Below are positions 1-36,206 of a stretch of DNA of 36,206 nucleotides, piece by piece. The number at the start of each line of letters is the position of its first letter. The stretch's first letter is position 1. The notes under the pieces are model-generated. The model did no database searches, was not told where the DNA came from, and was given only the letters and a program-made list of their open reading frames with translations. The DNA is from Cohaesibacter marisflavi (GTDB taxonomy: Bacteria > Pseudomonadota > Alphaproteobacteria > Rhizobiales > Cohaesibacteraceae): positions 1-36,206 of the forward strand of contig NZ_FOVR01000022.1 in the NCBI RefSeq assembly GCF_900115225.1. Reading direction: 5' to 3'. The translations under genes were made by a program, and so were the position numbers.

Positions 1-93
1 TGCGCGGATGCCCCGGAATCACTGCGCGGATCCGATCGGAATCGGTGCGCGGATAAAATTGGAATCCATGCGCGGATGTGCCCGGAATGCGCA
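1..93. repeat. Four spaced repeats, probable end of an IS21-like element
   Basis: The unit TGCGCGGAT-N5/6-GGAAT starts at 1, 23, 46 and 69, so the spacing is 22, 23 and 23 bp, about two helical turns. IS21-family elements carry several such terminal repeats at each end as transposase binding sites, and end in CA. The last copy runs into GCGCA near 93, where the element could end. The istA/istB genes would lie left of the window. The repeat array is seen directly; the IS21 assignment is inferred. Confidence 0.5.
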
Positions 94-455
94 GACGACT
101 GAACAAATCATCCATTGCAGTCGAGCTTGGTTTTGCCCGCTCTAACTTCAACACCAATCCCGCCTTAAAAGAAGCTTTAGAAATCGCGGAAGAAACACTC
201 TGCGCGGCAAGCAATTTGGTCGATGTCGCAAAACCATTGCGCGAAGCTAACGCAGCAAGAGAGAGAGCAAACGACAAAGCTAAACTGTCATCTGCCGAAA
301 GTAGCCGCTTAATGGAACGCATTGTCAGCCTTGAAGCTGAAAACCGAAATCTTAAAAACCGTCTGGCTCAATTGGAGCTTCGTGAAAAAGCCTCACAGGA
401 CTTCAATCTTCTTGCTGAAGCTCTGGAGAAGATGCATGAAGATTCAAATCAGTAA
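78..455 (+). CDS. HTH/coiled-coil protein, probably 5'-truncated
   Basis: The open frame begins at a GTG inside the repeat array and has an in-frame stop at 54-56. The first residues are therefore probably encoded by the mobile-element end, and the host gene's own start is likely lost. What remains is about 120 residues. A short helical motif (SIAVELGFARSNFNTNPALK) looks like a winged-helix or HTH recognition region. From about residue 50 on there is a long Arg/Glu/Leu-rich helix with coiled-coil character. Small HTH plus coiled-coil proteins of this shape accompany some recombinase modules, such as the TnpC/DUF6262 type, but no family can be named with certainty. The stop codon lies inside the next gene (20-nt overlap), so the two are translationally coupled and probably work together. 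Function unknown. Confidence 0.5.
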   Translation: MPGMRRRLNKSSIAVELGFARSNFNTNPALKEALEIAEETLCAASNLVDVAKPLREANAARERANDKAKLSSAESSRLMERIVSLEAENRNLKNRLAQLELREKASQDFNLLAEALEKMHEDSNQ

Positions 456-2604
456 CGTGCGCAGAAATGGCTTCCTATCCGCTCGTGAGCTGAATAGTGA
501 TGGAACCTATGTCCAGCGCGATAGAAACCTGTGCTGCGTCTTTCCCAACACCTTCTCCGGCGCAGTTCTGCCTGGATCAATCTGGCAAGTAGATGGCCCG
601 ATAGTTGAAAATAGAATCAACGTGAGCGGCAAGATCTTCGTCGAAGACCTGATGAAATGCGAGATAGTTGAGTTGGAAATGATCTCAACTAACCTCCTTC
701 AAATTTGGCTATCCAAGAACATCAAGAAAGTTGGCCCACAAAGAGCTAGACGCTTTGCCAATTATCCAGACTTCATCGCCCTTGCCCAATCCGCAGACAC
801 CAATGAACTTCTTAAAATACCCACGATGACAGCAGAAATGGCTCAAGAGATCATCGTGAAATTCCCGAGTGAGGACCAAATCGAGACAATCAATTGGTTC
901 TCTCAGAAATCTATCCCATTCAAAGTGGCATATCGCATGTGGGAGGTTATGGGGCCTGATGCAATCAGTTATGTCCAACAGAATCCATTTGACCTCACAA
1001 AGTTCGGCGTAAGATTTAAAGTCTGCTTTTCCCTGGCAGAAGATCTGGGCTTTGCATCAGATAGCGAAATCGTGTTGGCCGCAAAAGCTGCTGACGTCGT
1101 GAACCACATCTGTGCGACCACAGGCTCCACAGCAGTCAGTCATGACAAGTTCAATACAGAATGTGCCAGGAGGGGATATAATACCCCTACAAAGCTTTTA
1201 AACGCCGCTGGAGCCCAACGATCCCTTGGCTTGATCGATGGGAAAGTGATCACAGAATTGAATTACATTGTTGAGAACGAAGTGGCCAACATTCTCAAAT
1301 CATCCGCACAGCGCATCGATGGAGAAGGCCACAATCTCGCTGATTGGGAAATAGGACTATCCGACAGAAAAATCATTCTTCAAATTGACTCCTATCAAAG
1401 GCGTATCCCATACAAGCTAACTCAAAATCAGCGAGGCACAATCCTCGGAGCCATTAGATCAAAAGTGGCCCTTATCTCTGGTGGAGCAGGAACTGGCAAA
1501 ACCACCATCCTCAAAGGCATCATACATATCCTGGACCGCATATCTCCTGGCATCAATATCACCCAACTTGCCCTAAGCGGACGGGCCTCACAGCGCATGG
1601 CTGAAGCGACTGGAAGGCCCGCATCAACAATAGCCAAATTTATTACAGACATCCGCAATATGGCCGAGGAAAAAAGGCCTCAGCATTGTGTAGTCATCAT
1701 CGATGAAGCCTCAATGGTCGACATTTATAGCATGCACAAATTATTGAGCTTAATGCATCCGTCCACTCGATATCTCCTGGTAGGTGACGATCAGCAATTG
1801 CCACCAGTTGGTGGTGGGTTGGTATTCCATGCCCTGTTGGATTCAGAAGTTTTTCCAACCTTCAATCTAATGACCGTGCAACGACAATCTCAGGACAGCT
1901 TAATACATCAATTTGCAACCGCTATCCGAAATAATTCCTATTACCATCTACCTCATAGCAGGAATCCCTGCGGCATTGATTGTGCCATATCGCCTACGGA
2001 TCGCATTATCGAAATTTGGGAACATGATAGCTACGACACAATGATCCTTTGTCCCACCCGTAACGGCCCAGTCGGGGTGCGCAAGCTCAATCAAGATATC
2101 CAGTCCAGAGTGGGCAACAATCGCCCTGCCATCCCTTATTTTGACCAAGAAGAAGGGATGATTGAATTTGTCTCCAGCGAAGGTTCACGATTCCGCCTGG
2201 ATGATCCAATTTTAATCACCAAGAATTCCTATGATATCGATGTGCGAAATGGCGAAATTGGAAGATTGGTCGCCATCTTCGATGAACCCAATGAAGACGG
2301 TGCTTTTGGCATCCTACTGCTAAACAACCGACAGCTCAGCGTCGACCTATCTCTTTTGCAAAAAATGGAATTGGCCTACGCTGTATCAATCCACAAAAGC
2401 CAAGGATCGCAATGGCGAAACACTATTGTTGCAATTGACCACACATCAGATCGGATGTTGGACAAAACCCTTCTCTACACAGCAGTGACCCGCGCCACAC
2501 ATCGGTGCGTTCTTGCTTGCGACGACGAACAAATACTGCATCAGGCAGCCACAGGTGGTTCAAAGGCACTTAACCGGGATGTGGCACTTAGGTTCTTTTT
2601 GTAA
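436..2604 (+). CDS. RecD2-like SF1 DNA helicase
   Basis: 722 residues from ATG 436, chosen because a TGGAGA ribosome site lies just upstream and the encoded N-terminus looks genuine; a longer frame from 322 would run through the upstream gene. Residues about 1-90 look like an OB-type region. Residues 100-145 contain a helix-hairpin-helix stretch (QRARRFANYPDF, LLKIPTM). The helicase core follows: Walker A GGAGTGKTT with K355, Walker B IIDEAS with D423-E424, motif III GDDQQLPPVGGG, and the C-terminal SIHKSQG near residue 651 with TAVTRAT. This order matches RecD2/TraA-type 5'-3' helicases. No relaxase or RecBC partner is present. It overlaps the preceding coiled-coil gene, and an otherwise solitary RecD-like helicase beside restriction and Mokosh genes suggests a role in defence or element maintenance (inferred). 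Confidence 0.8.
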   Translation: MKIQISNVRRNGFLSARELNSDGTYVQRDRNLCCVFPNTFSGAVLPGSIWQVDGPIVENRINVSGKIFVEDLMKCEIVELEMISTNLLQIWLSKNIKKVGPQRARRFANYPDFIALAQSADTNELLKIPTMTAEMAQEIIVKFPSEDQIETINWFSQKSIPFKVAYRMWEVMGPDAISYVQQNPFDLTKFGVRFKVCFSLAEDLGFASDSEIVLAAKAADVVNHICATTGSTAVSHDKFNTECARRGYNTPTKLLNAAGAQRSLGLIDGKVITELNYIVENEVANILKSSAQRIDGEGHNLADWEIGLSDRKIILQIDSYQRRIPYKLTQNQRGTILGAIRSKVALISGGAGTGKTTILKGIIHILDRISPGINITQLALSGRASQRMAEATGRPASTIAKFITDIRNMAEEKRPQHCVVIIDEASMVDIYSMHKLLSLMHPSTRYLLVGDDQQLPPVGGGLVFHALLDSEVFPTFNLMTVQRQSQDSLIHQFATAIRNNSYYHLPHSRNPCGIDCAISPTDRIIEIWEHDSYDTMILCPTRNGPVGVRKLNQDIQSRVGNNRPAIPYFDQEEGMIEFVSSEGSRFRLDDPILITKNSYDIDVRNGEIGRLVAIFDEPNEDGAFGILLLNNRQLSVDLSLLQKMELAYAVSIHKSQGSQWRNTIVAIDHTSDRMLDKTLLYTAVTRATHRCVLACDDEQILHQAATGGSKALNRDVALRFFL

Positions 2605-3028
2605 CCGCAATATTTATTCCTTAACCACAAATTCTTCAGCTCGCGAGACGACAATCTGGAAGACTTTCCAAATCTGGCCGAAATCTCGGTGGGATATCCC
2701 GTCACTCGAACAAAAACGTGCAATTGGTTTTGATTGGTGTTTGGACAATCCAAGGCAGCAGTGCAAAGTGCCGAAAGTAAGATGCGGTAACCAACCCTAT
2801 CAAAAAACGATAAAAGCGGGAGAACTGAACCGAAAACTAGATATATTTGCGTGATATCTGTTTGGCCGCGTCTCGGTTCGAGCGGACCGCCAAGTGTCAA
2901 GCCGAACTGAGACGCATTGGCCCATCGGGCCAATTTCTAAGAAATGGGCGATATCTGTCTTCTGGTAACGCGGATTCCCGGTTTTTGTACCGCCAGTGAT
3001 GACGGAGTTTCTAGAAGCTGTCGCCTCA
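2605..3028. other. Intergenic stretch with two inverted repeats
   Basis: No credible gene is seen between the helicase and the antitoxin. The stretch holds a 13-bp inverted repeat with one mismatch (2868-2880 with 2903-2915). A perfect 8-bp stem with a 3-nt loop follows (2916-2923 with 2927-2934). The block is flanked by the direct repeat GATATCTGT (2853-2861 and 2950-2958), so it could be a small decayed mobile element of about 100 bp. The stems lack a clear U-run. No PIN/VapC toxin reading frame was found downstream of the Phd-like antitoxin here. Confidence 0.4.
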
Positions 3029-3265
3029 TCATTCCTTCATGTCGAACATGGCTGCCAGTTCGTCATCTCCATCATGGATACCTTCGCCCATTGAAATACC
3101 GGCTTCCTTGTAGAGGCCCAACCTGCAAGGATTTGGATCAACCTCGTATTTGATAAGTCGCACGAGCGGCTCACCCGCTTTGGTGATAATCACTTCTTCG
3201 CCGGCAACGCTTCTCTCGACAAGCTCCGAGAGTTTGGCTTTTGCTTCGAGAAGATTGACTTCCAT
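3029..3265 (-). CDS. Phd/YefM-family antitoxin without adjacent toxin
   Basis: 78 residues. The N-terminus reads MEVNLLEAKAKLSELVERS, then GEEVIITKAGEPLVRLI, the signature of Phd/YefM antitoxins, which dimerise and bind their own operator. The C-terminal half (residues 45-78) resembles the toxin-binding tail of antitoxins paired with VapC/PIN toxins. AGAGGTG upstream of ATG 3265 serves as ribosome site. The toxin gene normally follows directly. Here the 400 bp downstream on the same strand have no PIN-domain frame, so the gene appears orphaned. It sits 57 bp after a HigA-like gene and may be co-transcribed with it and with the Mrr gene. Confidence 0.8.
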   Translation of the reverse strand: MEVNLLEAKAKLSELVERSVAGEEVIITKAGEPLVRLIKYEVDPNPCRLGLYKEAGISMGEGIHDGDDELAAMFDMKE

Positions 3266-3322
3266 GTTACACCTCTGAATTTCTCTGTGCTATTTCGCAT
3301 TCCGACAGTGATGACGGGCAGG

Positions 3323-3607
3323 TCATTTGACTGCATCGCGCCGCAGTTCCAAAAGATCATAATCAGATTGCAGCCCGAGGAAAAAGCCCTCAGACAGACC
3401 AAAGTAGCGAGTAAATCGTCGATCCATATCTGCAGAAATCGCTCGTTTTCCAAGAACGATCTCGTCAATTTGGCTGCAAGGTGCATGAACGGCTCGTGCG
3501 AGATCGTCCCGGCTCAGTTTCATAGGCTTCAGAAACTCTTCCAGCAAAACTTCACCAGGATGAGGGTTTGGCAAATGATCCGCCGGTATTTTCGATGATT
3601 TCGGCAT
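3323..3607 (-). CDS. higA: HigA-like antitoxin (XRE family) without adjacent toxin
   Basis: 94 residues from ATG 3607, preferred over an upstream start at 3637 because AAGGACA lies at the right distance. The sequence HPGEVLLEEFLKPMKLS, followed by an HTH (DDLARAVHAPCSQIDEIVLG) and a RYFGLSEGFFLGLQ tail, is the standard HigA/VapI arrangement. HigA represses its operon and neutralises the HigB ribonuclease. higB normally lies immediately upstream, but that position is taken by the Mrr gene 44 bp away and no HigB-like frame is seen. Either the toxin was lost, or the protein now regulates the mrr-higA-phd unit (inferred). Confidence 0.85.
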   Translation of the reverse strand: MPKSSKIPADHLPNPHPGEVLLEEFLKPMKLSRDDLARAVHAPCSQIDEIVLGKRAISADMDRRFTRYFGLSEGFFLGLQSDYDLLELRRDAVK

Positions 3608-3651
3608 TGCTCTGTCCTTATTCGCGCCGGGGAACATTCTGTTCGCCGGTT

Positions 3652-4584
3652 CTATCCGTCTTCAGAAAAGAAGTCTTCGTCCAGGCGCTGAACCTGAATG
3701 GTGCGATAGGCCCGGGTACCCACACCATGTTCAATCATCAGCTCCGCCAACCGGACTCCGTCTATTTGTATCACGCGTTGTGGCAGGCTTCTCGTATATT
3801 TCGTCGCACTGTCAGTGAAGGATGAGGTGGTCACGAAAACACCTTTTGTTGCGCCGAAGCCAACCAGAGAGCCAACAAACGCCTGCATATCAGGCCTTCC
3901 GATCTTGTTCGACGAAGCATGCCTCTTGGCCTGAACATATATGCGATCAAGGCCCAGTCGATCTTCATTAATGACGCCGTCCACGCCACCATCCCCAGAT
4001 CTGCCCAATTGCTCTGCTGCGTTTTTATGAGACCCGCCATATCCCATGGCAATGAGAAGATCGACGATTACCTGCTCAAAGAATGCTGGAGAATTCTCCC
4101 GAATTCGATCAAGTAATTCGGTTTGAAGAGCCGAGTTAAGGGCTGCAAAGGCATCTTCAATCTGCTCCTCTGGGGTCGATGCTTGTTTCGCTGTATCGTC
4201 ATGATATTTCGAACGTGTGGAGGCAGCATTGCCTTGCTTCTTGTTTGCCGCATGGTAAGCGGCAAATTGTGGGATGGACAAAAGGTGTTGATAGTCCAGG
4301 CTCTGCGGATTTGTTGCCAGCAGTCGTTTGCCTGCATCGGACGCGATGAAACGTCCTCGTGCTGGACAATCAACCAATCCAGCTTTGTGCATATAATACT
4401 TCGCCCAGTGTATCCTATTTTTGAGAATACTTTGGCCGCCACTCTGCAGCATTCTTTCGCATTCTGCAGCTGACAGTTCAAAGTCGACAGCAATCTTCTC
4501 GGCAAGAGGCGGAACCCGTTGTTCCGCCTGAGCCGCATAACGCAAGACCGGCAGCATTAATGATTGATAGCCTGGAATGGTCAT
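3652..4584 (-). CDS. mrr: Mrr-family restriction endonuclease
   Basis: 310 residues, the usual length for Mrr. Residues 1-100 (MTIPGYQSLMLPVLRYAAQ, with RFIASDAGKRLL) form the N-terminal Mrr winged-helix domain. Residues about 165-295 are the Mrr_cat PD-(D/E)xK nuclease: FFEQVIVDLLIAMGYGG, then GRSGDGGVDGVI with the metal-binding Asp, YVQAKRH as the Q-x-K motif, and KGVFVTTSSFT and VIQIDGVRLAELM as the following strand and helix. Mrr enzymes cleave modified, usually methylated, foreign DNA. No cognate methyltransferase is present, as expected for a type IV enzyme. It heads a short minus-strand unit with two antitoxin genes and lies next to a Mokosh operon, which makes this a defence island. 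Confidence 0.9.
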   Translation of the reverse strand: MTIPGYQSLMLPVLRYAAQAEQRVPPLAEKIAVDFELSAAECERMLQSGGQSILKNRIHWAKYYMHKAGLVDCPARGRFIASDAGKRLLATNPQSLDYQHLLSIPQFAAYHAANKKQGNAASTRSKYHDDTAKQASTPEEQIEDAFAALNSALQTELLDRIRENSPAFFEQVIVDLLIAMGYGGSHKNAAEQLGRSGDGGVDGVINEDRLGLDRIYVQAKRHASSNKIGRPDMQAFVGSLVGFGATKGVFVTTSSFTDSATKYTRSLPQRVIQIDGVRLAELMIEHGVGTRAYRTIQVQRLDEDFFSEDG

Positions 4585-5268
4585 CTTGCCGTGCGCTTAT
4601 GGTCTTGCGATTCCAATGATTTTTGACACGATGGTCTGCTTTGGCCTTTTACACGAGACCATGCTGTTTCAGTTGATTTTACCTTGAGATTCCAGCTCGA
4701 CATTGCGCCCCCTACTCTTCTCAATCCAAGGAAATGGTCACCAAGAATGACTTGGTGACCGGGGAGTTGAGAAGCCGCACGAAGACGACCGCTACAGCCT
4801 TTAAGCCGGAGCTCTGAACATGCGCTGAAGCCTCCCCGACCAAAGATCGAGGAGATGTCATTTCGGCCGACATCGGCCGCTTCGTGAGGGGTTCTCACGC
4901 CCCGAGATGGTGAATATTCCATCCTGCTGGCAACTTAATATGTCTTGGATAATTGTGAAAGGGGAATGATCAGAAAGATGGGTACGTTAAATGCCTATAT
5001 CAGCATCCATTCATCGCGGTTAACACTCTCCGAAAAATCCACGAAACATCACCGCAATAATATAAGGGGGCACTTTTGCACGCCGTTTACCCCAACAGAG
5101 GCGTCAAGTTTCAATCCTGATGAACTGTAACGAGCATTGCCTCATCGAACCGACAAGGCAACTCTTTTGATTGCACGAAGCACGGCTACACTTTGATCGC
5201 CGACATGGCTCCAAAGTGCGGCTGCTCATTGAGATTCAATGATTACCGGTCCTTACTATGTCGCTTAG
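4585..5268. other. Intergenic region between mrr and mkoB
   Basis: About 680 bp lie between the mrr start and the mkoB end. A minus-strand frame (4581-4922) has no recognisable family and low-complexity character, so it is not called. A short plus-strand frame at 4945-5130 is likewise unconvincing. The notable element is the long hairpin at 4717-4774, listed separately. The mrr promoter must lie here, but no clear -35/-10 pair stands out. Confidence 0.4.
4717..4774. repeat. Long inverted repeat upstream of mrr
   Basis: A perfect 10-bp inverted repeat (GGTCACCAAG at 4736-4745, CTTGGTGACC at 4751-4760) has a 5-nt loop. It is extended by CTTCTCAA (4717-4724) pairing with TTGAGAAG (4767-4774). 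It lies about 130-190 bp upstream of the mrr start. It has no U-run, so it is not a typical terminator. Possible roles are an operator, a mobile-element end or a structured RNA. The structure is seen; its role is unknown. Confidence 0.6.
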
Positions 5269-7008
5269 TCAAAAAGTCACAGCCTCGAATTTCTCAAGTA
5301 GGAAGCTCGCAAGGCCTGGACCTTCAAAATAGAAACCGATCTCGTCCAGTGGATTGTCTTCCGAGCCCGACTGAGAACCCCAATTTAAGGTGCTGACTAC
5401 GACATGGTCTTGATCCCAGACAAGGAACTTTGCGTGTAATTGCGGTTTGGGCACACCTGAGAGCTCGACGATGCCATGCAAACGCTTCTTGTGTTTTGAC
5501 ACATGGCCACGTTTTACGGGACCAGATCGCCGGGAGTAGTAAATTCGAACATCATCAAGCCGCCGACCGGCAATCTCGGCCGGATCAAACAAAGCCGGCA
5601 CCATATTGGCTCCAACTCTATTTGTGCAGCACACGAAGCGTTCCTGCGCCTGATGTGCTGCCACTCTCAGAAGACGCTCGTGATCAGCCGCATGCAGTAT
5701 TGTCAATCGAGCCATCGAAGGTCGCTCGTCAGCGGACGACAAAAGCCTAAATTTCTGGCGCCTCAGTTCTGAAGAGATGAATTGAAGTGTTTCCACGGAG
5801 CGACTGGCCTCCGAGAGTTTTGCGACGATCTCGCGCAACAAATCCAAACCGATCGCTACAGCTTGAGATTCACGCAGCTCCGCGGAAACCTCAACGGCCG
5901 AAAACGGTGAAGACAGCCAGTTGCAGGATCCCATGACTAAAACGACACCATCCTGGCCGTCGTCCGCTGCTAGGAACTTAGCGTGACTGCCGACAGGATC
6001 CCTGTGAACCAAAAGATACCCTCTCGTCTGCCGAACCTTTGAGAGCCTCAGGTAGAGCTCTTGCATCGCGGCTGCATTCTTGGCTCTGTCAAGCGACGTA
6101 CCGAAGAACAAGTGGCATCTAACACCGCGTCGACAGGCATCTTCGAGCGCGCGCCAAATACGCTCTCGGTTCTCGATGCCTATTTCGTCAGACTGCGACG
6201 CGACAAACGTTGAAAGGACAAACACATGCGACTTTGCGGTGCCCACAATTTCTTCAAAACGCTGTAAATGCTGTTCAGCGCCAACAATGAGGTTACTACT
6301 GCCGAAGGATGTTTCAATAGAAAGAGATTCGGGCGGCTTCGGAGCTGCTGCCGTGGGCAAAACACCGGTTTTTATCGTCGCCTTAAGCGCTTTTACCAGT
6401 TGGTCGCTGGCTCCTTGGGGCAGAATGCCGTCATTGACATCATCGAGGTTCAAAACCAAGAATTTGCGTTCTAAAAACGAACTATTCGCCTGAACGCCCC
6501 TCAGCCATTCTCCCGGTCGAAGTGTGCCTGCCAGGAACTGGCTAACACGTTGCATCATTGAGTGGTCTGTTTCGGGAGCTTCGATTTTAGGGAAGGCCAC
6601 GATCGCTCCACTGTCCGGCAGCTTTGATACTGGGATTATGTCTACATCTCTAGTCCTGAAAACTGATAGTCCGACCTTCTCGAAAACTATGCTAATGCCA
6701 ATTTCTCGGTCAGATTTTCGTTCAGGCAGTGCCCGTCCTGAACGAATGAAGTCGTTTCCAACACTGCTTGTTGCTAGAACCGGCTGCCGAGACAGCCGAA
6801 CTTCAACCAGACCGAACTGCATTAGGCGAGCGACTGTGGAACTGACAACCTGCCGCGGGATATGTAAATTTCCAGCAACGTTGGCGATAGTACCGGGAGT
6901 TTGATCGAGCGACAATAGCACCATTTCCTCTATCGGGCTCCAACCCCAGATCCGTTGAACGATGCCTGGTGCGCGATATTGCCATGCCGGAATGTAGATA
7001 TTTTTCAT
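5269..7008 (-). CDS. mkoB: Mokosh MkoB-like PLD-family nuclease
   Basis: 579 residues. The first ~90 residues contain a winged-helix-like region (GTIANVAGNLHIPRQVVSST, VARLMQFGLVEV). Two phospholipase D-type HKD half-sites follow: HAKFLAADD with a downstream SCNW (residues about 340-361), and LHAKFLVWD with STLNWGS (about 522-545). Each has the H-x-K of the catalytic pair, and the trailing N and D/E residues fit an active PLD nuclease fold. The gene starts inside the mkoA stop (ATGA overlap, 4 nt), so the two are co-translated. In type I Mokosh, MkoB is the PLD effector working with the MkoA helicase. A PLD protein of a DISARM-type system is the alternative, but the other DISARM genes are absent. 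Confidence 0.78.
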   Translation of the reverse strand: MKNIYIPAWQYRAPGIVQRIWGWSPIEEMVLLSLDQTPGTIANVAGNLHIPRQVVSSTVARLMQFGLVEVRLSRQPVLATSSVGNDFIRSGRALPERKSDREIGISIVFEKVGLSVFRTRDVDIIPVSKLPDSGAIVAFPKIEAPETDHSMMQRVSQFLAGTLRPGEWLRGVQANSSFLERKFLVLNLDDVNDGILPQGASDQLVKALKATIKTGVLPTAAAPKPPESLSIETSFGSSNLIVGAEQHLQRFEEIVGTAKSHVFVLSTFVASQSDEIGIENRERIWRALEDACRRGVRCHLFFGTSLDRAKNAAAMQELYLRLSKVRQTRGYLLVHRDPVGSHAKFLAADDGQDGVVLVMGSCNWLSSPFSAVEVSAELRESQAVAIGLDLLREIVAKLSEASRSVETLQFISSELRRQKFRLLSSADERPSMARLTILHAADHERLLRVAAHQAQERFVCCTNRVGANMVPALFDPAEIAGRRLDDVRIYYSRRSGPVKRGHVSKHKKRLHGIVELSGVPKPQLHAKFLVWDQDHVVVSTLNWGSQSGSEDNPLDEIGFYFEGPGLASFLLEKFEAVTF

Positions 7009-10000
7009 CTGGGCAGGCTCCCGTCTTCATCGACCGTGACGATGGTAACACCCCCTCCAGCCTCTTGGTAATGCGCTTTCGAAAGTTCCTCGATTTGTTC
7101 GAGCATCCTCCTCAGGAAACCGAAGTCTTCTTTCAACGAGTCCGGATCGATTCCGTCCACTGCGTTCCGAATGAACTGGCGGCTCCCTGCCAAGATCAGT
7201 TTATGTTTTGCCCGACTAAGTAGTACATTCAACCGTTGAGGGTTTTTCATAAATCCCAACGCGCGTGAACCAACGAGTACATTGTTGCGAACAAGACTTG
7301 CCGCAATCACGTCCGCCTCGCTCCCTTGGAAACTGTCACTTGTGAAGACGAACTTGCCGTCGTCTCGTGGACTTGCAAAGCCAAAAAGCGTCCTATTGGC
7401 AACGTCTATTTGAGGCTTCAGCAGACGCCTCAAGTAACTCACTTGCCCAGAATACGGAGACAGAACAGCTAAGGTTGGACGTTTTTTTCCGGCTTTCAAG
7501 ATAGGTCTAAGCTCTTTAAGGGCCGCCAGCAACGCTACTGCCTCAGATTCATTGCGATAGGACCGTTGCACCGAGTGTTCGAACGCACGTCTTTTGAGGA
7601 CGCTCAAAGAGGGCATATCGAGAACTACGATAGGCGAATTGGGGAAACCATTTATCGCTTCCACAACGCTTTCGCGCTGCTCCACACGTGCGGATGAAAC
7701 AAGCGTTCCATTATAGAATGTGTTTGATACCAGATCGCTTATTACCGGATGCATGCGGCTTTGTTCGCGTAGCATATTTGCAATCGAGCTCGGACGGTTT
7801 GTATCGTTGGTTCTTTCGGCTTCCCGATCAGCAATCGACTTGAACGGCTCTTCAAATCTGCTAGATATGGCCAAGACGTCTGCCAATAGTAGATGATCCG
7901 CGTTGAGCGCATCAAGAGCCACGTCAATCTCATCGGGCAAATCGGAGATGGTCGACAGCTTTTCCTTTGCTCCCTTCAGCAGTTCTTCGGAGCGTTCAGG
8001 GGTATAAAATTTCTGCCTCTCTTCTGCATCGAAGGGTGAGAGCTGGTTGTGGTCGCCAATCATTACGCGGCGGTTGCCCAATAGAAGTGCGCCAATCATT
8101 TCCGCGCCGTTCGCACGCGCTGCCTCCTCAATGAAGACCCAGTCGAATTGCTCTCCATCTGCGATCATCTCCTCTAGAACTGAAGATGAAGTCGTTGCCA
8201 AAGTGACATCGGACGATCGAAGCACTAGATTGTCGGTGTCCCGTAAGGATCGCTCTGCCATCGCTTGTTCCGATTGATCGACAGGACTTAGGGACTGATT
8301 GATCCGGGAAAGCTGGTCTTGCATCACTGCAGCGTTCTTGGCATTGGGCTTTGCGATTGACCGCAGCAGCCCAACCGTGTCTCGCCTCAAAGTGCTTTCT
8401 TCTTCACCTACGCGAGACCGTTCCACGCGAACAACAATCGTCGATTCCTCAGGTAGGAACTTTCTAAGCTCTTCCTCCATGTGAATGAGCGTTTCGTGGT
8501 TCTGTGCGGATACCAACACTCTTGCATCGGGTGTTTGTCCCAAGATGCTTTTGATGAGATGTGAAATGAGAAAGGTTTTTCCGACGCCCGGAGGACCAAC
8601 AACCACATTTATTGACCTGCCGGCGACAATCGATGTCCAAGCCTCAACCTTCGAGGGATCCATCTCTGCATCAGCTGGCGGAGCGCCTGGCGCGGCTATA
8701 GCGCGTAGAGCTTCGTCCATTGCGACTTGCGTTGGATCATCTAATGCTCTGAGAAGTTCCAGATTCGATCTCGCGGCAACAATGTTCTGCAATCGACGCC
8801 TGATTGCGCGATCTGCCCCTTTATCCTTGCGGGGTCGAAGATAAAGAAATTGCCCGGCAGGAACCGTGATGTTCGTTGTGAAAGCGAACGCCACTTTGCC
8901 ATTGATAAAGTCCCTACCCTCGTAGCTAAGTTCCGGCAAACGCTCTCCGCCCGTTGCTAGGTTCGAAGATTTGGAAACCGTCCAGTTTGCCTTTCCATCG
9001 TCATAACGAAGTTCGCGGCGCAATGCCTCGGCCGCAGGGCGCAGTTTCATAGTTTCCCGTTGCTGATCTCTGGGGGCATCATCGCGCGATAAGAGCCACA
9101 CCACATCCTGCTCAGTATTCGGCAAAGAGAGAACTTCAACAGGGTAAAGTCGGAACTGTTCTCGCAATAGCGTGAACGCTTCCAAAAGAATGAGCGCAAA
9201 CCACATCGGTTCATCATTCACAGGGCCCGACGTGCAAACGTTTGCAGAAAAATCGCGCCATCGTTTTACACCTGGTCCGAGATTTTGGACGCGCTGTTCC
9301 GCACTTGCGCGATTCCTCGAAAGGTGAATGCGGTTGATGATATCTTTGGCCCCCAGCATCCAATCGTTGGCGTGCCTTTTATGAGCATTCTTTATCATTC
9401 CGACCGTATCGCTGACAATTTTCACATTATAGACCGCAAGGTCGGTGAGAATTCGAACGTTATCCTGATCTTCTGGAACCAGCCGAACACCGGCCGATAG
9501 TAGATCTTCCGTGACAAATTGCGCAATCGCGACAGAATCAGTTGCCGGAATGGTGCCAGACGAAAGCGATGGCAAATCGCTCTGCAGAGCGCCCCGCGAA
9601 GGATAAAGGATGAGTTCCCCATCTGAACTAGACCCAACCCGACCAAGTTCCGTTATGATCTGCTGCAACTCCTCCAGCACGACGCTACCGTCGAAAAGCT
9701 GAAATTGCGGCGGATTTGCCAAGCGATCGATCATCCGTCGTTCGATGGTGAGCAACGACGGGGAATTCTTGCCGTCAAGATCGAGAATGGATGCAATTAC
9801 ACGAGCAAGATCGATCCAGTCCTGCCTAAAGGAAACCGCCCCCGAGGTGCGCAAAAGATGTCCTGACTCTCCAATGCTGCCATCAGCAATATGGACACAT
9901 GCCTCGATGCCTCCCAGACGGTAGTCAACACTGTCATCTGATTGAGAGAAGATCGTATATTGGCTTACCGCACCATGGACAATGCCAGCACTATGGCAGA

Positions 10001-10433
10001 GTGCTAAGGCTTCGGCAATTCGCTTGATATTACTCCAGAACGCGACTCTACTGCCACTGGTCAAGAATCGGCCTTGCTTCGCCCTCCTCCGCGCAGTACC
10101 CGCAACCGGACTGCCTGGATCGACCATGACGATGGCGATTTCCTCGGCGTCCTCAGCAATCTCCAATACCTCTACCAGAACCTCACGAGCCTGTCTTGAT
10201 GAGAGAACTCGTCGAATTCGCCTCAAACCTCGAGCGATAATGGCTTTTAAATCGTCGTCGAGTGTTGTGCCACTCTTTCTAAATAAACGGACCAAATACG
10301 GCTCACCGTCGTCATAACCCGTAGCCAATCGAAGATGCGAATCCCACAGGCCTTCGATGCGGGCAAGCGAGTCTTCCGCAAAATCAAAACGTGCCTCCAA
10401 AGATGCTCTGTTGCTCTGTTTGTACTTTGCCAT
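7005..10433 (-). CDS. mkoA: Mokosh MkoA-like kinase-domain/SF1 helicase fusion
   Basis: 1142 residues. Residues 1 to about 270 resemble a Ser/Thr kinase fold: the ALALCHSAGIVHGAVSQYTI stretch aligns with the helix before, and the loop of, an HRDxKxxN motif. However, the loop reads H153-G-A, with Ala for the catalytic Asp and Thr for the Asn, and the DFG site reads LGG, so it should be a pseudokinase. Residues about 600-1100 are an SF1 helicase of the COG1112/UPF1 type: Walker A GPPGVGKT (K619), Walker B WVFIEEAA (E769-E770), GDHNQLSPFD, EQSRMHPVISDLV, DSFQGSEADVI and RLNVLLSRAKHKLILAGS. This kinase-like plus COG1112 helicase architecture followed by a PLD gene is that of type I Mokosh, which protects against phage. 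MkoA probably binds phage nucleic acid or an intermediate and triggers MkoB (inferred). Confidence 0.8.
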   Translation of the reverse strand: MAKYKQSNRASLEARFDFAEDSLARIEGLWDSHLRLATGYDDGEPYLVRLFRKSGTTLDDDLKAIIARGLRRIRRVLSSRQAREVLVEVLEIAEDAEEIAIVMVDPGSPVAGTARRRAKQGRFLTSGSRVAFWSNIKRIAEALALCHSAGIVHGAVSQYTIFSQSDDSVDYRLGGIEACVHIADGSIGESGHLLRTSGAVSFRQDWIDLARVIASILDLDGKNSPSLLTIERRMIDRLANPPQFQLFDGSVVLEELQQIITELGRVGSSSDGELILYPSRGALQSDLPSLSSGTIPATDSVAIAQFVTEDLLSAGVRLVPEDQDNVRILTDLAVYNVKIVSDTVGMIKNAHKRHANDWMLGAKDIINRIHLSRNRASAEQRVQNLGPGVKRWRDFSANVCTSGPVNDEPMWFALILLEAFTLLREQFRLYPVEVLSLPNTEQDVVWLLSRDDAPRDQQRETMKLRPAAEALRRELRYDDGKANWTVSKSSNLATGGERLPELSYEGRDFINGKVAFAFTTNITVPAGQFLYLRPRKDKGADRAIRRRLQNIVAARSNLELLRALDDPTQVAMDEALRAIAAPGAPPADAEMDPSKVEAWTSIVAGRSINVVVGPPGVGKTFLISHLIKSILGQTPDARVLVSAQNHETLIHMEEELRKFLPEESTIVVRVERSRVGEEESTLRRDTVGLLRSIAKPNAKNAAVMQDQLSRINQSLSPVDQSEQAMAERSLRDTDNLVLRSSDVTLATTSSSVLEEMIADGEQFDWVFIEEAARANGAEMIGALLLGNRRVMIGDHNQLSPFDAEERQKFYTPERSEELLKGAKEKLSTISDLPDEIDVALDALNADHLLLADVLAISSRFEEPFKSIADREAERTNDTNRPSSIANMLREQSRMHPVISDLVSNTFYNGTLVSSARVEQRESVVEAINGFPNSPIVVLDMPSLSVLKRRAFEHSVQRSYRNESEAVALLAALKELRPILKAGKKRPTLAVLSPYSGQVSYLRRLLKPQIDVANRTLFGFASPRDDGKFVFTSDSFQGSEADVIAASLVRNNVLVGSRALGFMKNPQRLNVLLSRAKHKLILAGSRQFIRNAVDGIDPDSLKEDFGFLRRMLEQIEELSKAHYQEAGGGVTIVTVDEDGSLPR

Positions 10434-10452
10434 CTGCTGTCCAATCTAAATT

Positions 10453-10488
10453 TATACAAATTATAATTGGATTCGCGTTTTAGTTGTA
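10453..10488 (-). promoter_or_regulatory. Possible mkoA promoter
   Basis: On the minus strand a perfect TATAAT (10465 down to 10460) lies 27 nt before the mkoA start. The hexamer 17 nt upstream is TACAAC (10488 to 10483), a poor -35 match. The surrounding 80 bp are markedly AT-rich. The ribosome site just before ATG is weak (GGACAG), which would keep expression low. Confidence 0.35.
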
Positions 10489-10731
10489 TATTTTTCGGAA
10501 TTTGCCGGAATTTTCTGTACGTAGACAAGCAAATCATTTTTAACTTCCAAAAACAAAACCCTGAGTTTGACTTAAATCTAAGACAATCTTTGGTTATCTT
10601 CATGTGTTGTTGAAAGCAAGTTTTCTGATGAGTAGGAGGAGTCGATAATTGGAAGCGTTCGACATCATTGCAGGATCTGCATCAATAGTGTCCCTGGCCA
10701 TCTCCGTCATTGCGCTAGTCAATGTTCATCA

Positions 10732-11040
<309 letters not shown>

Positions 11041-11412
11041 TCATAGACAAATCGTCTATTAAGGATGCGTTTTACGATTTAAGAGACACTGTATCGTGCC
11101 AGCAGGGAAGTGTCTACTATGTTATAAATTTTAAGACTCCACACATGCGAATATTGGACTTCAGTCTCAACTATGGGTGGCCAAAATTCTTAGCTGAGAC
11201 AAAAGCATCGGGCATGGATCGCAAAACTCTTGATTTTTGGAGGAAAAATGCGATATATGCCTCATAGCTTATGAGGTGAGAACGCCCTCCTCATGCACCA
11301 ATTAGTTATTTAGTTGGTAAAGTAGTCGAAAGACGAAGAGATACAGGAGTGTAGATGGCTGCGGCTGCTACCTGAAAACTGGGATCCTGTCATAAGCAAT
11401 AAATTCTAGCAG

Positions 11413-11441
11413 AAAACCTCATCCTTGCGATGGGGTTTTTT
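11413..11441 (+). terminator. Rho-independent terminator
   Basis: The stem AACCTCATC pairs with GATGGGGTT (one G-U pair) around a 5-nt loop and is followed by a T-run. The 5' side begins with AAAA, so it could also act on the minus strand. It lies 150 bp after the end of the interrupted small-protein gene and probably terminates that transcript. Confidence 0.7.
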
Positions 11442-11666
11442 GTTATTTTGCAACAAATAGCGTTTTCCTTTCTCGCCTTTGGTCAATTTTTCTCGGCTCT
11501 GTTGCAAAAACTCTGAGGAGCAGTCGAGAAGCTCAGTCTTCCTGCCACTTAGGCCAGTGAACTCGATGTTCTTTTCTCGAGCACAGCGATAGCCTCTGCT
11601 ATAGCTCTGAATTGCCCCTAGAATTGTAGACACCTTGTCCCCTAAAAATGAGGCAAGGAGACTACG

Positions 11667-11819
11667 ATGGCCCATCCTCAATTCACTGCGAAAACGCTGC
11701 ACTGCATCGAATGTCCCCTTCGTCCGCTGACCTGTCATCTGGTCGCTCAAAATGCAGCAGGTTGCTCGAATGTCGGCAATGTGGAAGTCTCTTTAGGGAT
11801 CATAACGACAACTGAATGA
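11667..11819 (+). CDS. Possible small cysteine-rich protein
   Basis: A 50-residue frame with a very good ribosome site (AAGGAG, 7 nt before the ATG). It contains the cysteine cluster CIECPLRPLTC near residues 13-23, which faintly recalls the N-terminal Fe-S cysteine region of FNR-type regulators, but no CRP domain follows. It may be a fragment or a fortuitous frame. Called mainly on the strength of the start site. Confidence 0.25.
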   Translation: MAHPQFTAKTLHCIECPLRPLTCHLVAQNAAGCSNVGNVEVSLGIITTTE

Positions 11820-12087
11820 CCGGATTGGGCCGTGAGTTCCTGGCTCCTCTTTCACTCATGAGAAAAGACCCACCATTTTCAATGTCGAGTTTGGGCTTGA
11901 ACCGGACTGGTGCAGTGCATCATCACCGGAAATAACTCATCTGGCGCCGTGATTGGTATTCGCGGCCCAGAACGGGCATTGACCAATCTTTGAATGCTGC
12001 ATTGTAGTTTCCTTGAAGCGGACATTCGCCACGCTCCCAATCGTATTGTCAAATTTGCACATCTAATACGGAACTAGAGCAACACAT

Positions 12088-12987
12088 CTAAACGGTGGAC
12101 CGGCAAATTTCGATAAAGCTGCGCAGAGGCTGCGGCGCGGACCGATTGGGATAGTAAAGACGTGGTCCATCCATCTCGGGCCACCAATCTGGAAGAACCG
12201 GCACCAGCCTGCCGTTGGCAAAATCCTCATCCAGCCAGTTACGGAATGTCTGAATGATACCCATACCCGCTCTCGTGTAACGCAGCCCCGTGTCAATTGC
12301 ATTCACACTCAGGATGAGGGCATTGTTTGGCTTTACCTCGATGAACTGCCCCTCTCGGCACAGCGTCCAAGGCAACAGCGGGCCGTCCTTCAGGCGGTAC
12401 CGGATCGCCCTGTGTGCCGTTAGATCCTCCGGTTCAAGAGGCATGCCATGTTCCTGAAAATAGGTGGGGGCTACAGCCAATGCCATCTGCTGTGTGCGAG
12501 GACCGATCGGGATAGAAATCATGTCTTGTTCCAGCACGCTGCCATAGCGGATACCTGCATCACAACCAGCGGCTACGACATCCACCAGATCGTTTTCGAC
12601 CATGATCTCCACCTCCACCTCTGGATGTTGGAGGCGATATTCGGCAAGCAGTGGAGGCAGGATATCTGGCATTACTGCACCGGGTACATTCAGTTTCAGA
12701 CGCCCTCTCACCCGCCCGCCAAGATTGACCACCTCAAGACAAGCGGCATCCACGGCAGACAAGAGCGGTGTAACCCGCTCCACAAGCAATTTTCCTTCAT
12801 CGGTGAGATGCAGGCTTCTGGTCGTGCGACGCAAAACCGGCACACCAAGCTGCGCCTCAATTCGCGAGATTGTCGCACTGACCTTAGATGGTGCAACACC
12901 AAGTCGGCGGGCGGCCGCACGAAAGCCCCCGTCACGAAGCACGGCAAGCAGGACGGTTAGATCATCAAAGGAAACTTTGCTCTCCAT
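12088..12987 (-). CDS. LysR-family transcriptional regulator
   Basis: 299 residues from ATG 12987; a TTG three codons upstream is less likely. Residues 5-62 are the LysR winged HTH (FDDLTVLLAVLRDGGFRAAA, KVSATISRIEAQLGVPVLRR, TTRSLHLTDEG). Residues 90-295 form the periplasmic-binding-like effector domain (RGRLKLNVPGAVMPDILPPL, GCDAGIRYG, GMGIIQTF). The DW and LLAEYRLQHPEVEVEI segments fit the subgroup regulating oxidoreductases and efflux. The gene is divergent from the NmrA/QorB-like gene with a 119-bp shared promoter region, so it probably regulates that gene and itself in response to an unknown, perhaps electrophilic, ligand. Confidence 0.92.
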   Translation of the reverse strand: MESKVSFDDLTVLLAVLRDGGFRAAARRLGVAPSKVSATISRIEAQLGVPVLRRTTRSLHLTDEGKLLVERVTPLLSAVDAACLEVVNLGGRVRGRLKLNVPGAVMPDILPPLLAEYRLQHPEVEVEIMVENDLVDVVAAGCDAGIRYGSVLEQDMISIPIGPRTQQMALAVAPTYFQEHGMPLEPEDLTAHRAIRYRLKDGPLLPWTLCREGQFIEVKPNNALILSVNAIDTGLRYTRAGMGIIQTFRNWLDEDFANGRLVPVLPDWWPEMDGPRLYYPNRSAPQPLRSFIEICRSTV

Positions 12988-12998
12988 ACAGAACAACC

Positions 12999-13053
12999 TG
13001 TTCGAATTTGGCTCTCTTATCTTACTATTTGAAAACAGTCATTGTGTCGAACA
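12999..13053. promoter_or_regulatory. Candidate LysR operator in the divergent promoter
   Basis: TGTTCGA (12999-13005) and its inverse TCGAACA (13047-13053) lie 41 bp apart between the LysR gene and the oxidoreductase gene. Matching half-sites about four helical turns apart suit a LysR tetramer that bends DNA. Binding is inferred from position and symmetry only. Confidence 0.35.
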
Positions 13054-13106
13054 ATTAAAATGAATTGGGCGTCAGTGCCACCAAACTTACGATTGGAGAT
13101 TGAACA

Positions 13107-13970
13107 ATGCTTGTTGTTACCGGGGCCTCGGGAAAACTTGGCGGACTTGTCTTGGAGGCGCTGTTGCGCCTCGTGCCAGCAGAGCAGATTGGTGTAAGTG
13201 TTCGAGAACCAGAAAAGCTCTCTCACCTTGCCGCTCGCGGTGTCCGTGTCAGAAAGGGCGATTACAATGATGCTGACAGTTTGCGCTCTGCTTGGGACGG
13301 TGCAGCGCGACTGCTGCTTGTGTCTTCAAATGCAGCTGCATCCGGAGGCAATGCACTGGCCCAACATGAAACAGCCATAGCTGTGGCAAAGGAGTTGGGC
13401 GTGAAGCGATTGCTCTATACCAGCCAGGTCTCAAGCAACTCACAATCACACTTCCCTCCGGGCAGAGATCACGCTGCGACCGAGGCAATGCTGGCGCAAT
13501 CCGGCCTTGCATGGACGGCGTTGCGTCACGGGTTTTATGCTGATAGCGCCATCAGTATGCATGCAAGAGGGCTTGAGAGCCGCTGTCTGACCGGCCCCGA
13601 GGACGGCAAGGTTGCCTGGACGACCCACCAAGACCTAGCCGAGGTGGATGCCCTGTTCCTGAGCGGTCACGAAACGCGCGAAGGCCCAACATCTCCTTTG
13701 GTCGGCAGTGAAGCACTCGATATGGGGGATCTTGCAAGACTGGCAGGAGAAATCGTCGGCCAATCCATAGAGCGCTGCATCATTAGCGAAGACACTATGG
13801 TCAAGACTGCGCGGGATCATGGGATTCCGGAAAGCGTCATTAGAGTTATGACGGGCTATTATCGCGCTGCCCGGGAGGGAGAATTCGCGATGATTGATCC
13901 AACCTTGAAAAGACTATTGGGGCGAGAGCCCGAGCGCATCAAAGATCTTCTTGCCCGAAAATTCGGATAG
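13107..13970 (+). CDS. NmrA/QorB-like NAD(P)-binding oxidoreductase
   Basis: 287 residues, with TGGAGA 5-10 nt before the ATG. The N-terminus MLVVTGASGKLGGLVLEALL carries the GxxGxxG dinucleotide-binding motif of atypical short-chain dehydrogenases. VRKGDYNDADSL, then LLLVSSNA, RLLYTSQVSS and WTALRHGFYADS are the hallmarks of the NmrA/QorB (YtfG) group, which act as NAD(P)H:quinone reductases or redox sensors. No classical YxxxK is expected in this subgroup. Regulated, most likely, by the divergent LysR protein. Its 3' end is convergent with and overlaps a truncated minus-strand gene. Exact substrate unknown. Confidence 0.88.
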   Translation: MLVVTGASGKLGGLVLEALLRLVPAEQIGVSVREPEKLSHLAARGVRVRKGDYNDADSLRSAWDGAARLLLVSSNAAASGGNALAQHETAIAVAKELGVKRLLYTSQVSSNSQSHFPPGRDHAATEAMLAQSGLAWTALRHGFYADSAISMHARGLESRCLTGPEDGKVAWTTHQDLAEVDALFLSGHETREGPTSPLVGSEALDMGDLARLAGEIVGQSIERCIISEDTMVKTARDHGIPESVIRVMTGYYRAAREGEFAMIDPTLKRLLGREPERIKDLLARKFG

Positions 13971-14156
13971 CGATCGGTTTGGGCGGTTCGTGTCAAGCTC
14001 GAACTTGCTGGGGCAGTTCGCGAGCTGGCCCTCATAAATCTGGCCGCCTATCGCAACTTGAGTGGGTGTGATTTGAACATAATAAGGTCGGTGACGTAGC
14101 CGGCCGATATCTTCGAGAAAACGAAGGCGAAGTGCCGGCATATGTTGATTGGACAT
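13914..14156 (-). pseudogene. Small unknown gene, 3'-truncated against the oxidoreductase gene
   Basis: ATG 14156 has a good ribosome site (AGGAGAT). The protein begins MSNQHMPALRLRFLEDIG and reads as plausible coding sequence to about residue 62 (CPSKFELDTNRPNRSLSEF). The last residues, up to the stop at 13914, are antisense to the end of the oxidoreductase gene and are unlikely to be native. The gene seems to have been joined to the oxidoreductase 3' end by a rearrangement near 13971. No family recognised. Confidence 0.4.
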
Positions 14157-14165
14157 GAAGATCTC

Positions 14166-14201
14166 CTGTCGCTGGGTTGAGAAAACCCAATTCAACGACA
14201 G
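14166..14201. repeat. Hairpin upstream of the truncated small gene
   Basis: CTGTCG (14166-14171) pairs with CGACAG (14196-14201), and TGGGTT (14173-14178) with AACCCA (14184-14189). The hairpin sits at the ribosome site of the minus-strand gene starting at 14156. It may be a regulatory leader structure or a mobile-element end. Confidence 0.4.
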
Positions 14202-14379
14202 ACAGGATCATCTATAAAATCAGCAATCAGAATGAGGCACAAAAAACGCAGCGAGCACCAATGCCGCGAGAGCGGTTTCGTCCACGTCCGCGTTGCTGAA
14301 GTTCCTTGTATCAAAATGCTGCAGTTTGCGTGAATGGCAGCAATGGGAAAGCTTCGTTGAAACAAGCGCTGACTAGCAA

Positions 14380-15080
14380 ATGGCCGGTATGCGTATCAAG
14401 GGTTTGATGCCCAAGACACAGACGATGTATCTGCGGGCCATGCAGGAGTTCACACGCTTCCTGGGTCATTCACCCGACAGTGCAACACCTGAAGAATTGC
14501 GGGCTTTCCAGCTTGATATGAAGGATCACGGCGTCGGGGCTGCGACCTATAACAATCGGCTGACAGTGTTGAGCTTTTTCTTTTCGACCACTTGCCCGTG
14601 CCCCGAGATGAAGCGACACATGCGTTATCAGAGAATGGCCAAGAAAATACCCGTTGTATTGAGCGTTGAAGAAGTCGTAGCCATTCTGGAAGCGGCCCCT
14701 GGACCTGGCTTGAAGTATCGCGCGGCATTCAGCGTGGCTTATGGTGGAGGTCTACGAGCGAGCGAAGTCGCCCATCTCAAGATCAGTGATATTGACAGTG
14801 ACCGGATGCTGATCCGGATTGAGCAAGGTAAGGGCCGCAAGGATCGACAAGTTATGTTGTCTTCGAGCCTGCTTGAACTCTTGCGTGATTATTATCGGGA
14901 AGCTCGGCCGAAGGGGGGGGGCTGTTTCTCGGTCGCAACCGCATCGATCCCATCTCGACCCGGCAATTCAACCGGGCTTTTGGCGTTGCCTGCAATTTTG
15001 CGGGTATAAGCAAGAAGGCCTCACCCCATATCCCTCGTATGTTGGGACGAAGCATCAGCATCCGATTAACGGCCAGGTAG
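14380..15080 (+). pseudogene. Tyrosine recombinase (IS91-associated type), frameshifted and truncated
   Basis: The first frame (14380-14921) encodes the SAM-like N-terminal domain (KTQTMYLRAMQEFTRFLGHS) and the start of the catalytic domain (VVLSVEEVVAILEAAPGPGL, YGGGLRASEVAHLKISDIDS with the first catalytic Arg, IEQGKGRKDRQVMLSSSLLE with the catalytic Lys). At a run of nine G (14913-14921) the frame shifts. The other frame then continues the family sequence (LFLGRNRIDPISTRQFNRAF, GISKKASPHIPR) until about 15030. The remaining catalytic box (H-x-L-R-H, later Tyr) is absent. Such recombinases usually sit next to an IS91-type transposase, which is missing. The gene is dead. Confidence 0.85.
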
Positions 15081-15089
15081 AGGCTAGGC

Positions 15090-15275
15090 CTATAGGTCGC
15101 GCAGGAGGGCGAAGTGCGCACGCTCGGAGGGTATGCAGATCTCGATAGCAGCTGCCTCAATCCTCTGGCGCTCGCGGTCATCCCCATAATACGAGATTGT
15201 CCAATCCACATCCTCAGGCAGATGCTTCAAATTTCGGTGAAGCAAGCAGCGTCGATCGCGGCCAGCCCATGCCAA
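15090..15275 (-). pseudogene. Possible gene fragment, unknown
   Basis: A 61-residue minus-strand frame (CLLHRNLKHLPEDVDWTISY, RERQRIEAAAIEICIP) has coding-like composition but no clear start site and no recognised family. It lies between two degraded genes and is probably a remnant from the same insertion history. Confidence 0.2.
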
Positions 15276-15300
15276 AAAACCAAGGCCTCAGTCTGATCCT

Positions 15301-15597
15301 TTGGCGAAGGATACAGACCTCTGGACGAACAAACAGGTCTTCAATACCTGTCTTGATCTCGCAGACAAGGCAAGAGAAGCGCAGGCGGAGATCATTCGTT
15401 ACCAATCGGTTCGAGATCCGCGAGCTGGTGCCAATCTTCAGGTTCTTGATCCTGCTGCTTTCGCATCACCAGAGCCGATTGCCCATCAGACAGGGCACAT
15501 TCATATCCGTCCGGATGTGGCTCAGGCCATTTGCGCTTTGCTTGCACTCAGCCTTGAATTTCGCAAGAGCGACTTTGCCGATGATCGTGTGAAGTAG
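15301..15597 (+). pseudogene. RES-domain toxin, C-terminal remnant
   Basis: The frame is open from 15241 after an in-frame stop; the recognisable part begins near 15330. Its sequence, IIRYQSVRDPRAGANLQVLD then PAAFASPEPIAHQTGHIHIR, resembles the C-terminal half of RES-domain proteins. These are NAD+-degrading toxins of Xre/RES (MbcTA-like) toxin-antitoxin pairs. The N-terminal part with the active-site Arg is missing, no antitoxin gene is present, and no ribosome site precedes the TTG at 15301. Therefore called a truncated remnant. The assignment rests on motif memory only. Confidence 0.4.
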
Positions 15598-15628
15598 TGA
15601 CGACCTGCGCCCCATGTCTCTACCAGTT

Positions 15629-16516
15629 TTAAGGGCGCAGAGCATCTTCAGTTTCTTTCTCGACCGTTACTTTCACTGACATATCTATGAAATCACGGTC
15701 TGTTCCATGAAAGCTGCCTGTTACTGGTGCAATCTGCCGGATATCGCGCCCTACAGCAACGGGGATGAGATTACTTGATCCAACGGTTCGGTTTGTGGGG
15801 TCGAAAGGTATCCAACCTGCTCCCGGCACATAAATCTCTACCCATGCATGAGTTGCCCCGGAGCCAGCCGATCCGATATAGCTCTCATCAGGATTGTATA
15901 GATAGCCTGAGACAATACGCGCACCGAAGCCAAGTGTTCTCGCGGCTTCCGCAAAAAGGACCGCAAAGTCGCGACATGAACCAGATGCGTTGTTTAAGGT
16001 TTCGGTGGGGTCCTGTGTTCCTTCTGCTTCCCTGGACTTGTAAGAGATTTGCGATGATATTCCGTTTGAAATATCCATGAGCAGTGACAGGGTATCTGTC
16101 GGTCGTTGCATGATGAAGCCTTCAATCCAGTTTGCTAACTGGTTTTCCGGGTCCTCAAACTGAGGATGAAGAAGAGCACCGAGATCTGCCCAATCGTTAT
16201 CTGAGTATAGAAAAGGGTAATTCATGGCCGAAGCGGCAATCTCGAAAACAGGCCATGTAGCAGCTGTGAGCTCTATGATCGAATGGCTGTGAATAGATAG
16301 ATAATCAGTGAGCAATGAAATCTCAGCGTTTGCAATAGAATTTCCTGAAACGTCATGTGACCAGATGATTTTTGCTTGAGGAGACATTTCAATGTTGAAT
16401 GAAATGAGCTTTAAATCTCGTGTTTCGCATGGCCGCAATAACAACCTGTGTGGGCCAAGTGAGACTTTACTTGCATATCGATAAATAGTGAGATGTTGTA
16501 TCTTCAATCTTACCAT
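15629..16516 (-). CDS. Transglutaminase-like protease-fold protein (COG1305)
   Basis: 295 residues. Residues 1-85 form the bacterial transglutaminase-like N-terminal beta domain (MVRLKIQHLTIYRYASKVSL, HRLLLRPCETRDL). Residues about 150-245 are the catalytic core with Cys181 (GSCRDFAVLFAEAARTLGF), His223 (THAWVEIYVPGAGWIPFDPT) and an Asp near 238, so the triad is intact. No signal peptide is visible, so it should be cytoplasmic. Such proteins are thought to act as proteases or peptide-modifying enzymes; the substrate is not known. It lies 338 bp after the end of the glucan synthase gene on the same strand, and a second family member lies at 28521-29366. Confidence 0.88.
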   Translation of the reverse strand: MVRLKIQHLTIYRYASKVSLGPHRLLLRPCETRDLKLISFNIEMSPQAKIIWSHDVSGNSIANAEISLLTDYLSIHSHSIIELTAATWPVFEIAASAMNYPFLYSDNDWADLGALLHPQFEDPENQLANWIEGFIMQRPTDTLSLLMDISNGISSQISYKSREAEGTQDPTETLNNASGSCRDFAVLFAEAARTLGFGARIVSGYLYNPDESYIGSAGSGATHAWVEIYVPGAGWIPFDPTNRTVGSSNLIPVAVGRDIRQIAPVTGSFHGTDRDFIDMSVKVTVEKETEDALRP

Positions 16517-16854
16517 GATTGTTCTATCCGCCTGCTGTTTGGGGCTGAGGCGCTGTCCTAAGGTTTGTGTTTATTGAATGGGCAGCGAATTACGCTCGTC
16601 GTGGCGGGAGCCGGGTTTTTCCGTGAGAAACCTATCCCTTTCGACCACCAAGCGAGGCAACTTTTATTTAGTAAATCAGAGTACTACCTTCTTGTCTCAT
16701 AAACTTAGAAGCAAAGATTGCGTGATTTATTTGAACAAATATTTGGTTTCCCTGCCCAAAGTTGGTTTCGACGGTACCTTTTAATAATTGTCTTAAGAGC
16801 AGAACGAGAAAACACTAGAAAGTAGTGAGCATACTATTTCTTTGAGAAATCTGC
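16517..16854. other. Intergenic region after the glucan synthase gene
   Basis: 338 bp between the glucan synthase stop and the transglutaminase start, AT-rich in its right part. A short perfect repeat ATTTCT-TTG-AGAAAT lies at 16837-16851, 3 bp beyond the synthase stop, without a clear U-run. A plus-strand frame at 16578-16784 is not convincing. The transglutaminase promoter must lie here, but no clear hexamers are seen. Confidence 0.4.
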
Positions 16855-19800
16855 TTACCCCCCCTTTTGCCTTTGCAAATCGAATTGCAAGCGATGATTT
16901 TCTCCATCCAGTCGCAAGCTTACGCTGTTGTGAAACGCCGGATACGGTTTGCCATCTAGAGTAGCGGTCGATCTGCCCTCTCTCTCTACATAAGTCTGCG
17001 AAACGGCAATGTCATAGTCGGTCTCATCAACTCTTACACGCAACTCAAAGCCCCGCCAGTTTCTCGGAATGCAGGGAGCGATAGTCAGTGTTTTTCCTTC
17101 GCGTCTCAAGCCAAGAATACCAGAGATGCCTGCCTGATACATCCAGCCGGCCGATCCAGTGTACCAGGTCCATCCTCCTCGTCCGACATGGGGTGCGACA
17201 GAATAGACATCTGCAGCAATCACATAGGGTTCCACCTTGTATCGCTCTGTTGCCTCTGGTGTTAGCGCATGATTGATGGGATTTACCAAAGCCAAAAGTG
17301 AGTGGGACTTTTCGCCCTCATCCAGCTGTGCAAAAGCAAGGATCGCCCACATCGCCGCATGGGTATATTGGCCGCCATTCTCTCGTAACCCCGGCGGGTA
17401 GCCCTTGATGTAACCAGGATCGCTGGCAGATTGATCGAAAGGCGGCGTGAACAGCAGCGCCAACCCCTCGTCCCTGAGAACAAGATGTTGTTCAAGGGAA
17501 TGCATGGCCACTCGCGCACGATCCCCATCTGCCGCTCCAGATAAGACAGCCCATGATTGGGCGATGGAATCGATTTTACATTCTTCACTAGCAGCAGATC
17601 CCAGCCAAACACCGCTATCAAAGGTTGCTCGGCGATACCACTCCCCATCCCACGCAATATTTTCAAGAGCCGTTAGCAAGGAGGTTGCATGCGAGGTCCA
17701 GAGTTTGGCCCGTTCTGGATCTCGTTGTTGGGCAATCGGAACGAAAAGATAAATGCTCCGCAAAAGCAGCCAACTGAGCCAGACGCTTGTTCCCTTACCT
17801 GCTTCACCAACACGGTTCATGCCGTCATTCCAGTCGCCAGTGCCGATCAGCGGCAACCCGTTTTCTCCCGTCAAAGCCAGACACAAATCCAGCGCACGGG
17901 CGCAATGCTCAAACAGGCTTCCTGTTTCGTCGGAAATTTCCGGTACGAAGAAGGCGTCATGGGTCCCTGCTGCCAACAGAGGACCATCCAGAAACGGCAC
18001 TTCTTCATCGAGAATGGCCTCATCCCCGGTTTGGACAATGTAGGTTGCCGTGGCAAAGGCCAGCCACACCCGGTCATCGGAAATATGCGTTCGGACCCCT
18101 TGCCCCGAATGGGGGAGCCACCAATGCTGAACATCGCCTTCCACGAACTGCCGCCCAGCAGCAAGGAGAAGGTGCTTTCGTGTTTCCTCCGGTTGAGAGA
18201 AGGTCAGTGCGATGTGGTCCTGCATCTGGTCTCGGAACCCATAGGCTCCACTTGCCTGATAAAATCCCGAGCGCGCCCAGATGCGGCAGACCTGCGTCTG
18301 ATAGAGGAGCCAACCATTGAGCATGATGTCCATGGCTCGATCGGGGGTTTTAACCTGCACCGCTCCCAGACTATCCTTCCAATACCGTTGAACCTCATTA
18401 AGACAGGCATCGATATCACTAGCGCGGTATCGCGTGATAATTTCACGAGCGTTCTCCCTGGTGCGGCTTTGCCCAAAAAGGGAGACAAAATCGTGGCTTT
18501 CGCCCGGTTTCAGCACGACGGAGATGCGCTGTGCTGCGCACGGATCAAGGCAGGCCCCCATGGCACCAGAAAGTGCGTTTTTTCTTCTCATGGCTTCCGG
18601 ATGGGCAAGGCTGCTGTTTCGTCCGATAAAGCCGGTTCGGTCGGCCGTCCATTCCTGCTGAAGACCGTTAAAATCGGCAAATGCAACCCTGTCGGGGAAG
18701 GCTGTATTCCACGGTTTGGTTGCAAACAGAGCGCCGGTTTCTTCATCTCGCTCGTTTAGAATGAAAGGCTCGGACTTGGCTCGGGATGAGCCCAGAACCC
18801 AGTCGTTATAGAGGGTGACGGACAAGTGCCGCCTTCGGTTGGACCTGTTGGTCAATGTTAACTTGGAAATCCTGATCGGATCTGACAGAGGAACGAATTG
18901 CACCAGATTGGAATGGATCCCTCCGGCGGCATGCTCGAACCTGCTGTAGCCGAACCCGTGGCGCGTTATGTAGGTGCCTTTGTCACGAATGGGCTGAGCC
19001 GTTGGACACCAAACCGCACCATTCTCCTCATCGCGGATATAAACTGCCTCACCCGCAGGATCAGCCACAGGATCATTGGACCATGGCGTTAACTGGTTCT
19101 CGCGGCTATTCTCTGCCCAGCAATATCCACTACCAGTCTCCGATACCTGGAAGCCGAAATGTGGATTGGCAATCACATTGATCCATGGTGCAGGCGTTTT
19201 GTCGCCATCCTTCAGGGTGATGACATACTCTGTACCGTCTTTGTCAAAGCCTCCAATGCCGTTGAAAAACTCCAGATCTGTTGGCTGCGGTAAGAGGTCT
19301 TGCTCAGAGATCGTCACAGGAGTAAGAGATGCATTGTCAAAGTTTGTCGTTGATGACGATTGGTCCGATTGGAAAATGCGGCCCAATTGCTCCGAGAGAG
19401 ACCCGTGATTGGCTACAAGCGACGCGCGCGCGACAGAAATCAGGAGGGATTTCGCTTCCAAACTGATCTGGTCTGAGCGTAGAAGCAAGACAGATCCTTG
19501 TTCATTTTCATTGCGGATCTGAGACGATCTCATCGCAGTTTGTATTGCGGACTGCAAGTCCTGAATATAGCTGGTTGAAAGATCGTTCAATATGATGAGA
19601 TCAATATGAAGCCCTTTCATACGCCAATAGGCATAAGCACGCAGTAGCTGTCTCACCAATGGCATACCATCCAGATCCGATATTCGTAAAAGGACAATGG
19701 GAAGGTCTCCGGAAATTGACAAAGGCCACAGAGCTGATTGGCGACCTGCCCCGCTGGCGACCACTGAAGCAGACGCACGAAATCGGGAATCGGAATAGAG

Positions 19801-22800
19801 AAGTGCCGAGGCCAAACTCTGGAAATCTGCCGCTTCACTTGAAGATACGTTCAGGTGACGCAATTGCACCTGCGCCTGTGTCCAGGACAGGGTTTTTGCA
19901 CGATCATAGGAATTGTGATCATGATGCTTATCAAGCAAATTCATCAACTCGGAACGAGACGCCGCCACCAGCGTCCAAAATGTGATGTACAGTGTTTCGC
20001 CGGGGGCGATGCTGACCCGATGCCTTAAGGAAAAGATCGGATCGAGAACAGTGCCAGTCGTATTGGATAGCGAAGCCTTGTCGTTTAAAGCCTTCGCGTT
20101 GGCAAGCGAGCGATTACGCCCCAAAAACTTCAGCCTGTCCGTTTCGTATTGTGGCTCTTGCGCTATTTCCCCTTCTACAATAGCGAAATGACAGACCCAG
20201 ATTTCCGGCTCATCTGGTGAACGACGGCGGCGATTTGCCAAAAGACCGCCAAATTCGGGCAGATATTCCGTTTCAACAAACATCTTGGAAAAGACCGGAT
20301 GAGCGGCATCCGATACCGGGGAAGCAAGAACCAGCTCGCTATAGGACGTGACTTCAATATGACGCGCTCGTAGCCCCGCATTGGAGAGCGTTATCCGTCG
20401 CACTTCACCATCATCTTCACCCGAAACCAGCACATCCATTCGGCAGGAGAGCAATCCGTTGCGGCAGGAATACTCTCCATAATCCTCGGCAAAGACCGCT
20501 TGCTGTTGTTTCAGGTCTCGTTTGGCCAAATGACCGGCAGGAGACCAAACAGAACCGGAATCGACATCTTTGAGGAAGATGAAAGAACCGAAATTTTCAT
20601 GGGTAGAATCCTCACCCCAGCGCGTGATGGCAATCTCACCCCACCGGCTGTAACCGGCGCCTCGCGCTGTCAACATCACGCTATAGCTGCCATTTGAGAG
20701 CAAATGAGTAATTGGTGCCCCAATCAGTGGAGACTTGAAGCGCCGGATTGTGGGCTCGTTGAATATGGCTTCTTCGGTTGAGGCTTTCACTTCTTCGGCG
20801 CCGGGATGGACCAACGACACATAACGCGGTCTGCGTTCTTGCAGCAAAAGCTCGCTGGCCATGATGAGTGGATCACTGTGAAAACGGGATCGCATGAGCC
20901 CATCATGCATAACGTTGGCGATGGCAACAATGGTCATGCCCTGATGATGGGCCATCACGTTGCGGACGATTGCCACTTTCTGCCCGTCGGGCAATCGGGA
21001 TTGCGTGAAATCCAGGGCCTCATAAAATCCGTAAGGTCCGCATCCTCCCATATCAGCTATCCGATCATAGTTGATCGAGGCATTGCGGGCGTCGAACATC
21101 GCGGCCAACCCCGTCGCATAGGGTGCAATCACACGGTTCTCGGAAAGCCCGCGCTTCAATCCCAAACCGGGAACCCCAAAATTGGAATATTGATAGGTGA
21201 ACTCGATATCCCGGGCGTTAAACGCAGATTCAGAGATGCCCCAAGGCAGGTTCAGCTTTCTGCCATAGCCTTGCTGAAGCGCCACAATGCGGCGATTGGT
21301 GTCATTGAGAAGGCTGTCAGCAGGGGCCTGCATCACCAAGGAAGGCATCAGATATTCAAACATGGACCCTGACCAGGAAACGAGGGCAGACCCGTTCTTG
21401 ACTGGTGTCAGTTGTCGACCAAGTCTGAACCAGTGGCGTGTTGGAATATCCCCTTTTGCTATGGCTACAAAGCTCGCCAGATTGGCTTCGGAGGCGAGAA
21501 GATCATAGCAATTCTCATCAAGCTTGTTCTCGGCCGGTGCATAACCGATGGAGAGCAGCTTCCGCTTTTGGACAAAGAGGAATGTGAAATCCATAGCCAA
21601 CGCCATGGCTCTCGCTTCATCAGCCAGAGCGTCCAAGCGGAGGCTCAAATGATCCCGTACCTCTGGCGAGGCGGAATGATCCCTTTCAAACTCGCGGATT
21701 CTGTTTGCAAGGGCTGTGGTCCAATAGACCAAGTCTGGCATACGGTCTTTTTCCGGGATGACGGAAAGCTCATTTGCCAGGACGACCGATTTTCTGGCAA
21801 TGCGGCCCAATCTTGGCGCGATTACCTCTAGGTCCTGATCCCCATTCAGTCCGGACTTGAGTTCTTCATAGAGCAGGCCAAGGCGTTGGGTGCTGGCAGA
21901 CTTGACCATGACGGCCTCAAAGGCCTCAAGCGCCAGCATGAGCGTGTCGTTCATCCCCATACGCACGGCGACTATGGGTAAGTCGGCTTTCCATTCAGTA
22001 CATGCTTTTGACAGAGCGATCAGGTGACCAGCAAGGTTGCCGCTATCCACCGTGGAGACATAAGCCGGTTCGAGAACCTTCAAGTTGGTTGTGTCATACC
22101 AATTGAAGAAATGACCACGGAATTGCTCCATGCGACGCAGGGTTTCAAAGCAGGATTCCAGCCGTTCGACCGTCTCGCTTTTTCCTGCCCATCCGAAATC
22201 ATAGGCCGCACCAGCGGATAGAAGATAAAGCCCGATATTGGTCGGAGATGTCCTGTGTGCGATGACTGGCTTGGGGTCTTCCTGAAAATTGTCAGGTGGA
22301 AGCATATTGTCAGAGGGAGTAACGAATCTTTCAAAATAGCGCCAGGTGCGGCGTGCAATCGCGCGCAGGCGCTCTTTCTCACTCGGCGTTAATTCGGTGC
22401 TCTTTGCCTTGTCAGATGTGCGGCTGATCTGAAAGGCAACGAGAGGAGAGATAAGCCAAAGACAGGCAAAGAGTCCTGTGATCGGCAATGACTGCAGGGA
22501 TAAAAGGGCCACGCCCGCGATCATGACAAGGCCCAACACTGTTCCGCCGATCATTAGTCGGTAGAACCCCGAAAGCTTCAGTTCACACGCAAGCTCTGCC
22601 TGAGCCGCCGTAACCCACTGCAGCATGTTGCTGTGTGTCACATAGAGCCTCGTGACTGACTTTATAATGGCCCGTCCCATGATCGCGGCCTGATGAGGCA
22701 GGAAGACGAGTGACAACAAGGTCTTGATTGCCGCTGCATTGAATTCGGCCCCCAGCATCTGGAAATGGCTACTGATGCGTATCCCCATATTCTTGGGAAT

Positions 22801-25362
22801 AACGGCAAAGAAGCAAGAAACAAATTCGGGAATAGCCACGGCACAGAGAACGAAACACGTCCCCAACAGCGCCGACGTAAAGGGCAACATCCAAACGAGC
22901 CCGAGGCAGGCTAACAAGGTGGGGGCAACAAGGGACCGCCGCAAATTGTCGAGAATTTTTGCAAAGCCGATCAGATCGACCGATTTTATGTGGCTGTGCC
23001 ATGCCAATATCCATGGGAGCAATTGCCAATCGCCTCGGGCCCAGCGGTCTTGGCGTTTGCATGCCACGTCGTAGCGAGAGGGAAAATCATCGATGACTTC
23101 AATGTCTGAAACCAGACCAGAACGAACGAATATCCCTTCGAGCAGATCGTGGCTGAGAACCGTATTCTCCGGAATGCGATTGGCCAGAGCCGCCTCAAAG
23201 GCATCAACGTCATAAATGCCCTTGCCAGTATAAGAGCCCTCACCAAATAGATCCTGGTAGACATCGGAAATGGCCGAAGAGTAAGGGTCTATGCCTCCGG
23301 GCGCAGAAAAGACCCGGTGAAAAAGCGTGTTCTTCCCCTTGGCTGTCAGCGTAGGGGTTACGCGTGGCTGAAGAATACCGTAGCCGTGAATAATGCGTTG
23401 TGTCTTTTTATCGAAAATCGGACGATTGAGGGGGTGAGCCATTTTGCCGATTAGCTTGCGGGCGGCATCCCTTGGCAATCGGGTGTCGGCATCCATCGTG
23501 ATTACATAGCGAACCTGGTCCGGCACCCATGGAATTGTGCCATCCAGAGCGTTGAAAGTGGTGTCCTTTGCCCCTCGCAGCAATTGGTTGAGCTCTTGCA
23601 GCTTTCCGCGCTTGCGCTCCCAGCCCATCCATTTGCCCTCAGAAGCATTAAACTGTCGATCTCGAACAAGAAGAAGAAAACGCTTGCCTGCTACACCTGC
23701 TCCATAACGTTTATTCAATTGCTCGATTGCCGTTTCGCCATCTGCGATCATAGCATCTTCTTCAGCGAGGAACTTCTGGTCTGCATCCATACGATCGAGC
23801 AGCAATGCAAATGTGAGATCGTCTTCCGGGCCGGACAGATAATGGATTTCGAGGTGTTCGATCTGCCTGAGGAGCTCTTCCGAATTGCTCAGCATGGTCG
23901 GGACGACCACCATGGTTCGCGAGTCTATGGAGACGCCGTGATCAAACTCCATGCTGGGCAGGATCACCGCGCCAAAGCTCCAGGTCACGAACCGGTTTAC
24001 GAATGCTGTCGAAACCTCCGTTGCGGGAATGAAGCCGGCCAAACAAAGCAGAATCCCGACTGGGATACTTGAGATATTCAAAGCCCAAATGCATGCCCAT
24101 AGCATCATGAGGGCAAGACAGGAGATAAGACCGACATAGCCGCCAACGCCCAACCGTTGGCTAAAGCGCAGTATCGACAGGCGCATGGGGGGCTTGAAGT
24201 CTATTTTGGTTTCTAGCAGCGGTCGCCCATTTGAAAGCAGATAGTAACCGGGATCTGAGAGGCGGCTGTCTTGCGAATCTGCACCGCCCGCGCTTGAAAC
24301 CAGCGCCATGACCTGCCTCGTCACCTCGATTTCCGATATTGGCGATCTACGTGCCAGAACCTCAATCGCGTCGCGATACATGTCTCGCGTCGCGAAGTCC
24401 ATCAGAGCAAAAGTTTTGCTTTTGCGCAGCTCGGCATCAACCAGATTCACGCTTTCAAACGCTTCCGACCACTCAATACCGGAAATCAGGCGCATACTGG
24501 TTATTATGTTGCGGACGGTCAGGTTGGAGGCACCAAGATTTTGCTGAGAGCGCAAGACAACTTCATCAATAGAGCAGCCTTCGCTGGATAGCCTCTCTTC
24601 AAGCCAGGCCAATATGGGTATGTCATCGGTATCATGTTCACGTAGACGCTTGGCCAGCTGCGCTGCGAACCGTTCGGGCAAAGGGGCTGATGAAATCTCG
24701 GCCAGAGCGACATCAGAAGCAATTTTCTTCATCAGCACCTGATCGACGAGGGTGTCGGCCGCAATGCGGCTGTTTCGTCCGGCGACGATCTGATCTGCCA
24801 GACGTCGAAGATTTTCAATCAACACAATACGGAGCGTAATCGGAAGCGCCCAAAGTTCGCCCATGGTAAGCGGATGGATTGTTTGATAGGCGCGAATAAA
24901 TCTTAGAAATATCTCGGGATCAAAATGACTGTCTGTATGAGCAACAAAGGCCCAGGCTATGCCGAAAACGCGAGGATAGCCAGCCAAGGGTCCATCAATC
25001 AATTTGGGCAGCTGCTGGTAATAGCTTGGAGGGAGGCTGCTTTTAATGGCGCGTATCTGCTCATCTACCAGATAATAGTTGTCGAGAAGCCATTCCGCAG
25101 CGGGAACCAAATTTTGGTGGTTTTCCAGCTCTTCAGCGTTGGAAAGATAAGCGGCATGAATCGCATTGGCATTCTCTTTGAGGCGCTTTTGCAGCGTGGG
25201 CACTCTTGGAGGGTTTGGCGAAACCACTTGTGCGACTGCGAGCGTTTTCGCATGAAGCTCTAGGCGCTCGGCGCTGAATAGCTCTTCCCTGATCGGAGAG
25301 GTATCCCTCCAAAGCCTGAAGGCTCGTCCATTTAAATTAGCAAGAAATGACAGAGGTATCAT
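16855..25362 (-). CDS. ndvB: Cyclic beta-1,2-glucan synthase (NdvB/ChvB family)
   Basis: 2835 residues from ATG 25362 (AAAGGG 8 nt upstream; an in-frame start 23 codons further up has no ribosome site), the normal size for this family. Order: N-terminal region; transmembrane segments near 395-440 (GGYVGLISCLALMMLWACIW); a GT84/GT2-like glycosyltransferase (YVITMDADTRLPRDAARKLI near 615, QDRWARGDWQLLPW near 780); more transmembrane segments at about 800-860 and 920-990; a glucoamylase-like domain (HRTSPTNIGLYLLSAGAAYD, MAHHQGMTIVAIANVM); then two carbohydrate-binding beta-sandwich regions and a GH94 phosphorylase-like domain with the catalytic GTGDWNDGMN near 2510. The enzyme polymerises UDP-glucose on itself, trims and cyclises the chain in the inner membrane, giving periplasmic osmoregulated glucans. 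The exporter gene ndvA/chvA is not nearby. An FNR-like motif lies about 195 bp upstream. Confidence 0.93.
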   Translation of the reverse strand: MIPLSFLANLNGRAFRLWRDTSPIREELFSAERLELHAKTLAVAQVVSPNPPRVPTLQKRLKENANAIHAAYLSNAEELENHQNLVPAAEWLLDNYYLVDEQIRAIKSSLPPSYYQQLPKLIDGPLAGYPRVFGIAWAFVAHTDSHFDPEIFLRFIRAYQTIHPLTMGELWALPITLRIVLIENLRRLADQIVAGRNSRIAADTLVDQVLMKKIASDVALAEISSAPLPERFAAQLAKRLREHDTDDIPILAWLEERLSSEGCSIDEVVLRSQQNLGASNLTVRNIITSMRLISGIEWSEAFESVNLVDAELRKSKTFALMDFATRDMYRDAIEVLARRSPISEIEVTRQVMALVSSAGGADSQDSRLSDPGYYLLSNGRPLLETKIDFKPPMRLSILRFSQRLGVGGYVGLISCLALMMLWACIWALNISSIPVGILLCLAGFIPATEVSTAFVNRFVTWSFGAVILPSMEFDHGVSIDSRTMVVVPTMLSNSEELLRQIEHLEIHYLSGPEDDLTFALLLDRMDADQKFLAEEDAMIADGETAIEQLNKRYGAGVAGKRFLLLVRDRQFNASEGKWMGWERKRGKLQELNQLLRGAKDTTFNALDGTIPWVPDQVRYVITMDADTRLPRDAARKLIGKMAHPLNRPIFDKKTQRIIHGYGILQPRVTPTLTAKGKNTLFHRVFSAPGGIDPYSSAISDVYQDLFGEGSYTGKGIYDVDAFEAALANRIPENTVLSHDLLEGIFVRSGLVSDIEVIDDFPSRYDVACKRQDRWARGDWQLLPWILAWHSHIKSVDLIGFAKILDNLRRSLVAPTLLACLGLVWMLPFTSALLGTCFVLCAVAIPEFVSCFFAVIPKNMGIRISSHFQMLGAEFNAAAIKTLLSLVFLPHQAAIMGRAIIKSVTRLYVTHSNMLQWVTAAQAELACELKLSGFYRLMIGGTVLGLVMIAGVALLSLQSLPITGLFACLWLISPLVAFQISRTSDKAKSTELTPSEKERLRAIARRTWRYFERFVTPSDNMLPPDNFQEDPKPVIAHRTSPTNIGLYLLSAGAAYDFGWAGKSETVERLESCFETLRRMEQFRGHFFNWYDTTNLKVLEPAYVSTVDSGNLAGHLIALSKACTEWKADLPIVAVRMGMNDTLMLALEAFEAVMVKSASTQRLGLLYEELKSGLNGDQDLEVIAPRLGRIARKSVVLANELSVIPEKDRMPDLVYWTTALANRIREFERDHSASPEVRDHLSLRLDALADEARAMALAMDFTFLFVQKRKLLSIGYAPAENKLDENCYDLLASEANLASFVAIAKGDIPTRHWFRLGRQLTPVKNGSALVSWSGSMFEYLMPSLVMQAPADSLLNDTNRRIVALQQGYGRKLNLPWGISESAFNARDIEFTYQYSNFGVPGLGLKRGLSENRVIAPYATGLAAMFDARNASINYDRIADMGGCGPYGFYEALDFTQSRLPDGQKVAIVRNVMAHHQGMTIVAIANVMHDGLMRSRFHSDPLIMASELLLQERRPRYVSLVHPGAEEVKASTEEAIFNEPTIRRFKSPLIGAPITHLLSNGSYSVMLTARGAGYSRWGEIAITRWGEDSTHENFGSFIFLKDVDSGSVWSPAGHLAKRDLKQQQAVFAEDYGEYSCRNGLLSCRMDVLVSGEDDGEVRRITLSNAGLRARHIEVTSYSELVLASPVSDAAHPVFSKMFVETEYLPEFGGLLANRRRRSPDEPEIWVCHFAIVEGEIAQEPQYETDRLKFLGRNRSLANAKALNDKASLSNTTGTVLDPIFSLRHRVSIAPGETLYITFWTLVAASRSELMNLLDKHHDHNSYDRAKTLSWTQAQVQLRHLNVSSSEAADFQSLASALLYSDSRFRASASVVASGAGRQSALWPLSISGDLPIVLLRISDLDGMPLVRQLLRAYAYWRMKGLHIDLIILNDLSTSYIQDLQSAIQTAMRSSQIRNENEQGSVLLLRSDQISLEAKSLLISVARASLVANHGSLSEQLGRIFQSDQSSSTTNFDNASLTPVTISEQDLLPQPTDLEFFNGIGGFDKDGTEYVITLKDGDKTPAPWINVIANPHFGFQVSETGSGYCWAENSRENQLTPWSNDPVADPAGEAVYIRDEENGAVWCPTAQPIRDKGTYITRHGFGYSRFEHAAGGIHSNLVQFVPLSDPIRISKLTLTNRSNRRRHLSVTLYNDWVLGSSRAKSEPFILNERDEETGALFATKPWNTAFPDRVAFADFNGLQQEWTADRTGFIGRNSSLAHPEAMRRKNALSGAMGACLDPCAAQRISVVLKPGESHDFVSLFGQSRTRENAREIITRYRASDIDACLNEVQRYWKDSLGAVQVKTPDRAMDIMLNGWLLYQTQVCRIWARSGFYQASGAYGFRDQMQDHIALTFSQPEETRKHLLLAAGRQFVEGDVQHWWLPHSGQGVRTHISDDRVWLAFATATYIVQTGDEAILDEEVPFLDGPLLAAGTHDAFFVPEISDETGSLFEHCARALDLCLALTGENGLPLIGTGDWNDGMNRVGEAGKGTSVWLSWLLLRSIYLFVPIAQQRDPERAKLWTSHATSLLTALENIAWDGEWYRRATFDSGVWLGSAASEECKIDSIAQSWAVLSGAADGDRARVAMHSLEQHLVLRDEGLALLFTPPFDQSASDPGYIKGYPPGLRENGGQYTHAAMWAILAFAQLDEGEKSHSLLALVNPINHALTPEATERYKVEPYVIAADVYSVAPHVGRGGWTWYTGSAGWMYQAGISGILGLRREGKTLTIAPCIPRNWRGFELRVRVDETDYDIAVSQTYVEREGRSTATLDGKPYPAFHNSVSLRLDGENHRLQFDLQRQKGG

Positions 25363-25555
25363 TGTAACCCTTTCGCACTGTGCCACTGGTGTGACAAAGC
25401 AATGCAGAAACCTATGGCAGTAGGCAGTCATTTCGTTTTTGAAAACTAGAGGACAACAGTATCGATCAGCTTCTTTCCATACGAACGCACAGCGTGAAGA
25501 CCGGATCGCTTGCCAAAGGTTATCTATTCAAGCTATCAGCCTTTTAAAATTCGGC

Positions 25556-25570
25556 ACTGATCAAGGTTAA
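25556..25570 (-). promoter_or_regulatory. Candidate Crp/Fnr operator upstream of the glucan synthase gene
   Basis: On the minus strand this reads TTAACCTTGATCAGT, a 15-bp exact copy of the site at 27837-27851. It shares CTTGATCAGT with the site upstream of the Crp/Fnr gene. It lies in the 253-bp gap before the glucan synthase gene. Right half ATCAG is close to the FNR half-site ATCAA; the left half TTAAC is weaker. Confidence 0.5.
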
Positions 25571-25615
25571 TGCTGCTAAGCAAGCCCAAGCATGGAAACG
25601 AGTAGTCTGGTTGGT

Positions 25616-26350
25616 CTATGTCAGCAGAGGGCCAGCCTGATCGAGGTAAGATGAGTCAAAATCAGCAAATGCGACCAAGCGATCATAATTGTCAAAGACT
25701 ACCTGTCCATCGCGAAAAGTCGCCATTCCGACTTCTCGTAACTGTCTCAAGACTCGATTGACATGCACTGCACTCAGGCCCAGCGCGTCGGCAAGAAGGG
25801 GCTGAGTGAGCGGGCAGGTAAAGCCGGTTTTGCTGCCAGCTCCGATGAGAGAAAGGCGGGCACCTAGCTCAAGAAGAAAATGGGCCATGCGCTCTGCAGG
25901 ATTACGACGTCCAATATTGACCAGATGCTCGACCACCATGGCCTCATCCCTGGACAATGCCCAGAGCAAAGCCATGGCAAGCCGTGGGTGTTGAGCAAAG
26001 GTATCGAGTAGGCGAGGTATCAAGATTTCACACACTTCAACTTCTGTTATGGGCTCGATGTTGTGATCAGAAGTGTGAAACAAAACACTTCTTACACCCA
26101 AAAAATCACCTGGTATCTGGAAGTCAACGATTTGTCGGGTTCCGTCAGCCTGAATTTTGTAGGAGCACACCCAGCCACTCATCAAAATGAAGGCGGCCTG
26201 ATTTGTCTCGCCCTGTTGCACCAGATCCTGCCCAACTCGAATTTCTCGGCTCTGTTTGAGAAGTTGCCCAAGAATCTCGAGTTCATGTTCTGACAGCCCG
26301 ATGCAAGCGCTTAGTTTCAGTGCGATTGGCGTGTTCAAAATAGTCTTCAT
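25616..26350 (-). CDS. Crp/Fnr-family transcriptional regulator
   Basis: 244 residues from ATG 26350; a longer frame from 26386 is less likely. Residues about 30-130 form the cyclic-nucleotide-type beta-barrel (QDLVQQGETNQAAFILMSGW, QIVDFQIPGDFLGV). Residues 150-225 hold the Crp winged HTH (NPAERMAHFLLELGARLSLI, LTQPLLADALGLSAVHVNRV, LRQLREVGMATFRDGQVVFD). The recognition helix SAVHVNRVLRQL resembles FixK/NnrR-type readers of TTGAT-N4-ATCAA boxes. Only scattered cysteines occur and no N-terminal Fe-S cluster motif, so it should not sense oxygen directly as FNR does. An almost perfect palindromic box lies about 46 bp before its start, suggesting autoregulation. It lies just upstream of the glucan synthase gene on the same strand. 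Confidence 0.92.
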   Translation of the reverse strand: MKTILNTPIALKLSACIGLSEHELEILGQLLKQSREIRVGQDLVQQGETNQAAFILMSGWVCSYKIQADGTRQIVDFQIPGDFLGVRSVLFHTSDHNIEPITEVEVCEILIPRLLDTFAQHPRLAMALLWALSRDEAMVVEHLVNIGRRNPAERMAHFLLELGARLSLIGAGSKTGFTCPLTQPLLADALGLSAVHVNRVLRQLREVGMATFRDGQVVFDNYDRLVAFADFDSSYLDQAGPLLT

Positions 26351-26395
26351 AGAATCACCACGCTTTTGAACCTTCGGAAGAAACAACTCAAGATG

Positions 26396-26409
26396 CTGAT
26401 CTTGATCAG
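26396..26409. promoter_or_regulatory. FNR/FixK-like palindrome in the divergent promoter
   Basis: CTGAT-CTTG-ATCAG is a perfect 5+4+5 palindrome differing from the FNR/FixK consensus TTGAT-N4-ATCAA only in the outermost base of each arm. It lies between the Crp/Fnr gene (minus, start 26350) and the small gene at 26491 (plus), and could control both. Confidence 0.6.
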
Positions 26410-26490
26410 TCCATCATATCCGAATGTTTGGGAAGATAGGATGAATAAATAGTCGCCAATTCTTTGCTCATACTCTGAGGGAATGACCAC

Positions 26491-26727
26491 ATGCGAGAGA
26501 TACAACTCATTGAGGGGATTGCTGCGCTCTCAATTTGCGAGTCGCTTCTTTTGGCGTTGAATGATCAAAAGATCATGACGGAAGCCCAGATCCTTGGGGT
26601 TTTGGAAGATGCGGCAGCTGCACATGAGAATGCTATTAAAGACGCTTCTGCCCCCGAAACACATCAACAGATTTTTGAATTGATCAACAAAATCATTGCC
26701 GGGGGCAATTCAGTTCGCCACCGCTAG
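26491..26727 (+). CDS. Small conserved-looking protein, function unknown
   Basis: 78 residues, ATG at 26491 with GAGGGA about 9 nt upstream. Predicted all-helical: IEGIAALSICESLLLALNDQ, then ILGVLEDAAAAHENAIKD and a C-terminal QQIFELINKIIAGG. No transmembrane segment or signal peptide. Lies divergent from the Crp/Fnr gene and shares its palindromic box, so it is a likely target. Similar short helical proteins occur in Rhizobiales, but no named family can be given. Confidence 0.7.
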   Translation: MREIQLIEGIAALSICESLLLALNDQKIMTEAQILGVLEDAAAAHENAIKDASAPETHQQIFELINKIIAGGNSVRHR

Positions 26728-26810
26728 CTAGCGGCAAAGTAAGTAAACAAACTTTTTGATTCCATGCTGTGGAATGCTCTCAAGCAACCTTACCGCCTGA
26801 TGAGGACAAA

Positions 26811-27065
26811 ATGAACAGTCGTTTTACTACATCCATTATTCATTTCGATCATGAATTCCAATTTCCCGGATCTGACAAGACTTATCCTCCCGGCGACTAC
26901 ACGCTCGTTCGGGAAGACGAGGCAATTGAAGGAATCTCATGGATAGCGTATCGGTGCAAATCGATTTGCATCGATGTTCCGTCTATCGGCACGACCAAAG
27001 GGCAAACAGAACGGCATACCGTTGATCAGGACGAATTGACTGCCATGATTGACTGGGGTGGGTGA
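26811..27065 (+). CDS. Small protein, function unknown
   Basis: 84 residues from ATG 26811, chosen because GAGG lies 6 nt upstream; an in-frame start at 26769 lacks one. The sequence FDHEFQFPGSDKTYPPGDYT, VREDEAIEGISWIAYRC suggests a compact beta-rich domain, perhaps a small binding or regulatory module. No membrane segment. Second gene of a same-strand run of small genes; no family recognised. Confidence 0.65.
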   Translation: MNSRFTTSIIHFDHEFQFPGSDKTYPPGDYTLVREDEAIEGISWIAYRCKSICIDVPSIGTTKGQTERHTVDQDELTAMIDWGG

Positions 27066-27154
27066 TTTATTTGCGGTCCTTGCAGCTAATAATGAGGAAT
27101 TAAGTCCGAGCTGTCTGACGCTCCAACAGGGTTACAGAAAATAAGGAGAGATTG

Positions 27155-27487
27155 ATGCATAGCATATTAGATAAAAACCGTTTGAGACCCACTCAGACGG
27201 CACTGTCTCTTTGGGAGGACGAAGGAGGTGCGATCGGGAAAATGAGCAATATGGACATATGTGCTCGGCACTCTGGGGCCGAGGGATCACGGGACAAAGA
27301 CAGTGCCATTTCCAAGCCTCCCTCAGAAATAGACAAGGATATGGAAACGAAGAATAGCACGACGTGTACGGCTGCCCAGATGATGGACAGATCGGAAGAA
27401 GGATCGCCAAAAGAAACCTCAGACCAGCCTCTTACAACCCCCAATGAAGAGAGAGGCTTTTTCAGCCGCAGCTCATCATGGGCTTAG
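27155..27487 (+). CDS. Small hydrophilic protein, function unknown
   Basis: 110 residues from ATG 27155, with AAGGAGAGA directly upstream. The protein is rich in Ser, Asp, Glu and Lys and looks largely disordered (SKPPSEIDKDMETKNS, MMDRSEEGSPKETSD). Its stop overlaps the start of the DUF1488 gene by 10 nt, so the two are probably translated together. No family recognised; the start and coupling are the main support. Confidence 0.5.
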   Translation: MHSILDKNRLRPTQTALSLWEDEGGAIGKMSNMDICARHSGAEGSRDKDSAISKPPSEIDKDMETKNSTTCTAAQMMDRSEEGSPKETSDQPLTTPNEERGFFSRSSSWA

Positions 27488-27744
27488 TCTTTCCAAACCA
27501 GACCTGCAACGTTGACGAGGATACAGGGATCATACGATTTTCCGGATATGATGGTCTCATGGAAATCCGCTTTTCCATGACGTTTGAAACACTTGATCAT
27601 CTTATGAAGGCCCATGACGAAGAGAGACAACCCCATAGGCAAGCCTTTGAAAATCTGAGATCTCGCATTCAGAATGCCGCGATGCGCGCTTATAGCAGGA
27701 CCAGGAAATCTTTCTACAGATTAGGACTAGATTCGAACTTCTAG
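27478..27744 (+). CDS. DUF1488 family protein
   Basis: 88 residues, with the DUF1488 features: an N-terminal FPNQTCNVDEDTGIIRFSGY segment (in place of the family's S/F-P-N...R.V.F.GYD), the MEIRFSMTFETLDHLM strand-helix, and a C-terminal helix FENLRSRIQNAAMRAYSRTR. DUF1488 proteins are small cytoplasmic proteins common in Rhizobiales, function unknown. Overlaps the upstream gene by 10 nt. The tail from residue 75 is slightly longer than usual. Confidence 0.75.
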   Translation: MGLVFPNQTCNVDEDTGIIRFSGYDGLMEIRFSMTFETLDHLMKAHDEERQPHRQAFENLRSRIQNAAMRAYSRTRKSFYRLGLDSNF

Positions 27745-27796
27745 ACCCGTGTTCAGCTCTTTCGCATTGAAGCTCGATAGGAGGCGAGGTCGCGGC

Positions 27797-27814
27797 TGGC
27801 AAGGGAGCTTGCCA
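27797..27814 (+). repeat. Short hairpin after the DUF1488 gene
   Basis: TGGCAAG-GGAG-CTTGCCA is a perfect 7-bp stem, 53 bp after the DUF1488 stop. No U-run follows, so termination by this hairpin alone is uncertain. It is immediately followed by the FNR-like motif at 27837. Confidence 0.45.
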
Positions 27815-27836
27815 AGCTAAAAATAGTCTAGAGAGG

Positions 27837-27851
27837 TTAACCTTGATCAGT
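27837..27851 (+). promoter_or_regulatory. Candidate Crp/Fnr operator, copy of the 25556 site
   Basis: TTAACCTTGATCAGT, identical over 15 bp to the reverse strand of 25556-25570, and located 69 bp before the start of the membrane protein gene at 27920. It shares the CTTGATCAGT core with the palindrome at 26396-26409. Confidence 0.5.
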
Positions 27852-27919
27852 ACCTGTTTTGCAAAGGCGAAGTAACCTGCTCATAGAAAAGCGGTGCTTT
27901 GACCGCAGGAGAACCTGAC

Positions 27920-28270
27920 ATGAAAACCCCTGAATGGCTAAAACCTGGATTATATGGAGCAGTGATTGGCGCGGTATGCGTTGGTGTTATAGGATTTGCG
28001 TGGGGCGGCTGGATGACATCCTCTGGCTCCAACAAAATGGCGATGTCCATGGCTCATGACGATGTGATCGCAGCCCTTGTTCCGGTCTGTGTCGATCAGT
28101 CCAACAAAGACCTGAATCGTCAGGCGACCCTCACCAAAATCACGGACGCATCGAGTTACAAGCGACGTGACATTGTTATGGAAAGTGGCTGGGCGACTGT
28201 TCCGGGAGCAGAAAAGCCGGACCGTGATTTGGCTCAAGCCTGCCTCATTGCACTTAAGCTCGACAAATAG
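27920..28270 (+). CDS. Small single-pass membrane protein
   Basis: 116 residues from ATG 27920 with AGGAGA upstream, preferred over a frame opening at 27899. The first ~35 residues (MKTPEWLKPGLYGAVIGAVC, VGVIGFAWGGWMT) form a membrane anchor, and the rest is a soluble, probably periplasmic helical domain with two cysteines (PVCVDQSN, AQACLIALKL) that could form a disulfide. Proteins with this PEWLKPG start occur in rhizobia as uncharacterised conserved proteins. Possible target of the Crp/Fnr regulator through the site at 27837. Confidence 0.75.
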   Translation: MKTPEWLKPGLYGAVIGAVCVGVIGFAWGGWMTSSGSNKMAMSMAHDDVIAALVPVCVDQSNKDLNRQATLTKITDASSYKRRDIVMESGWATVPGAEKPDRDLAQACLIALKLDK

Positions 28271-28520
28271 TCGTTTCAGACACTGGCTGTCTTTCATCTT
28301 AACCCGGGATGACCCCATATACTCGGCTCTGCAATCCATTCTGAAGACATCCGGATCGCAAAAGTCGTCTGATGCTTTGCTTGCAGGCGTCATCGCTTTT
28401 TCAATTTTGCCTTAAAAAGCATCTACCTCAAAGCCCAAAGGAGTTAGATCCGAAATCTCGCGCTTTTAGGCCGTTTCCTTGAGAAACGAGCCGAAGAGAC
28501 AAATGCCTTGGAGGCACTAT

Positions 28521-29366
28521 ATGCGCATCAATCTTGGCAGCCGGCTTCATTTCAGCTTTCCGCAAGACACACCAATGGTTGCTGTTCTGAACGTCCATTA
28601 TTCACATTTTGGCGACTTGGAACGTCCTGATTTTATGGTTTCCTCACCAAGTGTACCCTTGGAAAGCTATCGTGATGGCTTCGGAAACTGGTGTACCAGA
28701 TTGATTGCTCCGGCCGGAGACTTCGAACTGACAACAGACGGCATATTCCGTGATAAAGGCGAACCCGATCCAGAGGCACCTGATGCAGTGCAATTCGAGG
28801 TTCAGCATTTGCCCGCCGATACGCTCGTCTATCTATTGGGGAGCCGATATTGCGAAACAGATCTTCTGTCTGAAAAAGCGTGGCAACTCTTTGAGACAAC
28901 AGCGCCCGGCTGGGCTCGTGTTCAGGCCATATGTGACTTTGTTCACGGCCATGTCTCTTTCGGATATGAACATGCACGGGCGACGCGTACAGCGTCTGAA
29001 ACAATGACGGAACGCAAGGGTGTCTGTCGCGACTTTACTCATCTTGCCATCACACTTTGCCGCTGCCTCAACATACCTGCACGGTATTGTACCGGCTATC
29101 TCAGTGACATTGGAGAGCAAGGCCCCTATCCCCCCGGTGATTTTGCCGCATGGATGGAAGTCTATCTCTCTGGCCACTGGTGGATTTTTGATCCGCGCAA
29201 CAATACCCGGCGCATCGGACGCATTCTGGTCGCGCGCGGACGCGACGCAGCAGACGTTCCTCTGACACAGACATTTGGCAAGAACACCCTGATGAATTTC
29301 AGTGTCTGGGCCAATAAAATCCAAGAAAAACAGAGCGTGAAAATTCTCACTAAAGGCCGAAGTTGA
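28521..29366 (+). CDS. Transglutaminase-like protein (COG1305), His replaced
   Basis: 281 residues from ATG 28521 (GGAGG about 7 nt upstream; two earlier in-frame starts are weaker). An N-terminal beta domain (MRINLGSRLHFSFPQDTPMV) precedes the core near residues 130-235: the catalytic Cys169 in RKGVCRDFTHLAITLCRCLN, then PPGDFAAWMEVYLSGHWWIF and DPRNNTRRIGRILVARGRDA. In relatives the AAW position usually reads HAW, with the His as part of the triad. Here it is Ala, so activity is uncertain unless another residue substitutes. The DAADVPLTQTFG tail is typical of the subfamily. It follows a small membrane protein gene on the same strand. Confidence 0.85.
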   Translation: MRINLGSRLHFSFPQDTPMVAVLNVHYSHFGDLERPDFMVSSPSVPLESYRDGFGNWCTRLIAPAGDFELTTDGIFRDKGEPDPEAPDAVQFEVQHLPADTLVYLLGSRYCETDLLSEKAWQLFETTAPGWARVQAICDFVHGHVSFGYEHARATRTASETMTERKGVCRDFTHLAITLCRCLNIPARYCTGYLSDIGEQGPYPPGDFAAWMEVYLSGHWWIFDPRNNTRRIGRILVARGRDAADVPLTQTFGKNTLMNFSVWANKIQEKQSVKILTKGRS

Positions 29367-29416
29367 AGACCAATCGAGATGAGTTCCAAAATAATTTTAC
29401 AAACAAAAGGATGAAT

Positions 29417-29563
29417 ATGATGTCTTTCAAAGATCTGACAACCCGGGCCGCAGAGGCTGAAAAGACTAAAAAAACAGATGCGATAAAAAAGGGCTCTAAG
29501 ATCACGCCAATCAATATCGCGCCTCAAAAAGCCGTCCAGAAGCAGCAAAAGCCCAAAGGCTGA
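29417..29563 (+). CDS. Very small lysine-rich protein, function unknown
   Basis: 48 residues. AAAAGG lies 6 nt before the tandem ATG codons at 29417 and 29420; a longer frame opening at 29363 looks less likely. The sequence MMSFKDLTTRAAEAEKTKKT and a basic C-terminus (KAVQKQQKPKG) suggest a small nucleic-acid-binding or structural protein. It lies between the transglutaminase gene and hflK. Confidence 0.45.
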   Translation: MMSFKDLTTRAAEAEKTKKTDAIKKGSKITPINIAPQKAVQKQQKPKG

Positions 29564-29572
29564 GCGCTCACC

Positions 29573-29611
29573 TTGAAGTGATGCACACAGATGACGAGCG
29601 CATCACTTCAA
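29573..29611. repeat. Perfect 12-bp inverted repeat before hflK
   Basis: TTGAAGTGATGC (29573-29584) pairs exactly with GCATCACTTCAA (29600-29611), with a 15-nt loop. It lies between the small lysine-rich gene and the hflK start. No U-run follows. It could be a transcript-processing or regulatory stem, or a protein binding site. Confidence 0.6.
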
Positions 29612-29680
29612 AGGCAAAAACTTCTCTGGCCAATGCCATTGTTCATAGATGTTCCGTATAACGACTATCAAGGAAAGCGC

Positions 29681-30748
29681 ATGCCAGATCAAAGCAACGG
29701 ATCCAACAGTGAAGGGCCATGGAGCCCCAAGAACCGTTCCAACCCAAACAACTTAAACACTTTTTTCGGACAGGGACGCTCACCATTTGGAGACATATTC
29801 CCCAATGGACCGCCCCCCTTGCGCACGGTGATTATCGCTGGCGCCGTGATTCTGGCAGCACTGTTTGCATGGTCTTCATACTTCACCGTTCCTAGCGACT
29901 CGATTGCCGTCGTGCAACGGTTTGGAAAATATTCTTCCGAAGTCCCTTCTGGTCTCCATTTCAAGCTCCCCTTCGGTGTCGACGAAGCAACGATCGTCCC
30001 GATCAAGCGGCAGTTGAAACAGGAATTTGGCTTCACCACACCGGGCGCCAACGACGCCTACCAAACCCCGACGGACGGCCGCTTGGAAACAGAAATGGTC
30101 ACCGGAGATTTGAACGCTGCTCTGGTTGAATGGGTTCTGCAATACCGAATTTCGGATCCGGTCAAGTTTTTGTTTGAGGTGCGCGAGCCCCGGGCAACAC
30201 TACGCTATGTTTCTGAATCCGTAATGCGTGAGGTTGTCGGAGATCGCACGGTCGATGAAGTTATCACCATCGGAAGACAAGAAATCGAAAGTGAAGCCCT
30301 TTTGAAGATGCAGGCACTCTCTTCAAAATATGCAATGGGAATCAGCATCGATCAGGTTCAGCTCAAGAATATCAATCCACCCGGACCGGTTCAGTCTTCT
30401 TTCAACGAGGTAAACCAGGCTCAACAGGAAAAAGAGCGGCTCATAAACGAGGCACGCCGCGAGTACAACAAAGTTATTCCACTCGCTGAAGGCGAGAAGG
30501 ATCAGCGGATCCGCGAAGCTGATGGATATCGGCTGAAACGCGTCAATGAAGCCGAGGGAGATGCTGCCCGGTTCACCGCGCTCTATTCCGAATACAAGAA
30601 GGCTTCCGAGGTTACCCGCCGTCGGATTTACATCGAAACTATGCAGTCTGTTCTTCCGGGCATCAAGTCCAAGATCGTAGTCGATCAGACGACAGGCAGC
30701 ATTTTGCCGCTCCTCAATCTCGGCGGACAAAAAGGAAGCCAGCCATGA
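29681..30748 (+). CDS. hflK: HflK, membrane protease regulator subunit
   Basis: 355 residues from ATG 29681 with AAGGAAA upstream; the frame opens earlier at 29591 but without a ribosome site. A Gly/Pro/Asn-rich cytoplasmic N-terminus is followed by a single membrane segment near residues 45-65 (TVIIAGAVILAALFAWSSYF), then the SPFH/band-7 domain (SDSIAVVQRFGKYSSEVPSG, RYVSESVMREVVGDRTVDEV). A coiled-coil region follows (QQEKERLINEARREYNK). HflK and HflC form a large cage in the inner membrane that surrounds and controls the FtsH protease. The stop overlaps the hflC start by 4 nt. Confidence 0.93.
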   Translation: MPDQSNGSNSEGPWSPKNRSNPNNLNTFFGQGRSPFGDIFPNGPPPLRTVIIAGAVILAALFAWSSYFTVPSDSIAVVQRFGKYSSEVPSGLHFKLPFGVDEATIVPIKRQLKQEFGFTTPGANDAYQTPTDGRLETEMVTGDLNAALVEWVLQYRISDPVKFLFEVREPRATLRYVSESVMREVVGDRTVDEVITIGRQEIESEALLKMQALSSKYAMGISIDQVQLKNINPPGPVQSSFNEVNQAQQEKERLINEARREYNKVIPLAEGEKDQRIREADGYRLKRVNEAEGDAARFTALYSEYKKASEVTRRRIYIETMQSVLPGIKSKIVVDQTTGSILPLLNLGGQKGSQP

Positions 30749-31761
30749 AAATCACATCCGCAATTCTAGGACTGGTCGCCATCGCTTTGGTCTATGCTAT
30801 CAGTGGTTCGCTATACACCGTCAGCGAAGTGGAACAGGCCATTGTTACCCAGTTTGGAAAGCCCGTGGGTAAGCCGATTGTCACTGCCGGATTGAAGATC
30901 AAAATCCCTTTCATTCAAGAAGTACATCCGATCGACCGGCGGGTTCTTGAATGGGATGGAAGTCCCTCCGATATGCCGACCAAGGACAAGCTCTATATCT
31001 CGGTCGATCTCTTTGCACGCTGGCGGATTGTAGAACCTCTTCAGTATTTTCTACGCTTGCGAGATGAGCGCAGTGCCCAGTCTCGCCTTGACGACATTCT
31101 CGGTAGTGAGACCCGCAATGCGGTTGCCAAGCATGAGTTAATCGAGATCATTCGAACGACCAAGGATCGGACCCCCTTACGTGACACGCTTCTAACGGAC
31201 GAAGAACGAGCGCAGGATATTGGCGCACTGGTGCCAATCAGCAAAGGCAGAGCCCTTGTAGAAAGACAGATATTTGAGGCTGCGGCAGAGAAAGTTCGTG
31301 TCTTCGGTATTGAGCTTCTCGATATCCGCTTCAAGCGCATCAATTATAACGAAAGCGTGCGGCCGAAAATCTATGATCGTATGATCTCTGAGCGGCGCCA
31401 GATCGCTGAACGCTTCCTGTCCGAAGGAAACGGCGAAGCGGCACGAATTCGAGGAAATCGCGTAAGAGATCTGAACAAGATTCAGTCTGAGGCCTATCGA
31501 GCGGTTGAGGAGATCAGAGGTGTGGCAGATGCAACGGCCGCTAATATCTATGCGAAGGCATATAATACCGACCTCCAGACCGTTGAATTCTATGAATTTA
31601 CCCGGACGCTGCAGGCCTACAAAGACATTATTTCCGGAGAAACAACTCTCGTTCTTTCAACAGACAGTGACCTATTCAAGTTCATCAGAACAATGAAAGC
31701 GGCTACTCCTTCGGAGACAGCCCCCGATGGGGTTTTGGGAACAAAGAGGCAAGATCAATAG
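30745..31761 (+). CDS. hflC: HflC, membrane protease regulator subunit
   Basis: 338 residues. An N-terminal membrane segment (ILGLVAIALVYAISGS) is followed by the SPFH domain (YTVSEVEQAIVTQFGKPVGK, LDDILGSETRNAVAKHELIE) and a long coiled coil (ERRQIAERFLSEGNGEAARI). The LEWDGSPSDMPTKDK segment is typical of HflC. It overlaps hflK by 4 nt (ATGA), so the two are translated as a pair for cage assembly around FtsH. Length and domain order are standard. Confidence 0.93.
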   Translation: MKITSAILGLVAIALVYAISGSLYTVSEVEQAIVTQFGKPVGKPIVTAGLKIKIPFIQEVHPIDRRVLEWDGSPSDMPTKDKLYISVDLFARWRIVEPLQYFLRLRDERSAQSRLDDILGSETRNAVAKHELIEIIRTTKDRTPLRDTLLTDEERAQDIGALVPISKGRALVERQIFEAAAEKVRVFGIELLDIRFKRINYNESVRPKIYDRMISERRQIAERFLSEGNGEAARIRGNRVRDLNKIQSEAYRAVEEIRGVADATAANIYAKAYNTDLQTVEFYEFTRTLQAYKDIISGETTLVLSTDSDLFKFIRTMKAATPSETAPDGVLGTKRQDQ

Positions 31762-31922
31762 CGACGAGAGCTTCAGTTCAACAGTCATTTGCCTGTCAGA
31801 TGTGGCATCTCCGTTCTTGAAGACAATGTCCAGAGTTGCAAGGCATCCAACTTGGATCAGCAGAAAAAGGTTCGGTTTGTATCTCTTCAAATGAGCGGAC
31901 TGCTATCGGCTCGGAGGGCCTC

Positions 31923-33782
31923 GTGTATCCAGAAATGTCTAGTCTTGCAGCGGGAAGCTTCCACATTTGGATGACATATGCGTTGGTGATTGTCGCGATC
32001 CTTGGGTTTGCGATTGATCGCATTAAAGTTGAAATAACGGCTCTCGTCCTTTTGGTTGCCTTGTTGCTGCTGTTTGAACTCATTCCGTTGAGAAGTCCTG
32101 ACGGAAAAATCCTTCTGGATACCAAAGACCTATTGGCGGGATTTGCAAACCCCGCCCTGATTGCCGTTCTGGCGTTGCTTGTTCTTGGCAATGGTTTGTG
32201 GAGAGCCGGGGCGTTGGACTGGGTAATTAAACAGTTGTTCCAAAGAACGGGTAAAAGCTACAAGGGCGCCATTTTCATTTGTTTTGTCGCTGTTTTCATA
32301 GCCAGTCCTTTCGTCAATAACACGCCGGTCGTCGTGATCTTCATTCCGATTCTTGAAACAATCGTTCAGCGGTTTTCTAAATCACCGAGCAGCGTCATGA
32401 TGTCATTGTCTTTCATCGCCATTCTCGCGGGCATGACGACATTGGTTGGGTCTTCCACCAACCTGCTTGTGTCCGGAACCATGGTGGAACTGGGACAAAA
32501 GCCACTTGAATTCTTCGGGTTCTTTGTTCCGGGCCTTGTTCTTGCCAGTGTTGGCCTCATGTATCTCTGGGTTGCCACCCCCTATTTGCTTCCAAGGAGA
32601 TCTTCGCCCGCCCAACGTTTCATGTCAGGTAATCATCGAAGATTCATCACACAGTTTACAGTCGGAAATGAAACAAAGCTGATCGGAGCACGGATCTGCT
32701 TCAATCTCTTGAGCATTCGAGGGGCACGCCTCATTCTTGTGCTAAGAGGAGAGCAGCGCCTCGTCCCGCCTTATCAAGACCTCGAAATCCACGAAGGCGA
32801 CACCCTTATCGTAATGGGAACTCACGATGCTTTAGCTGAAGCCCAAACAAAATTCCCAAAGCTGATTTTTGCAACATCGGGCAAGAGGGGTCATACTTCG
32901 AGTAGAGAAGAAAAGGCTTTGCTTGCAAACGATCAAGTTGTCGTCGAGATCATGGTCGCGCCAGGCTCACAACTCGTTGGTCAGTCGATTGAAGAGGCAA
33001 ACTTTCGCTCCCGCTATGGCTGTCTTGTCCTCGGGGTTGAGCAGCATTCTCGAATAACCCGCATTCTGACAGGACGAACTCTTCTGGAAGGTGATGTCCT
33101 GGTAGTACAAGGTGACCGTGAAGTTGTGGAACGCATGCGAAAACACTCCGGAGTTGTCGTTCTGGATGGGACGGCACGTCCCCTGCCGGGAGCTCAAGCG
33201 GCAAAGATGGCGGGAGCAATTTTTGTCGGCGTCGTCCTTCTCAGCGTGTCCGGTCTCCTACCAATCGCAGCAGCTGCAGTCTTCGGTGTTATGCTCATGC
33301 TCCTGACCGGAGTGCTGACACTCGAACAAGCCGTGAACTCTCTAGATCGGCAGATTTACTTGATGGTGGGAGCCTCATTGGCTCTTGGCTTGGCCATGCT
33401 AAAAAGCGGCGCAGCCGCTTATCTTGCTGATGGTGTTATCGGATTGATTGGAAATGCCGGGCCTGCCGTTATCCTTTCGATGTTGTTTCTCCTGATAGCT
33501 ATTCTCACGAATGTGCTATCCAACAACGCGACAGCAATCTTGTTCACACCAGTATCCATAGAGTTGGCAACTGGACTAGATGCAGATCCAATGCCATTCG
33601 CATTGGCCGTTTTGTTTGGAGCAAACTGTTCATTCGCAACGCCCATAGGCTACCAGACTAATCTACTTGTTATGGGGCCGGGATATTATCGTTTTAGCGA
33701 TTTTGCGCGTGTGGGATTGCCACTAATTGTCATTTTATGGGCAACCTTCAGTATATTCATGCCATGGTACTATGGATTTTAA
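31923..33782 (+). CDS. SLC13/DASS-type transporter with RCK_C (TrkA-C) domains
   Basis: 619 residues from GTG 31923, chosen because GGAGG sits 5 nt upstream; ATG 31935 is the main alternative and a frame back to 31836 lacks support. Eleven or so membrane segments in two halves: the first half includes SPFVNNTPVVVIFIPIL and GSSTNLLVSG, the second LSNNATAILFTPVS and TPIGYQTNLLVMG. The SNT/NNT and TNLLV motifs bind Na+ and anion in this family. Between the halves (residues about 225-430) lie two RCK_C regulatory modules (EIHEGDTLIVMGTHDALAEA, LLEGDVLVVQGDREVVERM). Likely a Na+-coupled carboxylate or sulfate transporter; substrate not determined. It follows hflC by 161 bp. Confidence 0.85.
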   Translation: MYPEMSSLAAGSFHIWMTYALVIVAILGFAIDRIKVEITALVLLVALLLLFELIPLRSPDGKILLDTKDLLAGFANPALIAVLALLVLGNGLWRAGALDWVIKQLFQRTGKSYKGAIFICFVAVFIASPFVNNTPVVVIFIPILETIVQRFSKSPSSVMMSLSFIAILAGMTTLVGSSTNLLVSGTMVELGQKPLEFFGFFVPGLVLASVGLMYLWVATPYLLPRRSSPAQRFMSGNHRRFITQFTVGNETKLIGARICFNLLSIRGARLILVLRGEQRLVPPYQDLEIHEGDTLIVMGTHDALAEAQTKFPKLIFATSGKRGHTSSREEKALLANDQVVVEIMVAPGSQLVGQSIEEANFRSRYGCLVLGVEQHSRITRILTGRTLLEGDVLVVQGDREVVERMRKHSGVVVLDGTARPLPGAQAAKMAGAIFVGVVLLSVSGLLPIAAAAVFGVMLMLLTGVLTLEQAVNSLDRQIYLMVGASLALGLAMLKSGAAAYLADGVIGLIGNAGPAVILSMLFLLIAILTNVLSNNATAILFTPVSIELATGLDADPMPFALAVLFGANCSFATPIGYQTNLLVMGPGYYRFSDFARVGLPLIVILWATFSIFMPWYYGF

Positions 33783-33863
33783 ACTATCGCAGTCAGGATG
33801 AGCATTCACTCCATCCGATTTTAATGACATTCAACATTCTGCAGTGAGCCCCAAGTTTGGACC

Positions 33864-33886
33864 GCCGGGAATTATATTTTTCCGGC
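33864..33886. repeat. Hairpin before the recombinase operon
   Basis: GCCGGGAA (33864-33871) and TTCCGGC (33880-33886) form a stem with one bulged G around an AT-rich loop, 10 bp before the first recombinase-module gene. It could mark the left side of the mobile unit or terminate the transporter transcript; it has no downstream U-run. Confidence 0.35.
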
Positions 33887-33896
33887 TTTCATCACA

Positions 33897-34565
33897 GTGA
33901 CGGGCTGGTTACGCCACCGGGATTATGCAGAGCAATCGGAACGTTGTATCCGATTGCTGAATGAGGCCGATCCTCATTGTACAACCGGGTTTAACAAAAC
34001 CCATAAGACCAGACAACGGCGCGTGCTTTATGAATATCATGCCTGGTCCGGGCAAGAAGTCCTGATCGAAAAGATCGTAAACAAGGCGGGTATTCAAATT
34101 GCTCGATGTCACCAGGTCGGTGATACGTCCAATATCGCACTCGAGATTCCCCTTTGGATGTTTGATCGGCAGACTTGTTTGTCGGTTCAAGTATGCCATT
34201 ACCCACGTGTCGATGTGTCTGGTTTATCAGCGCTACATTTTCTTCTTGCCCAGATTGCCAAGGCCAGTGAACTCGATTTGTCTTCGAGTGCCCATGGTTT
34301 GAGCGCAGACTTTATGTCTGGTGATCAGAATCAGGGAGGTGATAATGCGTCGATTTCAACCAAGCCCCGAGCAACAGTTAAATCTATTCAGTCCATTGGA
34401 GGGACCGTACCACCCTCAGACGCCGCACTGGCAAACGCTGCCGCAGGAGACGCGCATCAAAATAACCAGATTAATGGCGCGAATGATGATGGAACACGGA
34501 GCCAATCACGCGTCAAAAGCAAGCATTGGCCAGGACATTCCACTCTTGGAGAAGGAGAGCGGTAA
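33897..34565 (+). CDS. Protein encoded upstream of a large serine recombinase
   Basis: 222 residues from a GTG with no strong ribosome site. The N-terminal part ([38 protein letters not shown]) looks like a folded domain, followed by a strand-rich part ([20 protein letters not shown]), a helix ([15 protein letters not shown]) and a Ser/Asn/Gln-rich tail. The tail from 34345 overlaps the next small ORF in another frame, so it may not be fully native. The stop overlaps the recombinase start (TAATG). Probably an accessory protein of the recombinase module; family not named. Confidence 0.55.
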
Positions 34566-34572
34566 TGTCTGA
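34345..34572 (+). CDS. Small accessory ORF of the recombinase module
   Basis: 75 residues from ATG 34345 (GGAGG 6 nt upstream; an in-frame start at 34321 is less likely). A Gln/Pro-rich N-terminus ([20 protein letters not shown]) is followed by a helix [20 protein letters not shown]. Short proteins with this P-x-E-T-R...LLARLL-type helix commonly precede large serine recombinases in alphaproteobacteria. The gene is nested in the C-terminal part of the previous gene and overlaps the recombinase start by 8 nt, giving a tightly packed three-gene unit. Confidence 0.7.
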
Positions 34573-35906
34573 GAAGATTGAGCATCATCATCTGGAACGC
34601 AAAGCAATCGTTTATGTACGCCAGTCCTCAGTTCACCAGGTTCTACACAATAGAGAAAGCAGCACGCTTCAATATGCAATGCGAGACCGTGTCAGCCAAT
34701 TGGGCTGGTCGCATATAGAAGTGATTGATGACGACCTTGGCCGTTCCGCCTCAGGCAGCGCGGAACGGGCTGGCTTTGATCGCATGGTTGCGGAAGTATG
34801 CCTTGGCAAAGTTGGAGCCGTTGCTGCTCGTGAAGTGTCCCGGTTTGCTCGTAATAGCCGGGACTGGCAACAATTGATCGAGATGTGTCGCGTTGTTGAT
34901 ACCGTATTGGTTGATCAGGAGACCATCTATGCGCCTCGTCAAAGCAATGATCGCCTACTGCTTGGCTTAAAAGGATCGCTCAACGAATATGAGCTTGATC
35001 TTCTGCGACAACGGTCACTGGCTGCTCGCTATGCAAAAGCAAAACGGGGAGAATTAATTGTCTCTGCACCCGTTGGGTTTGTGAAGGCTGGAGATCGCCT
35101 AGAGAAAGATCCCGACAGAAGGGTCCAAGAGGCCATCAAATTGGTGTTCGACAAAGTCTTGGAACTGGGCAGCGCTCGACAAGCATTGCTCTGGTTCCTC
35201 GAACATGGACTTGAGTTGCCAGCCAAGCAGCAAGATGGCCAGACTATTTGGCGCAGACCTTATTACCAAACAATCCACCGCATGATTACAAATCCTGCCT
35301 ACGGTGGAGCATATGCCTATGGTAAAACAAAAGCTGTGGCAGGCTATAATGGCTTCGGCATGCAGATGAAGCATGAACATCGACCGCGCGATGAATGGCT
35401 CGCGCTCATGCCCGGCACTCATGAGGGATATGTTACCTGGGAGCAGGCAGAGGCAATACGTAAAATGGTGAGTGAGAACGTGCCATCAAGCAAACATCAT
35501 GGTGCCGCCAAGCATGGCAATGCCGTGCTGGCAGGCATAGTACGTTGCCGGCGCTGCGGTCGTAAACTATCTGCTCGCTATTCCGGCACCAAGCACAACA
35601 TTCCGCGTTATTCCTGTTGTCGCGGACAGCTCGACAATGGTGACCCCAAATGCATTGCTTTCGGCGGCCTGCGTGTTGACGATGCAATCGAGCAAACTTT
35701 GTTACAGGTTGTCGAACCTGGGGCACTCGAAGCTGCGTTGAAAGCCCGAATGGAAGCCAAAGAGAGGCGGGATCAAGTTCGTGAAGCCTTGTGTCGGGAT
35801 CTGGAGGCCGCACACTATGAAGTCGATAGAGCCTTTCGGCAATATAACGCCATAGATCCAGAGAACCGACTGGTCGCTGGTGAGCTGGAAAAGAGATGGA
35901 AATACA
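34565..35906 (+). pseudogene. Large serine recombinase, cut by an IS3-family element
   Basis: ATG 34565 overlaps the two upstream genes. Residues 12-150 are the catalytic domain, with YVRQS giving the nucleophile Ser21 and [20 protein letters not shown] downstream. Residues about 160-285 form the Recombinase domain ([20 protein letters not shown]). Residues 320-370 hold a zinc ribbon ([22 protein letters not shown]). The family sequence continues to about 35900 ([12 protein letters not shown]) and then enters the IS; the frame runs on to a stop at 36046. About 447 native codons remain of the roughly 500-700 usual for such enzymes. The catalytic part is complete, but the C-terminal coiled coil is lost, so it is probably inactive. 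Confidence 0.85.
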
Positions 35907-36206
35907 TGGTCCTGCTATTTCGACCAAATTTTAGCCTGAATAAGGTGGATCTGATTATCTGTTCAGGCAGCCAGTTTTGTTGTTCCATTCATCGTGTTGT
36001 AGGCCTCATTCGGGGTCAGAATGCCATGGGAAGAATGGGGGCGTAGTTCGTTATAGTAGGAGATCCATTTTCCAATGCCAGCCCTTGCTTCTGATCCCGT
36101 CTCAAATGCATTGAGATAGATGCACTCGTATTTGATAGATCGCCAGAGCCGTTCGATCATCCGGTTATCGACCCAGCGCCCACGTCCGTCCATGGAGACC
36201 TTCACT
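35907..36206 (-). mobile_element. IS3-family insertion sequence, partial
   Basis: The end of an IS3-family element lies near 35907, where plus-strand sequence changes from recombinase coding to TGGTCCTGCTATTTCGACC; IS3 elements begin with TG. The transposase gene (orfB) enters from the right side of the window. The other end and any target duplication are outside the window, so the exact boundary is an estimate. Confidence 0.7.
35963..36205 (-). CDS. IS3-family transposase OrfB, C-terminal part
   Basis: 80 residues, with the gene's 5' part beyond the window. [40 protein letters not shown], then [20 protein letters not shown] is the C-terminal half of the rve/DDE integrase fold; the Glu in MIERLWRS is the third catalytic residue. 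Identified as IS3 family by these conserved blocks. The stop lies 56 bp inside the presumed IS end, the usual arrangement. Confidence 0.9.

Follow-up and report, generated by a model that had tools for sequence, protein, structure and literature searches.

A type I Mokosh operon with a predicted pseudokinase domain in an exchangeable defence slot of Cohaesibacter marisflavi

Type I Mokosh is described, in a passage of PMC11672841, as a helicase and a PLD nuclease, each with a gene of its own, to which an STK domain is added, and the MkoC protein of type II is given there as one fused protein. A table entry in PMC10952713 lists NERD and PLD-like domains for type I, and an excerpt of PMC11291487 says that Mokosh degrades viral transcripts. 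A literature search, whose scope left the original description of Mokosh outside, found no paper that pairs Mokosh with a pseudokinase. Here we analyse a 36,206-nt stretch of DNA from Cohaesibacter marisflavi (contig NZ_FOVR01000022.1; hereafter the window), which contains a two-gene operon with the following features.

7005 to 10433, minus strand: mkoA, 1142 aa, predicted pseudokinase plus UPF1-like SF1 helicase (PADLOC PDLC03920)
5269 to 7008, minus strand: mkoB, 579 aa, winged-helix-like N-terminus plus PLD domain (PADLOC PDLC03922)
7005 to 7008, minus strand: 4-nt overlap (ATGA) of the mkoA stop and the mkoB start (ORF positions)
9633 to 10406, minus strand: kinase-fold domain, mkoA residues 10-267 (structure model, fold matches, motif tables)
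7164 to 8636, minus strand: SF1 helicase core, mkoA residues about 600-1090 (Pfam AAA_11, AAA_12; UPF1)
5962 to 5985, minus strand: first HKD motif HAKFLAAD, MkoB residues 342-349 (motif scan)
5413 to 5436, minus strand: second HKD motif HAKFLVWD, MkoB residues 525-532 (motif scan)

The two overlapping reading frames lie where an earlier note on this DNA had placed them, and its assignment of the pair to type I Mokosh is supported. Both genes gave unambiguous matches to the PADLOC Mokosh models along almost the whole profile: MkoA matches PDLC03920 at E=1.1e-218 (residues 28-1120 on positions 17-1103 of 1112) and MkoB matches PDLC03922 at E=3.6e-88 (residues 2-574), nearly end to end. A better match to another helicase-PLD system was looked for, and MkoC, DpdJ, mad8 and DrmC gave local matches of much lower strength; the best models other than MkoA and MkoB are MkoC (8.9e-15) and DpdJ (9.7e-10) for MkoA, and MkoC (3.6e-11) and DrmC (9.2e-8) for MkoB. 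The helicase and PLD domains of type II find local counterparts in the window proteins, but MkoC is a single fusion whereas the window has two separate ORFs and a predicted pseudokinase, and we rejected type II for this operon as the matches are weak and local. DISARM was likewise rejected: DrmC resembles the PLD half of MkoB, but its score of 43.9 bits (NF038319) is far below the cut-off of 133. With the short-MkoA form of type I (PDLC03920 plus PDLC03922) the operon shares domain order, gene order, sizes and the 4-nt overlap, and no structural difference was found. The mkoA stop overlaps the mkoB start in 19 of the 23 loci of this lineage, an overlap that suggests translational coupling of the two genes. 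Sequence comparison therefore supports a genuine member of a known system type, ordinary as a system; its one underappreciated feature is probably a dead kinase, and the label 'STK' does not fit the residues of the window MkoA.

The earlier note had described the N-terminus of MkoA as kinase-like. The fold was borne out, a protein-kinase fold being predicted for residues 1-267 by the structure model and its fold matches and also by profile-profile alignment, but the catalytic residues are gone and the domain is better read as a pseudokinase. The model is poor overall (pLDDT 52); within residues 11-270, 19 of the 26 ten-residue blocks have pLDDT values of 62-86, residues 181-200 fall to 34-38, and values beyond the kinase part are mostly below 60. 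Active Ser/Thr kinases carry K72, D166, N171 and D184 in PKA numbering. The window has R, A and T at the first three of these positions and, at D184, G or D depending on whether the hhalign or the MAFFT register is used. Residues 153-155 read HGA instead of HRD. Across the 22 short MkoAs examined the HRD Asp is replaced without exception (N in six, S in five, G in four, A in three, R in three and H in one), as is the catalytic-loop Asn, which is T in the window. The ATP lysine position is Arg in the nine-member subclade to which the window belongs, Lys in 12 of the 22 and Phe in one; throughout that subclade, Gly or Ala also takes the place of the helix-C Glu in the alignment. With MAFFT alone, 15 of the 22 sequences, that of the window included, have an Asp aligned to the one of DFG. 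In the profile-profile register (hhalign; 19 sequences, with L035, L039 and L042 left out) the DFG falls on GIE in the window and on GFE in most relatives, its Asp coinciding with a Gly that all 22 sequences share. Because the Asp that MAFFT set at the DFG sits, in this register, before strand 8, we judged the MAFFT register to be wrong and followed hhalign. Pfam returned no Pkinase match for the window MkoA at E<=0.01 and a marginal one (6.6e-8) for relative L101. The reference kinases do not include STK_L029. The MkoA of L058 is excluded from the 22 (an N gap in the contig breaks its frame), although the part that can be read has no HRD Asp either, and its MkoB is counted among the 23; since the locus of genome G401 is 99.8% identical, it and the window count as one in both sets.

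An active kinase was rejected for the window MkoA as the catalytic residues are absent. We conclude that the kinase-like domain of short-lineage MkoA is very probably catalytically dead, that is, a pseudokinase, and that it probably acts as a regulator. It could be argued that the same system holds an atypical active kinase, which phosphorylates MkoB or a phage protein by means of unusual residues. Such a reading would draw on the retained fold, on the ATP lysine kept by 12 of the 22 MkoAs, on an intact kinase in L064, a protein found with the same profile, and on the presence of CASK among the PDB sequence matches of MkoA, CASK being an atypical, Mg-independent kinase. We consider it very unlikely, however, given that the HRD Asp and the catalytic-loop Asn are missing together in 22 of 22 sequences, that the subclade of the window has also replaced the ATP lysine and the helix-C Glu, and that the window lacks a Pkinase match at E<=0.01, where L064 has a strong one (3.7e-28) and L101 a marginal one.

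The MkoA-like L064 protein (G446:C62) limits how far a dead kinase can be read from the profile. It keeps the HRD, N, DFG and K residues, and combines an intact kinase with a helicase; besides its Pfam match it also matches the PD-T4-6 kinases of PADLOC. As it matches the short profile PDLC03920 over nearly the full length, not every MkoA called by this profile has a dead kinase. The first 300 positions of PDLC03920 match many ordinary kinases, at up to 142 bits, and hence intact kinases may have been among the sequences on which it was trained. In a helicase-only tree the L064 helicase lies outside the short-MkoA group and meets another long branch, so its exact place is unsure, and no partner gene is reached before the end of the contig.

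The remainder of MkoA was said to be a helicase of the UPF1 type, and this holds. Pfam AAA_11 and AAA_12 are matched, the Walker A motif is GPPGVGKT (residues 613-620), the best PDB relative is UPF1 (E=1.3e-42), and UPF1, Smubp2, Sen1 and Dna2 are among the nearest solved helicases. UPF1, Smubp2 and Sen1, which share the SF1 core with MkoA, are eukaryotic helicases of RNA decay and termination; we know of no kinase-like domain or PLD partner for them.

MkoB proved to be the PLD-family protein with two HKD half-sites that had been described: both motifs are intact and a PLD fold is predicted over residues 223-579 by the structure model and its fold matches. Two such motifs occur in 21 of the 23 short-lineage MkoBs, with one in L103 and none in L105. 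The nucleases PLD3 and PLD4 are among the top fold matches, yet their scores are equalled by those of phospholipases (PLD2) and of the F13 protein, so the fold does not fix the substrate. MkoB might therefore be imagined as a membrane-acting phospholipase that brings about abortive infection. We regard this as unlikely. PLD3 and PLD4 lie within about 2 Z, in sequence MkoB is related to DrmC and to the PLD portion of MkoC, and its partner MkoA is a nucleic-acid helicase. The passage of PMC11672841 that deals with Mokosh, moreover, terms its PLD protein a PLD nuclease.

Taken as a whole, we think it likely that the operon is a short-lineage type I Mokosh, carried in an exchangeable chromosomal cassette and built from a helicase, a pseudokinase switch and MkoB as nuclease effector; gene order, families, folds, motifs and context come from comparison, while the machine and the roles of its parts are inferred. 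MkoA and MkoB would be co-translated, form a complex and work as one machine. The UPF1-like helicase would engage nucleic acid of the phage, which may be RNA or an unusual DNA/RNA intermediate. The pseudokinase would not phosphorylate but act in docking or as a switch, keeping the system off or passing the signal on. The two HKD half-sites of MkoB may form one PLD active site, and this putative nuclease would be positioned by the winged-helix N-terminal part.

Type I Mokosh, as called by PADLOC, covers a second form. In the helicase-only tree (36 rows) all 22 short MkoAs cluster together (100/100), and eight long MkoAs, of 1501-1674 aa as read, make up a cluster of their own (100/99). Long-MkoA systems (PDLC03921 plus PDLC03923) share with the window a UPF1-like helicase, a kinase-like region and a partner gene directly downstream. 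They differ in their longer MkoA, a NERD domain, an HGD-type kinase loop and an MkoB without the HxKxxxxD motif. PDLC03921 was matched by all six long MkoAs scanned, the downstream gene was an MkoB matching PDLC03923 in three of three, and NERD was found in both of the two proteins scanned for it; the kinase loop HGD[LI]xPxN is present in all eight, and the HxKxxxxD motif in none of the eight partner MkoBs, which are 427-525 aa long. There is perhaps an even chance that type I Mokosh in PADLOC unites two anciently separate machines, one (that of the window) in which a dead kinase regulates the UPF1-like helicase and the two-HKD PLD of MkoB is the nuclease, and one whose MkoA has HGD-type kinase loops and a NERD nuclease domain and whose MkoB has lost the PLD motifs. 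If true, nuclease and kinase functions would have moved between subunits across the type I lineages, and an anti-phage helicase would carry a pseudokinase for its regulation. Two further features were observed among the long loci (L093-L100): five of the eight MkoAs hold consecutive kinase-like loops, HRDI.. and then HGD.., and the N-terminal part of four of the six scanned also matches BREX PglW.

The surroundings of the operon in the window contain the following features.

4971 to 10792, no strand: variable cassette holding mkoB-mkoA, ~5.8 kb (homology to congeners breaks at both ends)
3652 to 4584, minus strand: mrr, type IV restriction endonuclease, recurrent neighbour (PADLOC 4.5e-103; Pfam Mrr_cat, Mrr_N)
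3323 to 3637, minus strand: higA antitoxin (TIGR02607, 82.5 bits, cut-off 47.7)
322 to 2604, plus strand: RecD2-like helicase, beyond the Mrr module (TIGR01448, E=4.7e-106; its 355.6 bits fall short of the curated cut-off of 500)
10729 to 11019, minus strand: serine recombinase (resolvase), broken at the cassette edge (Pfam Resolvase, residues 4-76)

Homology to genomes G387 and G395 of the genus breaks at 4970 and 10793. In G387 it stops at 4970 and resumes at 10793, inside the resolvase gene, and the Mokosh cassette is therefore about 4971-10792, essentially the two genes. The resolvase homologue of G387 has 185 aa and the window copy is shortened; in G395 the right-hand element is inverted. 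To the right of the cassette lies chromosomal DNA (LysR, from about 11.9 kb) that is matched by eight of the 18 genomes in the genus, that of the window included, one of these eight matches spanning 76 bases only. On the left the Mrr-HigA module, at about 2993-4970, extends for at least 1.9 kb in eight of the 18 genomes, again with that of the window, and has some match in 13; its identity is 84-93% in the six of these eight that are without Mokosh, and the RecD2-like gene lies on its far side in the window, G387 and G395. The module borders a variable defence slot repeatedly (window 2857-4970, L120, L122, L123, L124, L125 and L126). On its mkoB side stands Mokosh in G000 and G401, Gabija in G387 (GajA 7.8e-275, GajB 9.2e-237), another GajA-GajB pair in G392 (5.8e-215 and 1.9e-172), HerA-DUF4297 in G393 (NF042944, 854.2 bits with a cut-off of 850; NF042945, 365.9 with a cut-off of 300) and EruA about 2 kb away in G394 (1047.9 bits, cut-off 1000); in the last four genomes the defence system is within about 2 kb of the module. 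G395 has a DUF3644/PDC-S19 candidate beyond the inverted resolvase element, and two proteins scanned in G396 gave no convincing system. As the operon of G401 lies on a 5.39-Mb contig, it is chromosomal.

These comparisons indicate that the genus has a real chromosomal slot for exchangeable defence systems, made up of the Mrr module, a variable cassette and the resolvase element. The earlier note had proposed a defence island with Mrr and two antitoxins. The island gains strength from the finding that the Mrr module beside the operon adjoins other known defence systems in congeners; Mrr and HigA are confirmed, whereas a second antitoxin is not, the three other small ORFs having no Pfam match.

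The island had also been called uncommon, and this applies within its genus. Full-length MkoA was found in 2 of its 18 genomes (G000 and G401, with identical proteins), and the matches in two others, which bring the total to four, have 26% identity over residues 948-1083 only. An order-level profile search found 8 of 346 genomes at E<=1e-90, both lineages together. The lineage is common, however, on rhizobial conjugative plasmids. Matches to MkoA (tblastn) occur in 42 of 72,556 plasmid records, 36 of them covering at least 80% of the query, 35 of the 42 being typed conjugative and most coming from Agrobacterium (25, many near-copies) and Rhizobium (9); the closest, on Aminobacter pSR5, has 74.5% identity. 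A gene aligning as MkoB lies directly downstream in all ten regions that were opened. Three of these ten have defence genes alongside by annotation (Hachiman, CBASS and Shedu) and two have transfer genes instead. On pSR5 (L035) a 381-aa gene at 17153-18298 overlaps the end of mkoB and is possibly a third operon gene there; it has no Pfam or NCBIfam match. A phage-borne origin was rejected, as 50,697 phage records gave no MkoA match (tblastn, E<=1e-10); at least two IMG/VR contigs carry relatives, at least one of them the pair. A blastn search with window 7005-9000 found no E. coli relatives at that sensitivity.

The prevalence of conjugative types among the plasmid records, and the transfer genes that adjoin some relatives, could be taken to mean that the operon is a housekeeping or plasmid-maintenance helicase-PLD pair, or a decayed locus, and that the island is coincidental. 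We consider this extremely unlikely. Motifs and reading frames are intact, both genes have specific PADLOC matches, the operon is not conserved in the genus, and congeners have Gabija, HerA-DUF4297 or EruA at the same Mrr module.

Our results correct a working assumption, since type I Mokosh is described with an STK in the passage of PMC11672841 noted above and the kinase is predicted to be dead in 22 of 22 short MkoAs. If it is dead, a search for phosphorylation targets would be misdirected, and mutations could put a pseudokinase-switch mechanism to the test. A defined exchangeable slot in one genus could also allow further systems to be read by position.

Several minor observations concern the rest of the window. 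A 113-aa ORF (4581-4922, minus strand) overlaps the start of mrr and has no Pfam or NCBIfam match; ORFs of 113-153 aa are found at the same place in G387, G393, G394 and G395. At the other end of the cassette, 10649-10876 (plus strand) holds the start of a small membrane-protein-like ORF that is cut at the edge at 10793. A conserved third gene at this edge was rejected, the first 48 residues matching only the copies of this locus among the loci compared, and the ORF is possibly a remnant of a neighbouring gene of the donor. The minus strand at 16855-25431 encodes a 2858-aa GH94/glycosyltransferase protein whose domains are those of a cyclic beta-1,2-glucan synthase. A tyrosine integrase (14380-15009, plus strand) and a large serine recombinase (34526-36046, plus strand) are signs of further mobile DNA in the window.
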